Positions 1-64,000 of a stretch of 64,000 nucleotides of DNA are shown piece by piece. How positions within the stretch are numbered: position 1 is the stretch's first letter; every line of letters begins with the position of its first letter. The notes under the pieces were generated by a model. The model had not been told where the DNA came from, did no database searches, and saw only the letters and a list, made by a program, of their open reading frames with translations. A program made the translations under genes and the position numbers. The DNA lies in the NCBI RefSeq assembly GCF_002117005.1, contig NZ_CP021023.1, forward strand, positions 2,900,995 through 2,964,994. Reading direction: 5' to 3'. Source of the DNA: Sedimentisphaera salicampi. Lineage in GTDB: Bacteria > Planctomycetota > Phycisphaerae > Sedimentisphaerales > Sedimentisphaeraceae.

Positions 1-1
1 C

Positions 2-205
2 TGGAAGCAAAAGAAAAATTACGGCAGCGACCACCAAGCACGCAAAGCCCGCAAGGGCGAGATGAAAAAAGATTGCGATAAAGCTGATGACCACAAGATG
101 AAGGCCAAGCGTTATCGTGATAAAGATGATTGCGACGACAAAAAATGGGATGATTCTGATGAAAAGAAGAAAAGACAGAGGGGTAAACATCACAAGAGAA
201 ACTAA
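2..205 (+). CDS. Lys/Asp-rich charged protein, C-terminal fragment
   Basis: An open frame enters from the left edge and ends at TAA 203-205, giving the last 67 residues of a longer protein. The residues are almost all Lys, Asp, Arg, His and Glu (for example KRYRDKDDCDDKKWDD), with two Cys and no hydrophobic segment. A terminator follows directly, which supports a real gene end. I do not recognise the family. Such tails occur in nucleic-acid-binding or metal-binding extensions, but no function can be given without the missing N-terminus. Confidence 0.5.
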   Translation, partial: WKQKKNYGSDHQARKARKGEMKKDCDKADDHKMKAKRYRDKDDCDDKKWDDSDEKKKRQRGKHHKRN

Positions 206-249
206 AAATTTCAAATAAAGCCTTTTTTCATAGCTGTATATCCAGCAAT

Positions 250-281
250 AGCCGCCGGCAAAAAGCCGACGGCTTTTTTTA
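250..281 (+). terminator. Intrinsic terminator
   Basis: Arms AGCCGCCGGC and GCCGACGGCT pair with one mismatch around an AAAAA loop, followed by a run of seven T. It ends the charged-protein transcript. Confidence 0.85.
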
Positions 282-683
282 TTACCCTAAATCCTTAAAA
301 GATGACTTTCTTACCAGCTCACCGATTGCTTAGGTTTTTTATGCCTGTCCATACAATGAGTTAAGGTATTTTTTATAGGCAATTGTTTGTTCGATTTTTT
401 TTTATTTTTTTTTCGTAAAAATTAAGCACCTTCGGATAGAAGCTATTAAGAGGCCGGCGGAAACAGGCTTCCAAAAAAATTAAGTTTGTTAATAGGTTAA
501 GCCGAGTTGGCTGAGCAGTTAACGGGAAAAATATTTTGATTAGTTCTCAAAATTGGTTGATAAAAAGTTGCCGCAAATCTTTCGGTTCGCAGCCGCAGAC
601 CTGCGGCAGTCTTTGTTTCGTTGAAGGCGTCGTCGTTCGACGCTTAGAAGTAATGTTTTAATCTTATTTCGGAGGCAATGAAA
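282..683. other. Intergenic region, AT-rich, two hairpins before the first LamG gene
   Basis: No gene is seen. The stretch has long T runs (about 397-413). Two GC-rich hairpins follow: GCCGCAG/CTGCGGC at 592-607, and GCGTCG/CGACGC around a TCGTT loop at 627-643. They lie in what is probably the 5' leader of the LamG gene at 684. Neither has a T tail, so they are more likely mRNA-stabilising or regulatory structures than terminators. No known riboswitch consensus was recognised. Confidence 0.4.
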
Positions 684-2849
684 ATGCTGAAAAAAATGAA
701 ATCGTTAATCTTTTTGTGTTCAGTTCTCGCTGCGGCGGGCGTCTGGGCTGGGGATATTGTCCCGGGCTTTGATGATGCCGACGCTCTTTGCGACTACACT
801 GCTGCCAGAGATGGTCAGACAAGCGACCCCGTAAATATCGACCCGGGCAGTCAGATTACCTTTGCAGCACGCTTCACACCAGCAGCTATTGATGTTAGCG
901 ACCCTGCTAACCCAGTAGTTGTTCTTGAAGTAGGCGGTACAACGTTCGGAAGCGGGTTCTACATCTGCAACGGAACCCTCGTTTACGCACTAAAGACAGG
1001 CGCAGGAGGCACTCCCCAGACAGGGCTTGAAGACCTTGATTTGGGAGACAGTGCCGCATCTGTTATTCTCGGCGAGCTTCAAGCCGAGGAGCAGGTGGAG
1101 GTGTTCCTCTCTCTCGACCTTTCAACAGGGAAAGTTGCATACAGCATCAACGGTGATTATGCAGTTAAGAAATTCATCAACCACCCCGGCCAGACCAATC
1201 TGACAGGCAACAATTCCGTTGCATTCCTCGGTGCTGGCGGCTTAAATTCCGGACATATGGGCGGATTAACAGGAGGAGACAACGGCCAAATGGATCTTCT
1301 CAATGCCGACCATATCTTCAGTATGCAGGGTGTTGAAGGGGCTGATATCCGCGGGCAGATATTTAATGATGTATTCGATGATTCCTACATCCCGCACGAC
1401 CCGAATCCTGCCTCAGGTGCGGTAAATGTTGACCCAAGCTCAACAACAAGCCTTTCTTTCTACACAGCAGAAGACCTCGCAAACCCGGGCGCTCAGAATC
1501 CTGATGTAACTGCACATTTTGTTACCTTCTATGAAGGCGCAGACGGCGAGCCGAATATGGATCAGATTATCTCTGAAGACACAATCGCAGCCGGCGCAGA
1601 TCCCATCAGCTTCCCGTATTCATTCCAGAGAGGCGATGAGGTGTTCTGGCAGATTGAAGAGCAGATTAACGGGGCGGCCAAGGGCAGCGAAGAAAACATC
1701 AAAGGCCCAGTTTGGTCTTTCAAGGCTCTTAAAACGATTCCCTCGTTTTTAGACCAGCCCGAAGATCAGCTCGTGTTTGAAGATGAGGATGCAGAGTTTG
1801 TATGCGGGATCAATTCCGGCGAGCCGATTTCAACCCTGAACTGGTATAAGGTTGGCGAACCTGACGTTGTAGTTGATGATTCCGATCCGGACATCACAAT
1901 CACAACCGTTCAGGACGGTGAAGACTATACTTCAACGCTCACAATCACAAACCTCGAAATGGCAGACGAAGGCCAGTATTATTGTCAGGCAGAAAACATA
2001 AACGGTACAAATACATCAGACAGCGCTTCGCTCAAGCTCAAAAGGCTCGTAGCCCATTATCAGTTTGATGGCGATTATACAGATTCTGCCAGCGGTTATG
2101 ATATAACCCCTTACGATACTGAGCTCACCGGCCAGTGGACAGAAGGTGTTATAGGGCAGGCCCTTAACCTGAAAGATTTTGCTGATGAAAACGCGACCCC
2201 TACAAGCTCAGGCGGAAACACAGCAGATTTGCTGTATCCGGGCGAAGGAACAGGTATGATGACATTATCAGCCTGGATCCAGTGGAGCGGGCCTAACCCC
2301 GCAGGCGGATTCTGGTCTCACTGGTTTGGAAATGATGGAGCCGGCGGCTTTAATTTTGCTATTCAGGCAAACAGGGGAGGCGGAAGGTTGCATATAAACA
2401 GCCCTAACGGAGTTATGGATCCATTGTTTGACAACTTCCTCCCCGGTTCAATTGAAAATCTTATTCAGGATGAATGGGTTCTGGTAACTGCAACTGCAAA
2501 TACTGTAAGCGGAAAGCTGTATATGAACGGGCAGCTTGTGCTTGAAGATTCTGGCTTTTCAATAGCAACTAACGAAACGAACATTTATGTTGGTTGCGAG
2601 GGAAGCAGTACTAACAAGCCGGCTTATGGCTACATCGACGATGCAAGGGTGTACAACTACATACTCAGTGATGATGAGGTAGCTCAGCTTTACTATGATG
2701 TTACAGGCGAATCTGTATGCTCAGATTTCAATGCAGAAAATCTCCAGTACGATTTCGACGGAGACTGTCAGGTTAGCCTGAGCGATCTTCAGACTGCTGC
2801 TGGCGGCTGGCTGAATTCCAAGCTTTATCCGTCGGACGGTTCGTTGTAA
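684..2849 (+). CDS. Secreted LamG/Ig-like surface protein with dockerin-like tail
   Basis: Predicted exported protein of 721 residues; no catalytic motif is seen, so a structural or carbohydrate-binding role is inferred. It has a Sec signal peptide (MLKKMKSLIFLCSVLAAAG, cleaved near VWA-GD), then an N-terminal beta-rich region to about residue 230. A fibronectin-like sandwich follows to about 355, then an Ig-like domain at about 355-455 with the usual DEGQYYC signature. A LamG/concanavalin-like domain spans about 456-675. A short Ca-binding dockerin-like repeat (YDFDGDCQVSLSDL...GGWL) closes the protein. The start at 684 is preferred over ATG 678 because GGAGG at 671-675 is 8 nt from 684 and only 2 nt from 678. 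It is paralogous along its whole length to the next gene. Confidence 0.85.
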   Translation: MLKKMKSLIFLCSVLAAAGVWAGDIVPGFDDADALCDYTAARDGQTSDPVNIDPGSQITFAARFTPAAIDVSDPANPVVVLEVGGTTFGSGFYICNGTLVYALKTGAGGTPQTGLEDLDLGDSAASVILGELQAEEQVEVFLSLDLSTGKVAYSINGDYAVKKFINHPGQTNLTGNNSVAFLGAGGLNSGHMGGLTGGDNGQMDLLNADHIFSMQGVEGADIRGQIFNDVFDDSYIPHDPNPASGAVNVDPSSTTSLSFYTAEDLANPGAQNPDVTAHFVTFYEGADGEPNMDQIISEDTIAAGADPISFPYSFQRGDEVFWQIEEQINGAAKGSEENIKGPVWSFKALKTIPSFLDQPEDQLVFEDEDAEFVCGINSGEPISTLNWYKVGEPDVVVDDSDPDITITTVQDGEDYTSTLTITNLEMADEGQYYCQAENINGTNTSDSASLKLKRLVAHYQFDGDYTDSASGYDITPYDTELTGQWTEGVIGQALNLKDFADENATPTSSGGNTADLLYPGEGTGMMTLSAWIQWSGPNPAGGFWSHWFGNDGAGGFNFAIQANRGGGRLHINSPNGVMDPLFDNFLPGSIENLIQDEWVLVTATANTVSGKLYMNGQLVLEDSGFSIATNETNIYVGCEGSSTNKPAYGYIDDARVYNYILSDDEVAQLYYDVTGESVCSDFNAENLQYDFDGDCQVSLSDLQTAAGGWLNSKLYPSDGSL

Positions 2850-2888
2850 TTGTTGAGAGATTTTTAAGACCTATTAGGAGATAATAAA

Positions 2889-5048
2889 ATGAATGCAAAA
2901 ATAAAACTACTTACAGTTCTTTTCACCTGCTTTATTGCAGGATTTGCGGCGGCGGGAGATATTGTCCCGGGCCTTGATGATTCGACTGCTGAATTCGACT
3001 ATACTACACCTACCGACAACGCAAACGCTATTGTCGTGAATACAACCTACAAAACAACATTCGCTGTTGTCTGCACGCCCAGTGCTGATGATATCTCAAA
3101 TTCCTACAGCGGCTCTGTTGTAGTGCTTGAGAACGGCGGGACAGGTAACGGTTCCGGGATTTACATCACCAACGGGATGTATGTCTTCTATGCCAAAGAT
3201 GACAGCAGCGCTGGTGCATATCCATCAGGTATGTACGATACAGACCTAAGCGATAACAGCATTAGCCTTCCTATCGGAGCTGCCGTTGCTGATACCGAGC
3301 AGACCGTGTATTTTTCTTACGACGCCCCCGCAGGCCAAGGCTATGGCGCAGTGGACGGTCAGGCCGTGAGCTATTCAGTAACAGGTTTCGATGGCGAGAT
3401 AGATCTCAGCGGCAGCCAGACTGTTACCTTCCTCGGTACCCACGAGGGCGGTATTGCTGGAGGCCCTGGCAATCTCGGCGCAATGACAGGCAATACCGAA
3501 GCCCCGAATATCTACCACGTTGATTCTATCCGTACATTTACCGATCCTGAGATAGGCAATATTAGGGCGCAGATATTTTACGATGTAAACTTTGATGTGC
3601 TTCCTAACGACCCGAGCCCTGCAAACGGCGAGATAGATGTGGATCCTGATGCTGTTACTCAGCTCCAGTTTGATGCCGCAGAAGACCCTGCAAATCCGGG
3701 TTCTGTGAATCCGAATATTACAGGCCATTTCGTTACTGTTTACAGCAGCTATTCGCCGGATCCAAATCAGGCAAGTACTGTTGATTATGAAACTTTCGTG
3801 CCCGCAGGCAGCGATCCGGTTACAGTGCCTTACACCTTCCAGCTCGGTGATGTTATTTACTGGCAGGTGGAAGAGCAGATCAGCGGAGCATCTAAAGGCG
3901 ATTCTGCCAATATTCCCGGCCCTGTCTGGAGTTTCGAGGCGCTGCCCGCAATTCCGGTTATCGATTCAGCCCCTGCTGATGCTGCCGGCTTTGCCGGAGA
4001 AACTCTCAGTATGACCTGCGAGTTTACAAGCAAAAGCCCTGCTAATGTATTCTGGGTTAAGGCGGGCGATCCGGAAATCATCCTTGACGAATCCGACCCT
4101 GATATCACCTTTTCCGGCTCCCAGCATGGCGACAGTTATGTTTCAACGCTTGAAGTGGCCAATATTGAAATAGCTGATCAGGGCGAGTATGTATGCAGAG
4201 TTACAAATGCGGATGGCAGCGTGGATACTGCTTCTGCCAAGCTCGGCGTTAAACGCACGATTGGCTACTGGCCGCTGGACGGCGATTATACAGACGCCTC
4301 AGGCGAAGGCCATGATGCAGACCCGAACGTAGTTCCTCAGCCCGAGCAGTGGGTTGACGGTGTTGACCCTGCCAAGACAGGCCAAGCGCTTGATACCGTA
4401 CCAGAGCCGTACGCTGCAGCAGCAACTGAGGCTTTCGCACCAGCTGCTTACACCAACGAAATGACTATTTCTCTGTGGGTGAAATGGAGCGGCGATGAGT
4501 CTCCGGGCGGATTCTGGTCAGGCCTTGTTTCAAGTAATGGCGATAACGGCAATAACTGGTTCTTCGAGCTTTCTGCCAACGGGCAGCTTCACGCAAACGC
4601 ACCGGGCTACAACCCTTGGGGTAATATTGAAGCAGACAACCTCACTCCAGGCGAATGGGCACACGTTGCTCTTGTTAATGAAGCAGGAGAAGTCGGCAAG
4701 ATGTACATAAACGGGGCGCTTGTTGCCGTTGACGAGACTTATCAGGTTTCAAAGGCTGAGAACCCTGTATATCTGATGTGCGAGGGAATGCTCGCAGATG
4801 GTACGCTCGACAGGCCAACTGTAGGTGTATTCGATGAGATTAAGATGTACAACTATGCCCTTACCGGCGAAGAAATTGCTGCCGAATACTACGATATCAC
4901 AGGTGAAACTGTCTGTGCAGACCCGTATTCACCTGATTTGCAGTTCGATATCAACGGCGATTGCGAAGTAACCCTTGCTGATTTTGCTATGTTCGCCGCT
5001 GACTGGGGAGAATGTAACCTGCTCCCTTCATCAGCTTGCGATTTCTAA
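2889..5048 (+). CDS. Secreted LamG/Ig-like surface protein, paralogue of upstream gene
   Basis: 719 residues with the same architecture as the preceding gene: signal peptide (MNAKIKLLTVLFTCFIAGFAAA), the same mature start GDIVPG, a fibronectin-like region with the matching WQVEEQISGA segment, an Ig-like domain ending DQGEYVC, a LamG domain, and a dockerin-like tail (FDINGDCEVTLADFAMFAADW). It starts 39 bp downstream of its neighbour behind TAGGAG at an 8-nt spacing, so the two form a tandem duplicated pair, likely co-transcribed. A terminator closes the unit. A surface or binding role is inferred from the domains; no active-site residues are seen. Confidence 0.85.
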   Translation: MNAKIKLLTVLFTCFIAGFAAAGDIVPGLDDSTAEFDYTTPTDNANAIVVNTTYKTTFAVVCTPSADDISNSYSGSVVVLENGGTGNGSGIYITNGMYVFYAKDDSSAGAYPSGMYDTDLSDNSISLPIGAAVADTEQTVYFSYDAPAGQGYGAVDGQAVSYSVTGFDGEIDLSGSQTVTFLGTHEGGIAGGPGNLGAMTGNTEAPNIYHVDSIRTFTDPEIGNIRAQIFYDVNFDVLPNDPSPANGEIDVDPDAVTQLQFDAAEDPANPGSVNPNITGHFVTVYSSYSPDPNQASTVDYETFVPAGSDPVTVPYTFQLGDVIYWQVEEQISGASKGDSANIPGPVWSFEALPAIPVIDSAPADAAGFAGETLSMTCEFTSKSPANVFWVKAGDPEIILDESDPDITFSGSQHGDSYVSTLEVANIEIADQGEYVCRVTNADGSVDTASAKLGVKRTIGYWPLDGDYTDASGEGHDADPNVVPQPEQWVDGVDPAKTGQALDTVPEPYAAAATEAFAPAAYTNEMTISLWVKWSGDESPGGFWSGLVSSNGDNGNNWFFELSANGQLHANAPGYNPWGNIEADNLTPGEWAHVALVNEAGEVGKMYINGALVAVDETYQVSKAENPVYLMCEGMLADGTLDRPTVGVFDEIKMYNYALTGEEIAAEYYDITGETVCADPYSPDLQFDINGDCEVTLADFAMFAADWGECNLLPSSACDF

Positions 5049-5081
5049 AAACATAGAGTAAAATCAATCTATAAACAAATG

Positions 5082-5113
5082 AGACCCGTTGGCGTAAAAT
5101 CAGCGGGTCTTTT
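5082..5113 (+). terminator. Intrinsic terminator after tandem LamG pair
   Basis: Ten-base-pair stem AGACCCGTTG/CAGCGGGTCT with one G-T pair and a 9-nt loop, followed by TTTT. Confidence 0.75.
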
Positions 5114-5161
5114 CCTGTATCGGCACATAACACTAACTAACCTCTGTTTTAAGGGCAAAAT

Positions 5162-8100
5162 ATGGCAATTATATTTCTATTTATTATTCTTTTCTGCTCA
5201 TTTGCAGCGGGGCAGGGCGAGGTTGTTTTTGATGCATCTCAGGCTCATTATCCGCCTGCTGTAAACAAATTCAGCGACGGCGTTTTCTTCGATAACACTG
5301 AACGCCGCGACCATAACGAGATGATAGCCCGAATGGATGAGATGAAATGCCTGATGATTGATTCGAATATCAGGGAATCACGCAGGAATTATAAAGACGG
5401 CTCTGATACAATGATCGGCAATGACCCTCTCAATTCCAGCAATCCCAACGGGCTTTTCTATATCGACCAGCAGGGCGAGGTGCAGGCGAACTGCGATTTG
5501 AACTGGATTGAGAGGCGTTCGGAATGCCTCTCCGCAGGCCTGCTGAACTACATCCGCTGGGACGGCGTTCCATATCTTGCAAACGACAACCCCGCAGACG
5601 ATTATTTCACCCTTGATCCATTCCGAGGAATTCCCGCAGGCGATCCAAAACCCGGCGACTACAACCCGCCTTGCGCACAGGCCGACCGCCCGCTTTTTGC
5701 TCAAAAAATGGGCGAGCTTATTGAAAAAATGCACGATAATGAACCCGATTTTGTGCCCACTATCTGGTCTTTCTGGCAGGAGGTGGAGCATTGCCTCGGC
5801 GACCCTACCCCTTGGGATAACAATCTTACCGCTGAAGATAAGATGAACAACCTCGAGATGTTTATCAATGATTTTTACGGCAATTTAGTGCCTCTTATCA
5901 AGGATGTTGACCCCGATTACAAGATTGCCGGCATTCAGCAGAATTCTGCGATGTCTGAGTGGAGCAGTTTCAATCTTATTTCAGACTACGGCACGATCGG
6001 CGGCTCCGGCCTCGGCAATGCCGCCCACTTCTGGGCTGAGATGGAAGAGCAGAACGCACGGGAGTATCCCTTTGATTATCTCACAATTCAATCCTACCGC
6101 GGAACTAATATCCCCTCTCACCATATACCAAACAGCCGCTTTGCGCTCAAAAATCTTATGGCAGAGCTGCATCCGGAAAAGATCGACCGCTTCAACAGAA
6201 CATCCGTTTTCATCAATGAGGCAAAGTATTACAAAACAACGCCGCCGGAGAGCTCCATTGCTGAGATTAAGTGGCTCTTAGACCTCGCCGATATCCCCGA
6301 GCTTGCTTACGCCTCATTAAACGTTATGCTTCGTGATTACAATCAGGAGCCGCGTGTGCGTTTCCTTGAGGTGTACAGCGCGATGCCTGAAGGCAGATTG
6401 GCCGCTCAGAATTCATCCCAGCTTGGCTGCATAGGCTCCTACCAGCCCGGAGACGGCTTCTACGGCTTCTTCTATAATGAAACCGACTCAAGCGGGAATG
6501 CAGAGGTAAGCGTTGAGGGTGCTGGGCTTTCGCTAAATGATGAGGCCGCTTTCTGGACGCTCGATTACAACAGCTCTGATATGTATGCCCCTTCATTCTG
6601 GGTTCAGAAAAATGATGTTGTAAGAGTTGATGAAAATACATGGCAAGCGTCTTATCAAGCCGGCGAGATTATGTTTATGGCGGTAAACGGCAATCCTGAG
6701 ATTAATCCAGGGCAGAACTACTATCAGCTCAGCCCCGAGAGCAAATTATCGCTCAGGCACAGCAGGATTCAGCGCGGGGTTTACTCCTGCCATGATATGT
6801 ATGTTCCTCGTATAAACGATATGACTCCCAGCCAATGGGGATACCTCACCCCGCCCGAACCGGAGGGCATGGGATACTTCGACCAGCAGCAGGGCAGGAT
6901 GATTCTCGGCGTGAAGAACGAAAGCGGCGTGGGCTGCGCGAGCGTGAATCTGAGAGAAGTGCCCGAGCACAATTATTTCGTAAAAGCAGATTTCTCAGGC
7001 GTCGGTCTGCCTTCGCCCCTCCCGCAGGGCAGCTCGCTTATGCTCCGCCTCGATTATCTAAACGGCGAAGAGGTAATGGAATCGCATATTGTTGGAGATT
7101 CCTCTGCCGCTAACCCCCTCAGCTTTGACGACATCGGCTGGTTCGCCCCGAGCAATGCTGTTTATTCCAGCACCTCGGAAATTTGGAATCAGAGAGAATT
7201 TATCCTGCCTGTAAGCTCTTGGCAGCCTGCCGGCTGGGCAGAGGCAGATGGAGGCGTTCGCAGAATCCGCATCTCTTTGCTCCTTGCAGGGCTCAATGAG
7301 CCTGCGGCTCTTATGTGCGATTTTGACGATACGATTACAGTAAGCCCGCCGGAGATTACATCTCAGCCCGAGAGCGAAACTGTGCCCGCAGGCCAGAGCA
7401 TTCAGCTTACAATAAACGGCTCAGATATATCCGAATATCGGTGGCATAAAGACGGCGTCCCCATTCCTGACGACCCAACCAACACCGAGCATTTCGGTGA
7501 AGACGGCCCGAGCCTCGTGGTATTGAACGTTCAGCCGGAAGATGAGGGAGAATATTCCTGCGTTGTGAATAATCAGGACGGGGCTGTTGCAGAATCCGAG
7601 CCTGCCCAAGTGATAACCGAAAGGCTTGCGGGCTGGTGGAAATTTGACAGCGACCTATCCGATTCGGTTAATCAGGCTCATCCCTCTGCCGGCTCTCACA
7701 ACGGCGCAGCGGATTCGCCGGCGTTTTCCTCTGCCGGCATAGATGGGGCGTGCCTGAATTTGGATGGCACAATCAGCTCCGCCGCCGTTATTCAGGGAAG
7801 CGAGGATTTCTTCAATTTCTATACGCGCGGATATACTGTCAGTCTGTGGGTGAAAAGCGAGAGCGGCGCATCAGAGGCCGCCGGCCTTGCAGGGAAGATC
7901 TCGCAATCAGGCTCAAAGGGTTTCTCAGTTGGGGCAAACTATTTGGGCAATGCTGTGAGCATCCTTCACGGAGGCTGGTATTATATGAACTCAGGGGAAA
8001 ATGTATGCGATGAGAGCTGGCATCTTCTAACGGCGGCTTACGACCCTGTAAGCAGCGAAGGACGTATCTATATCGACGGCGAGCTTGCCAAAACTATCAA

Positions 8101-8545
8101 TTCCCTTGGCGCTCCGCAAGGCTCTCCTGCTGAATTCGTGATAGGTGCATCAGGGCTTTTCTCAAATGATGCCTTTAACGGCCGGATTGATGATGTTCGG
8201 GTTTGGACATATCCCTTAGCCCCGATTGATGCAGCAAATCTCTATCTCGATTTTGTTCCAGAGGCGGAAATTTGCCTTTCATACCCGCAATACGATATCG
8301 CAGGCCCCGACGGGGCAGGCGAGCAGTACCGAGACTGCATTGTAGATTTCTACGACCTGTCTGCCGTTGCTCAAAGCTGGCTTACCGGTGAAAATCAGCC
8401 CGGCTGCACAACATATCCGCAATATGATTTTGCCGGCGAAGGCGGAATAGGCGAGGAGCATAGAGACTGCTTTGTAAATATGTATGATTTTATCCCGATA
8501 TCCTCGCACTGGCTTGAGAGCAATATAATTGCTTCGCCGCAGTAA
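5162..8545 (+). CDS. Putative clan GH-A glycoside hydrolase with Ig, LamG and two dockerin-like repeats
   Basis: 1127 residues with signal peptide MAIIFLFIILFCSFAAG. Residues about 25-520 look like a (beta/alpha)8 hydrolase. IWSFWQEVEH near residues 201-210 resembles the acid/base strand of clan GH-A enzymes (candidate Glu207), and SVFINEAKYY (candidate nucleophile Glu353) fits the second catalytic strand. That is a motif-level inference; the closest named families could be GH39-like or agarase-like. A beta-sandwich linker follows to about 725, then an Ig-like domain (about 729-821, DEGEYSC), a LamG domain (about 823-1032), and two dockerin-like repeats (YPQYDIAGPDG...SWL and YPQYDFAGEGG...HWL). 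The start is supported by AAGGG six nt upstream. Probably secreted to degrade an external polysaccharide. Confidence 0.75.
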   Translation: MAIIFLFIILFCSFAAGQGEVVFDASQAHYPPAVNKFSDGVFFDNTERRDHNEMIARMDEMKCLMIDSNIRESRRNYKDGSDTMIGNDPLNSSNPNGLFYIDQQGEVQANCDLNWIERRSECLSAGLLNYIRWDGVPYLANDNPADDYFTLDPFRGIPAGDPKPGDYNPPCAQADRPLFAQKMGELIEKMHDNEPDFVPTIWSFWQEVEHCLGDPTPWDNNLTAEDKMNNLEMFINDFYGNLVPLIKDVDPDYKIAGIQQNSAMSEWSSFNLISDYGTIGGSGLGNAAHFWAEMEEQNAREYPFDYLTIQSYRGTNIPSHHIPNSRFALKNLMAELHPEKIDRFNRTSVFINEAKYYKTTPPESSIAEIKWLLDLADIPELAYASLNVMLRDYNQEPRVRFLEVYSAMPEGRLAAQNSSQLGCIGSYQPGDGFYGFFYNETDSSGNAEVSVEGAGLSLNDEAAFWTLDYNSSDMYAPSFWVQKNDVVRVDENTWQASYQAGEIMFMAVNGNPEINPGQNYYQLSPESKLSLRHSRIQRGVYSCHDMYVPRINDMTPSQWGYLTPPEPEGMGYFDQQQGRMILGVKNESGVGCASVNLREVPEHNYFVKADFSGVGLPSPLPQGSSLMLRLDYLNGEEVMESHIVGDSSAANPLSFDDIGWFAPSNAVYSSTSEIWNQREFILPVSSWQPAGWAEADGGVRRIRISLLLAGLNEPAALMCDFDDTITVSPPEITSQPESETVPAGQSIQLTINGSDISEYRWHKDGVPIPDDPTNTEHFGEDGPSLVVLNVQPEDEGEYSCVVNNQDGAVAESEPAQVITERLAGWWKFDSDLSDSVNQAHPSAGSHNGAADSPAFSSAGIDGACLNLDGTISSAAVIQGSEDFFNFYTRGYTVSLWVKSESGASEAAGLAGKISQSGSKGFSVGANYLGNAVSILHGGWYYMNSGENVCDESWHLLTAAYDPVSSEGRIYIDGELAKTINSLGAPQGSPAEFVIGASGLFSNDAFNGRIDDVRVWTYPLAPIDAANLYLDFVPEAEICLSYPQYDIAGPDGAGEQYRDCIVDFYDLSAVAQSWLTGENQPGCTTYPQYDFAGEGGIGEEHRDCFVNMYDFIPISSHWLESNIIASPQ

Positions 8546-8759
8546 GCTGCCAATTAGAATTTGAGTTTTTTTCGTTGCAAATAAGCCCAAACGGCACATT
8601 ATTTTAGCAGAAAGCGGATTTTTTGTTTTCTCAGAGGAAATTATTGTAAATTTAAAGCTCAGCAAACATTTATAACTGAAAGCTCAAGTTTAGAGTATTA
8701 GATTCTGCTGGGCAGAACTTTTATTGAATACTAATAATGTTTTTTGTGCGAGGTTTTTT

Positions 8760-11243
8760 ATGACTCATCGGATCTTACGGGGATTATCATTGTCTCTGGC
8801 AATTTTTATTGCAATTTCAGCAAGCTTGAAGGCAGGTGAGGTAGAATTGGTGGAAAAGCCGGATGATTCAGTGAACAATTCAAATTACGTTTCAAACAGA
8901 GAGCCTCTGAAGGAATCTGCCCTTATCAAGCTCCCAATCGGTTCAATCGAGCCGGAAGGCTGGCTCAAAAGAAAGCTCGAGCTTCAGGCCGAAGGCTTTC
9001 ACGGCCATCTTATGGAGATAAGCAGATTCCTCAAAAAAGAGCAAAATTCTTGGCTCAGCCCCGAAGGAAAGGGCAAACGCGGCTGGGAAGAGGTGCCGTA
9101 TTGGCTCAAGGGCTATCTCAACTGCGCTTACGTGCTGGACGACAAGGAGATGATAGATGAGGCGATGGTGTGGATTGAAGGGGCATTGAACAGCCAGAAG
9201 GAAGACGGCTGGTTCGGGCCGGACAAGAAACGCTCCGGCGTTGCCACAAGGCTCAGCGGCAGAGACGACCTCTGGCCGAATGCAATAATGCTCTTCTGCC
9301 TGCAGGACTATTACGATGTTTCTGGCGATGAGCGGGTGATTGAGCTGATGAGAAATTACTTCAAATACCTCGCAAAGGTGCCTGATGATAGGTATCTCCT
9401 TGGATACTGGCCTAAGATGCGAGGCGGAGACATGCTCTACAGCATCTACTGGCTCTACAACCGCACCGGCGAGAAGTGGCTGCTTGACCTTGCAGAGAAA
9501 AACCACAGGCGAACAGCCCGCTGGGATGAAGATGTTGTAAACTGGCATAACGTGAATATAGCTCAGGCCTTCGGGGAAGGGGCTACATACTGGCTTCAGT
9601 CTCACGATAAATCCGACCTGTTGAGCGCATACAACAACTGGCAGAAGGTTCGTGATATTTACGGACAGATGCCCGGCGGTATGTTTGCTTCCGATGAGAA
9701 CTGCCGCGAAGGACATGACGACCCGAGGCAGTGCGTTGAGACATGCGGGATGGTCGAAGAGATGCTTTCGGATGAAACGCTTATGGCAATAACAGGCGAT
9801 ACCGTATGGGCAGACCGCTGCGAGGATGTGGCGTTTAATTCTCTCCCTGCCGCTCTAACTGCTGAGATGGACGGAATCCGCTATCTCACAGCGGTAAATC
9901 ACGTGATAAGCGATGATGAGGAGCATAACCCGGGCATACAAAACGGCGGGCCTATGTTCCATATGAATCCGCACAGGCACCGCTGCTGCCAGCATAATTT
10001 CGGCCACGGCTGGCCTTATTTCGCCCAGCACCTCTGGTATGCCTCTCCGGATAACGGCATTGCCGCTGTTTTCTATACTGACAGCAAAGTAACTGCAAAA
10101 GTTGGAAAGACCGGCGAGGAGTTTGTAATCAAGCAGACCACGAAATACCCATTTGATGAAAAGGTGTACTTCAAGATTGCCTCCGGCAAACCAACTGAAT
10201 TCCCCGTTTATCTCAGGATCCCCGGTTGGTGCAGCAATCCGGAGGTTATGGTAAACGGCGAGGAATATGCATTCTCAGGCCAAGATGACGGCGGATTCGT
10301 TAAAATCAGCAGAAAATGGCAAAAGGGAGACAGCTTCCAGATAAATCTGCCGATGAAGATAACCGTTAGGAAATGGACGAAGAACCACGGCAGCGTTTCT
10401 GTTAATCGAGGCCCGATAACATTCTCGCTGAAGATAAAAGAGAATAAATTCCGTTCCGGCGGCACAGATAAATGGCCTGCGTACGAAATCCACCCAGCTT
10501 CAGACTGGAACTATGCCCTTGAGCTGGCAGACAGCCCTGAGGAGACCTTCGAGCTGGTTGAGAGGGTTTGGCCTTCGGATCAAATGCCCTGGACGCACGA
10601 AGGCGCTCCGATTATGCTCAAGGCCAAAGGCAGAAAGATTCCGCAGTGGCAGGTGGATAGATTCAAGCTATGCCAAGAGCTGCAGGACAGCCCTGTGAAA
10701 ACTGATGAGCCGGTTGAGGATATAACGCTCATCCCGATGGGCGCAGCCCGCCTCCGCATTTCGGCTTTCCCCACAGCAGGGCAGGGCGAAAATGCAGCCC
10801 AGTGGCAGGCACCGAAAATCCCAGAGCTCCTGCCTTACTCCGCAAGCGCTTCGTTTGAAAATGACACCTTGGAGGCAATGTACGATCAGGTGCACCCTGA
10901 ACACTCCGGCGACCATTCAATCCAGCGCTTTACGTGGTGGGACCATAGAGGCACGCAGGAATGGGTGCAGTACGATTTTGATGAGCCGAAAACTGTATCC
11001 AAGACAAGCGTCTATTGGTTTGATGATACAGGCAGGGGGCGATGCCGCGTGCCGAAGTCCTGGAAACTGCTCTACAAGGATGGCGGCCAATGGAAGCCTG
11101 TAAAAACAGGCCGGAAATTCGGAACTAAGCTCGATAAGTGGAATACAGTTTCCTTTGAACAGGTTAAAACCAAATCTCTGCGTTTAGTTGTGCAGCTTAA
11201 GCAGGGTTTCTCCGGCGGAATACTTGAATGGAAAGTTGAATAA
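8760..11243 (+). CDS. GH127-like (DUF1680) beta-L-arabinofuranosidase family protein
   Basis: 827 residues with signal peptide MTHRILRGLSLSLAIFIAIS. The alpha/alpha-barrel family signature appears from LPIGSIEPEGWLKRKLELQ. The zinc-site residues known from GH127 are visible: CVETC (Glu327 and Cys329) and the HRCCQHN pair (Cys409-Cys410). In characterised members one of this Cys pair is the nucleophile. About residues 690-827 form a discoidin-like carbohydrate-binding module (WVQYDF, PKSWKLLYKDGGQW). ATG 8760 is preferred over the in-frame TTG at 8724 because CGAGG lies six nt upstream and the signal peptide then starts properly. The likely substrate is L-arabinose-containing or related glycan; specificity cannot be read from sequence. 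It is a single gene ending in a strong terminator. Confidence 0.85.
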   Translation: MTHRILRGLSLSLAIFIAISASLKAGEVELVEKPDDSVNNSNYVSNREPLKESALIKLPIGSIEPEGWLKRKLELQAEGFHGHLMEISRFLKKEQNSWLSPEGKGKRGWEEVPYWLKGYLNCAYVLDDKEMIDEAMVWIEGALNSQKEDGWFGPDKKRSGVATRLSGRDDLWPNAIMLFCLQDYYDVSGDERVIELMRNYFKYLAKVPDDRYLLGYWPKMRGGDMLYSIYWLYNRTGEKWLLDLAEKNHRRTARWDEDVVNWHNVNIAQAFGEGATYWLQSHDKSDLLSAYNNWQKVRDIYGQMPGGMFASDENCREGHDDPRQCVETCGMVEEMLSDETLMAITGDTVWADRCEDVAFNSLPAALTAEMDGIRYLTAVNHVISDDEEHNPGIQNGGPMFHMNPHRHRCCQHNFGHGWPYFAQHLWYASPDNGIAAVFYTDSKVTAKVGKTGEEFVIKQTTKYPFDEKVYFKIASGKPTEFPVYLRIPGWCSNPEVMVNGEEYAFSGQDDGGFVKISRKWQKGDSFQINLPMKITVRKWTKNHGSVSVNRGPITFSLKIKENKFRSGGTDKWPAYEIHPASDWNYALELADSPEETFELVERVWPSDQMPWTHEGAPIMLKAKGRKIPQWQVDRFKLCQELQDSPVKTDEPVEDITLIPMGAARLRISAFPTAGQGENAAQWQAPKIPELLPYSASASFENDTLEAMYDQVHPEHSGDHSIQRFTWWDHRGTQEWVQYDFDEPKTVSKTSVYWFDDTGRGRCRVPKSWKLLYKDGGQWKPVKTGRKFGTKLDKWNTVSFEQVKTKSLRLVVQLKQGFSGGILEWKVE

Positions 11244-11301
11244 CGTGCTCAGAATTCTGAGCTGCGGATGAATATCTAATTTCAGTAAATCATCTTTAAA
11301 G

Positions 11302-11333
11302 GCCTGAACGTAAGATTGCGTTCAGGCTTTTTT
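11302..11333 (+). terminator. Intrinsic terminator after GH127-like gene
   Basis: Perfect nine-base-pair stem GCCTGAACG/CGTTCAGGC with an 8-nt loop and a T-rich tail (TTTTTTCTT). Confidence 0.9.
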
Positions 11334-11334
11334 C

Positions 11335-11362
11335 TTGCAAAATAACGTTATATAGATATAAA
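11335..11362 (+). promoter_or_regulatory. Candidate sigma-70-type promoter for the DUF1266/beta-helix gene
   Basis: TTGCAA and TATAAA separated by 16 nt, directly after the terminator and about 50 nt upstream of the next start codon. Confidence 0.4.
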
Positions 11363-11413
11363 TAACTTCTATGTATTATACTCTTGTAATTTGATTTATT
11401 GGAAGATCTTTAA

Positions 11414-13642
11414 ATGAAGTATTTATATGTCCTCGCTGCTGTTTGCATATCTGCATTATGCTTGGCTGAAATCCCTGAAGACTGGAAAAAATCAATAGAG
11501 AACGGAAACATCTCATACACTATGAAGCGTAATCCGCCTGCTGAACTGGCACCTAAAGAGTACAATGACGTTCAGCGATGGGGGCTTATGGCCGGAGCGG
11601 TCCTTGCCTATCATAATCACTTCTTCCTTGATTCCTTCGAAACCTCCTGCGTTGATAATAAATGGAGTATGGCTGAAGATAAGGCTCTTTTGGAGTCGTC
11701 TTGGGGGATAACCTGCAGGGAGGATTATTTGAGTACTATGCGAAGCTTGTTCAGCGCCGGACATAGAGCCGGCTTCAAAAGGGTGAGTAATTATGCAGGC
11801 AAGATCAATGAAAAATATTTCGACGACATATTCGCCGGCTCTGTTGATAAGCCGGGCGAGGCATATCCGTTGTACATTGCCAAAGAGTTTGGGCCTCAGC
11901 TGAAGGACAAGAGCATTACAGGCTGGGATTTTACAAGAGTTATATATTTATCGCGAAACTGCAGCAAGCTTGGTTATATCTCTGAACAGCTGGCTTGGGA
12001 ATATATCTATGAAGCTTCTGTCATACTTCAGAGAACTTTTGATTCTTGGGATGAGCTTTTTGATAACTATATTATAGGAAGAAATTTCTGGTCTTTCAGC
12101 AGCTCTCTGGAGAGAAATGCCCGCTTTAATAATGAAATAAGAAGGCTTAAGAAGGTCAAAGACAGTTCTGCATTTAATCTTGACTGGAACTTGAAGCTCT
12201 CGAAGGAAAAGATGTTTGCTCCCGGGCAGCAAGCTGATATTGAAACAGAACCTGTTGAAATGAATTTCGAGCTTTCAAAAAGCATTCAGCTTTCAGATAT
12301 TAAAGAACAGTTCGAGAATGTAATCTCAGTACCCTCAGACTGCAAAACGATAGAGAAAGCTATGGAAAGGGCGCAGGCAGGGGATTGCATATACGCAGAA
12401 AAGGGCACTTATTATTTTCAGGAGCCTCTTGTTTTTAAAACGGGAGTCAGTCTTATTGGGCAGTCTCGGGATGAGGTTGTTTTGTCGGTAATTAAAACAA
12501 ATTCTCAAGTAATAAAGCTCAAAGATGCGATGGATGTTAAGCTTTGCAACTTTACTGTAAAGCAGACTGCATTCAATTTTGATAAGGAAAATACTTCCTC
12601 CCTTCTTGGCTTAGGCAAGAGCAGTTGTGCAGTCGAAAACCTCAAAGTTGAAGGTAAAAGTTTGTATGGGATATATTCAAGGGGGGATAAAGTTAAGATT
12701 ATAAATTGCGAGGTGGATACAAAACAATTATGCATTTATCTTCGGTGTAAAAAGGCTGAAATCAAAGGCTGCCTGCTGTCAGGAAGTTCAAAAATCGGCA
12801 TCAAAAATAAAAGCAGCGAGCTTACAGTATCAGATACATATATAGCGGGCAAAGGGGCAGGTATAGCAAATTTTTCAGCAGATTTGTACGTTGCTGATTG
12901 TTTTATTGAAAATAACAGATATGGGATAAGTTCCCAAAAAAGCAGCAAAATGAATATTAGCGACACCTTTATTGTATCAAATGATACAGGCTGCATAGTT
13001 CAAGGCTGCAATAACTTTGTGGTTTCTGATGTGCAGTTTGTTGGAAACTCTTTTGGGTTTAGAATTAATTTTGCGGAAAATTCAAAAACTGAAAGAAACT
13101 TGTTTTATTTGAATCATATGCAAGGCTGCAGGATACGAGGAGATGTAGAAAGTCTTAATTTAAAAAGCAATATATTCAGAAAAAATGGATTTGCGGGATT
13201 AGACATTGAATCAAGATTTTCAAAGCAGCTTATCGTGGATAATAATTTGTTTGACGAGAACGTAAAGTTTGCGATGCATGCTTCTTCGGTCGGGGTTAGT
13301 TTGAAAGGCAATATCTTTACCCGTACAAACGGTCCAGCATTATATCTGACAAGCTGCCCTCAATATGACCCTATAGATGGGAATGAATTTATAGATAATT
13401 ATGGCATACCCGTTTTGGTTTCTAAAAGCGTGGATGAGTTTTGTGAAAAAACAACCAGCATCACACGCAATAATAAGTTTAAAAATAACAGCTCCTTATT
13501 AAATATCAGCCATGAACCGGAGATTGAACACGGCTGGCCTCTGGATAAATATTTAAAATATATGAAAAAGCTTGAAGAGACCAAAGAAAAGCTTCAAGAG
13601 ACCAGAGAAAAGGCTGAAGAGATTGAAGAATCTGAAGGCTGA
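11414..13642 (+). CDS. Secreted DUF1266 and right-handed beta-helix fusion protein
   Basis: 742 residues with signal peptide MKYLYVLAAVCISALCLA. Residues about 55-225 carry the DUF1266 pattern: RWGLMAGAVLAYHN, ESSWGI, SAGHRAGF, ITGWDFTRVIYLSR, SWDELFDNYIIGRNFW. Residues about 300-700 are a pectin-lyase-like parallel beta-helix starting with a NosD/DUF1565-type coil (CKTIEKAMERAQAGDCIYAEKGTY) and many short repeats with regularly placed Asn, Ser and Gly. The last 30 residues are a Lys/Glu coiled coil. GGAAG lies 8 nt before the ATG. DUF1266 is known mainly from enterobacterial proteins of unknown function, so the exported fusion is unusual. No catalytic residues are claimed. Confidence 0.75.
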   Translation: MKYLYVLAAVCISALCLAEIPEDWKKSIENGNISYTMKRNPPAELAPKEYNDVQRWGLMAGAVLAYHNHFFLDSFETSCVDNKWSMAEDKALLESSWGITCREDYLSTMRSLFSAGHRAGFKRVSNYAGKINEKYFDDIFAGSVDKPGEAYPLYIAKEFGPQLKDKSITGWDFTRVIYLSRNCSKLGYISEQLAWEYIYEASVILQRTFDSWDELFDNYIIGRNFWSFSSSLERNARFNNEIRRLKKVKDSSAFNLDWNLKLSKEKMFAPGQQADIETEPVEMNFELSKSIQLSDIKEQFENVISVPSDCKTIEKAMERAQAGDCIYAEKGTYYFQEPLVFKTGVSLIGQSRDEVVLSVIKTNSQVIKLKDAMDVKLCNFTVKQTAFNFDKENTSSLLGLGKSSCAVENLKVEGKSLYGIYSRGDKVKIINCEVDTKQLCIYLRCKKAEIKGCLLSGSSKIGIKNKSSELTVSDTYIAGKGAGIANFSADLYVADCFIENNRYGISSQKSSKMNISDTFIVSNDTGCIVQGCNNFVVSDVQFVGNSFGFRINFAENSKTERNLFYLNHMQGCRIRGDVESLNLKSNIFRKNGFAGLDIESRFSKQLIVDNNLFDENVKFAMHASSVGVSLKGNIFTRTNGPALYLTSCPQYDPIDGNEFIDNYGIPVLVSKSVDEFCEKTTSITRNNKFKNNSSLLNISHEPEIEHGWPLDKYLKYMKKLEETKEKLQETREKAEEIEESEG

Positions 13643-14279
13643 AAGCTCCCTGTATTTCAGTTTTAAGCCGAAGGTTTTTGAATGAAAATACCAAAAACAC
13701 AAAGCTGAAATTTCGCGTTGGGCGTTATTTTTCGAAAAAAATTGAAAATTTTTACTGACCTGACAAGGCCTGTCCATTATTGTCGGTTAGCTTGTTTATT
13801 AGGCTGTTAGGCTGTTTTTTAAGCTTGTTTTTTGTGTTTTTATTGATGACTTCGAAAAAAAATAAAATATTTTTTATAAACCTTACTTGACATTTCCGCC
13901 GTTTTCCCCTAAGGGTATAGGGGAGTTGAGAGAAAGTGCAGATTCAATTGCAGTGCCGATTCGCAGTATCTTGCTGGATTGGTGCAGTCTGCAGATGTAT
14001 AATTTCACGTTGCCGTTTGATGGCAGCGTTGCGACCGGGAAAAATTTTCCCGAGAATGATTAGCCCCGCTGAAAGCGGTTTGATCTTGATTTGGTCTTTA
14101 AGACTAAAGTGGACGTTTCGGTATATCCGAACGTTTCCCCGTGCCATGGGCGTGTTCACGCCCGATAAGCGGACGAACGAAGAACGGCAGAAATGCGCCG
14201 GTTGAAATATGCGCATAAAGTGAGCGCGGTTTTGCCCGGCTTAAGTTAAAGAAAAAATGATATTATTTTAGGAGAAACT
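13643..14279 (+). other. Long non-coding leader before metK, dense in hairpins
   Basis: No credible gene in 637 bp. The first 240 bp are AT-rich. A perfect TTGACA box lies at 13887-13892, and nine hairpin candidates follow: 13906-13923 (CCCCTA/TAGGGG), 13937-13993 (TGCAGA/TCTGCA), 14007-14029, 14036-14052 (CGGGAAAAATTTTCCCG), 14066-14078 (CCGCT/AGCGG), 14094-14104, 14113-14134, 14148-14163 (GGGCGT/ACGCCC) and 14193-14216. TAGGAG at 14269-14274 is the metK ribosome-binding site. None of the known SAM or SAH riboswitch consensus cores was recognised. It may be a cis-acting metK leader or an independent structured RNA. Confidence 0.5.
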
Positions 14280-15461
14280 ATGAGTAAGATTCTTGACGAA
14301 CACGTGTTTACTTCAGAATCGGTTAGTCCTGGACATCCGGACAAAGTTTGCGATCAGATTTCTGATGCAGTACTGGATTCCTGTCTGGCGAAAGACCCAA
14401 AAAGTCGTGTGGCTTGCGAAACCCTTGTAGGGCACAATCTTGTTGTTAATGCTGGTGAAATCACATGCAGCGGCATTGATTCAATCAATACCGAAAAAAT
14501 AGCCAGAGATGTTGTTAAAGAAATCGGCTACGACAGGAAAGAACTCAAATTCTGGCACGATTCGTTTGAGTACATCTCACGCATACACGGACAGAGCCCT
14601 GATATCTCTCAGGGGGTTACCGAAGGCGAAGGCCTCTTCGATGAGCAGGGTGCTGGCGATCAGGGTATGATGTTTGGCTATGCCTGCAATGAAACACCTG
14701 AGCTTATACCAACCCCAATTGCTTTGAGCCATCGTTTGCTGATGGAGCTTGATAAGATACGCAAGTCTGGGAAGATCGACTATCTCAGGCCTGATTCAAA
14801 GTCTCAGGTTTCAGTGAAGTATGTTGGAGGTAAGCCTCAGTATATTACAACTGTGCTTATCAGCCACCAGACTAATGATGTGCCGCTGGATAAGATTCGT
14901 GAAGATCTTGTAAAAATTGCCAAGGATGTCCTTGAGCCTACAGGTCTTCTGCGGGATGATACTGAATACTACATAAACCCGACTGGAAAATTCGTTCTCG
15001 GCGGGCCTTACGCAGATGCCGGTCTTACAGGGCGTAAGATTATCGTGGATACATACGGTGGTGTAGGAAGCCATGGCGGAGGTGCTTTCTCTGGTAAAGA
15101 CCCGTCAAAGGTTGACCGTTCAGCTGCTTACTATTCTCGCTATGCTGCGAAGAATATTGTTGCAGCAGGGCTTGCTGAGAAGTGTGAGATTCAGGTATCT
15201 TATGCTATCGGTATGGCTAGGCCTTTGAGCATTAACGTGGAGACATACGAAACCGGCAAGGTTGATAACGTTAAGATTCAGAAGATTCTTGAGTCCGGCC
15301 AGATCTTTGATTTCCGTCCGGCAGCAATACTTGAAGATCTAAATCTTCTCAAACCGTCCGGATGGAGCTATATAGATTCTGCAAAATACGGACACTTCGG
15401 CCGTGATATGTTCCCATGGGAAAAGACTGATAAAGTAGAACAGCTTAAAAAGGCGCTTTAA
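14280..15461 (+). CDS. metK: S-adenosylmethionine synthase
   Basis: Makes S-adenosylmethionine from methionine and ATP in the cytoplasm. The 393 residues are the usual family length. Visible signatures: FTSESVSPGHPDKVCDQISD at the N-terminus, the GAGDQGMMFGYA methionine/ATP loop, the GGGAFSGKDPSKVDRSAAY phosphate-binding segment, and GHFGR near the end. TAGGAG five nt before the ATG fixes the start. It heads a tight run with the PfkB kinase (1 bp gap) and ahcY, so SAM formation and removal of its by-products are co-expressed. The methyltransferases just downstream are probably its main consumers. Confidence 0.97.
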   Translation: MSKILDEHVFTSESVSPGHPDKVCDQISDAVLDSCLAKDPKSRVACETLVGHNLVVNAGEITCSGIDSINTEKIARDVVKEIGYDRKELKFWHDSFEYISRIHGQSPDISQGVTEGEGLFDEQGAGDQGMMFGYACNETPELIPTPIALSHRLLMELDKIRKSGKIDYLRPDSKSQVSVKYVGGKPQYITTVLISHQTNDVPLDKIREDLVKIAKDVLEPTGLLRDDTEYYINPTGKFVLGGPYADAGLTGRKIIVDTYGGVGSHGGGAFSGKDPSKVDRSAAYYSRYAAKNIVAAGLAEKCEIQVSYAIGMARPLSINVETYETGKVDNVKIQKILESGQIFDFRPAAILEDLNLLKPSGWSYIDSAKYGHFGRDMFPWEKTDKVEQLKKAL

Positions 15462-15462
15462 T

Positions 15463-16470
15463 ATGGCTCGTTTAGAAGAGAAAAAAATTATTGGTGTCGG
15501 CTCGCCTGTAATGGATCTGCTTGCCCAGGTGGATGATGAGTTTGTCTCAACACACGCAGGGTCTAAGGGCGGAATGGAGCTCGTTGAGGATATGCAGATT
15601 CAAACAATCGTGCAAAACCTCAAATCAGAGCCTGCCATTGCTGCCGGCGGGTCTGCGGCTAATACAATTTTTGCTCTTGCAAAGCTTGAAGTTGCAGCTG
15701 CTTTCCTCGGAAAGGTTGGCAGAGATGAGACCGCCAAGGAATATCTCGACCAGTTCGAGAAGCTCAAGGGCGATCTTTCGAAGTTTAAATACTGTGATGA
15801 ATCCGCTACAGCCAAATGCCTCAGCCTTGTTACTGATGACGGCGAAAGAACAATGCGGACATGTCTTGGAGCAGCGGCTAATATGGCCGAGGGTGATATA
15901 GACGTGGAAGATTTCAGAGGCTTCGATCATGCCCACTTTGAGGGCTATCTCCTCTTCAACAAGGAGATGGCAGTTGCGGCATTAAAGGCTGCTAAAAAAG
16001 CAGGCTGCTCGGTGAGTTTGGATCTTGGTTCTTTCGAGGTGGTAAAGGCTGCCGGCGATGGGCTCCGCGATTTATTGCGGGAATATGTGGATATTGTCTT
16101 TGCAAATGAAGATGAGGCAGAGGCTTTCACCGGAGATTCCAATCTCGAAACTGCTCTTAGCGACCTCTCTGAGCTTTGCGATGTTGCAGTCGTTAAGCTT
16201 GGGGCAAAAGGTGCAATGCTTCGTGATGAAACGGGCAAGGCTGTAGTAGAAGCCGGCAAGGCAGAAACAGTGATTGATACTACAGGAGCCGGAGATTACT
16301 GGGCAGCCGGATTCCTATACGGATATCTAAACGGTTTGCCCATTAAAGAATGCGGAGAGCTCGGTTCTCTGATAGGTGCAGAAGTAGTTCAGCATCTTGG
16401 AGCAGATCTGCCTTCTGAGCGTTGGCAGAATGTGCTTGAGCAGTTCAAGAGCCGTGTTTTAGTAGAATAA
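15463..16470 (+). CDS. PfkB-family kinase, probable adenosine kinase
   Basis: 335 residues of the ribokinase/PfkB fold: N-terminal GVGSPVMDLLAQVD, the GGSAANTIFALAKL substrate-side motif, and the C-terminal anion-hole signature DTTGAGDYWAAGF with catalytic Asp. It lies one base after metK and 29 bp before ahcY. S-adenosylhomocysteine hydrolase releases adenosine, which a kinase must remove to pull the reaction forward, so adenosine is the most likely substrate. The family also includes ribokinase and fructokinase; the assignment rests on similarity and context. Confidence 0.8.
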   Translation: MARLEEKKIIGVGSPVMDLLAQVDDEFVSTHAGSKGGMELVEDMQIQTIVQNLKSEPAIAAGGSAANTIFALAKLEVAAAFLGKVGRDETAKEYLDQFEKLKGDLSKFKYCDESATAKCLSLVTDDGERTMRTCLGAAANMAEGDIDVEDFRGFDHAHFEGYLLFNKEMAVAALKAAKKAGCSVSLDLGSFEVVKAAGDGLRDLLREYVDIVFANEDEAEAFTGDSNLETALSDLSELCDVAVVKLGAKGAMLRDETGKAVVEAGKAETVIDTTGAGDYWAAGFLYGYLNGLPIKECGELGSLIGAEVVQHLGADLPSERWQNVLEQFKSRVLVE

Positions 16471-16499
16471 TCTATTTTTGAATAACAGGAGAATTATAT

Positions 16500-17927
16500 A
16501 TGACTCAAACAAAGTCTATTAACAAAAAAATCAGTGATTACGCAATTGCGGATATCGAGCTTGCAGAGTTCGGACGCAGAGAAATTGAAATTGCAGAAAA
16601 AGAGATGCCAGGGCTGATTGCCATGCGTGAGAAGTATGGCCCAGATCAGCCTCTCAAGGGAGCAAAGGTTATGGGAAGTCTGCATATGACTATCCAGACC
16701 GCTGTTCTAATCGAAACACTTATTGCTCTGGGTGCGGATGTTCGCTGGGCATCGTGCAATATTTTCTCTACCCAGGACCACGCTGCCGCAGCTATCGTTG
16801 ACAGCGGCGTTCCGGTATTTGCCTACAAAGGCGAGACTCTCGAAGAGTACTGGCAGTACACTAAGAGAGCTCTTACATGGCCGGACGGCAGCGGCCCGGA
16901 TATCATCGTTGATGACGGCGGCGACGCTACACTTATGATTCACCGCGGCTACTTTGGCGAAGATAATCCTTCAATGCTTGATGAGCCTACAGACAACAAA
17001 GAAGTGAAGATTCAGAACGAGCTTCTCAAGGAAATCCAGAAGGAAGATAATAAGTTCTGGCATAAGCTGGCAAAGAACTGCCGCGGCGTTGCAGAAGAAA
17101 CAACAACAGGCGTTCACCGTCTCTATCAGATGAGAGACAAAGGCGAGCTTCTGTTCCCAGCAATTAACGTAAATGATTCTGTAACAAAGTCTAAGTTTGA
17201 CAATATCTATGGTTGCCGTGAATCCTGCGTTGATGCTATCAAGCGTGCTACGGATGTTATGGTTGCCGGTAAAACCGCTATGGTATGCGGTTTCGGAGAT
17301 GTGGGCAAAGGTTCTGCTCAGGCGCTTTCAGCTCACAGGGCGAAAGTTCTTATCAGCGAGATAGATCCAATCTGTGCTCTTCAGGCCTGTATGGCCGGCT
17401 ACACTGTGCGTACCGTGGAAGAAGCTCTGCCAGAGGCAGATATCTACGTTACAGCCTCAGGCAACTGTGATGTTATCACAGCGGAGCATATGAGCAAGAT
17501 GAAGGATCAGGCTATCGTTTGCAACATCGGCCACTTTGACAATGAGATTCAGGTTGACCAGCTCAACAACTGGCCGGGCGTAACGAAAACAGAAATTAAG
17601 CCCGGTACTCATCAGTACACATTCGAAGACGGCCGCTCAATCTACCTTCTCGCTGAAGGCAGGCTCGTTAATCTCGGCTGCGCAACAGGCCACCCGAGCT
17701 TTGTTATGTCTAACAGCTTCTCGAACCAGACCCTCGCTGCTATAGACAACTGGCAGAAGGATAAGAAGGTTGATGTTTATCACCTCGACAAAGAGCTTGA
17801 TGAAGAGGTTGCAAGGCTGCACCTCGGTAAGCTTGATGCACACCTTACCAAGATGACAAAGCATCAGTCTGATTATCTCGGTGTACCGGTCGAAGGACCT
17901 TACAAGCCGGAACACTATCGTTACTAA
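16500..17927 (+). CDS. ahcY: Adenosylhomocysteinase
   Basis: Hydrolyses S-adenosylhomocysteine to homocysteine and adenosine with NAD as a tightly bound cofactor, relieving product inhibition of methyltransferases. 475 residues, full length. Signatures: [31 protein letters not shown], the NAD-binding [10 protein letters not shown], and [14 protein letters not shown]. The family's usual C-terminal PYKPEHYRY is intact. AGGAG precedes the ATG. It is third in the metK unit and followed by a strong terminator, which separates it from the two methyltransferases. Confidence 0.97.
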
Positions 17928-17935
17928 GTAACTGT

Positions 17936-17962
17936 ACCGGAGGGTTTGTGCCCTCCGGTTTT
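17936..17962 (+). terminator. Intrinsic terminator after ahcY
   Basis: Perfect nine-base-pair stem ACCGGAGGG/CCCTCCGGT with loop TTTGTG and a T-rich tail. The T tail is short, so some read-through into the methyltransferase genes is possible. Confidence 0.85.
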
Positions 17963-18059
17963 AACTTTCGTTTTTATAACTCTCCGAAGGCAGGGTGCGC
18001 AAGTACTGCGCCTTAATATCCTTCAGAGTTTCTTAAAGTGAGTTTACGGAGAACTACTA

Positions 18060-18875
18060 ATGGCATTTAAAAAAGAACAATCATTTGGAACAAAACCAAC
18101 AGAAGTAAGAGACAGCGATCATTTCACCAGCGAATATGCTGATTCACTGGCTGAAAAATGGGACGATATCATAGACTGGGACAGCAGAGTAAAAGGTGAG
18201 GGCAGTTTCTTCATCGATAAGCTGCGTGAATACGGGGCAAAATACGTTCTCGATGTGGCTGCAGGTACTGGCTTTCACAGTGTAAGGCTCATTGAATCGG
18301 GCTTCAGCGTTACAAGTGCAGACGGCGCACCATCTATGCTCGCTAAGGCATTTGAAAATGCAAAGGCAAGAGGTCATGTCCTGCGTACAGTTTGCGCAGA
18401 CTGGAGATGGCTCAATAGAGATGTGCATGGTGAATACGATGCAGTAATCTGCCTCGGCAATTCATTTACTCATCTTTTCAATGAGCACGACCGCCGCAAG
18501 GCTCTCGCTGAATATTATGCTGCCCTAAAGCACGACGGCGTTCTTATCATCGACCAGAGAAACTACGACTCTATCCTCGATGACGGCTATTCCAGCAAGC
18601 ATAAATTCTACTACTGCGGCGATAAGGTGAGCGTTCAGCCGGTGCACGTTGATGAAGGGCTTACACGTTTTGAATATAAATTCCCCGGCAAAGACAGCTT
18701 CCATCTCAATATGTTCCCTATAAGGAAAGATTATATGAGAAATCTGCTCGGCGAAGTTGGTTTCCAAACAGTTACTACATACGGCGATTTCCAGACGAGT
18801 TTCGAAGAGTCTGAGCCGGATTTCTATGTTCACGTTGCTGAGAAGAAATATAATCCAGAGTTAAAGGAGAAGTAA
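18060..18875 (+). CDS. Glycine/sarcosine N-methyltransferase
   Basis: 271 residues. Transfers methyl groups from SAM to glycine and sarcosine, the first steps of betaine synthesis from glycine. The Rossmann-type SAM site is visible as VLDVAAGTGFHSVRLIESGF, followed by SADGAPSMLAKAFENA, then CADWRWL and ICLGNSFTHLF, all typical of halophile GSMT enzymes. Start supported by CGGAGAA upstream of the ATG. It ends one base before the next methyltransferase, so the two are co-translated. A small hairpin (GCGCA/TGCGC near 17997-18011) lies in its leader. Placement beside metK and ahcY supports an osmolyte role. Confidence 0.92.
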   Translation: MAFKKEQSFGTKPTEVRDSDHFTSEYADSLAEKWDDIIDWDSRVKGEGSFFIDKLREYGAKYVLDVAAGTGFHSVRLIESGFSVTSADGAPSMLAKAFENAKARGHVLRTVCADWRWLNRDVHGEYDAVICLGNSFTHLFNEHDRRKALAEYYAALKHDGVLIIDQRNYDSILDDGYSSKHKFYYCGDKVSVQPVHVDEGLTRFEYKFPGKDSFHLNMFPIRKDYMRNLLGEVGFQTVTTYGDFQTSFEESEPDFYVHVAEKKYNPELKEK

Positions 18876-18876
18876 A

Positions 18877-19710
18877 ATGAGTACAACTTATTCCAAACCA
18901 ATCCAGGTTGCACGGGATTACTACAACAGCGAAGACGCAGACAATTTTTATTTTCACGTTTGGGGCGGTGAGGATATTCACATCGGCCTTTATGACGGGA
19001 AAAATTCTATTCGTGAGGCAAGCAGAGAAACTGTGAAGGCGATGGCCGCCAAACTTTCAAAGCTCGATTCGGATGTGAAGATTTTAGACATTGGAGCCGG
19101 CTACGGCGGAGCAGCCCGTTTCCTCGCAGCCGAATACGGATGTCAGGTTACGTGCCTGAACCTCTCTGAAGTTGAGAACGAAAGAGACAGAGCTATGAAT
19201 AAAGAGCAGGGGCTTGATCATCTTATTGATGTTGTTGACGGCGCTTTTGAAGACCTGCCTTTCAAGGACAGCGAATTTGATATAATCTGGTCTCAGGATG
19301 CTATCCTGCACAGCAGCGACCGTGAAAAGGTGCTGAAGGAAGCTTGCAGAGTGCTCAAGAAGGGCGGCGAATTCGTATTCACCGATCCTATGCAGGACGA
19401 CAACTGTCCGCCGGATGTGCTTCAGCCTATCTACGACAGAATTCACCTCAGCTCGCTTGGAAGCCCAGGTTTCTATAAAGAAGCAGGCGAGAAGGTTGGA
19501 TTCAAGTTTGTGGATTTCGAAGACCATACATCACAGCTGCCTACACATTACGGCAATGTCCTCAAGGAATTTGAGAAAAGAGAAGATGAGCTCAAAGGTA
19601 TCGTAAGTGAGCAGTACGCTGCTAATATGAAAAAAGGCCTTCGTCATTGGGTGGAAGGCGGAAACAGCGGCCATCTTGCATGGGGCATATTCCTTTTCAA
19701 AAAAGTTTAA
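18877..19710 (+). CDS. Sarcosine/dimethylglycine N-methyltransferase
   Basis: 277 residues. Completes glycine betaine synthesis by methylating sarcosine and dimethylglycine with SAM. Signatures: ARDYYNSEDADNFYFHVWGG and the SAM-binding ILDIGAGYGGAARFLA, with LNLSEVEN and WSQDAILHSSDR typical of the SDMT branch. AAAGGAG precedes the ATG. It is the last gene of the pair and ends in a strong terminator. With the preceding GSMT it gives a complete glycine-to-betaine route, which fits growth at high salinity. Confidence 0.93.
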   Translation: MSTTYSKPIQVARDYYNSEDADNFYFHVWGGEDIHIGLYDGKNSIREASRETVKAMAAKLSKLDSDVKILDIGAGYGGAARFLAAEYGCQVTCLNLSEVENERDRAMNKEQGLDHLIDVVDGAFEDLPFKDSEFDIIWSQDAILHSSDREKVLKEACRVLKKGGEFVFTDPMQDDNCPPDVLQPIYDRIHLSSLGSPGFYKEAGEKVGFKFVDFEDHTSQLPTHYGNVLKEFEKREDELKGIVSEQYAANMKKGLRHWVEGGNSGHLAWGIFLFKKV

Positions 19711-19741
19711 TTCTCTGATATAAGAGATTCCTTTTCAATTG

Positions 19742-19774
19742 AGAACGCTGCTTTAATAGGCAGCGTTCTTTTTG
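19742..19774 (+). terminator. Intrinsic terminator after betaine methyltransferases
   Basis: Perfect ten-base-pair stem AGAACGCTGC/GCAGCGTTCT with an 8-nt loop, followed by TTTT. Confidence 0.92.
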
Positions 19775-19850
19775 GTATGACCTGAATTTTCAATAACTTG
19801 TAGGCGTGAAAGCACAAGGCTATTCGGATAATCAATAGCATCCTGCCTGA

Positions 19851-20333
19851 TTAGTATCTTGCTTCCATCTCTCCTGCGCAGCAAAGGGCAATTGCCGAAG
19901 CATCCGCCACATCCGCAGGTTTGGGCGGCTCTGCAAGCCCCAGCACAGACTGCAGAGCCTTCTGCATCTGGTCTTTTGTGGCTCTGCCGTTGCCGGTAAG
20001 CGATTTTTTGATCCTCGTTGCTGCATACTCAAGCACGCGGATATCTCTCTTCCCAGCCTCCAGAAGGATTACTCCTCTTGCATGCCCCATAAGGATTGAG
20101 GTTCTTGGATGCTTGTAATGGGCGTAAAGCTTTTCCACAGCTAAAACATCCGGCACAATTGATTCTATGAGGTTTGAGATGTCTTCAGATATCTGGGCAA
20201 GGCGTTTTTCAAGGGGCTGGTCGGTTTTTATCCTTATTGCGCCTGCCTCTATCAGGTTAGTGTTAAGAATCCCGCCCTGCACGGCGGCATAACCGCAGAT
20301 GCGCAGCCCGGGGTCTATTCCAAGCACCTTCAA
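19851..20333 (-). CDS. ruvC: Holliday junction resolvase RuvC
   Basis: 160 residues, normal for RuvC, which cuts Holliday junctions as a dimer with RuvAB. The acidic metal-binding residues are visible: Asp in LGIDPG at the N-terminus, Glu in LAVEKLY, and the C-terminal ADVADASAIALCC. The start is TTG at 20331-20333, overlapping the stop of the upstream ABC gene (TTGA) and preceded by GGGGTG on the minus strand. It is last in a purB-pyrE-ABC-ruvC run. ruvA and ruvB are not in the window. Confidence 0.93.
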   Translation of the reverse strand: MKVLGIDPGLRICGYAAVQGGILNTNLIEAGAIRIKTDQPLEKRLAQISEDISNLIESIVPDVLAVEKLYAHYKHPRTSILMGHARGVILLEAGKRDIRVLEYAATRIKKSLTGNGRATKDQMQKALQSVLGLAEPPKPADVADASAIALCCAGEMEARY

Positions 20334-21016
20334 ACAATCACCCCGTCCTGAATCGTTACTACCCTGTCAGCCATCGAAGCAATCCTTTCATCGTGGGTAA
20401 CGAGCAAGATGGTTTGTCCGGTTTTGTGGAAGTCTTTGAGAATATCGAGTATTTCCGTTCCCGTATGCCAGTCGAGATTTCCTGTGGGCTCATCGGCAAG
20501 AAGGACGCTGGGATTGTTTATAAGAGCTCTGCCGATAGCGGCTCTCTGCCTTTCACCTCCGGATAGCTGGGAAGGCCGGTGTTTGAGCCTTTCGCTCAGC
20601 CCGAGCCTTTCGGAAAGCTCCCTGCCTCTTTTCTTTGCAGATGAGCTCTTTGCCGCCCAAGCAAGTGCAGAACAGCCTGCCATCGCGGGAACCAGAATAT
20701 TCTCCATTACATTCAGCTCTTCAATGAGGTGGTAGAACTGAAAAACAAAACCGATATTCTGATTTCTGTATGAATCGAGCTTCCTGCCCGAGAATCGGCT
20801 TATCTGATCCTGAGAAAAATAAACCTTGCCTGAATCGGGCTTATCCAAAGCCCCGAGGATATGAAGCAGGGTGCTCTTGCCCGAGCCGCTCGCCCCCACA
20901 ATTACTACAAACTCGCCCTCCTTAACGCTTATCTGTGCCCCTTTTAGCACATCAATCTGAGACTGCCCTAGAGAGTAGCTTTTGCAGATATTTTTGCAGG
21001 AAATAATCTCTTTCAT
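20330..21016 (-). CDS. ABC transporter ATP-binding protein, LolD/MacB type
   Basis: 228 residues. Complete nucleotide-binding domain: Walker A VGASGSGKSTLL, Q-loop FVFQFYHLIEELN, signature LSGGERQRAAIGRAL, Walker B VLLADEPTGNLD, and switch His in LLVTHDERIA. The PTGNLD and FQFYHLI forms are typical of the LolD/MacB/FtsE group that works with lipoprotein-releasing or efflux permeases. No permease gene lies next to it; its partner must be elsewhere. It carries a roughly 10-residue Ala/Ser/Lys-rich insertion (WAAKSSSAKKRG) after the Q-loop. It sits between pyrE and ruvC on the same strand and overlaps ruvC by four bases. Confidence 0.85.
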   Translation of the reverse strand: MKEIISCKNICKSYSLGQSQIDVLKGAQISVKEGEFVVIVGASGSGKSTLLHILGALDKPDSGKVYFSQDQISRFSGRKLDSYRNQNIGFVFQFYHLIEELNVMENILVPAMAGCSALAWAAKSSSAKKRGRELSERLGLSERLKHRPSQLSGGERQRAAIGRALINNPSVLLADEPTGNLDWHTGTEILDILKDFHKTGQTILLVTHDERIASMADRVVTIQDGVIV

Positions 21017-21036
21017 TTGCCGCCTTTCGGGCTGAT

Positions 21037-21564
21037 TCAGTCTTTAATGCCGAGGTCTTCTTTAGTTATAATGCTCGCAAATTCAAAGCCGGCATCCTTT
21101 ATGTTCTCCTCAGCTCCCTGTTTGCGATCTATCACTGCCACAATCTTCTTCACCTTCGCTCCGGCCTCTCTTATCACCTTCGCAGCTTCGATCACCTGCC
21201 CGCCAGTAGTAGCAATGTCCTCCACGAGCAGCACCACGTCGTTCTTGGTTATCTCTCCGCCTTCTACGACATTTCCTGTTCCATAGCCCTTTTTGCTGTT
21301 GCGGATTATTACCCACTTCTTCCCGCTGGCGATAGATGCAGATGCCGCCAGCGCAACGCCGCCGAGTTCGGGGCCCGCAATCATAGTAACATCTTCATCT
21401 GCATATTTGGCAAACTCCTCCCCGAGAGCCTTCAAAATGTCAGGACAGGCCTCGAAGAGATATTTATCGAGATAATAATGGCTTTTCTTTCCGCTTCTGA
21501 GGGTAAAATCGCCCTCAAGATATGCCTCTTGTTTGATCCTTGCTGTGAGGTCTTGTTTATTCAT
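21037..21564 (-). CDS. pyrE: Orotate phosphoribosyltransferase
   Basis: 175 residues. Joins orotate to PRPP to give orotidine monophosphate in pyrimidine synthesis. The PRPP-binding signature VVLLVEDIATTGGQ is clear, with IAGPELGGVALA before it and IIRNSKKGYGTGN as the flexible loop region. On the minus strand AGGAAG precedes the ATG. It lies 34 bp downstream of purB and 20 bp upstream of the ABC gene, consistent with one transcript. Confidence 0.93.
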   Translation of the reverse strand: MNKQDLTARIKQEAYLEGDFTLRSGKKSHYYLDKYLFEACPDILKALGEEFAKYADEDVTMIAGPELGGVALAASASIASGKKWVIIRNSKKGYGTGNVVEGGEITKNDVVLLVEDIATTGGQVIEAAKVIREAGAKVKKIVAVIDRKQGAEENIKDAGFEFASIITKEDLGIKD

Positions 21565-21598
21565 ATTTTGCTTCCTGTTTTTTATTCCTTAGTTTCGT

Positions 21599-23023
21599 TT
21601 ATACTTTCAGCTCTGCCGAACCCTTTAAGCTGTCTTTATTGGCTTTTCTAACAGGCTCTACTGCCTTTTCAATTAATTCATCAACCTGCTCCGGGCACCT
21701 GCCGATATAAAGAGAAGGCTCGAGAACTTCATTTAGATTTATATCTTTGAAATCTTCGTCTGCTTTGAGCCTTTCGAGTAAATCGTTGTTTCCGCCTTCA
21801 TTTTTCACCCTTTCAGCTGCCTGCTGGGAATACACCCTTATCTTTTCATGCAGCTGCTGTCGGTTTCCGCCCGCCTTCACTCCCGCCATAAGGATATTTT
21901 CTGAGGCCATAAATGGAAGCTCCGAATTGAGCCTTGCCTCTATCACCTTAGGATACACAACAAGGCCGCCGGCAATATTGATAAGTATCTCAAGGATCCC
22001 GTCAACAGCGAGGAACGCTTCCGGAAGTACCAGTCGCCGGTTTGCAGAATCGTCAAGCGTGCGTTCAAACCACTGCTCGCCCGCAGTCATCGCAGGGCTG
22101 GATGAAAGGCTCAGAACAAATCTGCTAAGCGATGTAGCCCTCTCGCTTCGCATCGGATTCCTCTTGTATGCCATTGCAGAGGAGCCGATCTGATTCTTGC
22201 CGAAAGGCTCTTCCATCTCCTTGAGATTTGCAAGAAGACGTATATCGCTGCACATCTTATGGGCAGATTGAGCGATAAGAGCGAGAGTATTAACTGCCAT
22301 CGTATCGAGCTTTCGCTGGTACGTCTGACCGGTAACTATGCAGCTTTTATCGAATCCGAAGGCTCTGGTAACTTTTTCGTTTAAGGCTTTAACCTTTTCG
22401 TGGTCGCCTTCAAAAAGAGATAGAAATGAGGCCTGAGTTCCCGTTGTGCCCTTAACTCCTCTGAAGGGCAGCTTGTAAATACGGTGCTCAAGTTCCTGAT
22501 AATCCATCACAAATTCATAACACCAAAGAGCAGCTCTCTTGCCTACAGTTGTAATCTGTGCGGGCTGGTAATGAGTGAAGCCGAGGGTGGGCATAGATCT
22601 ATATTGCTTTGCGAACTTCCCGAGCAGGTCTATCACGGAGGCGAGCTTGGCCTTTACAAGCTCCATCGCCTCGCGGAGGATTATTAAATCGGCATTATCT
22701 CCCACATAGCAGCTCGTTGCTCCAAGATGGATGATTCCAGCTGCTGAAGGTGCTGCGTCTGCAAAGGTATGCACGTGTGCCATAACGTCGTGCCGGAATC
22801 TCTTTTCATACTCCTTCGCCTTGTCATAGTCTATATTATCCAGATTCGACTTCATCTCAGAGATTTGTTCATCGGTAATATCGAGACCAAGCTCTTTCTC
22901 TGCCTTTGCCAGTTCAAGCCAAAGCCTTCGCCAAGTTCCGAATTTTTTATCCGCCCCAAACAGCCTCGACATCTCTTCGGAGGCATTTCGCTCTACAAGC
23001 GGGGAAGTATATTTTTCCATCAT
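21599..23023 (-). CDS. purB: Adenylosuccinate lyase
   Basis: 474 residues from the preferred start. Cleaves succinyl-AICAR and adenylosuccinate in purine synthesis. The fumarase/aspartase superfamily signature [15 protein letters not shown] is present, plus [14 protein letters not shown] and GFTHYQPAQ. The start [15 protein letters not shown] matches the usual beginning of the longer adenylosuccinate lyase subgroup, so ATG 23023 (or 23020) is chosen. A frame extension to ATG 23065 adds 14 residues without a ribosome-binding site. A GCCTGC/GCAGGC hairpin at 23055-23076 lies in the leader. First gene of a minus-strand run with pyrE. Confidence 0.92.
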
Positions 23024-23135
23024 CAAGCTTTCACTAAATTTAAGATTAAAACCTGCCTGCCCCATTCAATGCAGGCTTTCGCAGTAGAAACATTTTACTA
23101 AAATAGCTGTGAAGGTAAATAAGCAGTCTATTTTG

Positions 23136-23163
23136 TTGTAATTCGGGCTGTTTTTTTTAATAT
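23136..23163 (+). promoter_or_regulatory. Candidate promoter for TPR gene
   Basis: TTGTAA and TAATAT with a 16-nt spacer in the divergent gap between purB and the TPR gene, about 35 nt upstream of the start codon. Confidence 0.35.
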
Positions 23164-23195
23164 AGGAGCGGAAACTTAAAAACGGGATTTGATTT

Positions 23196-23948
23196 ATGTT
23201 CTGGAACAAGGATAAAAACGAAAAAAGGCTTTCAAAGGCTCAGGAGCTTATGGAATGCGATGAGTACGGGAAGGCCGTGGAGACTCTAAGCGAGGTGATA
23301 GATTCTCAAGACGCCTCAGCGGAAATAAAAGGGCGGGCCCTTCTTATGAGAGCACACTGCAGAAAATGGCTCGCCACTCACTGCGGAGATGAAATCGATC
23401 CGGATTTCGATCCAAATGAGCTGTCCCCCGAAGAGGCTGCTCCCGAGCTGAGCGAAGAGGAAACTGAAGGCATCAGGCTTGCGGTTGAAGACCTGAATGC
23501 AGTGATGAAGATTGATAATCTCCCTGAGGAAATGGCAGTTGAGGCTCTAAATGAGAGGCTCAAAGAATATGCCCAGCTCGGTGAATACGACAAGGCTCTT
23601 AAAGACATCGAGAAAATACTTTCCGTTGAAAACGGCTGCAGCGAACAGACCGAAGCAGAAATGAAGTTTAAACAGGCCGAATTCTACTGCTGCCTTGAGG
23701 ATTTTGACAAGGCTTGCGGAAAGCTTGGTGAGCTGATAAACTCCGATAAAACCCCTTTGCCTATTATCGTGAAGGCGATTATACATCGTGCTGAGCTTAA
23801 TGAAGATCTAAACCGAACAGACTCAGCAAAGGCCGATTATCAGAGGCTAGTTGATATGGCAGATGAAGTTACAGGCCTTGCAGACATCTCACGAAACGCT
23901 GCTCGGCGAATTGAAGAGCTTGAAGAAAATGAGCAGAAGCCGGGATAA
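23196..23948 (+). CDS. TPR-like helical repeat protein
   Basis: 250 residues, cytoplasmic (no signal peptide or membrane segment), acidic. Helix pairs of tetratricopeptide type are visible, for example KAQELMECDEYGKAVETLSEVI near the N-terminus, YAQLGEYDKALKDIEKIL in the middle, and KFKQAEFYCCLEDFDKACGKL after it. Such repeats mediate protein-protein contacts; the partner is unknown. It precedes thiL, with only 34 bp between stop and thiL start, so co-transcription is likely but no functional link is evident. Confidence 0.7.
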   Translation: MFWNKDKNEKRLSKAQELMECDEYGKAVETLSEVIDSQDASAEIKGRALLMRAHCRKWLATHCGDEIDPDFDPNELSPEEAAPELSEEETEGIRLAVEDLNAVMKIDNLPEEMAVEALNERLKEYAQLGEYDKALKDIEKILSVENGCSEQTEAEMKFKQAEFYCCLEDFDKACGKLGELINSDKTPLPIIVKAIIHRAELNEDLNRTDSAKADYQRLVDMADEVTGLADISRNAARRIEELEENEQKPG

Positions 23949-23982
23949 TCCGGTTTTTGATAATCAGGCCGCAGGGAATATT

Positions 23983-24891
23983 ATGGATTACACTGAAGAT
24001 TCTATAACTGCATACTTTGCTCAGGCGAAAAATTTGAACTCAGACAGATTCCCAATAGGGATTGGAGATGATATGGCGCAGATGCAGCTAGAAAATAGTA
24101 ACGCCCTTATTTCCACAGATATGCTGCTGGACGGAAGCCATTTTGATACAGATATTCACAGCCCTGAAAACATAGGATACAAAGCTGCGGCTGTCAGCCT
24201 AAGCGATGCAGCTGCTATGGCGACAGTACCTTTTGCAATGGTTGCAAGCGTGGGGATTCCAGACTGGTGGGGCGCTGAAAAGCTCAAAGAGCTCCATTCG
24301 GGGCTTCTAAGGGCATGCAGTTTGTTCCAGTGTTCGCTCATAGGAGGCGATATAACAAGCTGGCGGGCAGAAGGAAAGCTTGCAGTCTGCTCTACTGTAA
24401 TATCTCGCCCGGGCGTAACAAAGCCTCTGGAAAGGGGCGGGGCAAAGCAGGAAGATTTGATTTGCGTTACAGGTGAGCTGGGAGGCTCGCTCGAGGGCAA
24501 ACATATCAATTTTACGCCTAAAGTGAATGAGGCGCTCTGGATAGCGGAAAAACTTTCGCCCACTTCAATGATGGACATAACAGACGGCTTAAGTACCGAT
24601 CTGCACCGAATTCTGAAAGCCAGCGGGGCAGGTGCGATACTGGAATCAGAGCTTATTCCTGTATCGAAGGCTGCAAAGGACAAAAAGGAGCCTCTACGTG
24701 CAGCGCTGAATGACGGAGAGGATTTCGAACTTCTATTTACAATTCCGGAAAAGAACAAGAATTTAATAAAAAACGCAGACTTCAAGATATCAGTAATAGG
24801 AAAAATCGCTTCTTCCAACGGGCTGTTTATTAAAAACGCTAGCGGACAAACAACTGAGCTAAAACCAGAGGGCTTTGATCACTTAGGTTAA
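23983..24891 (+). CDS. thiL: Thiamine-monophosphate kinase
   Basis: 302 residues from MDYTEDSI, which fits the usual ThiL start; a longer frame reaching back into the TPR gene is unlikely. Phosphorylates thiamine monophosphate to the active cofactor thiamine pyrophosphate. Signatures: GIGDDMA and STDMLLDGSHFD (nucleotide and Mg binding), MDITDGLSTDLHRIL, and NDGEDFELLFT. AGGG lies six nt upstream of the ATG. tsaE follows after three bases. thiC, the committed pyrimidine-branch gene, is 1 kb away on the other strand under a TPP riboswitch. Confidence 0.93.
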   Translation: MDYTEDSITAYFAQAKNLNSDRFPIGIGDDMAQMQLENSNALISTDMLLDGSHFDTDIHSPENIGYKAAAVSLSDAAAMATVPFAMVASVGIPDWWGAEKLKELHSGLLRACSLFQCSLIGGDITSWRAEGKLAVCSTVISRPGVTKPLERGGAKQEDLICVTGELGGSLEGKHINFTPKVNEALWIAEKLSPTSMMDITDGLSTDLHRILKASGAGAILESELIPVSKAAKDKKEPLRAALNDGEDFELLFTIPEKNKNLIKNADFKISVIGKIASSNGLFIKNASGQTTELKPEGFDHLG

Positions 24892-24894
24892 ATT

Positions 24895-25350
24895 ATGATA
24901 ACATCAAGCGTTGCGGAAACTATCGATATAGGCAGAAAAATCGGCAAGCTGCTCAAGGGAGGAGAGATATTCGCTGTTACTGGCGATCTGGGAGCAGGGA
25001 AGACCCACTTTATAAAGGGGATTGCCAGCGGCTGCTGCCAAGAAGCAGCGACGGAAAAAACTACAAGCCCAACGTTTGTTCTGGTTAATGAGTACGAAGG
25101 CCGCCTGCTCATTTATCATATCGATGCCTACAGGTTGGAATCTGAAAAAGAATTTGAAAATCTCGGTTTCGACGATATGATAAGTGAGGATTCTGTAGTA
25201 TTGATAGAATGGGCAGATAAGGTGGCCGGATGCATCGCAGATACAAATCCGATAAAAATTGACTTGAAGCATATCAGTGAGACAAAAAGGCAGCTCAGCT
25301 TATCTAATCTGCCGGATTACATATCGGAGAAGCTGCACGATATAAAATAA
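24895..25350 (+). CDS. tsaE: tRNA threonylcarbamoyladenosine biosynthesis ATPase TsaE
   Basis: 151 residues, normal length. Works with TsaB and TsaD to place threonylcarbamoyl on A37 of ANN-decoding tRNAs. Walker A GDLGAGKTHFIKG, the family's TTSPTFVLVNEY switch region, and YHIDAYRLES are present, followed by LIEWADKV. It starts three bases after thiL, so translation is probably coupled. tsaB and tsaD are not in the window. Confidence 0.93.
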   Translation: MITSSVAETIDIGRKIGKLLKGGEIFAVTGDLGAGKTHFIKGIASGCCQEAATEKTTSPTFVLVNEYEGRLLIYHIDAYRLESEKEFENLGFDDMISEDSVVLIEWADKVAGCIADTNPIKIDLKHISETKRQLSLSNLPDYISEKLHDIK

Positions 25351-25422
25351 ATTTTGTAATTAGTGTTTCCCGTTTCGGCTTTAAAACAGGGGCTTTATTG
25401 GCGGGAATGAGGAGTTTGAGCT

Positions 25423-25833
25423 ATGAAAAAAGTTAGATATTGGATTTTTGCGGCTGTTGTATTTGCCGGCGGGTGGATATGCGGGGCAATTTGTTCGAGT
25501 TATCAATTCAAGAGCATATCTATTGCTCCATTCTACAGCAGTTCGCTCACTGAAATAGCTACTGATGCGATAGAACTTCATAAGGGGAAAAGCCGAAAGG
25601 TGCTCGAACGCAAATCAGCAGCACTTCCTTTGTTGGCTAAAACATATCACGAAGCCTTCTCAAACTCTATGCCCAAGGGGAAAGCAAGATATTCCTGCTT
25701 ATGGCAGGTGAAAAGGTTCTATGAGCTCTCCGGCGAGAAAATACCTGAAGAGCTCAAAGAAGTGTTTAATTCAATACCGAAAAGGCCTGAGAACTGCGAA
25801 AAAGAAGGCAAAGAGAATAAAAACAGCGGTTAG
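25423..25833 (+). CDS. Small membrane-anchored protein of unknown function
   Basis: 136 residues. One N-terminal membrane segment (YWIFAAVVFAGGWICGAIC), then a roughly 100-residue basic extracytoplasmic or cytoplasmic domain with no recognised motif, ending in a Lys/Glu/Asn-rich tail. AGGAG lies upstream of the ATG at a slightly long spacing. It stands alone between tsaE and a bidirectional terminator. No function can be assigned. Confidence 0.6.
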   Translation: MKKVRYWIFAAVVFAGGWICGAICSSYQFKSISIAPFYSSSLTEIATDAIELHKGKSRKVLERKSAALPLLAKTYHEAFSNSMPKGKARYSCLWQVKRFYELSGEKIPEELKEVFNSIPKRPENCEKEGKENKNSG

Positions 25834-25877
25834 CAGTGCTCAAAACTTTAACGGCTGATTATCAGAATAAAAAATAC

Positions 25878-25905
25878 AGGGCAGGCTTTGATTCCTGCCC
25901 TTTTT
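25878..25905. terminator. Bidirectional intrinsic terminator between convergent genes
   Basis: Perfect seven-base-pair stem GGGCAGG/CCTGCCC with loop CTTTGATT. TTTTT follows on the plus strand, and an A-rich stretch on the other side gives a T tail for thiC on the minus strand. Confidence 0.85.
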
Positions 25906-25911
25906 GATTAG

Positions 25912-27207
25912 CTAAAGATTATCTCTGATTTCCCGGTTGATCCTCACACTGCACCAGTCTCTCCCGCACATTGTGCAGTAGTCGGCCTGCTCGGGGCTCA
26001 TAGCGCTGTTTTTAGAGGCGTCGTCTTTCATCCTCTTAGCTGTTTTCGGATCGAGAGAGAGCCTTATCTGGGTGTCCCAGTCTAAATCTGCCCTCGCCTT
26101 GGAGAGCCTTCTGTCCCGCTGAGCGGAATCATTATGCCCTCTTGCAACGTCGGCGGAGTGGGCAGCTATTTTCGATGCCACAACACCCTGCCTTACGTCT
26201 TCATTGTCCGGCAGCCCGAGATGCTCGCGCGGCGTTACATAGCAAAGAAAGCTTGCTCCGTAGTAAGCAGCGGCTGTTCCGCCTATTGCGCTTGTGATGT
26301 GGTCGTAGCCAGGGGCTATATCTGTAACAAGAGGCCCGAGAACATAAAACGGGGCGTTATTGCAGATCTCCTGCTGGAGCCGCATATTCTCCTCTATCTG
26401 GTTGAATGGTACGTGGCCTGGCCCCTCCACCATCACCTGACAGCCTTTCTCCCAAGCACGCTGGGTGAGCTCGCCGAGAGTGCGAAGCTCGGCAATCTGC
26501 GCATCATCTGTCGCGTCTGCCCCGCAGCCCGGGCGGAGCCCGTCGCCGAGGGAGAAGCATACGTCGTATTCGTGCATTATATCGCAGAGCTCGTCGAAGA
26601 GCTCATACATCAGATTCTGGCGGTTGTGATGGAGCATCCATTTTGCTGTCAACGCTCCGCCCCGAGATACTATCCCGCAAACACGGGATTTCAGCAGAGG
26701 CAGATGCTCGCGGAGAAGCCCTGCGTGGATTGTGAAAAAGTCAACGCCCTGTTTGGCCTGCTTTTCCGCTATCTCAAGGACCAGCTCCGGGGTTATATCT
26801 TCTACACTCCTTCCCGTTATCGCCTCATATATCGGGACAGTGCCGAAGGGCAGGGGGCAGGCACTTATCAGCTCACTTCGTACATAATCCAGATCCCCGC
26901 CCGTGCTCAGATCCATCACGGCGTCTGCTCCGGCCTCAACAGCCACCGCCATTTTAGCCTTCTCAGCATCAATACCTGAGCGTACATCGCTCATGCCGAT
27001 ATTGGCGTTTACCTTCGTGCTCACCTTCCTGCCGATGGCACGGGGAGTGAGATTCCATGAAAGATGCATCACGTTGGCAGGGACTACGAGCCTGCCGGCG
27101 GCTATCTCATCTCTGAGCAGTTCCGGTGCAAGCCCTTCATATTCTGCTGCGTTTTCAACAACGCTTGTTATTTCGCCATTTTTTGCTGCTTCGAGCTGTG
27201 TAAGCAT
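25912..27207 (-). CDS. thiC: Phosphomethylpyrimidine synthase
   Basis: 431 residues. Radical-SAM enzyme that rearranges aminoimidazole ribotide into hydroxymethylpyrimidine phosphate for thiamine. The characteristic C-terminal cluster motif CTMCGRDWC is intact, with GTVPIYEA, FTIHAGLL, SLGDGLRPG and EGPGHVPFNQI along the barrel. On the minus strand AAAGGAG precedes the ATG. The gene lies directly behind a TPP riboswitch and its terminator, so it should be switched off when thiamine pyrophosphate is plentiful. Confidence 0.97.
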   Translation of the reverse strand: MLTQLEAAKNGEITSVVENAAEYEGLAPELLRDEIAAGRLVVPANVMHLSWNLTPRAIGRKVSTKVNANIGMSDVRSGIDAEKAKMAVAVEAGADAVMDLSTGGDLDYVRSELISACPLPFGTVPIYEAITGRSVEDITPELVLEIAEKQAKQGVDFFTIHAGLLREHLPLLKSRVCGIVSRGGALTAKWMLHHNRQNLMYELFDELCDIMHEYDVCFSLGDGLRPGCGADATDDAQIAELRTLGELTQRAWEKGCQVMVEGPGHVPFNQIEENMRLQQEICNNAPFYVLGPLVTDIAPGYDHITSAIGGTAAAYYGASFLCYVTPREHLGLPDNEDVRQGVVASKIAAHSADVARGHNDSAQRDRRLSKARADLDWDTQIRLSLDPKTAKRMKDDASKNSAMSPEQADYCTMCGRDWCSVRINREIRDNL

Positions 27208-27243
27208 ACTATTTCTCCTTTCTTCGCCGAATAATCCGGCTCA

Positions 27244-27285
27244 AAATAAAAAAACGTTTCCCCCGATTACACCGGGAGAAACGTT
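27244..27285 (-). terminator. Riboswitch expression-platform terminator upstream of thiC
   Basis: On the minus strand the arms AACGTTTC and GAAACGTT, extended by CCCG/CGGG-type pairs, form a long stem around TGTAATC, followed by a run of U (seven, then ATTTT). It lies between the TPP aptamer and thiC, as expected of a transcription-terminating riboswitch. Confidence 0.85.
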
Positions 27286-27303
27286 CAATAATTTCAAATA
27301 TCT

Positions 27304-27387
27304 CTCCGCCATTCCTACGCAGTTGCCGCTTACGGGTCTGATCAGGTTCGAAGGGTATTTCTCAGGCCTCTTCAGGCCACCCCCGGC
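27304..27387 (-). ncRNA. TPP riboswitch (THI element) aptamer
   Basis: On the minus strand the conserved core reads CTGAGAAATACCCTTCGAAC then CTGATCAG, with GGGGGTGG at the 5' side and GCGTAGGAA at the 3' side, matching the THI-box consensus. It binds thiamine pyrophosphate and controls thiC through the adjacent terminator. Confidence 0.96.
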
Positions 27388-27395
27388 TTTTTATG

Positions 27396-27463
27396 TATTT
27401 TAGCAATATCGCCTGCTGGTTGCAATATTGGAAAAGAAAAAACTTAAAAATATTTTAGCAATA
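27396..27463. repeat. 13-bp direct repeat upstream of the TPP riboswitch
   Basis: TATTTTAGCAATA occurs at 27396-27408 and again at 27451-27463, 55 bp apart. It lies in the thiC promoter region; function unknown. Confidence 0.5.
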
Positions 27464-27598
27464 CCTCTAAAAAGGGTGAGTCAATTTACCAAAATGGGAA
27501 TTATATCGCTCAAAATTGATCAAATTAAAAAAAAGGCCGAATTTTTTAAAAATAAAAAAAATTTTTCGAACTATTGAGCTGTAATTTTGTAATGGATT

Positions 27599-27643
27599 CT
27601 AAGAACAACATAAAAGATAAAACGAAGAACAAAGCTTTTTCAT
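27599..27643 (-). CDS. Possible 14-residue Cys-rich leader peptide
   Basis: Minus-strand ATG with a perfect GGAGG six nt upstream encodes MKKLCSSFYLLCCS and stops. It has a basic start and hydrophobic run like a signal peptide, with three Cys. It lies between proS and the thiC riboswitch on the same strand. It may be a translated leader, a decayed lipoprotein start, or chance. The strong ribosome-binding site is the only positive evidence. Confidence 0.3.
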   Translation of the reverse strand: MKKLCSSFYLLCCS

Positions 27644-27672
27644 AACGTACCTCCAAAACATATACTGCGAAG

Positions 27673-27704
27673 GCCGGTTGAGACTCTCATCCGGCTTTTC
27701 TTTT
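27673..27704 (+). terminator. Plus-strand intrinsic terminator with no obvious gene
   Basis: Ten-base-pair stem GCCGGTTGAG/CTCATCCGGC with one T-T mismatch and a 3-nt loop, followed by TTTTCTTTT. No plus-strand gene lies upstream within 1.8 kb, so it may end a small RNA. Confidence 0.6.
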
Positions 27705-27866
27705 GCCCCCAGAACTTCCTTTTAATGAAGTGATTCGCAATATTACGCCCGAGCCTCATTCTTGGAAGCCAGAATGATTGCCGAACAAGCAGAGAGCCGC
27801 GCAGGCAGAATTTGTGATAATTAACTCGCTCTTTTCTGAATCAAGAAAGAGTAATATGAAGCAATA

Positions 27867-29597
27867 TCACTGAGTCCCGTCTTTCAGCTTCTTCACGATT
27901 TCTGCTGTTTTTCCGGCGGCTTCTTCGAGTTTTATCAAACTGTTTTCGCTCTCGCTTCTGAGCTTCATTTCCACATTCCCCTCAGCAAGGCTCTTGCGCC
28001 CTACAGTTATCCTCACCGGTACCCCCAGCAGGTCTGCGTCGTTGAGCTTTACCCCGGGCCGTGCATTGCGATCGTCCAGAAGCACATCGACCCCCATATC
28101 TTTGAGCTCGCTGTAGAGTCTCTCGCCGGCCTCGGCCTCATCTTTCTTGCCAATCGGCACAATAACCGCCTCGAATGGAGCAATACTGATTGGCCATTTT
28201 ATGCCGCTCTCATCGTAGTTTGTTTCGATTGCGGAGGCCATAATCCTGTTGAGCCCGATGCCGTAGCAGCCCATAAGGCAGGGTTTGCGTTTGCCGTTTT
28301 CATCGAGGAATTCGCATTCAAGCTTCGTGCTGTATTTTGTGCCCAGCTTGAACACCTGCCCAACTTCAATTCCCTTCCTAAAGAGCAGCTTCTTGCCATT
28401 GTGGGTATCACCCTCGACGGCATTTCTGATATCAGCAGTTTGAACATTTTCGCTTTCAAGCGGGAAATCCCTGCCCGGAACTATATTTTTTACGTGGAAA
28501 TCGTCCTTATTTGCACCTGCAGCCCCGCCTGACATTGCAGCCGCGCTGTAGTCTATGAAAACCTGATGCGCCTTTTCGCAGAGCCCCTGAGGACCTGCAA
28601 AGCCTACTGAAGCCCCTGTAAATTCTTTAATCTGCTCTTCTGAGGCCATTTCGGTTTTCTCCCCTCCAAGAAGCTGAGAGAGCTTTTCTTCATTAAGCTC
28701 ATGATCCCCGCGCACAACTGCAATTATAATCCTTCCTTCCCTGTCTGAATGTATCAGGGTTTTGATCATCTGCTCAGGCTTAGTGCCCAGCATTTCGCAA
28801 ACTGCCTCAATGCTGCCTGCATTAGGTGTATGAACCTCCTCAGGGGCGTCGGTAATTTTTTCGTCAACTGCCTCAGCCGGATCGATTGCGGCCTTCTCAA
28901 TATTCGCAGCATAGCTCCCGTCTTCTGTGTAAACAATTACATCCTCGCCGCTCTCGCAGGGTACTGTAAACTGATGCGAACCGCTGCCGCCCATCTCGCC
29001 GGCTTCGGCTTCAAGAATAACGTACGGAACCCCGCACCTCTCAAAAATCTGCTTGTAAGCTTCGTACATCTGCATATAGGTTTTGTGCAGGCATTCGGGA
29101 CTGGCGTGGTAGCTGTAGCCGTCTTTCATTAGAAATTCACGGGAACGCAATACGCCGAACCTCGGGCGGAATTCATCGCGGAACTTAAAGCTTATCTGGT
29201 ACATATTTATCGGGAGCTGCTTGTATGAGCTTATCTCATTAGAGCCGATGTAGGCGTAAACCTCTTCTGCTGTGGGGCTGAGGACATTCCATCTGCCGTG
29301 TCTGTCCTGAAAACGTGCCATTGTGTCGCCGTAATCCTCATCGCGGCCGGTCTGAACCCAGAGCTCTCTTGGGTGTACGCTGGGCATAAGAGTTTCGCAG
29401 CCGCCGGCACGGTTCATCTCCTCACGAACAATCTCTTCTATTTTGCGAAGGGATTTCATCCCCGCAGGCAGGTAGGCATACATACCGCTGGCTATCTTCC
29501 GAATAAGGCCTGCGCGTATCATAAGCTGATGGCTTGGAATCTCCGCATCAGAGGGCACTTCCCTTGTTGTGGGGATCAATGTCTGGCTGTATCTCAT
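27867..29597 (-). CDS. proS: Prolyl-tRNA synthetase
   Basis: 576 residues, bacterial type with an inserted editing domain at about residues 230-380. It charges tRNA-Pro. Class II motifs are visible: motif 1 region around LRKIEEIVREEMNRAGG, motif 2 YQISFKFRDEFRPRFGVLR, motif 3 CYGIGLNRIMAS, and the C-terminal anticodon-binding domain from APFEAVIVPIG. On the minus strand AGGAG precedes the ATG. It stands alone; no clear terminator was found immediately downstream. Confidence 0.96.
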   Translation of the reverse strand: MRYSQTLIPTTREVPSDAEIPSHQLMIRAGLIRKIASGMYAYLPAGMKSLRKIEEIVREEMNRAGGCETLMPSVHPRELWVQTGRDEDYGDTMARFQDRHGRWNVLSPTAEEVYAYIGSNEISSYKQLPINMYQISFKFRDEFRPRFGVLRSREFLMKDGYSYHASPECLHKTYMQMYEAYKQIFERCGVPYVILEAEAGEMGGSGSHQFTVPCESGEDVIVYTEDGSYAANIEKAAIDPAEAVDEKITDAPEEVHTPNAGSIEAVCEMLGTKPEQMIKTLIHSDREGRIIIAVVRGDHELNEEKLSQLLGGEKTEMASEEQIKEFTGASVGFAGPQGLCEKAHQVFIDYSAAAMSGGAAGANKDDFHVKNIVPGRDFPLESENVQTADIRNAVEGDTHNGKKLLFRKGIEVGQVFKLGTKYSTKLECEFLDENGKRKPCLMGCYGIGLNRIMASAIETNYDESGIKWPISIAPFEAVIVPIGKKDEAEAGERLYSELKDMGVDVLLDDRNARPGVKLNDADLLGVPVRITVGRKSLAEGNVEMKLRSESENSLIKLEEAAGKTAEIVKKLKDGTQ

Positions 29598-29712
29598 TTT
29601 TTAAGCTCCTGATAAAACCTGAAACTGCTGTCTTATTTTTCGAGCAGTGAATGATAATGTTTCACGAAAATTTAGCAAGCTCTCTGCCGGCCAGACGCGA
29701 GAAGTCCTCACA

Positions 29713-29732
29713 GGCGAACACATAGGTTCGCT
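29713..29732. repeat. Palindromic intergenic repeat, copy 1
   Basis: GGCGAAC-ACATAG-GTTCGCT forms a hairpin in the proS/MBL gap. A closely related palindrome occurs at 61577-61606. Confidence 0.55.
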
Positions 29733-29792
29733 CTTAAATATTTTTGTGCGAAAAAAATCCAAAAATTACACTCGGGTTTTGAGGATTACGTT

Positions 29793-29873
29793 ATGAAAAA
29801 AAATAGCGAAATTTGCGTAATCGCTCAATTTATATTCGCCATGAATATGGTTTCAGTTATTTCCCGAGTTTAG
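29793..29873 (+). CDS. Possible 26-residue small hydrophobic peptide
   Basis: A plus-strand ATG with GAGG 8 nt upstream opens a 26-codon frame (starts MKKNSEICVIAQFIFAM) that overlaps the end of the convergent MBL gene by four bases. It may be real or chance. It overlaps the predicted terminator of the MBL gene, which argues for caution. Confidence 0.2.
   Translation: MKKNSEICVIAQFIFAMNMVSVISRV
29796..29825 (-). terminator. Probable terminator of the MBL-fold gene
   Basis: On the minus strand AGCGA and TCGCT pair around an 11-nt loop and are followed by ATTTTTTTTC. The stem is short but the U tail is strong. Confidence 0.5.
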
Positions 29874-30544
29874 TCTGCGAGAGTAAAGCTGCCTTGGCTG
29901 AAGAATGGATTATGCTTTTTTTCGAGTCCCACTGTAGTTGAAGGCCCGTGTCCTGGCAGGAGTTTTGTGTTTTCATCCAGCACTAACACCTTTTCCAGCA
30001 GGCCGTTAATCAGCTGTTTCATGCAGTCTCCGTTTACGCAGCCGGGCAGGTCTGTTCTCCCGATAGACCCTGCGAAAATGCAGTCTCCAGTGAAAACCAC
30101 GCCCTTATCGAGAGCCTCCAAGCACATCCCCCCTTTGGTATGTCCGGGAACGTGTATAACCTTGAACGACAGCCCGATTACTTCGATTATATCGCCCTCA
30201 TCTACGACTCTGTCAACTGATTCGAAGGTGAAATCATCGTAAACAGCGCTCACCCCGCTCATATTGAGCTGAGGGTCTTTCAGCATCTGCTCATCATCCC
30301 TGTGTATGCAAACCTTCATATCGGGATAATCCTTCTTCAGGGCAGGTATGCCAAGGATATGGTCTAAGTGCCCGTGGGTGAGGATAAGCATCGCCGGTGA
30401 GAGGTTGTTCAGGCTCAGATAGGCCAGAAGATTATGGTTCTCAAGGCCGGTATCAATAACCGCGCATTTGCCCGGGTAGTCCCTGCTTGTAACCACATAG
30501 CTGTTTGTTTGGTAGCTTCCCTGCTGTATTGTCTTTATATTCAT
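29870..30544 (-). CDS. MBL-fold metallo-hydrolase, glyoxalase II-like
   Basis: 224 residues. Metallo-beta-lactamase fold with the dinuclear metal motif THGHLDH, then HVPGHTKGG, FTGDCIFAGSIGRTDLPG and the C-terminal LLPGHGPSTTVGLEK, which matches the short YcbL-type branch of hydroxyacylglutathione hydrolases. Cytoplasmic (no signal). GAGGTG precedes the ATG on the minus strand. The substrate is probably a thioester, but this branch is functionally broad. Confidence 0.88.
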   Translation of the reverse strand: MNIKTIQQGSYQTNSYVVTSRDYPGKCAVIDTGLENHNLLAYLSLNNLSPAMLILTHGHLDHILGIPALKKDYPDMKVCIHRDDEQMLKDPQLNMSGVSAVYDDFTFESVDRVVDEGDIIEVIGLSFKVIHVPGHTKGGMCLEALDKGVVFTGDCIFAGSIGRTDLPGCVNGDCMKQLINGLLEKVLVLDENTKLLPGHGPSTTVGLEKKHNPFFSQGSFTLAD

Positions 30545-30676
30545 AATTTCACCTCTTTCTTTATTTTGAGGCGGGTAATGATAACATAATTTAATATTTT
30601 TTACAGCCCTTAGATAAATTTGTTCATTTTCACAATTCTATAATATATTAAACTTCAATTATAGCCTTTTCTCAAA

Positions 30677-30704
30677 TTGCTTTCAAGTGCAAATGCAATA
30701 TAAT
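30677..30704 (+). promoter_or_regulatory. Promoter for btuF/btuC-like operon
   Basis: TTGCTT, 16-nt spacer, perfect TATAAT, ending about 40 nt before the start codon. No cobalamin riboswitch was recognised between promoter and gene. Confidence 0.65.
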
Positions 30705-30744
30705 CATGGGCTAATCAGTGCAGAGTTTTGTATTAAAGGGATTT

Positions 30745-31614
30745 ATGAAGAAATTATTTTTAATTACAGTTTTGCTCGCTTCTTTTATCTCTCTATCCTC
30801 GTGCGGGAGCTCGCCGGAGAAGGGCGGTACTCAGGAAAGGTTAGTGTCATTATCGCCCAATATTACCGAGCTCCTGTTTGCACTCGGTCTCGGCGAGAAG
30901 GTGGCAGGGGTAACCTCATACTGCGACTACCCTGCCCAGTGCAGAGAAAAACAGAGTGTTGGTTCGATAATGGAACCCGATATTGAAACTGTGATCTCAC
31001 TTTCGCCTGATACTGTATTCATCTCAAACACCGAAATTCACAGGCGTATCGGCAGCAGGCTTGAGGGCATAGGTGCGGAAACTGTGATTGTGGAAACGAA
31101 AAATATTGACGATATCTATTCGGCAATTGATAAGATTTCCCGCATTTGCGGCGTGCAGCAGAGAGGATCGGCGCTCAAGGCTCAAATAAGAAAAAAACTT
31201 TCCGAAATTAGAAGCCTAAGCTCCGGCGGGGCTGCCCCTAAGGTGCTTGTTGTAGTTCAGCGTGAGCCGATTATGGCAGCTGGTAAAGGTACATATATCG
31301 ACAGTCTGCTGGAAATAGCCGGCGCAGAAAACGCTGCCGAGCAAAGCGGGTATCCGAAATATAATGCAGAATCGCTGGTAGTGATGAATCCGGATATAAT
31401 TATCGAATCTGATGCAAAAACCGATGGGATTAAGAAACTGGAGAAACAGAATTATTACAGCAGGTGGAAAACAAATGCTGCTGAAGAGGGCAATGTTTAT
31501 CAGGTTAATGCGGATGTGGTTTCAAGGCTCGGCCCGAGAATTACCAAAGCCGCAAAACTGCTGCGCAGTATTGTAAAGCAAAGCGAAAAGGGAAAAAAGT
31601 TTGCTGGAGATTGA
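30745..31614 (+). CDS. ABC transporter substrate-binding lipoprotein, BtuF/FecB type
   Basis: 289 residues. Lipoprotein signal MKKLFLITVLLASFISLSSC with lipobox LSSC. The mature protein has the class III binding-protein fold: RLVSLSPNITELLFALGLG, VAGVTSYCDYPAQ (typical of cobalamin or iron-chelate binders), SLSPDTVFISN and the long connecting helix. The start at ATG 30745 (AAAGGG four nt upstream) is preferred over GTG 30718 because it begins the signal peptide. It overlaps the permease gene. Vitamin B12 is a likely ligand, but siderophore is possible. Confidence 0.85.
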   Translation: MKKLFLITVLLASFISLSSCGSSPEKGGTQERLVSLSPNITELLFALGLGEKVAGVTSYCDYPAQCREKQSVGSIMEPDIETVISLSPDTVFISNTEIHRRIGSRLEGIGAETVIVETKNIDDIYSAIDKISRICGVQQRGSALKAQIRKKLSEIRSLSSGGAAPKVLVVVQREPIMAAGKGTYIDSLLEIAGAENAAEQSGYPKYNAESLVVMNPDIIIESDAKTDGIKKLEKQNYYSRWKTNAAEEGNVYQVNADVVSRLGPRITKAAKLLRSIVKQSEKGKKFAGD

Positions 31615-32641
31615 ACACCTTTCAAAAAAGAAGCTCCTACTGAGGATTATAATCTTTTCTGCTCTTCTTGCAGGATTGATCCTTTTATGCAGCCTTATCG
31701 GCTCTAAAAACCTCAGCGCAGCAAATATTATTGGCGGCATAGTTTCCGGAGAAACTTCCGAAAATGTTGACTGGCTCATACTTTTCGAAATAAGACTCCC
31801 TCGCTGTCTTCTTGCGGCGATTGTGGGGGCGTCTTTATCTATAGCTGGGGTTGTGTTTCAGGCACTTCTCAAGAATCCCCTCGCAGACCCATACATCCTC
31901 GGGATATCCAGCGGTGCTGGGCTCGGAGCGGTAACCGCAGCTATAACTGGCTTTACGTTTACGTGGGCTGGAATTAGCGGAAAGGGGATAATGGCCTTCG
32001 CCTTTGCTCTTATAACGATATGGATAGTTTGGACGATAGGCAAACGTACGGGCAAAAACAATATGACAGGTCTCCTTCTTGCCGGTGTTGTAGTGAATTC
32101 GTTTTTCTCGGCTGTTATAATGTTTATGATTACCGCAGTTAAAAGCGAAGATCTCCATGCCACTCTGCTCTGGCTGATGGGCAATGTGCGGGATGTTCGT
32201 CCGGGGAACCTTTCTGCGGGACTTATTCCGCTTATTCTCTCGGCAGCTGTGTTGCAGGGATTTGCCCCGAAGCTGAACGTAATCACATTCGGCGAAACTG
32301 ATGCGAAGGCTCTGGGGATAAACACTGCCGGCCTGCGGGGCATCTGCTTTGCCTGTGCTGCGTTCGTAACAGCCGCTGCCGTAAGCCTCAGCGGACTTGT
32401 AGGCTTTGCAGGGCTTATTGTTCCGCATACAGTGCGGCTGATATTCGGCCCTGACCACCGCCAGCTCCTCCCGCTCAGTGCTCTTTGCGGGGCAAGTTTT
32501 CTGGTGGTCTCCGATACGCTTGCAAGAACCGTTATAGCTCCCCAGCAGCTTCCGGCAGGGATTATAACCGCCTTCGCGGGAGCCCCGGTTTTTGTGTATC
32601 TTCTCTTGAAATCTTCAAAAACGAGGAAAATTTATGGATGA
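31601..32641 (+). CDS. ABC transporter permease, FecCD/BtuC family
   Basis: 346 residues, about ten membrane segments. Family signatures: RLPRCLLAAIVGASLSIAG, QALLKNPLADPYILGISSGA, and GLVGFAGLIVPHTVRLIFG, the ATPase-contact loop. The start is TTG at 31601, inside the end of the lipoprotein gene, with AGGG 8 nt upstream; no ATG gives a full-length product. No ATP-binding gene follows, which is unusual for this type of operon. The next gene overlaps by eight bases but is unrelated in sequence. Confidence 0.88.
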   Translation: MLEIEHLSKKKLLLRIIIFSALLAGLILLCSLIGSKNLSAANIIGGIVSGETSENVDWLILFEIRLPRCLLAAIVGASLSIAGVVFQALLKNPLADPYILGISSGAGLGAVTAAITGFTFTWAGISGKGIMAFAFALITIWIVWTIGKRTGKNNMTGLLLAGVVVNSFFSAVIMFMITAVKSEDLHATLLWLMGNVRDVRPGNLSAGLIPLILSAAVLQGFAPKLNVITFGETDAKALGINTAGLRGICFACAAFVTAAAVSLSGLVGFAGLIVPHTVRLIFGPDHRQLLPLSALCGASFLVVSDTLARTVIAPQQLPAGIITAFAGAPVFVYLLLKSSKTRKIYG

Positions 32642-34100
32642 TCCAATGCAGCGAGACGTTCAGGATGAGAGTTTGAAGAATCAGTGGTTGTATGTGTTTG
32701 TGTTTTTTGCTCTGCTTTACGGTTTCACTGCCCAGAGAGGCGTAAGCTGGCAGGATAACGGCGAATATCAGTGGCGAAGCTGGAACGGGCAGATAGTTTC
32801 GCAGGAATACGGGCTCTGCCGCAGCCACCCGCTCTATATGACGATTGGATACGGAATTTCCAAACTGCCTTTACCTTTCCCGATGAGCCTTAATATATTC
32901 AGCGCAGTTATGGGGGCTGTTGCAGTGGCAAATTTTTCAATGCTTTCAAGATTTTTCACTAAAAAAAGCTTTTTGATCCTCGGCCTTACATTTTGCCTCG
33001 GCCTTTCCCATACGCTTTGGTGGCTCTCAACAATAACCGAAACATACACAACCCATCTTGCGATATTCACTTTCGAGCTGCTGTTTCTTTTCAGATACAT
33101 CAAGACCGGCAGGCCTTCAAATTTGTATTGGCTTGCCCTTTTTAACGGGCTCGGGATCTCCGTGCACAACCTTGCCCTGCTATCAATTCCAGTGTATGCG
33201 GGTGTTGTGATATATATGCTGTCAAAGAGGCAAACCAATTTCAGGCACATATTTTCTGCAGGGCTTTTCTGGGCTGCGGGGCTCTCGCCTTTGATTGCCG
33301 CTTCTGCATTCAAGCTTAGCGGGGAGCCTATGGGCTTTGGAGAGCTGGTAATGGATATCTTAGTGGGCGGTTACGGAGATGAGGTGTTTAATGTGGCTGG
33401 TGTTACAAAATTTGCCCTGCCGAACGCATTTTTCTCTTCTCTCAACTTTGCCAATCTGCTTGCGATTTTTGCGTTAGCTGGAATTGTTGCTTTATTAAAA
33501 AATTTCCGCAGAGCAGGCTTGCTCAGAAAAACGCTTGTCTTTCTTACCACTGTTCATTTTCTGTTCTATATTAGGTACTCAGTCCCTGATCAGTTTATGT
33601 TTATTCTTCCCTCGCTTGTTCTGATTGGTCTGTGTTCGGCAAATGCATTCGAATTTTTCAAAGTTCCTCGAAAGATTCAGGATAGACTTTGCTATCTCCT
33701 TCTCGCTTTCGCTGTGCTTCAGCCGCTGGTATTTTCCGGAGTTTGCAGTTTCGCTCAAAGGCATGAACTTGCAAAAAGAGAGCGGACGATCGATAGAAGA
33801 AACGAGGCCAGATACTGGATAAAGCCTTGGAAAAATAATGAAAGATCTGCTCAGCTATGGTCAGAGGCGGTTGTGGAGCTCGTTCCGCAGGGCAGCGTTC
33901 TCATTGCGGATAACTCTTCAAGATATGCTCTGTTTTTTGCTCGGGAAAGAAGCGGGAAAGATATAACTGTAATCCACGGGGCGCCTGAGAAATTCGACAG
34001 GGAGGAAGCGTATTTCTCAGTAACTCAAATAAAGTCTTCTCCTGAGCATCGGGAGTGGCAAAAGATTCGCAGCTTCCCGAGGCTCTACGAGCTGAAATAG
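32634..34100 (+). CDS. DUF2723 multi-pass membrane protein, glycosyltransferase-like
   Basis: 488 residues, about ten membrane helices and a soluble C-terminal part. The N-terminal loop WQDNGEYQW followed by SHPLYMTIGYGISKLPLPF matches the DUF2723 pattern (Asp-x-Gly-Glu, then His-Pro-x-Tyr), a GT-C-like family related to protein O-mannosyltransferases. It may transfer a lipid-linked sugar outside the membrane; donor and acceptor are unknown. It overlaps the permease gene by eight bases, so it is probably co-translated with the transporter, though no functional link is clear. Confidence 0.75.
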   Translation: MDDPMQRDVQDESLKNQWLYVFVFFALLYGFTAQRGVSWQDNGEYQWRSWNGQIVSQEYGLCRSHPLYMTIGYGISKLPLPFPMSLNIFSAVMGAVAVANFSMLSRFFTKKSFLILGLTFCLGLSHTLWWLSTITETYTTHLAIFTFELLFLFRYIKTGRPSNLYWLALFNGLGISVHNLALLSIPVYAGVVIYMLSKRQTNFRHIFSAGLFWAAGLSPLIAASAFKLSGEPMGFGELVMDILVGGYGDEVFNVAGVTKFALPNAFFSSLNFANLLAIFALAGIVALLKNFRRAGLLRKTLVFLTTVHFLFYIRYSVPDQFMFILPSLVLIGLCSANAFEFFKVPRKIQDRLCYLLLAFAVLQPLVFSGVCSFAQRHELAKRERTIDRRNEARYWIKPWKNNERSAQLWSEAVVELVPQGSVLIADNSSRYALFFARERSGKDITVIHGAPEKFDREEAYFSVTQIKSSPEHREWQKIRSFPRLYELK

Positions 34101-34105
34101 TTCTC

Positions 34106-34134
34106 TTGACTGCAAGGCATAATTTGACTATTCA
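34106..34134 (+). promoter_or_regulatory. Candidate promoter for dapL
   Basis: TTGACT, 17-nt spacer, TATTCA, about 75 nt upstream of the dapL start codon. Confidence 0.4.
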
Positions 34135-34207
34135 GCCCGAATTATTAGACTGTTCTGTCTTGAGTTTTCTTTTTAACCTCCACTAACACAAATAGCGAAG
34201 GATTATT

Positions 34208-35440
34208 ATGATTAAGATTAATGAAAATTTTCTCAAGCTCCAGGCGGGTTATCTCTTTCCGGAAATCGCCCGCAGAGTTAATACGTTCAAAGACCAGAAC
34301 CCGCAGGCCGATGTAATAAAACTTGGTATCGGTGATGTAACCAAGCCGCTCGTGCCGGCAATCGTAAAAGCGATGAAAAGTGCGGTGGACGATATGGGAA
34401 CTGCCCAGGGCTTTCACGGATACGGTCCGGAACAGGGATACGGTTTTCTCGTTGAAAAAATCCTTGAATGCGACTACAAGCCTCGAGGCGTATCGCTGGA
34501 TAAGAGCGAGATATTCATCAGCGACGGCTCCAAATGCGACACCGGAAACCTGCAGGAAATCTTCGGGATTGATAATGTGGTAGCCGTGCAGGACCCTGTT
34601 TATCCGGTGTATGTTGATACTAATGTGATGGCAGGCAGAACAGGTCAGGCTTCCAAAGACGGAAAGTATGAAGGCATCGTTTATATGCCTTGCACAGCGG
34701 AGAACGGCTTCGCACCAGAGCTTCCCTCGGAGCAGGTGGATATGATATACCTCTGCTACCCGAACAATCCCACAGGCAGCGTTGCAGAAAAGGCTACGCT
34801 AAAGAAGTGGGTCGATTTTGCAAAAGAAAACAAAGCACTCATTCTTTACGATGCCGCATATGAGGCGTTCATACAGGATGATTCAATCCCGCATTCGATA
34901 TACGAAATTGAAGGTGCGGATGAAGTGGCGATTGAGTTCAGGAGCTTCTCGAAGTCAGCCGGTTTTACCGGCGTTCGCTGCGCGTTTACTGTTGTTCCGC
35001 ACAAGCTCAAGGCATACAAAAAGTCCAGCGGCGAGGCGGTAGAGGTTAATCCAATCTGGAACAGAAGACACTGCACGAAGTTCAACGGCGTTTCATACGT
35101 TACGCAGAAAGGCGCTGAAGCTGCATATTCGCCGGAAGGGCAGAAGCAGATCAAGGAAGTGATTCAGTATTATATGAACAACGCTTCGGTAATCAGGGAT
35201 GCTCTCAGCAGCCTTGGCTACAGCGTTTACGGCGGCGAAAACGCCCCGTACGTATGGCTCTCCACAAAAGACGGAATGAGCTCGTGGGAATTCTTCGACC
35301 TCCTTCTCGAAAAGGCGCATTTAGTGGGTACGCCCGGTGCCGGCTTCGGCGCAGCAGGCGAGGGATACTTCAGATTGAGCGCGTTCAACGAGCTTGATAC
35401 TGTTAAAGAGGCGATGGATCGAATCGCAAAGATAAGCTGA
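34208..35440 (+). CDS. dapL: LL-diaminopimelate aminotransferase
   Basis: 410 residues, normal for DapL, which converts tetrahydrodipicolinate directly to LL-diaminopimelate with glutamate for lysine and peptidoglycan synthesis. Signatures: [48 protein letters not shown] and the PLP lysine in [22 protein letters not shown] precedes the ATG. It is a single gene ending in a strong terminator. The DapL route instead of the succinylase route is common in planctomycetes and anaerobes. Confidence 0.95.
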
Positions 35441-35470
35441 AAATTTGCAGCTTAATAAAGTTGATTAATG

Positions 35471-35507
35471 CTCCGCTGTCTGTTAATGCCGGCGGAGTAT
35501 TTTTTTT
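35471..35507 (+). terminator. Intrinsic terminator after dapL
   Basis: CTCCGC/GCGGAG stem with a 15-nt loop, then TATTTTTTTT. It lies within two bases of the end of the convergent AraC gene. Confidence 0.75.
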
Positions 35508-35508
35508 G

Positions 35509-36414
35509 CTACAGGTTTTCTTTTCCTGCCCGATAGCTGGAAGGTGTTTTACCCGTATGTTTTTTGAAAGTCCTGTGGAAGAAATAAACATCGGAAAAGC
35601 CCACGCGGTCAGCGATTTCATTGCATCTAAGGGAGGTGGTTTTAAGAAGCGTTTTTGATGCATTTATCCGGATGATTTGCTGGTAAGTTATTGGAGACAC
35701 TCCAAACTTTTTCTTGAAAGCTCTGAAGAAATATCCCTTTGACAGGTGCACCATAGATGTGAGTTTTTCAATAGGTATTTGGTTTGTGTAATTTTCCTCA
35801 ATATACGCTTTCACCTTATCCATTGGAGAGATAGAGCTTGAATCCACTGCTGTTAGAATATGGTGTTTTACGATGAAATTGAAAATTCCAAGCAAACCAA
35901 AATTGGCCTGATATTGTGATATAATGCTTGAGCTGTTCAGGTATTCTATCAAATCAGAAAACATATTGTTCAGTGTGTTTGTCTGTTCATTAGAGAATAT
36001 TAGGTCAGTATCGAATGCGGCTTCAACCCCGGTAAGCAAAAAAATTAGCTTTTCAAAAGGAAGCTCCAGAAGCAGGCCATTTTCAGATTTGAAGGCAAAT
36101 GTTATCTCAGAGTAAACCGTTTTTTGCCAGTGAGAAACAAAGTCGTGTTTCTGGCCGGGAGAGAGCAGAACGCATGTTCCCGGGCGAGCCTTGTGAAAAA
36201 GTCCTTCTTTGAGGTATTCACCGTGCCCGTCGGTGTACAGCACTATATGGTAAAACGGATGTGAATGTTCACTGAAAGTTCTCTTCGGGCCTACCGGCCT
36301 GTCCTGATGAATCGCTCCGTGCAGAAACAGCGGCCTGTACTGGTTTTCGTTGTGAAATAATGATAAAACCTGCGATCTTTTCACAGTGTTAGCGGTGTTT
36401 ACGAAATTCTTCAT
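35509..36414 (-). CDS. AraC-family transcriptional regulator
   Basis: 301 residues. N-terminal cupin-type sensor (HSHPFYHIVLYTDGHGEY, then a LSPGQKHDF segment) and C-terminal double helix-turn-helix at about residues 200-295 (IPIEKLTSMVHLSKGYFFRAFKK, then CNEIADRVGFSDVYFFHRTFKK, KTPSSYR). It diverges from the LamG protein and GH115 genes and is the likely sugar-responsive regulator of that locus. No clear ribosome-binding site is seen at the ATG; a later Met would cut the sensor domain, so this start is kept. Confidence 0.88.
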   Translation of the reverse strand: MKNFVNTANTVKRSQVLSLFHNENQYRPLFLHGAIHQDRPVGPKRTFSEHSHPFYHIVLYTDGHGEYLKEGLFHKARPGTCVLLSPGQKHDFVSHWQKTVYSEITFAFKSENGLLLELPFEKLIFLLTGVEAAFDTDLIFSNEQTNTLNNMFSDLIEYLNSSSIISQYQANFGLLGIFNFIVKHHILTAVDSSSISPMDKVKAYIEENYTNQIPIEKLTSMVHLSKGYFFRAFKKKFGVSPITYQQIIRINASKTLLKTTSLRCNEIADRVGFSDVYFFHRTFKKHTGKTPSSYRAGKENL

Positions 36415-36458
36415 ATGTCACTATCATACAATAAAAAGTTGGGATAGTACATTTAATA

Positions 36459-36507
36459 ATTGTCAATTTGAATTAATATAAGTTAGATACGCAAGATTCA
36501 TTGTCAA
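36459..36507. promoter_or_regulatory. Candidate promoter and direct-repeat operator in AraC/LamG divergent region
   Basis: TTGTCA (36460-36465), 17-nt spacer, TTAGAT (36483-36488) gives a plus-strand promoter candidate. ATTGTCAA occurs twice (36459-36466 and 36500-36507), 41 bp apart, about four helical turns. AraC proteins often bind direct repeats, so this is a possible operator. The match is short and could be chance. Confidence 0.3.
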
Positions 36508-36628
36508 GCTTTGGCTTATCCATCAGCTCGCTGAAGATTTTATGTTTTTTGTGTGTTTATGATTTAGACTAAAGTTTTGCCTTAAAAAGGCAGGCGGTAA
36601 ATATTATTATTTTTAAGGGAGTTTTACT

Positions 36629-38848
36629 ATGAAAAAATTGTTTATGTTAATGGCTATTGCTGGATTATGCGGATTTGCTCTGGCCTCAATGCCTGTAAGC
36701 AACGGGCTTGTGATGCATCTTTCCGCCGACGAGATACCCGAAGTATCGTCGGGTAACCCTGTAGGAGTTTGGCCGGACTTGTCCGGCAACGGAAACCACG
36801 GAACACAGTTGGAAGCTTCAAGGCAGCCTGTATTGCAAGACAGTGTATTTGGAGCGCAGCCTGCTCTGTATTTCGACGGCAGCGATGATGTTATGTGGTT
36901 AACTGATGCAGCTTCAAGCGTAACGGTTGACAGCCTTACTGTTATAGTTGTAGGGCAGTTCGTAAATCTTGAAGATACTGATCAGTATATGCTTGCAGGT
37001 TGGGATGACAGTGTAAGTGATTCCCGTTTGCGTATTTGTCTTTCATTTCTCTGGTCGGATCAAGATGCACGTATCTTGAATGTCCGTGTTGGTAATTCAG
37101 GGGACAGGCCTGGATGGGCACCTGATGCAGATTCACAGCCGCACGTTTTCGCAGTAGATTCAGGTGTTGATTTCTACACCGACGGGGAGTATCTCGGAAC
37201 ATCATCCAACTCTTCGACCTCCAATCCGGCAGGACTGAATATTGGAGCTATACGCGGAACGAGTGGTTTCTTTAATGGGAATGTAGCAGAGGTAATAGTT
37301 TACGATCGAGTTTTAAGCGAGCAGGAGTATGACAAGATCGGTGTTTACCTTGCAAATAAATATCCTGTAATCGACGGTGTTTTCAAGAACGCAGCCTTCG
37401 ACGGAAGCCCCGACGACGAGATTAATGTGGCTCTTGATGCGAGCCTCACTTGGAACGCTGGGTTAAACCCATCAGATATGACTGCGGTAAACCCAGATAT
37501 TGAAAAGCATAACGTATGGATGAGCAGTGGAGACCCGCAAGACAGCGAGCTCAGCCTTGTTGGCTCTGTTGATATTACTGATTATACAGATCCTGCTGCC
37601 GATGGAGTTTATTCTCCGTCTTTATCTATGGACAGTAAATACTATTGGGCTGTAGAGGAAGTGATGGCAGACGGACAGGGCGGCGTCTATCCGGACGGAG
37701 ACCCGAACAACCCGATGAGCGAGGTTTGGAGCTTTGAAACTCTCAAATCTGTGCCAGTGCTGCAAGGGCCTGATAATAAGAAGGTTTTCCCCTCTGAAAC
37801 TGCGTCTATTCAGGTTGGCATTACGACAATCAGCGAGCTAACTTCTGTAGAGTGGTACAGGGCAGGAGAACCTGATATGCTTATAAGCGATGCCGATCCT
37901 GATGTTACAATTCTAACCGACAACACATCAACAACGCTTGAAATCGCTAATGCAGATCAGGCAGATGAGGGCTCTTACTATGCCGTTGTTACAAACAGCG
38001 GCGGAAGCTCAACATCTGAGACAGCAAAGCTTTCAATAAAGAGAATGCTTGCAGGTTATCAGTTTGAGCAGAATGTTGAAGACACTTTAGGCCTGAATGA
38101 CGGGAGCTTAGTCAGCGATCCCCTCGCATATACCGCCGGTTTTGCTGAATCAGACGCTCAGCAGTATGCAGCAGACCCTAACGGCACAACTTATGCTGAA
38201 CTGCCCGAGGATGCATATCCAAAAGCCGGCTTCGGAAACGGCCTCGAGAATTTCACTATAACCGCCTGGATTAAACGATTAGATGATTCGGAGCAGTATT
38301 TCATCGGCAATTTCAACGAAGGGCCGAATACAGCAATTCAGTTTGGCTTTTTGAGCGGAGCAGACTTGCGTCTTCTCATAAGGCAGAATGGGAACAACAG
38401 CTCAACAGACTATATACAGGCCACTGTCTCCTCTGAATATATCCCTGAAGGAGAGTGGCACCTTCTTACAGCTTGCTTCGACGGTTATGCAGCAAAGCTT
38501 TATGTAGATGGTATTTTAAGAGAGGAAGTTGACAATGGATCTGAGCTTGCTAACTTCTCAGAATGGGAACAGCCGGTTACGCTTTTCGGAAGAAATCTAA
38601 GGGGAAGTGTAAGCGATAGATTCTCAGGACAGATTGATGATATGCGAATATTCAACTATCCGCTTACTAATGAGGAAATCGCAGCTCTATATTACGATGA
38701 AACCGGCGTGAGACAATGTATCTACGGTTACCCAGAGTTTGACATTGCTGGCCCAGAAGGAACTCCAGATTGTGTTGTCAATCTCTATGACTTCGCAGAA
38801 TTCGCTTCAGAGTGGCTGTTAGATAACAGATACGTCCCGGAAATGTAA
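36629..38848 (+). CDS. Secreted two-LamG, Ig-like surface protein with dockerin-like tail
   Basis: 739 residues. Signal peptide MKKLFMLMAIAGLCGFALA. An N-terminal LamG domain (about 25-250; WPDLSGNGNHGT, VIVYDRVLSEQEY) is followed by a fibronectin-like sandwich to about 385, an Ig-like domain to about 475 (DEGSYYAVV), and a second LamG domain to about 690 (FTITAWIKR, GQIDDMRIFNYPL). The dockerin-like tail YPEFDIAGPEG...YDFAEFASEWL closes it. AAGGGAG precedes the ATG. It shares its Ig, LamG and tail modules with the genes at 684-8545. Probably a carbohydrate-binding surface protein controlled by the divergent AraC regulator. No catalytic residues recognised. Confidence 0.83.
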   Translation: MKKLFMLMAIAGLCGFALASMPVSNGLVMHLSADEIPEVSSGNPVGVWPDLSGNGNHGTQLEASRQPVLQDSVFGAQPALYFDGSDDVMWLTDAASSVTVDSLTVIVVGQFVNLEDTDQYMLAGWDDSVSDSRLRICLSFLWSDQDARILNVRVGNSGDRPGWAPDADSQPHVFAVDSGVDFYTDGEYLGTSSNSSTSNPAGLNIGAIRGTSGFFNGNVAEVIVYDRVLSEQEYDKIGVYLANKYPVIDGVFKNAAFDGSPDDEINVALDASLTWNAGLNPSDMTAVNPDIEKHNVWMSSGDPQDSELSLVGSVDITDYTDPAADGVYSPSLSMDSKYYWAVEEVMADGQGGVYPDGDPNNPMSEVWSFETLKSVPVLQGPDNKKVFPSETASIQVGITTISELTSVEWYRAGEPDMLISDADPDVTILTDNTSTTLEIANADQADEGSYYAVVTNSGGSSTSETAKLSIKRMLAGYQFEQNVEDTLGLNDGSLVSDPLAYTAGFAESDAQQYAADPNGTTYAELPEDAYPKAGFGNGLENFTITAWIKRLDDSEQYFIGNFNEGPNTAIQFGFLSGADLRLLIRQNGNNSSTDYIQATVSSEYIPEGEWHLLTACFDGYAAKLYVDGILREEVDNGSELANFSEWEQPVTLFGRNLRGSVSDRFSGQIDDMRIFNYPLTNEEIAALYYDETGVRQCIYGYPEFDIAGPEGTPDCVVNLYDFAEFASEWLLDNRYVPEM

Positions 38849-38876
38849 TCTAAAACCTTTTTTTTAATGTTCTTAT

Positions 38877-38907
38877 GCCGGGCAGTTTTGTAAGCTGTCC
38901 GGCTTTT
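38877..38907 (+). terminator. Intrinsic terminator after LamG gene
   Basis: Nine-base-pair stem GCCGGGCAG/CTGTCCGGC with one G-T pair and a 9-nt loop, then TTTT. Confidence 0.8.
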
Positions 38908-39103
38908 ATAACGTAATATATATCTTTCATTAAAGGTCAGCTGAAATACTCTTGGTGTATATAGTTTTTTTATGCCTGAGAAAACCTGCTATTATTAAAT
39001 AACGTACTACAATACATTCGGTCGCGGCTGATCAGAAGTTTTCGATAAATTATATTCTAATCGCAATTAAAATATTCTTTCTGATACTCAAATAAGGTTT
39101 ACT

Positions 39104-42100
39104 ATGCTTAATAATACAGCTTCTTTTCTTTCGATTATGCTTTTGTTTGTCTCATCAGGTTTCCCCAGCGATTCACTGCAAATACCCCCTGAAGGCAATT
39201 TCACGCTTTTCAGCGATTCTGACACTGCTGAAATAATTGTTGATTCAGAAGATTCAAAGGTGGTTCATACTGCCGGAGAGTGTTTTATCAAAGATTTAAA
39301 GGCGGTTAGCGGAAGAGAGGTCGATATCCGCTCCTCAATGCCTGAAATGGCTGAAAATGTTGTGCTGATCGGCTCTGCTGGTAAAAGCAGCTTTATTGAT
39401 CAGCTTATAAGCGAGGAAAAATTCGATTCCTCCGCTATCGACCAGCAGCAGTGGGAGAGTTTCGTGCTTACTGTTGTCCAAGAACCGTTCGAAGGGGTTT
39501 CTAAAGCTCTGGTTATAGCGGGCAGCGATCCGAGGGGCACGGCTTTCGGAGTGTTTGAGCTTTCGCAGATGATGGGGGTATCTCCTTGGATTTGGTGGGC
39601 GGATGTGCCTGCAGAGCAGAGAAACGAGTTTCAGCTCAGCGATATTTTTTACAAGACAGACAAACCCGACGTTAAATACAGAGGAATATTTATTAATGAT
39701 GAAGGCTGGGGACTGCACACTTGGGCAGCAAATACTTTTGAGCCTGAATACGGCCATATCGGCCCAAAAACATATTCTAAAGTTTTTGAACTTCTGCTCA
39801 GGCTAAAGGCCAACCATATCTGGCCGGCTATGCACGATTGTTCAGTGCCTTTTTATCAGAATATGGAGAATAAGGCAGTTGCAGACAAGTACGGCATAGT
39901 TATTGGGTCGAGTCACTGCGAGCCTCTTCTCTACAATAACTTTGCCGAGTGGGATACATCAGTTGACGGCCCTTGGGATTACACCCAAAACAGCGAGAGG
40001 ATAAAAGAGGTTTTAGACCAGCGTGTTCAAACGGCTTCCTCAAACGAAAATATTTATACTGTAGGAATTAGAGGTATGCATGATTCGGGTATGAGCGGGG
40101 CCGATTCCCCTGAGGATGGTGCGAGGATTCTTGAGCAGGTTATAGATGATGAGCGGGAAATATTAAGCCGCCATATTGACAAGCCGGTAAATGAGATACC
40201 GCAGGTCTTCGTGCCCTATAAAGAAGTGCTGGACTATTATGATGCCGGCCTCGATTTGCCTGAAGATATAACCATTATGTGGGCGGAGGATAATTTTGGA
40301 TATATAAAACGATTCTCAGACAGCGCAGAACAGCAGAGAAGCGGCGGCGGAGGCGTTTATTACCACTTGTCTTACCTCGGTGTTCCGCATCCATATATCT
40401 GGCTCTGTTCCACAAGCCCCTCACTTGTATGGCGGGAGATGAACCGTGCGTGGCAGATGAATATGCGTGATGTGTGGATTGTGAATGTGGGCGATTTGAA
40501 GAGACGAGAATGGCAGATGGAATTCTTCCTTCAAACTGCCTGGGATATCGATAAATGGAATAGGGATAATGTATCTGATTATTTCGATGAAGTTGCAGCA
40601 CGAGATATTGGGCAGGAATATGCCGATCAGATCGCTGATATTATGAGGCGTTATACAGTTTTGGCTAATCAGAGAAAGCCTGAGCTGATGGGCTTTGCCA
40701 ATCACTGGTGGGGGATGAACGAACCGGAAGATCCTGCTTTTACACTTTTCGCCCATTCAGACCGGGCAGCTCAGAGAATTGAAAACTATAAAGCCCTCAG
40801 ACAGGATTCTCAGCAGCTTTACGATAATCTGCCTGAAGCAGCAAAAGATGCATTCTTCCAGCTTGTTCATTATCCTGCGGCAGCAGCGGCAAGTATGAAC
40901 GAGAAACTGCTTTATTCATACAAGAGCAGGGAGTATGCGAGTCAGGGAAGGGCGAGCGCTGATTATTATGCCGCTGAGGCGGAATCTGCATTTGAGAGAA
41001 TTAAAGAATATACGAGGATTTACAACGAGGAAATCGCAGGTGGAAAGTGGAATAATGTAACAAGTTGGCATCCGGGCTGGCAAGGCGGTTCAAAGGTTTT
41101 CTTCTCCCCGCATACGGCATCCGCTGATCTGCCTCAGGATGGCGGGATAGGGGTTGCGATTGAAGGTTCAAGCACCCAGCTCGATTCCGAGTCAGATTAT
41201 CCCGAAAATGTTCCCTCTATTCTCAGCTTTGGCTGCTCGGATGCGGAGCTTTTCGGCGAAGATATTGAAATAGGCTCAGATTCTGCCGGCAGTTATATAT
41301 CCGTTCCAGAAGGCAGGGGCAGGGATCTTAGTTTCCCAACTGAGAACAGGGCAGATTTCTCATTTGAAATCCCTGCTGGTTCAGACGGAATTTATGAGCT
41401 GTGTGCAGTTGTTGAACATCCCAACGATAACGGCGATTCGTGGTTTATAAAAATGGCTGATAAGCCTCATATCCTTTGGAATGATAATGTAGGCAGCGGC
41501 AAATACCGCATAACAGATTTTGAATTGGCCGAAGGGCAGCACACCCTAAGCTTCTACGCAAGAGAAGACGGAGCCAAGCTTAGAAGAGTGATGCTTTTCC
41601 CGCCGTCGTTTAATTACCTCCCCGAATTTAATTTCTGCACCGATAAACAACATTTTATTGATATATTTAACAAAGGCCAGAATCCGGTATCATGGCAGGC
41701 TTCAGCAAGCAGTTCATGGATAAATCTCAGCAAATCATCTGGTACTGTCTCTAAGAAAGACCAGCGGATATGGGTGAGCATTGATTATGGGAAAGCGCCG
41801 AAAAACGAAGATTTACGGGGGAGCATAGAAATTACCTCAGCAGTAAAGGCTTATACTGTAAACATTTCGGCGTTCAATAAAGATTCAGCGGTTGTGGAAA
41901 ATTCTTTTGTAGAAGACAGTGGTTTTATTGCTTTTAATGCTGAAAACTACTCCGCCAAACGTCCTCGTGGTTCAAGAAGCTGGGAAGTTCTTGAAGGGCT
42001 CGGCAGAACCGGCGCAAGTATGGTACTTGAGCCGCTTACTGGATGGTATGTAGAGAATGTTGGCAATGTTCGCAAATCAAGCCCGTATCTGGAATACGAT

Positions 42101-42517
42101 ATAAAAGTTTCCTCTGGCGGGGCAGCTTTAATAAATGTTTATGCTGTGCCTTCTTTCTCCCTCGAAAAAGGCAAAGAGCTTCGCTGCGCAGTTTCAATTG
42201 ATGATAAGAAACCCTTCTGGGTGGAATTTGAGATGGGCAAAGACGGCTCTATGCTCTGGCAGGAGAATGTGGCTTCAGGGGCGATAAAGGCCTCTGAGAT
42301 TTTAGATATCGATCCAGGCCTTCACAAACTCAGGATTTGGGGCACAGACCCATCGATAAATATCGATAAGATAGAAATTGATTTTGGCGGATTAACGCCT
42401 TCTTATCTCGGCGCTGAACAGACTGAGGCGGAGGAGTTCAGCATTGCATCTGAGATGTTTAATTTCCTTCAATTTGCCGAATCTTGGCTTGAAGATGGGC
42501 GAGTTGAAATAATGTAA
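39104..42517 (+). CDS. GH115 family alpha-glucuronidase-like enzyme
   Basis: 1137 residues. Signal peptide MLNNTASFLSIMLLFVSSG. GH115 enzymes remove (4-O-methyl-)glucuronic acid from xylan. Family signatures: YRGIFINDEGWGLHTWA, KVFELLLRLKANHIWPAMHD, GIVIGSSHCEPLL, WAEDNFGYIKRF, YYHLSYLGVPHPYIWL and WIVNVGDLKRREW. The GH115 C-terminal domain is visible from about residue 930 to 1105 (NAENYSAKR, GLHKLRIWGTDPSINIDKIEI). The extreme C-terminus (MFNFLQFAESWL) resembles the second half of the dockerin-like tail of neighbouring secreted proteins. AAGG precedes the ATG by six nt. Confidence 0.9.
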   Translation: MLNNTASFLSIMLLFVSSGFPSDSLQIPPEGNFTLFSDSDTAEIIVDSEDSKVVHTAGECFIKDLKAVSGREVDIRSSMPEMAENVVLIGSAGKSSFIDQLISEEKFDSSAIDQQQWESFVLTVVQEPFEGVSKALVIAGSDPRGTAFGVFELSQMMGVSPWIWWADVPAEQRNEFQLSDIFYKTDKPDVKYRGIFINDEGWGLHTWAANTFEPEYGHIGPKTYSKVFELLLRLKANHIWPAMHDCSVPFYQNMENKAVADKYGIVIGSSHCEPLLYNNFAEWDTSVDGPWDYTQNSERIKEVLDQRVQTASSNENIYTVGIRGMHDSGMSGADSPEDGARILEQVIDDEREILSRHIDKPVNEIPQVFVPYKEVLDYYDAGLDLPEDITIMWAEDNFGYIKRFSDSAEQQRSGGGGVYYHLSYLGVPHPYIWLCSTSPSLVWREMNRAWQMNMRDVWIVNVGDLKRREWQMEFFLQTAWDIDKWNRDNVSDYFDEVAARDIGQEYADQIADIMRRYTVLANQRKPELMGFANHWWGMNEPEDPAFTLFAHSDRAAQRIENYKALRQDSQQLYDNLPEAAKDAFFQLVHYPAAAAASMNEKLLYSYKSREYASQGRASADYYAAEAESAFERIKEYTRIYNEEIAGGKWNNVTSWHPGWQGGSKVFFSPHTASADLPQDGGIGVAIEGSSTQLDSESDYPENVPSILSFGCSDAELFGEDIEIGSDSAGSYISVPEGRGRDLSFPTENRADFSFEIPAGSDGIYELCAVVEHPNDNGDSWFIKMADKPHILWNDNVGSGKYRITDFELAEGQHTLSFYAREDGAKLRRVMLFPPSFNYLPEFNFCTDKQHFIDIFNKGQNPVSWQASASSSWINLSKSSGTVSKKDQRIWVSIDYGKAPKNEDLRGSIEITSAVKAYTVNISAFNKDSAVVENSFVEDSGFIAFNAENYSAKRPRGSRSWEVLEGLGRTGASMVLEPLTGWYVENVGNVRKSSPYLEYDIKVSSGGAALINVYAVPSFSLEKGKELRCAVSIDDKKPFWVEFEMGKDGSMLWQENVASGAIKASEILDIDPGLHKLRIWGTDPSINIDKIEIDFGGLTPSYLGAEQTEAEEFSIASEMFNFLQFAESWLEDGRVEIM

Positions 42518-42545
42518 CAGTTTTTCTGAAAACATTGCCCTTTTT

Positions 42546-42590
42546 ACTGCTGGAATTGCTAAAAATATTTGTAATTTCAGCAGTATTTTA
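42546..42590 (+). terminator. Intrinsic terminator after GH115 gene
   Basis: Twelve-base-pair stem ACTGCTGGAATT/AATTTCAGCAGT with one G-T pair and a 15-nt AT-rich loop, followed by ATTTTAATAT. Confidence 0.7.
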
Positions 42591-42610
42591 ATATATTCTT
42601 CGGGGAATTA

Positions 42611-43627
42611 ATGAGAGGGCAAAATTTGAAAGATCTTACAAAACAATTTTCCGAAGCCAAAGAGCTGATTGAAAAATCAGAAAAGGTGATAATAACTGCT
42701 CACCAAAGACCCGACGGCGATGCCTGCGGGAGCGTGAGCGCGTTGTCAAAGATTATAGCGGATATGGGCAAGCAGGTTTTTCCGCTCCTCGTGGATGATT
42801 TTCCTGAGTGGATAAATATGCTTTTCGGCGAACACCGGCCAACTGTAATCAATTCGAGCGTTGATAATGAGCTTTGGAAAAAGCTCCCTTGGAAAGACGC
42901 TGATCTTATCATACTTACTGATGCCCTCCATCCGGACAGGGCACCCGGTATAGAGGAGCTTTCAGACGGCAGGATCCCCTCGATAGTGTTTGATCATCAC
43001 CTTGGCGACGACAGTTTCGGCGATGTGAAAGTAGTTGATTCGAGTTCTCCCGCTGCGGGTGAGATAGTATTCAGGTTTGCAAAGTTTCTCGGCTATAAGG
43101 CGGATAAGCAGTTTGCCCTCTCTCTTTTCGCAGCAATGGCCACAGACACAGGCTGGTTCAGATACGGCAAAAACCTCCAATCTGCTTATAAGGCCGCTGG
43201 TGAGCTGCTCGCAGCGGGAGTTGATACGGAAGAGCTTTTCAGCGTTATCTACGAGCGGGAATCGCTTGCAAAGATGCGGCTTACATCCCGTATGCTCGAT
43301 TCGCTCAAGCTGCACGGCGGTGCCGTGGTATCCGGCAGGATTACTCAGCAGGATTTCAGGGAAAGCGGAGCTGTTGAAAGCGATACCGAAGGGCTGATAA
43401 ACAAGCTCCAAGCCCTTGAAGGCATTCAAACTACATTTCTCCTGATTGAAAGAAGCCCTAATGAGATAAAATGCTCTATGAGAAGCAAAGGCGATGTAAT
43501 TGTCAGGGAAGTGGCAGAGGCTCTGGGCGGAGGCGGCCACGACCTTGCAGCAGGGGTTTCTTTCTTTTGCGGCTTTGAAGAGGCAGAGAGGCAGATTCTC
43601 GAAAAGATAGAGATTCAAACAAGTTGA
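42611..43627 (+). CDS. DHH/DHHA1 phosphoesterase, NrnA-like
   Basis: 338 residues. NrnA-type enzymes degrade nanoRNA and dephosphorylate 3'-phosphoadenosine phosphate. Visible motifs: AHQRPDGDACGSVSAL (DHH motif I), LIILTDAL, the FDHHLGD motif III, ATDTGWFRY, and the DHHA1 end EALGGGGHDLAAG. GGGGA precedes the ATG. It is cytoplasmic and precedes gspD, but a 124-bp gap suggests separate transcription. Confidence 0.88.
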   Translation: MRGQNLKDLTKQFSEAKELIEKSEKVIITAHQRPDGDACGSVSALSKIIADMGKQVFPLLVDDFPEWINMLFGEHRPTVINSSVDNELWKKLPWKDADLIILTDALHPDRAPGIEELSDGRIPSIVFDHHLGDDSFGDVKVVDSSSPAAGEIVFRFAKFLGYKADKQFALSLFAAMATDTGWFRYGKNLQSAYKAAGELLAAGVDTEELFSVIYERESLAKMRLTSRMLDSLKLHGGAVVSGRITQQDFRESGAVESDTEGLINKLQALEGIQTTFLLIERSPNEIKCSMRSKGDVIVREVAEALGGGGHDLAAGVSFFCGFEEAERQILEKIEIQTS

Positions 43628-43751
43628 TTCACCCGCTAAAACGAAAAATTCCCAAATTACACTTCTAATAGGGAACTTTTATAAATTCGATTTGTCAAAC
43701 CCTAAGTATAAATTTTGTAAAACGTGCTATTATAGCTATCTGGAGTGATTA

Positions 43752-46700
43752 ATGGTAAAAAAATACAGGTCATTGAAAGCCAAATTTTGGTCTATAGCTT
43801 TCCTTGCAGCATTGCTGGTAATGTCTCAGCATCTGCTTTTTGCGCAGCAGAATGAGGAAGTTTCGGAGCGTCAGAAGAGTATTCTTGAGAGGCTCGATAT
43901 CGAGCTGCAGGAAGGAGAAACTTTCGACGAAGCCATGATGCGGGCAAGGCAGGAAAGGTCTTCGCAGAAGGCCGGTGCAAGGGCGATACAAAATAAGGCA
44001 GCGGGGCAGCAAGGCTCTGACCAGCAGGCCGCACAGACCCAGCAGACTGAGCAGAATGGTTCTGACCAGCAGGGGCAGAACGCACAGGCCTCCCAGCAGG
44101 AGCTAACTCCCGAACAGCAGGAGGCGATGGAGAGAAACAGACAGGCCATGGAAAAGGCTATGGAATTTCTCAAAAAAGCCAGACAGCAGCGGGAAGAAGC
44201 GAAAGAGAAATATCCTGAGAAATTTGAGCAGAAAAACCAGCCTCAGCCATCAAAACAAACTCAGACAAAAAATACAGCCAGACAAGACGGCCAGACACTC
44301 AAGCCGATAAAGCAGGGCGATACTGTTCAGGCAGCAGAACTTCCGGCCGCAAAAGAAGCGGCTGAAGGCGATTTTGACGTACCGGAAATAGGAGATGCCA
44401 ATAAGAAGCTTAATTTGAGCGTTAAGCTCCCTGAAAAGGTGGAAATTACATCTCTTATAGAGCTTGTTGGAAAGCAGCTCGGGCTAAACTACATCTACGA
44501 CCAAAACAAAGTGCGCGGCGAGGTGATGCTCAAGGTTCACAACGGCAAGATCAAGGTGAAAGACCTGTACGGCCTGCTTGAGTCTGTTTTGAAGTTCCGC
44601 GGATTTATAATGACACGCCGCGGGAATCTGGTAACTATTGTAACCAAGAACGAGGCATCAGAGCTCGACCCTGCAATAGTGGAAGGCGATCAAGACGTAA
44701 AGCCCGGTGATGTTATAATTACAAGAGTTTTCAAGCTCGACCACATAAACACCGATTCGGCAAAGAAGATGCTGATGAGTATGAAGCTGGGGATAAGCAT
44801 TGTTGATCTGCCTGAAACTAGGAGCTTAATCGTTACCGGCTATTCATACCGAATGCCTCGAATCCAGAAGATGCTTTCTCTTGTGGATGTTGCAGGTGAG
44901 AAGCGAGTTTTTGAATACCGTAGGCTCGAATACACGCTCGCATCATCTCTGGTGGATAAGGTTGAAGCGCTTGCTCAAAACCTCGGAACAGTTGATGTAA
45001 CTGTCTCCTCCTCTTCTTCCTCGCAGCGGCAGCCTGTAAGGCGTGATTCAAAAGGAAGAATAATTCCCAATAAGAAAAACGGAAGCTCATCGTCCACAGT
45101 GGGGCAGGGAAAAACTGAAGGCGTTTATCTCGACGTTGATGACAGGACAAACCGCATTCTTATGATCGGCACAGAAGAGGAAATTAAAGAAGTAGAAGGG
45201 CTTATTGAGGCCTTTGATGTTCCAAAGCAGGACCTTCGCAAAATACAGCAGTATGATATTGAGTTCGTAGGAGCGGAGGTAGTGATTGATGCCCTTGAGC
45301 AGCTCGGAATTGTTGCTGGCGAGCAGTCTTCAGCAAGCAGGCTTGCCACGGCGAGAAGACCCAGGGGCAGCACGCAGCAGAAATCCAACAGCCCTTCAAA
45401 CGCAGTGATAGAAGATGCCAAGGAGGTGCTGGAGGACGAGCCGCAGGTGGTTCTGCTGGAAACAAGCAATTCTCTGCTGGTTAATGCTACAGACGAGCAG
45501 CACGAAAAGATACATTCGATTATAGGATATATTGATGTGGAGCCGGAGGAAGATGCGGCGCCGGTGAAGGTGTATCCGCTTGAGAATCAGTCTGTGCAGG
45601 ATATCGAGGAAACGCTCGTGGAAGTGGTGGAGAGGATTGCAAAGGATAAGGCGGAAAAGGCCGGCCTTTCCGGCCAGAGCTCTGCCGGCGGCAGTTCATC
45701 TTCAAGGGGTAAAATCCAGAAAACTTCGCTCAGCTCCAAGGGAGCCGGCAATACCGAGGTTACAATCACAGGCGATGAAGGTACGAACTCTATTATCGTT
45801 TATGCAAACAAAAAGGATCAGGACTGGATCGAAAAGCTTATCACTGAGCTCGACAAAAAACGCCCGCAGGTGCTGATTGATGTTACACTTGTGGAGGTGA
45901 GCCAGAAGGATGAATTTGAATACGATCTTGATGTTGCTACAAGCAAGAATGGGCTTGACGATACGAGCGGAGCAATATCTGCCCCTATAAACGCAGGGAA
46001 TGTTGCTTTGGGCAATTTCCTTGAAGGAAGATGGGATACAGAAAACGATAAATTTAAAGGGTTCTATTCAGATTCTGATATCCAATCTCTCCTTACCGTA
46101 ATGAAGAAAAAGAATTACGGCCGTATTATGGCAAAGCCCAAACTGCTTGTAAACGATAATCAGGAAGGTACGATTGAAACTACTACGACTACCTACAAGC
46201 CGCAGACCCAAACTGATTATGTGGGCGATGAAAATCCCACTGCTGTAGAATCCCAAACTTGGGAGGCCTATAACGCAGGTGTTAATCTCACAATCACTCC
46301 ACATATCAGCGAGGGCGATCTTTTGAGACTTGAAATTAAGGTGAATCGAACCGATTTTGATTATTCAACATCAAGCTCGACCAGTGAGCGCCCTTATGAT
46401 GAGATAAAAAGCGATGTTAAGACAGTAGTTACTGTTCCTGACAGCAGCACTATTATCCTTGGCGGCTTGATTTCGATCAATCAGGGCAAAGGCGGAAGCA
46501 AAGTGCCTATACTGGGAGATATTCCATTAGTAGGGGGACTTTTCAAAACTGTTAGTAACAGTGATGACCAATCCAAACTCTATGTTTTTGTTAAAGCCAA
46601 CATATTGAGGCCTACGAGCGGCACAAAGACCGGCTTGGATGATCTTTTAGAACAATCTGAGCTTCAGCGTGAATCGTTTGAAGAGGCTGAACAGAATTTC

Positions 46701-46772
46701 CACAAATATCAGGATTTCCCCGGCCTTGAAAGCAAAAAAATGGAGCCTGATAAAGTGTTAGAAATGGAATAG
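43752..46772 (+). CDS. gspD: Type II secretion secretin GspD
   Basis: 1006 residues, longer than usual (about 650-750). Forms the outer-membrane gate of the type II system. N-terminal signal segment (FWSIAFLAALLVMSQHLLFAQ), then a Gln-rich low-complexity linker (about 75-200), an N0-like domain (about 214-300, IELVGKQLGLNYIYDQNKV), several N1-type domains with KH-like repeats up to about 700, and the secretin domain ending VPDSSTIILGGLIS, GSKVPILGDIPLVGGLF and LYVFVKANILRP. Ser- and Gln-rich insertions interrupt the N domains. First gene of the secretion cluster. Confidence 0.93.
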   Translation: MVKKYRSLKAKFWSIAFLAALLVMSQHLLFAQQNEEVSERQKSILERLDIELQEGETFDEAMMRARQERSSQKAGARAIQNKAAGQQGSDQQAAQTQQTEQNGSDQQGQNAQASQQELTPEQQEAMERNRQAMEKAMEFLKKARQQREEAKEKYPEKFEQKNQPQPSKQTQTKNTARQDGQTLKPIKQGDTVQAAELPAAKEAAEGDFDVPEIGDANKKLNLSVKLPEKVEITSLIELVGKQLGLNYIYDQNKVRGEVMLKVHNGKIKVKDLYGLLESVLKFRGFIMTRRGNLVTIVTKNEASELDPAIVEGDQDVKPGDVIITRVFKLDHINTDSAKKMLMSMKLGISIVDLPETRSLIVTGYSYRMPRIQKMLSLVDVAGEKRVFEYRRLEYTLASSLVDKVEALAQNLGTVDVTVSSSSSSQRQPVRRDSKGRIIPNKKNGSSSSTVGQGKTEGVYLDVDDRTNRILMIGTEEEIKEVEGLIEAFDVPKQDLRKIQQYDIEFVGAEVVIDALEQLGIVAGEQSSASRLATARRPRGSTQQKSNSPSNAVIEDAKEVLEDEPQVVLLETSNSLLVNATDEQHEKIHSIIGYIDVEPEEDAAPVKVYPLENQSVQDIEETLVEVVERIAKDKAEKAGLSGQSSAGGSSSSRGKIQKTSLSSKGAGNTEVTITGDEGTNSIIVYANKKDQDWIEKLITELDKKRPQVLIDVTLVEVSQKDEFEYDLDVATSKNGLDDTSGAISAPINAGNVALGNFLEGRWDTENDKFKGFYSDSDIQSLLTVMKKKNYGRIMAKPKLLVNDNQEGTIETTTTTYKPQTQTDYVGDENPTAVESQTWEAYNAGVNLTITPHISEGDLLRLEIKVNRTDFDYSTSSSTSERPYDEIKSDVKTVVTVPDSSTIILGGLISINQGKGGSKVPILGDIPLVGGLFKTVSNSDDQSKLYVFVKANILRPTSGTKTGLDDLLEQSELQRESFEEAEQNFHKYQDFPGLESKKMEPDKVLEME

Positions 46773-46816
46773 GTTCCGTTAGCAGTTTAAGGTCTATTTT
46801 AGAGTAAAAGATATTG

Positions 46817-47122
46817 ATGAGCAAATTAACCAAACAGCAGATATTTGAGAGACTTAACGAGGAATCGAAAAACCTGAAAAAGCAATTTTCGGTTTCGAGC
46901 TTAGGTTTATTCGGCTCGTTTGCACACAATCAGGCAGGCGAGGACAGCGATATTGATCTGCTCGTTCGGCTTGACAAACCGACATTCCGAAATTATATGG
47001 GCTTAAAGCATCATTTTGAAAAAGAATTCGGCAGAAAAGTTGACCTTGTAATGGAAGGTACAGTTAAGCCGCGTCTGCGCTGCAAAATAGACAGTGAGGT
47101 TGAATATGCCGAGGAATTTTAA
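46817..47122 (+). CDS. MNT-type nucleotidyltransferase (HEPN/MNT toxin-antitoxin partner)
   Basis: 101 residues. Minimal nucleotidyltransferase with the core GLFGSFAHNQAGEDSDIDLLV (shortened here: GSF, then DSDIDLLV) and a second Asp in KVDLVME. In intact HEPN/MNT modules the nucleotidyltransferase is the antitoxin that modifies the HEPN RNase. Here the overlapping HEPN gene is truncated, so the module is probably dead as a toxin system. ATG 46817 is preferred over TTG 46814. The gene sits between gspD and gspE, which is not normal for a secretion operon and suggests insertion. Confidence 0.8.
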   Translation: MSKLTKQQIFERLNEESKNLKKQFSVSSLGLFGSFAHNQAGEDSDIDLLVRLDKPTFRNYMGLKHHFEKEFGRKVDLVMEGTVKPRLRCKIDSEVEYAEEF

Positions 47123-47174
47123 AGTAAGGATTCAGGATATCTTGGACGCAGTCAATTTTTCGGCTGATGAATAA
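47106..47174 (+). pseudogene. Truncated HEPN-domain protein (remnant)
   Basis: ATG 47106 overlaps the end of the MNT gene by 17 bases, as is usual for such pairs, and opens with MPRNFKVRIQDILDA, the typical N-terminus of HEPN (DUF86) proteins. It stops at TAA 47172 after 22 codons, where about 110 are expected. The catalytic Arg-x4-6-His region is missing. The sequence following does not restore the frame. Confidence 0.65.
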
Positions 47175-47289
47175 TTTGCATCAGTTTATCGCCGAAATGC
47201 AGAATTATATTCAGAGTGAAGATAAAGAAGAAATATTTAGTACAGCAAATGAATTAGAAAAGATGTTAGTAACATTGGCAAAAAAATAA
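47167..47289 (+). CDS. Possible 40-residue small protein downstream of HEPN remnant
   Basis: ATG 47167 overlaps the HEPN remnant stop and opens a 40-codon helical, acidic frame (starts MNNLHQFIAEMQNYIQSED, ends LVTLAKK). It has no ribosome-binding site of its own. It may be decayed remains of the cassette or a small protein. Weak. Confidence 0.25.
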   Translation: MNNLHQFIAEMQNYIQSEDKEEIFSTANELEKMLVTLAKK

Positions 47290-47330
47290 AGGCAAGTATC
47301 GGCTAAGTGAAGTGGGCAAAGCATTCAGCT

Positions 47331-47362
47331 CCCTATTGCCTCGTGCCTCGTGCCTATTGCCT
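47331..47362. repeat. Low-complexity TATTGCC/TCGTGCC repeat
   Basis: Imperfect repeats of attgcc and tcgtgcc (CTATTGCCTCGTGCC, then TCGTGCCTATTGCC) between the HEPN/MNT remnant and gspE. The pattern is unlike its neighbours and marks the cassette boundary. Confidence 0.5.
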
Positions 47363-47382
47363 TATTCCTAACAGAAAAAAAT

Positions 47383-49080
47383 ATGAAAGAATTATTAGTA
47401 AACAAAGCTAGAGAAACGGGAATAGTTGACGGTGAGCTCCTTGAGCGTTATCTCGGGGAGAATTCCGGCGATCCCCGCCGCATAGATGATCTTGTTCTGG
47501 GCTGCCATAACTTCACAGAGGAATCGGTTCTCAAGCTTTTTGCAGAGGCCCTTGATATGCCTTTTGTTGAAGAGATACGCCCAACGGATGTGCCGGCAGA
47601 ATTCATCGATAATGTCCCTGCGGTTTATGCTCAGAATCATTATGTGGTAGCTGATTCGGGCGGCGGGGAAGGAATGCTTCGTGTGATAAGCTTCCAGCCG
47701 CTGAACTTCGAGGTTTACGACAACGTCTCCCGTATGACGGGCATGGAAGTGGAGCCGGCAATTTCCACAAAAACCAACATAACAGCAGCGATCGATGAAG
47801 CCTACGAGCAGAAAACAAGTGTTGCAGAGGAGGTGGCCGAGGAGCTTGATTCTCAGAATCTGGACAATTTGGTAAACGAGGTATCCAGCTCCGACGACCT
47901 TCTGGATGTTGTAAACCGCCCGCCGGTGATAAGGCTCGTGAATGATATATTCTTCCGTGCTCTTCAGATGCGGGCAAGCGATATACACATTCATCCGTTC
48001 GAGAACAAAATCCAGATCCGATACCGCATTGACGGCATACTCTACGACAGCCTCAGCCTCAACCGCAACGTACTTCCCTTGATTATCTCGCGTATCAAGG
48101 TTATGGCGGGGATGGATATCGCTGAGCGCCGCCTGCCCCAAGACGGGCGAACAGCCGTACGTCTCGGCCAGCGTGAGATAGACCTTCGTGTAAGCACTGT
48201 GCCCACCGCCTACGGCGAGCGGTGCGTGCTTCGTATTCTCGATAAGTCCAAAGGTGTTCTTCAGCTTGAAGACCTCGGCTTTATCGGAGAAGACCTCAAA
48301 ACATTCGATCAGCTCCTAAAGAAATCTCACGGAGTAATATTTGTTACCGGCCCCACGGGAAGCGGTAAGAGCACGAGCCTATATGCAGCTCTTCAGAGGA
48401 TTAATTCCTCCGAGAAGAACATTATGACAGTTGAAAATCCAATCGAGTATCAGCTCGAGGGCATAAGCCAGATGCAGGTGTCTGAGAAAAAGGGTATGAC
48501 TTTCGCAAACGCCCTTCGCCATATACTCAGGCAGGATCCTGATGTGATTATGGTGGGTGAGGTTCGTGATGAGCAGACTGCAAGAATGGCAATTCAGTCT
48601 TCGCTCACAGGACACCTTGTTTTCAGTACGCTCCATACAAACGATTCAGCAAGCTCTATGAGCAGGCTCATCGATTTGGGCGTGGAGCCGTATCTGGTGA
48701 GCTCTTCGATTATAGCAATAATGGCCCAGAGGCTTGCAAGGAGAATCTGCCCGAGCTGCAGGGTGGAATATCGCCCGAAGTCCCACGAGCTCCGCGAGCT
48801 CGGCCTCAGTGAATCCACAGACACCCATTTCTATATGGGCGAGGGATGCGAGAAATGCTTCAACACCGGCTACCGCGGCCGTATAGGGCTGTATGAGCTT
48901 CTGGTGGTAAACGAGGAGCTCCGCAGTATGGTATCGGATAATCTGCCTGCAGGGGTGCTGAAGAAGAAGGCCGTTGAGCAGGGACTCAAAACGCTTCGTA
49001 TGGACGGAGCTATGAAGGTGATGGCCGGCGATACGACCATATCAGAAGTTCTCAGGGTAACACAAACAGACCTGCTTTAA
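47383..49080 (+). CDS. gspE: Type II secretion ATPase GspE
   Basis: 565 residues from MKELLVNKARETG, which follows the low-complexity repeat; a GTG start inside the repeat is unlikely. There is no clear ribosome-binding site, which may reflect the upstream insertion. The N-terminal MshEN-like domain is followed by the ATPase core: Walker A GPTGSGKSTSLYAAL (Lys near 329), Asp box and Walker B VIMVGEVRDEQTA, and His box FSTLHTNDS. The zinc-binding CPSC...CEKC tetracysteine is intact. It powers pseudopilus assembly. Followed by gspF after 14 bp. Confidence 0.95.
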   Translation: MKELLVNKARETGIVDGELLERYLGENSGDPRRIDDLVLGCHNFTEESVLKLFAEALDMPFVEEIRPTDVPAEFIDNVPAVYAQNHYVVADSGGGEGMLRVISFQPLNFEVYDNVSRMTGMEVEPAISTKTNITAAIDEAYEQKTSVAEEVAEELDSQNLDNLVNEVSSSDDLLDVVNRPPVIRLVNDIFFRALQMRASDIHIHPFENKIQIRYRIDGILYDSLSLNRNVLPLIISRIKVMAGMDIAERRLPQDGRTAVRLGQREIDLRVSTVPTAYGERCVLRILDKSKGVLQLEDLGFIGEDLKTFDQLLKKSHGVIFVTGPTGSGKSTSLYAALQRINSSEKNIMTVENPIEYQLEGISQMQVSEKKGMTFANALRHILRQDPDVIMVGEVRDEQTARMAIQSSLTGHLVFSTLHTNDSASSMSRLIDLGVEPYLVSSSIIAIMAQRLARRICPSCRVEYRPKSHELRELGLSESTDTHFYMGEGCEKCFNTGYRGRIGLYELLVVNEELRSMVSDNLPAGVLKKKAVEQGLKTLRMDGAMKVMAGDTTISEVLRVTQTDLL

Positions 49081-49094
49081 TACCGGAGAATCTT

Positions 49095-50309
49095 ATGCCT
49101 CGCTACAGTTATACTGCATACAACCAGAACAGCAAGAAACAGAAAGGAACAGTTTCTGCGGAGAATTCCTATGATGCCCGCAAGCAGCTTAGAAACCGCG
49201 GTCTTCATCCGCTCAAGGTGGAGGAAGTTAGAGGCGAGGGCGGCAGCGAGGGATTCAGCCTCAAGCCCACAAACCCTTCCAAGCTTGTAGGAGAATTCTC
49301 TAAGGAGCTTTCCCTTCTGCTGAAATCCGGCATCAAGCTAACAGACGGGATAGGGGTTCTCTCCGAGCAGCAGTCTCATTCGGGCTTCAAGAACGCACTT
49401 TCCGATATAAGAGAGCGTGTGGTGAGCGGAGAATCTTTTGCAGAGGCGGTTAAAGATTATCCGCAGTATTTTGATGTGATTTATGTTAATATGGCGAGGG
49501 TGGGTGAATATACTGGCCGTTTTGCGGAAAATCTTGCTTCGGTTGCAAATTTTATGGAAAAGCGCCAGAAGATGCAGTCCCGCCTTGCTACGGCTATGAT
49601 ATACCCTGCAATACTGATCACATTCGGCATAGGGCTGATGATCTTCTTCACAAGCTTTGTTATTCCAAAAATGGCCACTCAGCTCCAGAAAATGAATCAG
49701 GAGCTGCCCGCTGTTACCAAAGGGGTGATTGCTGTCAGTGAGGTGATCACTAATCTCAAAGCTGTTCTTGCTATTGTGGTGGTGCTGGTGCTTATTGGGC
49801 TTTTGTTCAAGTATATTTTGAGAACAAGCAGGGGGAAGCTGCTTTTCGACAGGCTCGTTGTCAATATGCCTGTTACGGGAAAACTGATGCGTGAGAGCAT
49901 TGCAGCCCGCTTTGCAATGACCCTCTCGGAGCTGCTTCGTTCCGGGCTGCCTGTGGCAGAATCGCTCAAGGTGGTCTCAGATGTTACAAGAAATATGGTG
50001 ATGGTGAAGGCCATTGGCGAATCAAGAGACAGAATTATGACGGGCTCAAGCATTGCCGCTCCGCTGAAAGACAGCGGAATACTCGACAGAACTACCGCCC
50101 ATATGGTGGAGGTAGGCGAGAAAAGCGGTGAGCTGGAACTGATGCTCCAGAATGTGGGGCAGAAGCTTGAGGCCTCTACAGACACATTTATTGAAAGACT
50201 GAATGCAATAATAGAGCCGGTGATTATTATTTTTATAGCTGCCGGCATTGCTACACTTGCCCTTGCGATGATTTTACCGATTGTCCGGTTTACAACTGGG
50301 CAGATCTGA
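49095..50309 (+). CDS. gspF: Type II secretion inner-membrane protein GspF
   Basis: 404 residues. N-terminal YSYTAYNQNSKKQKGTVSA, two T2SSF domains (first LSLLLKSGIKLTDGIGVL, second TLSELLRSGLPVAESLKVV), and three membrane segments including ILITFGIGLMIFFTSFVIP and the C-terminal IIFIAAGIATLALAMILPI. GGAGAAT precedes the ATG. Standard platform protein of the secretion machine. Confidence 0.95.
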   Translation: MPRYSYTAYNQNSKKQKGTVSAENSYDARKQLRNRGLHPLKVEEVRGEGGSEGFSLKPTNPSKLVGEFSKELSLLLKSGIKLTDGIGVLSEQQSHSGFKNALSDIRERVVSGESFAEAVKDYPQYFDVIYVNMARVGEYTGRFAENLASVANFMEKRQKMQSRLATAMIYPAILITFGIGLMIFFTSFVIPKMATQLQKMNQELPAVTKGVIAVSEVITNLKAVLAIVVVLVLIGLLFKYILRTSRGKLLFDRLVVNMPVTGKLMRESIAARFAMTLSELLRSGLPVAESLKVVSDVTRNMVMVKAIGESRDRIMTGSSIAAPLKDSGILDRTTAHMVEVGEKSGELELMLQNVGQKLEASTDTFIERLNAIIEPVIIIFIAAGIATLALAMILPIVRFTTGQI

Positions 50310-50354
50310 GGCAGTTTGATTTGTATTAAAATTAACAAAAAAGGAGTATATAAA

Positions 50355-50789
50355 ATGAAAAAACGTAAGATGAATAAAGGCTTCTCGCTTGTTGAGGTTA
50401 TGGCGGCTCTGATTATCATCGGCCTGCTTACAGCGATTGTTGCTCAGAACTTCCTCGCCCAGACAGACAAGGCGAGAGTTAAGCAGACCAAAGCCAATCT
50501 AAAGATGCTTCATAATGCTGTTTCGCAGTTCAAGCTTGATACTGGAAGATATCCTTCTGCAGATGAAGGCCTGAGCGTGCTCGTGGAAGAGCCTGCAGAT
50601 GTGCAGGGCTGGAATCCCAGCGGATACCTCCAGACCACTGACCTGCCTACCGATGCATGGGGGAATGAATTCTTCTATCAGGAATACCCCGAGAGCGGCA
50701 AGCCGTTTGTGATTATCAGCTTTGGAGCCGACGGCGAGGCCGGCGGAGAGGGCTACGATGCAGACCTTTATTCCACAGATGCAAACTGA
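50355..50789 (+). CDS. gspG: Major pseudopilin GspG
   Basis: 144 residues, normal length. Prepilin-peptidase site KGFSLVEVMAALIIIGLL with Glu+5, then the GspG-specific C-terminal region (TGRYPSADEGLSVLVEEP, PTDAWGNEFFYQ, ISFGADGEAGGEGYDADL with the Ca-binding Asp residues). AAGGAG 8 nt upstream of ATG 50355 fixes the start. A 94-bp gap separates it from gspH. No prepilin peptidase (gspO) lies in the window. Confidence 0.95.
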   Translation: MKKRKMNKGFSLVEVMAALIIIGLLTAIVAQNFLAQTDKARVKQTKANLKMLHNAVSQFKLDTGRYPSADEGLSVLVEEPADVQGWNPSGYLQTTDLPTDAWGNEFFYQEYPESGKPFVIISFGADGEAGGEGYDADLYSTDAN

Positions 50790-50883
50790 ATTAGGGCAGA
50801 TAACGCCTGCTTCCCGAAATCACAATGCCGGCAGGTAATATCTGCGGGAAACGTTTTTCGGGCAGCCGGTGAATGGTGAGATT

Positions 50884-51450
50884 ATGAAAGGATCCCCGAA
50901 AAACATTCTTGGTTTTTCTCTTGTTGAAATGATGATGTGCCTTGTGGTAGTGGGGCTCATAACGGGGATTGTTATATACGCCTCAAACACACTTTCAACA
51001 AGCGCAAGATTTCAGAGACAGGCGTATCACATACTTGAAACTTTCAGGGAAGCATCAATCGCTGCTTCTCAGTCAGACCGCCGCTACGGCGTGATGTTTG
51101 ATTTTATCAATTTTGAATACGTTCTTTACGAAATAAATACAGACCAGCCCTACAGCAAGGGCTTCGAAACCCTTAGAGAAGAGGACATACTTGAATCACG
51201 CAGCTTCAATGATTACTGCGAGCTTCTGTATGTTCAGTTCGACGACGGCGAATACATAGACAGCACCTCTGAGCAGGGCAAGGCCCTGTTCCTTGTTGGC
51301 AAAGGGGGCTGGGACTACGGCGGGAAGGTAGTTCTTTCCGATATTGAAGGGAATCTTCATTCTATTGTAGTAAACAGGCTCGGAAACAATCCTGAGCTTC
51401 TCGAGGGAGACGTTCAGCTTTTAGAGCCGGCGTATGATTTGAGCTTTTGA
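50884..51450 (+). CDS. gspH: Minor pseudopilin GspH
   Basis: 188 residues. Class III signal LGFSLVEMMMCLVVVGLITG, then a GspH-like beta domain (FREASIAASQSDRRYGVMFDF). The start is set at ATG 50884 (GGTGAG upstream); a GTG at 50869 is possible. The stop overlaps the gspI start (TGATG). Confidence 0.85.
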   Translation: MKGSPKNILGFSLVEMMMCLVVVGLITGIVIYASNTLSTSARFQRQAYHILETFREASIAASQSDRRYGVMFDFINFEYVLYEINTDQPYSKGFETLREEDILESRSFNDYCELLYVQFDDGEYIDSTSEQGKALFLVGKGGWDYGGKVVLSDIEGNLHSIVVNRLGNNPELLEGDVQLLEPAYDLSF

Positions 51451-52121
51451 TGAAAACTTTGAGCCAAAACAGAAAAGCCTTTACGCTCCTTGAATCTATG
51501 GCAGCATTGTTTGTAATGGGAATCGTAACCACGGGGGTTATGGTTACTATCTCAAACTGCATCGATTCAATGACAGATATGCGTCTAGAGCAGGAGGCTG
51601 TGAAGCTCGCAAGAGAGAATATGGAATATCTCCTTGCAGAGAAGGATGTGCGCGAGTATGTCGAAAGCGGGGTGGATGAATACAATCCGAATCTCAGCTG
51701 GGAGATGGGCTATGAGGTGAAAACCTTTCCCGAAACAGATCAGCAGTGGATTAAGGCTTTTTCTATGGTCGAATTCTACAACAGCGATAATGAGCTTGAC
51801 AGTGTGGAGCTGGAAAACTGGCTTGCAAAGCTGAGTATGAGAGAGTCTCAGCAGCTTGAAGAGCAGCGCCAGTTAGAGCAGGAGTATCTCGATCAGCTTG
51901 CAGAAGACGATTCCGAGTATTCAGATGAGCAGAAAGATGGACAGAGCTCGCAGGAAGAATCTCAAGCTCAAGGTGAAGACCGAGATGCTCGAAACGACAG
52001 CGACGAAGACTCAGACTCCCCCAGCTCCCAGCAGGACTCAGAATCTGGGCAGCGACAGCCTCAAAGCGATTTTGAGAATCTCAAGGATGAAGTAATGAAT
52101 ATGTTCGGAGGGCAGGAATGA
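51450..52121 (+). CDS. gspI: Minor pseudopilin GspI with acidic Gln-rich extension
   Basis: 223 residues, where GspI is usually about 125. Prepilin signal RKAFTLLESMAALFVMGIV, then a GspI-like domain (CIDSMTDMRLEQEAVKLARENME). From about residue 130 it becomes a Gln/Glu/Ser/Asp-rich low-complexity tail. The stop overlaps the gspJ start. The tail is unexplained. Confidence 0.85.
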   Translation: MKTLSQNRKAFTLLESMAALFVMGIVTTGVMVTISNCIDSMTDMRLEQEAVKLARENMEYLLAEKDVREYVESGVDEYNPNLSWEMGYEVKTFPETDQQWIKAFSMVEFYNSDNELDSVELENWLAKLSMRESQQLEEQRQLEQEYLDQLAEDDSEYSDEQKDGQSSQEESQAQGEDRDARNDSDEDSDSPSSQQDSESGQRQPQSDFENLKDEVMNMFGGQE

Positions 52122-52960
52122 GAAAAGGCCTTACTCTTCTTGAACTTCTTGCAGCTCTCGCTGTTACCTCAATTATTCTAATCACGATGGTAACGCTTTT
52201 GTATGCCTCTCAGAATACGCTGAAAACGATTAACACAGAGCTGGACGAAAGCACAAGGTCGCAGGAAGTTTTGCAGAAAATTGCAGAGGATATAAACGAA
52301 TTTGCCGCTGAAGGGGAGAATGTAACGTTCAAGCTTGAATCAAAAAATACGCCGGAAGGATTGCTCTACAGATTCGAAATGATCAACTATTTCAACACCA
52401 GTTCTAATCAGAAGGATGTTTTCAAAAAGGTAGTTTGGCAGAGTGATTTTGATGTTATGCTCGGCACATTCGTTATCTACAGAAGCAGAAGCGGGATGAA
52501 GCTTGAAGACAGCGTCGTAAGCACTGAACAGCAGCAGAACCCGGAAAGAGAAATATACGTGCCCGTAACTACCGGCGCCACATACTTCAGCATTCAGGCC
52601 TACGATAATGACAACCTGCTTGATGAGTGGAAAGATGATAATATGCCGGGCGCTATGTTTATTGGCATATCCTTCGCTCCGCCCGTGGAGCTTATAACAG
52701 GCGAGGTGGTTGTGCCAGAGGAAGACCGCTCATACAGAACAGTATCTGTGAGCAGATCCAGAAACTACGACTTCAAGTTTGTGGAGAAAGATCTGGAAGC
52801 GGAGTATGAGGAGCTTCTCGAAGAAGATGAAGAAGAATCTGAAAGCGAGCAGGACCCTGAGGCTCAGGAAAAAGCGGGCAGAGAAGACAATCCGGAAATC
52901 CCTGCTTCCGGATCTGACAGTGCAGGTGGTGAATCTGAAGCATTAGAGAGGGGCGAATGA
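52118..52960 (+). CDS. gspJ: Minor pseudopilin GspJ with acidic extension
   Basis: 280 residues, longer than the usual 200. Prepilin signal KGLTLLELLAALAVTSIIL, a GspJ-like beta domain including ATYFSIQAYD, and a C-terminal acidic Glu/Ser-rich tail (EEDEEESESEQDPEAQEK). Starts and stops overlap neighbours by four bases. Confidence 0.85.
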   Translation: MRKGLTLLELLAALAVTSIILITMVTLLYASQNTLKTINTELDESTRSQEVLQKIAEDINEFAAEGENVTFKLESKNTPEGLLYRFEMINYFNTSSNQKDVFKKVVWQSDFDVMLGTFVIYRSRSGMKLEDSVVSTEQQQNPEREIYVPVTTGATYFSIQAYDNDNLLDEWKDDNMPGAMFIGISFAPPVELITGEVVVPEEDRSYRTVSVSRSRNYDFKFVEKDLEAEYEELLEEDEEESESEQDPEAQEKAGREDNPEIPASGSDSAGGESEALERGE

Positions 52961-54327
52961 AAAGACGCGGCTCAGGAAACAGAAAAGCAGCAGCGCTTAT
53001 CATTACAATGATGGCAATGGCCGTTCTTGTTTCGATGAGCTATGTTACTGTATCCAAGCTTCTTTCGCGTGAAAGGCGCCACAACTACATTGTAAACTAT
53101 ATGAAGGCAAACTATGCCTGCGATTCTGCAACCAGATACGCCGAGAACCGGTTCAACAACAGCGTTGATTTGGATCTCAAAAGCAGAAGATACCTCCCCG
53201 ATTTTTCTGATTTGTTTATGCAGGATACTGAGCAGTATCAGTTTATGCTTTCTCAATTCGCCGAATCGCTCGCTCAGCGAAAATCAGAACGCTATGAGCA
53301 TTACGTTCAGACAGGCGAATTCGAAATTGAAACCGCCCGCGGAGAAACAGAGCTCTTGATTGATGAGCTGATAAACGAAGGCAAGGGCAGTTCAGGGGAG
53401 TTTGCCGAGAGCAGCGGAGATTCTTCGCTTTCAACCAACGCAGCCAAGGCAAGGACTCTCGCTTCTGCTGTTGACCCGTCAAAGCTTTCTGTCCCAGGGC
53501 CTTACGGCCCGAAATGGCCTAATATTATTGAGCCCGTAGAGATGGAGCTTTCCGAGGCAGAGATTAAGATTACCATTGAAGATGAAAACGCAAAATATCC
53601 GGTTGTATGGGCTTTGAGCAACAAAAAGGGCAATACAAGGGAAACAGAAGCTTCCACACAGATCTTCACCGAATGGATGGGTATGGACGAGCAAACGAGG
53701 AAAAGTTTTTTTGAGTCTCTCGAACAGGCGCGGGAGGTTAAGCCCTTCCAGATTGATATGGACCCGGGATACGTTACGAAAAAGGAAAAATTCAAGACCC
53801 GTTCGGTAGTGCGTGATAAAGACGGGAAGCGGAAATCCGTGTTTAAAACAAGATATCGCACGCGAAGGGTTCCAAGGGGACAGAATTCCCTGTATATGGA
53901 TTTTATGTATGTTCTCAAGGGTCATCTGGATATCCAGAGGCTCAAACAAAATTACATCTCCGACGAATACAGAAACGAAAATATTGCAAAATACCTCGGC
54001 CTCTGGGGCACTAAAAGAGTGAATGTAAACACTGCCCCAAGGCAGGTGCTTGAGGCCCTCTTTGTTTATGGCGGCGATGAGGTAGATTTGGCCGATGCCG
54101 TGATAGCGGAGAGGTATCAGGAGCCTTTCAGGAGCTTTGACGACTTAAGAGATCGGCTCTACAGCTATGCCGATTCGCTTGATAAAGTTGAAGACAGAGT
54201 TCTGTGCAGAAGTATATGCTGGTCTGTCCATATTGAGGCTGTTTCGGGCAATGCCTCAGCCCGCTCTACAACTGCCTTTATGAGGGATAAAAAAAGATAT
54301 GTTAAGATTGCAACAGTTTATGAATAA
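52957..54327 (+). CDS. gspK: Minor pseudopilin GspK
   Basis: 456 residues. N-terminal segment KAAALIITMMAMAVLVSMSYVT resembles the GspK leader. The C-terminal KRVNVNTAPRQVLEALF helix-hairpin-helix-like motif and IAERYQEPFRSFDDLRDRL are characteristic of GspK. A Ser-rich middle region and an SRXX-type basic stretch separate the two. Caps the pseudopilus with GspI and GspJ in characterised systems. Confidence 0.85.
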   Translation: MKRRGSGNRKAAALIITMMAMAVLVSMSYVTVSKLLSRERRHNYIVNYMKANYACDSATRYAENRFNNSVDLDLKSRRYLPDFSDLFMQDTEQYQFMLSQFAESLAQRKSERYEHYVQTGEFEIETARGETELLIDELINEGKGSSGEFAESSGDSSLSTNAAKARTLASAVDPSKLSVPGPYGPKWPNIIEPVEMELSEAEIKITIEDENAKYPVVWALSNKKGNTRETEASTQIFTEWMGMDEQTRKSFFESLEQAREVKPFQIDMDPGYVTKKEKFKTRSVVRDKDGKRKSVFKTRYRTRRVPRGQNSLYMDFMYVLKGHLDIQRLKQNYISDEYRNENIAKYLGLWGTKRVNVNTAPRQVLEALFVYGGDEVDLADAVIAERYQEPFRSFDDLRDRLYSYADSLDKVEDRVLCRSICWSVHIEAVSGNASARSTTAFMRDKKRYVKIATVYE

Positions 54328-54357
54328 TAAGCTGCTATTTTTATTTGGAGCTGAAAA

Positions 54358-55758
54358 TTGGAACACGGAAAACATTTAGGAATATTCATATCCGGCGAAA
54401 CAGCCTACGCAGGCTTGTTCTCTGCCAAAGCCGGGCAGAAAAAGCTTTTGCAGAGCTTCAGCGTTTCTTTGGCTGGTCAGGAGGAAGATTCCTCCAAAAG
54501 CCTCGGAAGGCTTCTTGCAGAAAAGATATCAGAGCTGGAGATAAGCTATGATTATGTAGGTCTTGCGCTTGGAAGCGGAAAATTTGTGCAGCATTATGTT
54601 ACAAGCGGATTCACCGACCGCCGCCGAATTGCCAGGACAATAAAATATGACGTAGAAGACGAAGTAGGCGTGGATGTTTCCACTCTCACCGCTTCGTTTA
54701 TCACTCACGGTGAGGCACCCACCGGCGGAACAAACTGCACAGTTTTTACCTCCAAGAAAGCGGAGCTGATATCGCTTCTGAAAGATTTACAGAAAAATAA
54801 AATCGACCCTGAAGTTATTCAGCCAGATTCTATTTGTTTCCTAAGGGCAGCGGCAGGACAGATTGAAACCCCAAAGCAGGGCTCAGTGCTGCTGGCAGGA
54901 AGAAGCGAGAGCTACGGATATATCGGTATAATAAGCGCTTCAAGGGGCATTGAATACATCCGTTCTTTCAAGACAGGCTCGTCCCGCTCAGATTCCGACA
55001 TCGCAAGAAGGATAGCTGCAACAATCGCCGCTTGCAGCCCCGCAGAGCCTGTGGAGAAAATCTGCATAGCCGGCAGCAATATAAATCCATATTCGATTCA
55101 GTCTATTTCGGGGATAGATGCGGAAAAGATTGAAGCCCCGGATGAGCACCTCAGCGGATTTGAGTATGTTCTAATGGGCGCATCAATGATGTCCAGGGAG
55201 GATGCTCAGAGCGATTTAAGAATCGATTTTATGCCGTATCAGGGCAGAAAAAGAATCATCAGAACATCGCTGAGTGCTTTGTATCTTGCAGCGGCTGTAA
55301 TTGTTGCAGTTTTCGCGTGGAAGGCAACTCTCCACGCGAACCATCTATCCCAGTGGGAAAATCAGGTTTATGAAAAGGTGGCAGAGGAGTATTCTGTTGC
55401 AATGAAAGGCAGGGATATGGATAATCTGGGCAAGGCCGAACTCAGCATGGAAAGCGAGATAAACCGTCTCAGGCGGATAAAGGCTGGAGAGACAGCAGAT
55501 GTGGAATCCGTGCCAACGAGGCTCCAGTTTGCCCTTGAGATTCTCAACTCAATGCCGAATAAGGAATCTGTGAAGCTTGATTCTGTAAGCATAACAAGCA
55601 GGGCTCTCCGCCTCGACGGAAGCACCTCCAGCAGAAGAGATACGCAGAATTTCCTGAAGAAAATCGACAGTCATGAAAACCTGCAGCGTTCTCAGGAATC
55701 ATTAAAGCAGGTGGGTTCCGAAGACAGCTTTACTGTTAGCCTGAATACGAGAAAGTGA
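54358..55758 (+). CDS. gspL: GspL-like type II secretion protein (PilM-like domain)
   Basis: 466 residues. N-terminal actin-like cytoplasmic domain (LGIFISGETAYAGLFSA, then SFKTGSSRSDSDIARRIAA), a membrane segment around 310-325 (ALYLAAAVIVAVFAW), then a periplasmic ferredoxin-like domain (FALEILNSMPNKESVKLDSVS). The start is TTG 54358 with GGAG 7 nt upstream. It links GspE to the pseudopilus. Named by position and architecture. Confidence 0.8.
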   Translation: MEHGKHLGIFISGETAYAGLFSAKAGQKKLLQSFSVSLAGQEEDSSKSLGRLLAEKISELEISYDYVGLALGSGKFVQHYVTSGFTDRRRIARTIKYDVEDEVGVDVSTLTASFITHGEAPTGGTNCTVFTSKKAELISLLKDLQKNKIDPEVIQPDSICFLRAAAGQIETPKQGSVLLAGRSESYGYIGIISASRGIEYIRSFKTGSSRSDSDIARRIAATIAACSPAEPVEKICIAGSNINPYSIQSISGIDAEKIEAPDEHLSGFEYVLMGASMMSREDAQSDLRIDFMPYQGRKRIIRTSLSALYLAAAVIVAVFAWKATLHANHLSQWENQVYEKVAEEYSVAMKGRDMDNLGKAELSMESEINRLRRIKAGETADVESVPTRLQFALEILNSMPNKESVKLDSVSITSRALRLDGSTSSRRDTQNFLKKIDSHENLQRSQESLKQVGSEDSFTVSLNTRK

Positions 55759-55767
55759 TGGGATGAT

Positions 55768-56268
55768 ATGGAAGACAGAAAGATTAAAATACATTTTATT
55801 TCTTTTGGTATTCTCGCAGCTGTAGCTGTATGGTATGCTGCTGCGCAGTTTTTTCTTGTGCCGAAAAATGAAATGTCCCTTAACAACAGCATAAAAACAG
55901 GCAGCAAGGTGCTTGCAAACTGCGAAAAGATTTACGATCTTGATCCTGCACGCCTGAAATTTTCAGAGGCGCGCAAAGAGGTGGGCAAGTTCCAGTACAC
56001 AACGGTTGTCGATAAGCTCGCAAGAACCCATGGAATAGGACCTTCTGATTACGATATCCGAACTGAGGCAGTTATAAAACGCAGCAACCGGCAGACGCAG
56101 GGAGCAACTATGGTGATAAAGACAGTTGATATGATGAGTCTCACTTCATTTATCAATGAGTTTCTCGAAACATGGCCAGGGCTCGAGATAGACACTCTGG
56201 ATTTGCGTTCTAATGATGCCGAGGACGACTGGAAGGCTACTCTTCGCTTCACCTACACTGTCAAATAG
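55768..56268 (+). CDS. gspM: GspM-like type II secretion protein
   Basis: 166 residues. Short N-terminal cytoplasmic stretch, one membrane segment (FISFGILAAVAVWYAAAQFFL), then a periplasmic ferredoxin-like domain (TMVIKTVDMMSLTSFINEFL, ending LRFTYTVK). Placed directly after gspL, which it is expected to bind. Sequence similarity is weak, so the name rests on order and topology. Confidence 0.7.
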   Translation: MEDRKIKIHFISFGILAAVAVWYAAAQFFLVPKNEMSLNNSIKTGSKVLANCEKIYDLDPARLKFSEARKEVGKFQYTTVVDKLARTHGIGPSDYDIRTEAVIKRSNRQTQGATMVIKTVDMMSLTSFINEFLETWPGLEIDTLDLRSNDAEDDWKATLRFTYTVK

Positions 56269-56290
56269 TTTTTGAGCCTGTAAAGATAAT

Positions 56291-58276
56291 ATGGATCAGT
56301 TCAACTTAAAAAGCCAATATAACCCTTCAGGAGACCAGCCCGAGGCAATCAAAAAGCTTGTCGAAGGGATAAGCTCCGGCCGGCGTCATCAGGTGCTTCT
56401 TGGCGCTACGGGAACGGGCAAAACCTTCACGATGGCAAACGTGATTGAAACAGTGAGGAAGCCTGCGCTTATTATCTCGCACAACAAAACCCTCGCAGCA
56501 CAGCTATATGAAGAAATGAAGGAGCTGTTTCCTGATAATGCAGTTGAGTATTTCGTTAGCTACTACGACTACTACCAGCCTGAGGCGTATATCCCCCAGC
56601 GGGATATATATATCGAAAAGGATGCAAGCAGAAACGACGATCTCGACCGACTACGCCTTGCTGCTACAACGAGCCTTCTAACCCGAGACGATGTGATTGT
56701 GGTATCCAGCGTTTCGTGCATATACGGCTTAGGCTCGCCGGAGGAATACAAAAAGAACGTGGTGCCTGTGATTAAGGGCGATATTATCGAACGCGATGAT
56801 TTGCTTGGACGGTTCGCCGATGTACTCTATGAACGAAACGATATTGATTTCACCCGAGGCACTTACAGGGTTCGGGGAGATGTTGTTGAGGTTTGGCCTT
56901 CCTACGAGTCATACGCTGTTCGAGTGGAGTTTTTCGGCGATGAGATTGAGAGCATAAAATACATAAACCCCGTTTCAGGCGAAGCCCTAGCGGAAGAACA
57001 GCAGGTTTTTATCTATCCGGCAGCGCATTACATAATGGCACAGGACAGAGTGCAGAATGCCCTTGAGTCTATCCAGCAGGAGCTTGATCAGAGGCTCGCA
57101 GAATTCCGAGAAGAAGGCAAACTCCTTGAAGCCCAGAGACTTGAAGCACGTACGAAGTACGATATGGAAATGATTGCAGAAGTTGGTTTCTGCAGCGGGA
57201 TAGAGAATTATGCAAGACATCTTGCCGGCCTTGAGCCAGGAGCCAAGCCCTACACACTTCTCGATTATTTCCCCAAAGATTTCATTATGTTTATCGATGA
57301 ATCCCACGTTACCCTCCCTCAGGTACGTGCTATGTATGCAGGCGACAGAAACAGAAAGCAGGTCCTCGTTGACCATGGCTTCCGCCTTCCAAGCGCAATG
57401 GACAACAGGCCTCTTCGCTTTGATGAATTTGAGCAGCGTCCTGGCAGAACCGTTTACGTTTCCGCAACGCCGGGCGATTATGAGCTCAACCTCACCGGCG
57501 GGGAAATTGTAGAACAGATTATACGTCCCACAGGCCTTCTCGACCCGAAGGTAGAGGTGCGTCCTGCAAGCAATCAGGTTAGTGATGTTAAGTCTGAGAT
57601 TTATGAAAGAGTGGAAGCGGGGCAGAGAGTTCTGGTTACAGTGCTGACAAAGAGGCTCGCTGAAGACCTAACAGATTTCTTCCAGAAGGAAAAAATTAAA
57701 TGCCGCTATCTGCACAGCGAAATTGATGCGATAGAACGTGTTGATATCCTGCGTGATCTAAGGAAAGGCGAGTTTGATGTGCTGATAGGCATTAACCTGC
57801 TTAGAGAAGGGCTGGATCTTCCGGAGGTTGCAATGGTGGCAATTCTGGATGCAGATAAAGAAGGCTTCCTCAGGAGCGAAACATCCCTTATCCAGACAAT
57901 AGGCAGAGCGGCAAGAAATGTTGATTCAAGGGTTATACTCTATGGCGATAAGGTTACCCCGTCTATGAAACGTGCTATGGATGAAACCGAGAGAAGACGC
58001 AAGATTCAGATGGAGTACAACAAAAAGCACAACATCACACCTGAGACAATCAAAAAAGCCATCAGATCAGCCCTCTCAGATTCACTGAAGGCGAGAAAAA
58101 CCGCAAGACAGGCTGTTTCTATGGACGAAAAAGAGTATGATAAGACCGAGATGGTGGCTATGCTGGAAAAAGAAATGATGAAAGCGGCAGAAGAGCTGGA
58201 TTTCGAGAAGGCCGCCAAGCTGCGGGATAAAATTAAACAATTTGAATCAATGCCCAAGATAGAAAAGAAGAAATAG
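56291..58276 (+). CDS. uvrB: UvrABC system protein B
   Basis: 661 residues, full length. DNA-damage-binding helicase-like component of nucleotide excision repair. Walker [17 protein letters not shown], the beta-hairpin [24 protein letters not shown]-like [11 protein letters not shown], helicase motifs [10 protein letters not shown] and [21 protein letters not shown], and the C-terminal UVR domain ([20 protein letters not shown]). The ribosome-binding site is weak. It begins 22 bp after gspM and may be read from the secretion operon. uvrA and uvrC are not in the window. Confidence 0.96.
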
Positions 58277-58315
58277 AAGAATCGATGGAGCAAGTGTTTT
58301 GTTCGAAACAAAATA

Positions 58316-58344
58316 TTGACTTAACTGTCGAATATCATTGTAAT
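58316..58344 (+). promoter_or_regulatory. Promoter for GspC-like gene
   Basis: TTGACT, 17-nt spacer, TGTAAT, 40 nt before the start codon. A small hairpin TTTTGTT/AACAAAA at 58297-58313 just upstream may help end the uvrB transcript. Confidence 0.6.
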
Positions 58345-58384
58345 ATACAGAGAAAAATGGGACTGGTATATACCGGGTAGAATT

Positions 58385-59191
58385 ATGCTTAGATTATTTC
58401 AAATATTTTCTTTTCTCGTTCTGATAAGTTCGGTGGTGATGGCTGTGATGCTTATCAAAAAGCCCGCACCTGAGAGCGAGAAAGTGCAGGAATTTCTTGC
58501 AAACGCCTCTGTAGCTGAAGAGTTCAAGGCGAAAGCGGATACCTCTAATTCAGATCAAAATTCTGAATCTGCTCTGGTTAAGGCGGCAAGGCAGTACACA
58601 AAAGAGCCTGAAGAACCTCAGCCCAACAGAAACATCAGCCGCTCGAATACAAATCCGAGGCCGAAGAACAATACTCCCGATCCCCAGCCGAAAAAACAGC
58701 AGGAGCCTAAGCCCCCTTCGCCGATAAAGGTGCGTTTTACGCTTGAGGGAACGTGCGTTAATGAAGACCGTCCGGAGCTTTCGATGGCCTTTGTTGACCT
58801 CCCGGGAGAAGGTAAGAAATGGGTTTATCAGGGACAGACAGTCGGCCATTTGAGGATTCGCAAGATCAACGAGGACTCTATTTATCTGGACAATAATGGC
58901 TCTGTTTCTGAGCTTGAAATTAAGGAACATAAATCCTCAATCAAGAATATCCTGGAATCTGTGGCCCCTGCTGAGAAACAGGTTTCTTCTTCCTCATCGC
59001 AGGCTCCGCTTGAAAAACCGCAGACACAGAGCCAGCAGAATACAGAGCAGTTTGTTCCGCAAGCTGAAGACCCTCTTAAAGAAATGGGCGGGCTGCCACC
59101 AGGGGCGAGTCCTGAACAGCTCGATGACCTGCGGGAGAAGGTTAGAAGGATGAACGAAGACGCTGCGGAAAAAGGCATTAGAGGTAAATAA
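58385..59191 (+). CDS. GspC/PilP-like secretion protein
   Basis: 268 residues. N-terminal membrane anchor (LFQIFSFLVLISSVVMAVML), a Pro/Lys/Asn-rich linker to about residue 118, then a homology-region-like beta domain (RFTLEGTCVNEDRPELSMAF, WVYQGQTVGHLRIRKI, YLDNNGSVSELEI) typical of GspC and PilP. A Ser/Gln-rich C-terminus follows. GspC links the inner-membrane platform to the secretin; this is the only candidate in the window and it is split from the main cluster by uvrB. It has its own promoter. Assignment is by domain form. Confidence 0.6.
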   Translation: MLRLFQIFSFLVLISSVVMAVMLIKKPAPESEKVQEFLANASVAEEFKAKADTSNSDQNSESALVKAARQYTKEPEEPQPNRNISRSNTNPRPKNNTPDPQPKKQQEPKPPSPIKVRFTLEGTCVNEDRPELSMAFVDLPGEGKKWVYQGQTVGHLRIRKINEDSIYLDNNGSVSELEIKEHKSSIKNILESVAPAEKQVSSSSSQAPLEKPQTQSQQNTEQFVPQAEDPLKEMGGLPPGASPEQLDDLREKVRRMNEDAAEKGIRGK

Positions 59192-59196
59192 GTTTA

Positions 59197-60072
59197 ATGA
59201 AGCTGCCTGCATTAGTCCGCCTTCTAAGACCTGCCCACTGGGTGAAAAACGGTGCTGTTATTCTGCCGGTAATATTTGCGGGCAGGGTTTTTGATGCTGG
59301 AGCAATAGTTTCTGCGGCCGCAGGCTTTGTTCTTTTCTGTATGCTTTCTTCTGCGGTTTATTCGATAAATGATGTGTTTGATGCTGAGGAAGACCGCCAT
59401 CATCCCAAAAAGCGGCTCAGGCCTGTAGCAAGCGGCCAGATTACCCCCAAAGCCGGCCTGCTTGCCGGCGGGATACTCGCTGTTTCCGGTTTGGCCTTGA
59501 GCATTTTGCTGGGAATGTCATTTCTGATTTTCTCAGCAGGATATTTCTTTATGCAGCTTCTATACAGCGCAAAACTGAAAAGCATTGTTCTGCTGGATGT
59601 AATTATTATAGCATTGGGTTTCGTGCTCAGGGCGAGCGCTGGTGCTGAGGCTATAAGCGTGGCGATTAGCCCTTGGCTTTTTGTATGTATGTTTACCCTT
59701 TGCCTGTTTATGGGCTTCTGCAAAAGATACAGCGAGATGGTGGCAATTGAAGACAGCGAAAAGAGAAATAACCACAGAAGCACAATGCAGCATTACACCC
59801 CAAACCTGCTTACCCACCTTATCACTCTCAGCGGCTCTCTCGCTCTTATGGCGTTTCTGGCATGGTCAACAAGCCCGGAAACGATTGCGAGAATCGGCTC
59901 TGAGAAGCTGGTTTACACATTTCCGTTAATCGTTTACGGAACATTCAGATTTGCACTTGTATCCATGCGAGGCGAGTATGAAGGGCCTGTAGATATTGTG
60001 CTCAAGGATGTACCATTTACAGTTTCTGTGGCAATTTGGTGCGTCCTTGCAATTTTTCTTTGCAATTTCTGA
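59197..60072 (+). CDS. UbiA-family prenyltransferase, DPPR synthase-like
   Basis: 291 residues, about nine membrane helices. Motif I NDVFDAEEDRHHPKKRLRP and a second charged loop (KRYSEMVAIEDSEKRNNHR) match the decaprenyl-phosphate phosphoribosyltransferase branch, whose LRPAHWVKN start is also present. That branch attaches phosphoribose to a polyprenyl phosphate for arabinose-containing envelope sugars. Five bases after the GspC-like gene, so probably co-transcribed. The substrate is inferred from the family only. Confidence 0.78.
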   Translation: MKLPALVRLLRPAHWVKNGAVILPVIFAGRVFDAGAIVSAAAGFVLFCMLSSAVYSINDVFDAEEDRHHPKKRLRPVASGQITPKAGLLAGGILAVSGLALSILLGMSFLIFSAGYFFMQLLYSAKLKSIVLLDVIIIALGFVLRASAGAEAISVAISPWLFVCMFTLCLFMGFCKRYSEMVAIEDSEKRNNHRSTMQHYTPNLLTHLITLSGSLALMAFLAWSTSPETIARIGSEKLVYTFPLIVYGTFRFALVSMRGEYEGPVDIVLKDVPFTVSVAIWCVLAIFLCNF

Positions 60073-60133
60073 AAAAATAAGCCATCCTAAAACATAACAA
60101 TTTATAAGAATATTTTTGTTGAAAGGCTTATGT

Positions 60134-61549
60134 ATGCTCTCAAGAAGACAGGCTCTTAAAATGATGGGGTTCGCTGCGTTTGCACCGGCAGGTTTTGCGG
60201 CGGCTTCTAAGAGAAAACCAAACGTAATTGTTGTCTTGTCCGATGATGCCGGATACGCAGATTTCGGCTTTACCGGCTGCCAAGACACCCCAACACCCAA
60301 TCTCGACTCCCTCTCCCGCCAGGGGACAACCTGCAGGCAGGGCTACGTTACCGCTTCCGTATGCGCCCCTTCCCGCGCCGGACTGATAACGGGCAGGTAT
60401 CAGCAGCGCTTCGGCCACGAATGCAACGGGCCTAATGCGCCCGTAGAAGGGTATTCGATGGATGATATGGGGCTCGACCCCGCAGAGAAAACAATCGGCG
60501 CGCGTATGCAGTCTCAGGGCTACAAAACACTCGCTGTGGGTAAATGGCATCTTGGCTATCAGGAGCAGTTCCATCCTTGCAATAGGGGCTTTGATGAGTT
60601 CTACGGCTTTCTCTCAGGCGCCCGGCACTACTTCACAAACAAAGACGTTGACGAAACCCACGCCCTTAGAACATGCGATGAAAAAATCGATGAAGAGAAA
60701 ATCCGCTACATGACAAGAGACCTCACCGATGCTTCGATGAAATTCATAGAGAAAAATAAAGACCAGCCGTTCTTCATTTACCTCTGCTACAATGCAGTTC
60801 ATACGCCCATGGAAGCCCCAGACCACCTCATAGACAAATACCGTAAGATAGACCCGAAACGCAGAAGAATCCACAACGCCATGACAGAGTCTCTCGACAC
60901 CAACGTAGGCAGGCTTCAGGATAAGCTAAATAAGCTCGGCCTTGATGATAACACCCTGCTGTTTTTCGTAAACGATAACGGAGGGGCAACCAACAACGGA
61001 TCGCGAAACGGAAAGCTGCGCGGAATGAAAGGCTCGAAGTGGGAGGGCGGTATAAGAGTGCCGTTTATCGTGAAATGGCCAGGCGAGATACCTGCCGGCA
61101 AAGACTATAACTACCCTGTAAGCACGCTTGATATAATGCCCACATCTCTGGCAGCCGCAGGAGCGGATAAGAAACAAATCAATTCAGGCAAGCCCCTCGA
61201 CGGCGTTAATCTGCTTCCATATTTGCAGGGCAAAAACAAAAACAGGCCGCATGAGACTCTTTTCTGGAGAAGGGCGGTTGCAGGTGCTGTGAGAAAAGGC
61301 GACTGGAAGCTTATTAAAGCAGGCGATAATCCTCTTCTGCTTTTCAATCTCGCTGAAGACGAATCTGAGACTAAAAACCTTGCCAAAAAACACCCTGAAA
61401 AGGTCAAGGAGCTGCTGAAGGAATACAAAAACTGGGAAAAACAGCTGCAAGAGCCCAAATGGCGTGAAGGCAAGAAATGGGAACGCAATCAAATCCTCAA
61501 ACATCGTATGGAAGTTGACACCAGAGAAAAAGAAAGAAAATATCCGTAG
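60134..61549 (+). CDS. Secreted sulfatase, type I (formylglycine) family
   Basis: 471 residues. Hydrolyses sulfate esters, probably on a marine polysaccharide. The formylglycine signature CAPSRAGLITGR is intact with Cys to be modified, and metal residues appear in VVLSDDAGYADFG and VNDNGG. A GKWHLG motif is also present. The N-terminus MLSRRQALKMMGFAAFAPAG looks like a twin-arginine signal. ATG 60134 with GAAAGG 7 nt upstream is preferred over TTG 60116. An anaerobic formylglycine-generating enzyme would be needed and is not in the window. Confidence 0.92.
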   Translation: MLSRRQALKMMGFAAFAPAGFAAASKRKPNVIVVLSDDAGYADFGFTGCQDTPTPNLDSLSRQGTTCRQGYVTASVCAPSRAGLITGRYQQRFGHECNGPNAPVEGYSMDDMGLDPAEKTIGARMQSQGYKTLAVGKWHLGYQEQFHPCNRGFDEFYGFLSGARHYFTNKDVDETHALRTCDEKIDEEKIRYMTRDLTDASMKFIEKNKDQPFFIYLCYNAVHTPMEAPDHLIDKYRKIDPKRRRIHNAMTESLDTNVGRLQDKLNKLGLDDNTLLFFVNDNGGATNNGSRNGKLRGMKGSKWEGGIRVPFIVKWPGEIPAGKDYNYPVSTLDIMPTSLAAAGADKKQINSGKPLDGVNLLPYLQGKNKNRPHETLFWRRAVAGAVRKGDWKLIKAGDNPLLLFNLAEDESETKNLAKKHPEKVKELLKEYKNWEKQLQEPKWREGKKWERNQILKHRMEVDTREKERKYP

Positions 61550-61576
61550 GTTTTTTCAGTGAAGTAAAAGATTATT

Positions 61577-61606
61577 GCAGGGGCGAACCTGTGCGTTCGC
61601 CTCTGC
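61577..61606. repeat. Palindromic intergenic repeat, copy 2
   Basis: Stem GCAGGGGCGAAC/GTTCGCCTCTGC with one G-T pair around CTGTGC. The core GGCGAAC...GTTCGCC matches the palindrome at 29713-29732. A related GGGGCGAA word recurs at 61649-61656 inside a second AGCGGA/TCCGCT hairpin (61636-61662), and a GCGGGCAG/CTGCCGC hairpin follows near 61723-61745. Confidence 0.6.
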
Positions 61607-61759
61607 TCCAAGCAAAAAAAGATTTCCCGCATTACAGCGGAATCCGCAGGGGCGAATCCGCTAAGCATTAGTAGTGAGAAGATATTCCGCTTCACACCGG
61701 CTCTTAATGTGTCGCTCCCTTAGCGGGCAGCTTGCTCTCTGCCGCTATTCGCTGTCGGC

Positions 61760-64000
61760 TTATCTGGTTATATCAATTATTTTCTGCGGAGTTAGAACAA
61801 CATGGCCGAGGAGTCCTGATTTTTTAATCGGCCAGTCTGAGGCATCAAATGGCTCGTAATCTATATCAACAACGTTAATATTGTAGAAGTATTTCCAATC
61901 AACATCCCTCTTGTCAAGATCCCTGATCCTGTTGGCCGGGAGATTTGTAACCTCCACTTGCAGTAAATTATCTTCTGATTTGAGCTCATTTACATCAATC
62001 ACGAAAGGCTTCGCCCAAACCACGCCGAGCAGCTTGCCGTTGAGATAAATCCTTGCGCTGCTGCAAACTTCGCCAAGCCCCAGCTTCCATTTATCCGCTT
62101 GAATATCGGGCTTGTCGAATCTGATCGAGTATCTTGCTGTTCCGTGGAATCGTCTGCATTGTTTATCTTTGAAATTCGTCCAGGACATTAAAGCTTTAAT
62201 CTTTTCTCCTTCCGGCAGCACAGGCCCTCCGCTTACAAACTCAACATCCCATCTGCCTTCAATCTCAAAGGGTTTGCAGGTTTTCTCGCAATATTCCCAT
62301 TGTCCCGCCCCGCATTTTTGACTGTTGAAAGTTTTCAAAATTATCGATTGGTCAGGCCTTATCTGAATATAAACATTTGTTTTGCCGTTTGCTTTCTTGA
62401 TTGCAGCTCTGCCGAACTTTTCTTCATAAAGCGGATCAATCAAAAGGACGGATTCGGCCTGCTTGGATAATTCAATCCAGCCATCTATATTATTATCGCT
62501 TAGATTCACTAAAAAATAATTGAAGCCCTCATCCCGCGAGCGTCTTACAAATCTAATCCCCTTATCGGCAAAAGATTCTCTTGTGAGATTTGATTCACTC
62601 AGCAGGCTATCGATAATGGCCGCTCGAATTTCGCCTTTGCCCGTTTTATGAACCATATTTGCCGGCGGAAGATTTGCCGGCGGAAGATTTGCCGGCGGAA
62701 GATAGGAATAAGGTTTGAGGCTTGGGATTGCCTCCTTGAGGATTTTTCTAAGCTCAGCCTCACGTTTATCTTTATCCGCCAGCCCGGGGACTCTCGGAGG
62801 CAGATGCTTTTGAAACATCACTTCTGCCCCTTGCTCCGCGAGCTCAAAGAGCTTTTGCATAGTTGAGAGATTTATATATAAACATTCCGGGATGATTACA
62901 GCGTCGTATTGTCTGCTGTTTATTATTATTTTCCCGTTTTCGCAGGCGGCCTTCTGTAAGAACCTGTCTGACACTGCATCATAAGTCCAGCCCTTTTCCC
63001 AGAGCTTCATAGATAAGCGATAAAAGGATGAGTGCCTCAGCCATTCATCCTGATTGTGAACTCCGAAAGTTTTGTATGCCTTCCCGCCGGTATTCCAAAG
63101 ATCGTGTACGGGGAAATAAAGCAGTATGTCGCTGTCCGGCCGGCCTTCCTGAAGCGCAGCTTGGCAGCGGGCGGCATAACTGTTGTATGCGGGAAGATTG
63201 CGCCATAGCCCTCCTTGAGGTCCGAGATTAACAGATGCATAAAACTGCCACCCGGGCCATTTTGCTTCCTTGGGCGAGTAGGGGATTCCATGGAAGAAAA
63301 TATGATTTATGCCCGATAGAAAAAGAAAATCTGAAGCGGGCTTTAAGTCGTTCAGGCTTGTTTGGAAATGCTCATTGAGCCAAGTGAATGTTTCTGAAGA
63401 AGCAAGATTCCCGCCCTTTAGATGTGCGGCAGAGGAGCAGAGCTTAATCATAGGATACTGTTTGAAGTCAACTTCTCTGAAAATCTCAGTTTCAGGTATG
63501 TCCGAAGCGGCATAAAGATCGATCAGATTTGCCGGAGCCCCGTGAGCCTGATTCCTCGAAAGGCTGCCCTTTGAATTACACCACCTCGTCCATTCCTCTA
63601 TAACTTCTATATGCAGCTCTGAGAGTGTCTTGCGGTAATCGTATTTTACCCTGTTTTGGATGTCGCTGCCGGCCTCGCCGTATAAAGCCTCAATGTGCTC
63701 ACGTAGGTCGTATCCTCTGCGGCGTGTGAATTCTTCGAAGAAATCTTCTGTCCAGTCTGCCCCGTAATACTCAAATGAATCGTGAAAAAAGGAATTTGGA
63801 TAAGTGTCTAATTCGCTGAAGGCCTTGTCGAATGCTTTCAGGTAGTCCTTGATTGCATCGGTTGAATAAGGATCCAACACGTATCCCTCGCCGCCAGGTG
63901 CTGCACGCTTTACCCTCTGAACAGGCCTCTTCATAAAAACTGCATACACTTCCCAACTGCCTTCAGGGGTCTGCCATTCCAAAAACCCCTTATCTGCATT
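61760..64000 (-). CDS. GH106 family alpha-L-rhamnosidase-like enzyme, N-terminus cut by window edge
   Basis: 746 residues of the C-terminal part; the frame is still open at the right edge, so the start lies outside. The TIM-barrel part shows FHDSFEYYGADWTEDFFEEF, SETFTWLNEHF and FFHGIPYSPKEAKWPGWQFY. The C-terminal beta-sandwich ends with TNLPANRIRDLDKRDVDWK, the GH106 signature near the end. It would remove rhamnose from pectin- or ulvan-like glycans. A NLPPA tandem repeat lies in a linker. The sulfatase on the opposite strand ends about 210 bp from its stop. Confidence 0.88.
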   Translation of the reverse strand, partial: NADKGFLEWQTPEGSWEVYAVFMKRPVQRVKRAAPGGEGYVLDPYSTDAIKDYLKAFDKAFSELDTYPNSFFHDSFEYYGADWTEDFFEEFTRRRGYDLREHIEALYGEAGSDIQNRVKYDYRKTLSELHIEVIEEWTRWCNSKGSLSRNQAHGAPANLIDLYAASDIPETEIFREVDFKQYPMIKLCSSAAHLKGGNLASSETFTWLNEHFQTSLNDLKPASDFLFLSGINHIFFHGIPYSPKEAKWPGWQFYASVNLGPQGGLWRNLPAYNSYAARCQAALQEGRPDSDILLYFPVHDLWNTGGKAYKTFGVHNQDEWLRHSSFYRLSMKLWEKGWTYDAVSDRFLQKAACENGKIIINSRQYDAVIIPECLYINLSTMQKLFELAEQGAEVMFQKHLPPRVPGLADKDKREAELRKILKEAIPSLKPYSYLPPANLPPANLPPANMVHKTGKGEIRAAIIDSLLSESNLTRESFADKGIRFVRRSRDEGFNYFLVNLSDNNIDGWIELSKQAESVLLIDPLYEEKFGRAAIKKANGKTNVYIQIRPDQSIILKTFNSQKCGAGQWEYCEKTCKPFEIEGRWDVEFVSGGPVLPEGEKIKALMSWTNFKDKQCRRFHGTARYSIRFDKPDIQADKWKLGLGEVCSSARIYLNGKLLGVVWAKPFVIDVNELKSEDNLLQVEVTNLPANRIRDLDKRDVDWKYFYNINVVDIDYEPFDASDWPIKKSGLLGHVVLTPQKIIDITR
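62658..62702 (-). repeat. Three 15-bp tandem repeats encoding NLPPA
   Basis: TTTGCCGGCGGAAGA occurs three times without gaps (plus-strand orientation), in frame, giving NLPPANLPPANLPPA in a linker of the GH106 protein. Confidence 0.95.

Follow-up and report, generated by a model that had tools for sequence, protein, structure and literature searches.

A predicted exported protein joining DUF1266 to a right-handed beta-helix in Sedimentisphaera salicampi, and the linkage of the two parts across the Sedimentisphaerales

A 742-residue protein of Sedimentisphaera salicampi was found to combine DUF1266, a domain without known function, with a long right-handed beta-helix. The gene lies in a 64,000-nucleotide stretch of the genome that was analyzed as a whole and is referred to here as the window. 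In a DUF1266 profile search of the 161 genomes of the host's order, 13 carried the domain (3 among the 66 most complete), and as judged from sequence it is physically linked to a beta-helix, fused or adjacent, in 13/13 carriers. The physical partnership is well supported, and the two parts probably work together outside the cytoplasm. The features of the locus were as follows.

11298..11331, + strand: strong intrinsic-terminator-like hairpin, 3' of the upstream GH127 gene (-21.7 kcal/mol, z -6.0)
11338..13692, + strand: segment present in the window and absent from the sister species G294, which has an empty site (nucleotide alignment)
11414..13642, + strand: complete gene with ATG start, predicted exported DUF1266 plus right-handed beta-helix protein, 742 aa (ORF, Pfam, AlphaFold2)
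11414..11467, + strand: predicted Sec signal peptide, residues 1-18 (by eye)
11567..12199, + strand: all-helical DUF1266 domain, approximately residues 52-262 (Pfam 93-258, E 2e-29; domain model)
12320..13468, + strand: right-handed parallel beta-helix, approximately residues 303-685 (PF13229, PF05048, model strands, Foldseek)
13541..13636, + strand: Lys/Glu-rich C-terminal helix, residues 710-741 (model); relatives have a beta-helix C-terminal cap there

The earlier note had proposed an exported DUF1266/beta-helix fusion, and this was borne out. The N-terminus, MKYLYVLAAVCISALCLA followed by EIPEDWKK, was read by eye from the translation as a Sec signal peptide. The suggested HMM check placed DUF1266 at residues 93-258, covering profile positions 2-175 of 175 (103.4 bits against a cut-off of 27), Beta_helix (PF13229) at 405-539 (62.3 bits against 25.9), and NosD (PF05048) at 581-697, together with a Pect-lyase match. 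The 742-residue protein was the only DUF1266 found in a search of the host genome, which is 99.89% complete and assembled as one 3.19-Mb contig. The hairpin, which was missing from the list of the consensus terminator scan, and the distance to metK, which starts 637 bases downstream, indicate that the gene is probably transcribed alone.

Structure prediction, also suggested beforehand, returned the expected layout, in which a helical N-terminal half is followed by a beta-helix and then by a helix at the C-terminus. The AlphaFold2 model of the full protein (7 sequences; mean pLDDT 69.8, pTM 0.52) contained helices in residues 52-246, beta-strands in 303-685 and a helix at 710-741. The anticipated "Lys/Glu coiled coil" thus survives as a Lys/Glu-rich segment, but as one helix of approximately 32 residues rather than a long coiled coil. 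The DUF1266 domain modeled alone (nt 11555-12220, 8 sequences) was helical, with pLDDT 81.1 and pTM 0.82. No PDB fold among those listed stood out for this domain, a result that marks its fold as neither new nor known: the best Foldseek E value was 0.35, the best VIA match had a Z of 4.3 with an rmsd of 4.0 over 82 aligned residues, a sequence-profile search of PDB chains gave zero matches at E < 0.1, and a viral fold library gave nothing useful for this question.

One-ORF fusions, with Pfam matches to both parts, were identified in 5/13 carriers: the window's G000, G295, G596, G602 and G719. The fusion thus recurs in four other genomes of the order; a search for it in relatives had been suggested in the earlier note. 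The remaining eight carriers (G511, G297, G314, G699, G700, G680, G734 and G675) encode the parts separately, with the beta-helix gene directly next to the DUF1266 gene on the same strand. The gaps from the DUF1266 stop to the first ATG, with start codons guessed, were 3, 2, -17, 40, 80, 56, -46 and 21 nt; the DUF1266 gene of G675 is truncated at a contig end. All eight downstream partners gave Pfam Beta_helix and NosD matches. As a side observation, the DUF1266 pair has two further genes close by at L029:7357-9014 and L030:2989-4668, one for a sigma-70-type factor (assigned by Pfam in L029) and one of unknown kind; in L029 both precede the pair on the same strand. The fragment at the contig end, L091:12614-12901, starts with RNVTGVQTCALPIF, which we take to be adapter-like sequence.

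The eight pairs share some surroundings. G297 and G734 (L030, L090) have five downstream genes in common, and G699, G700 and G675 (L087, L088, L091) share ThiC, 81-84% identical, and further neighbors. The pairs are therefore not independent and represent approximately five distinct neighborhoods. In the eight genomes, beta-helix matches account for no more than 0.4-1.9% of genes, upper bounds that assume one gene per kb, and multiplying the top frequencies of the five neighborhoods puts chance adjacency at approximately 3e-10; the adjacency is therefore not due to chance. With the same beta-helix profile, none was found near DUF1266 in the four loci outside the order (L019, L021, L022, L025). 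A class-level search matched DUF1266 in 7/397 sampled genomes, all within the host's order, and a phylum-level search with the Pfam model matched 3/294, the two outside the order over a partial profile only. The idea that the partner beta-helices form a private subfamily proved too strong, as other beta-helices of the same genomes score well too: on the N-cap profile L096 reaches 79 bits, more than the window's 62-69, and the C-cap profile picks up both L096 and L105.

Four of the five fusions (L027, L028, L092, L093) share with the window the order DUF1266, linker, beta-helix, at 24-25% identity over 508-708 aligned columns, but differ from it at both ends. Approximately 300 extra residues precede DUF1266, comprising hydrophobic segments with a HWRGEL-like motif (by eye) and then a ClpP-like domain (hhalign E 2.7e-4, probability 41.5), and a cap closes the C-terminus. 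The only N-terminal addition in the window's protein is its signal peptide; the ClpP-like domain and the cap are absent. By eye, site residues of the ClpP-like domain appear to be replaced in L093 (His) and L092 (Ser and His). A PDB sequence search with this part returned, among the matches shown, antibody light chains, which were regarded as noise. The membrane and ClpP-like module also occurs without DUF1266 in the order (L081, L082, L083, L084, L085, L086).

In the DUF1266 tree, from which L020 (same contig as L090) and L026 and L091 (same truncated fragment) were left out, the four long fusions formed one clade with support 100/100. G295, of the window's own family, sits in that clade with genomes of another family, a placement that points to horizontal transfer. 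The window's domain grouped with the split pairs (support 85/81), which suggests a second, separate fusion event for this gene; a single origin is also compatible, as a tree constrained to hold all fusions together was not rejected (AU p 0.318). The window's domain has a long branch of 2.45, is more diverged than any other in the order's set, and is changed at 12 positions where at least 8/10 other domains agree. This copy may have drifted or changed function.

Comparison with the sister species G294 gave information on mobility. The collinear flanks, 86.5% and 87.9% identical, stop at 11337 and restart at 13693, and in G294 they are 11 bases apart; the same neighbors are present there (GH127 at 91% and metK at 97% protein identity) without the DUF1266 gene. 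Both gain and loss would fit this empty site. The GC content of the window's gene was 39.3%, compared with an average of 48.7% (s.d. 2.3) over 27 ORFs hand-picked from the 54 in the window. In 11/11 loci tested, with L091 and L092 left out as truncated or on a contig that is almost all gene, the unit was lower in GC than its flanks, by 0.8 to 17.5 points (mean -5.9). For 19 other beta-helix ORFs from the same set of genomes the mean difference was -0.3 (Mann-Whitney p 1.3e-4), and L108, the one of 20 control loci left out, also differed by -0.3 points. Low GC is therefore not simply a trait of beta-helix genes. Together, the empty site and the low GC make horizontal movement of the unit likely. 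Free movement was considered too strong a description: the ThiC neighborhood is common to G699, G700 and G675, three f96 genera, which fits vertical descent there.

A fusion formed by chance, or an assembly artifact, with no functional meaning would fit the divergence of the window's copy and its absence from the sister species. This explanation is scarcely credible given the four other fusions, the eight tight pairs, the linkage throughout the order's carriers and the size of the chance product. An assembly artifact in particular was rejected, with the host genome in one contig and fusions in other genomes. The two outcomes that the earlier note had held against its own proposal, missing HMM support and a fusion confined to one misassembled genome, were thus replaced by their opposites.

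The beta-helix half was examined for signs of enzymatic activity. Foldseek matched it to the AlgE4 A-module (E 8.3e-6) and to other beta-helix proteins, with low whole-chain TM-scores, and its nearest solved folds include alginate epimerases, polysaccharide lyases and GH87 enzymes. These folds are compatible with a carbohydrate-active enzyme (lyase, epimerase or hydrolase) to which DUF1266 would be an accessory domain, as are the polysaccharide genes at some loci, namely, GH127 beside the window's gene and pectate lyase at L088. DPHD, W.DH and R.P..R are catalytic motifs of alginate epimerases and polysaccharide lyases. When these three, DH and G..DF were tested, all five were absent from 13/13 beta-helices (the window's and 12 related ones), and the neighbors elsewhere are housekeeping genes, such as ThiC at L087, L088 and L091. 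We therefore consider an enzyme unlikely, if still worth keeping in view.

The 12 related beta-helices instead showed a 23/24/47-residue periodicity, with a best autocorrelation of 0.15-0.46, and similar C-termini, with W(S/A)G in 11/12, TNP in 8/12 and WG(I/L) in 12/12. The window's beta-helix is irregular, without the 23/24 periodicity (best lags 30 and 48), and a charged helix takes the place of the conserved C-terminal cap. The missing motifs, together with the periodicity and shared C-termini of the relatives, favor a scaffold carrying a DUF1266 head. We propose an exported two-part module, present here in its one-chain form, and give this reading an even chance. Both parts would be exported by Sec. 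The beta-helix would be an elongated, nonenzymatic scaffold that holds a polymer of the envelope or the extracellular space, a glycan being the likeliest. The DUF1266 domain, compact and helical, would act as an interaction head binding a second protein or ligand. With such roles, each part would need the other nearby. In the four long relatives the module would be tethered through the N-terminal membrane region and ClpP-like domain; the window's more diverged copy would be soluble or periplasmic. Counting approximately five neighborhoods rather than eight pairs leaves our estimate for the scaffold-and-head module unchanged, since five are still far from chance.

Export was assessed from N-termini, by eye. 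Export-like N-termini were observed in the window's protein, in 7/7 complete unfused DUF1266 proteins and in 7/8 partners as called, the exception being L088, where the chosen ATG cuts away a possible signal. Outside the order, the DUF1266 protein of L022 (Rokubacteria) has a lipoprotein-like N-terminus; L021, L119 and L128 combine DUF1266 with Cu_amine_oxidN1; and L122 and L126 carry DUF1266 and TPR behind a likely signal, with a sub-threshold TPR in L127. L019 has CsgG, a sub-threshold TPR and DUF1266 within one protein; at L019:464-6654 CsgG-like proteins are encoded in succession, one of them including DUF1266, with a lone DUF1266 after them. No export-like N-terminus was seen by eye in L120, L121, L130 and L131, or in E. 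coli YbeR and YbeU. Overall, the export-like N-termini and exported partner domains support the occurrence of DUF1266 outside the cytoplasm, here and in relatives of several phyla, in agreement with what the earlier note had suggested. Its description of DUF1266 as known mainly from short enterobacterial proteins did not hold: in the phylum of L021's genome (a Clostridiales MAG), 14/398 sampled genomes carried DUF1266, and several of these proteins were multidomain in a further-domain scan that covered eight of the 14.

Some of these contexts would fit a different role, in which DUF1266 would serve its partner specifically, in folding, export or quality control, and a fused protein would bring its helper along. 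The E. coli genes ybeR and ybeU overlap the J-domain genes djlB and djlC, and such overlaps of DUF1266 and J-domain genes occur in Erwinia too. In L124:1-2007, from L021's phylum, a DnaJ match below threshold (19.3 bits against 27.8) precedes TPR and DUF1266, and by eye the protein also has a probable membrane segment. HscC works with DjlB and DjlC, according to an excerpt of PMC8215388, and the ClpP-like domain of the four fusions could be taken in the same sense. However, DUF1266 is kept permanently in the fused form, although a helper with only a transient part in folding would not require this; also, by eye, residues of the ClpP-like site look replaced in two of those four fusions. A helper role was accordingly judged improbable.

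An interbacterial competition or immunity element was also considered, in which an exported DUF1266 displayed on the beta-helix would neutralize an incoming toxin. On a Bacteroides finegoldii plasmid (L041:6611-8426), two DUF1266 genes are arrayed with Imm5, PoNe immunity and ankyrin genes, and the unit studied here is sporadic, AT-rich and missing from the sister species. The Bacteroides case is, however, one plasmid, and no toxin-immunity pair was seen by Pfam among 15 flanking genes at 7 split-pair loci. Within its FG-GAP repeats, one protein at L087 just exceeds the TcdB_toxin_midN cut-off (25.6 bits against 24.8), and this was read as a repeat cross-match. We give the immunity role a low probability. 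A broader version of the module can be imagined, in which a horizontally moving, exported recognition device of the Sedimentisphaerales would have in DUF1266 a general head for binding proteins, exchanged among scaffolds built of repeats (beta-helix, TPR) and domains of the envelope (Cu_amine_oxidN1-like, CsgG-like), here serving competition or protection at the cell surface; we offer it as a speculation that is probably wrong in this form.

The protein was also compared with known families. The W, R, G, W, Q, SW, GR and W positions of the DUF1266 family (PF06889; E. coli YbeR, YbeU and YnjI) were common to 11 aligned domains. YbeR and YbeU lie beside J-domain genes and lack export-like N-termini, whereas the window's DUF1266 is predicted to be exported and is fused to a beta-helix. 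The beta-helix had been called "NosD-like" in the earlier note, which holds for the fold and not for identity. NosD (TIGR04247/PF05048), a periplasmic protein of the nitrous oxide reductase cluster, is also an exported right-handed beta-helix and matches at the domain level, but orthology was ruled out (TIGR04247, 52.6 bits against a cut-off of 300), and the gene is flanked by GH127 and metK instead of a nos cluster. AlgE4, AlgG, PL6 and RbmB (alginate C-5 epimerases and polysaccharide lyases) have some of the solved folds nearest to the beta-helix half; the window's protein differs from them in lacking the tested motifs and in its all-helical N-terminal domain. In excerpts of PMC6329079, PMC7582179 and PMC10044804, DUF1266 appears as table entries only, the last being the source for YnjI as a DUF1266 protein, and no report tying DUF1266 to a beta-helix was found in the excerpts of the literature searched.

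Several other regions of the window were recorded. At 14280-19710, genes for metK, a PfkB-family kinase, ahcY, glycine/sarcosine N-methyltransferase (486.7 bits, cut-off 350) and a likely sarcosine/dimethylglycine methyltransferase (452.1 bits, below the cut-off of 550) lie in a row. These assignments suggest a glycine betaine operon that includes SAM recycling of its own. An AT-rich leader of approximately 590 bases (13693-14279), alignable to the sister species, lies ahead of metK; an Rfam scan of the window at gathering thresholds, this leader included, gave zero matches. Three tandem ORFs with Ig and Laminin_G_3 domains occupy 678-8545, the one at 5162-8545 with a dockerin-like tail (by eye), and a fourth relative lies at 36629-38848. 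PADLOC, phage and viral-contig searches gave nothing informative.

For DUF1266, a partner that is fused or adjacent in all 13 carriers found in the order provides a concrete interaction to test, and the predicted exported fusions and pairs suggest that the domain can work outside the cytoplasm. The small two-gene units suit structural and binding work, and because the window's copy is the most diverged, a split pair would be the better experimental subject. The missing motifs suggest a scaffold role for these beta-helices; if that is right, it may extend to some other beta-helix proteins of the Planctomycetota.
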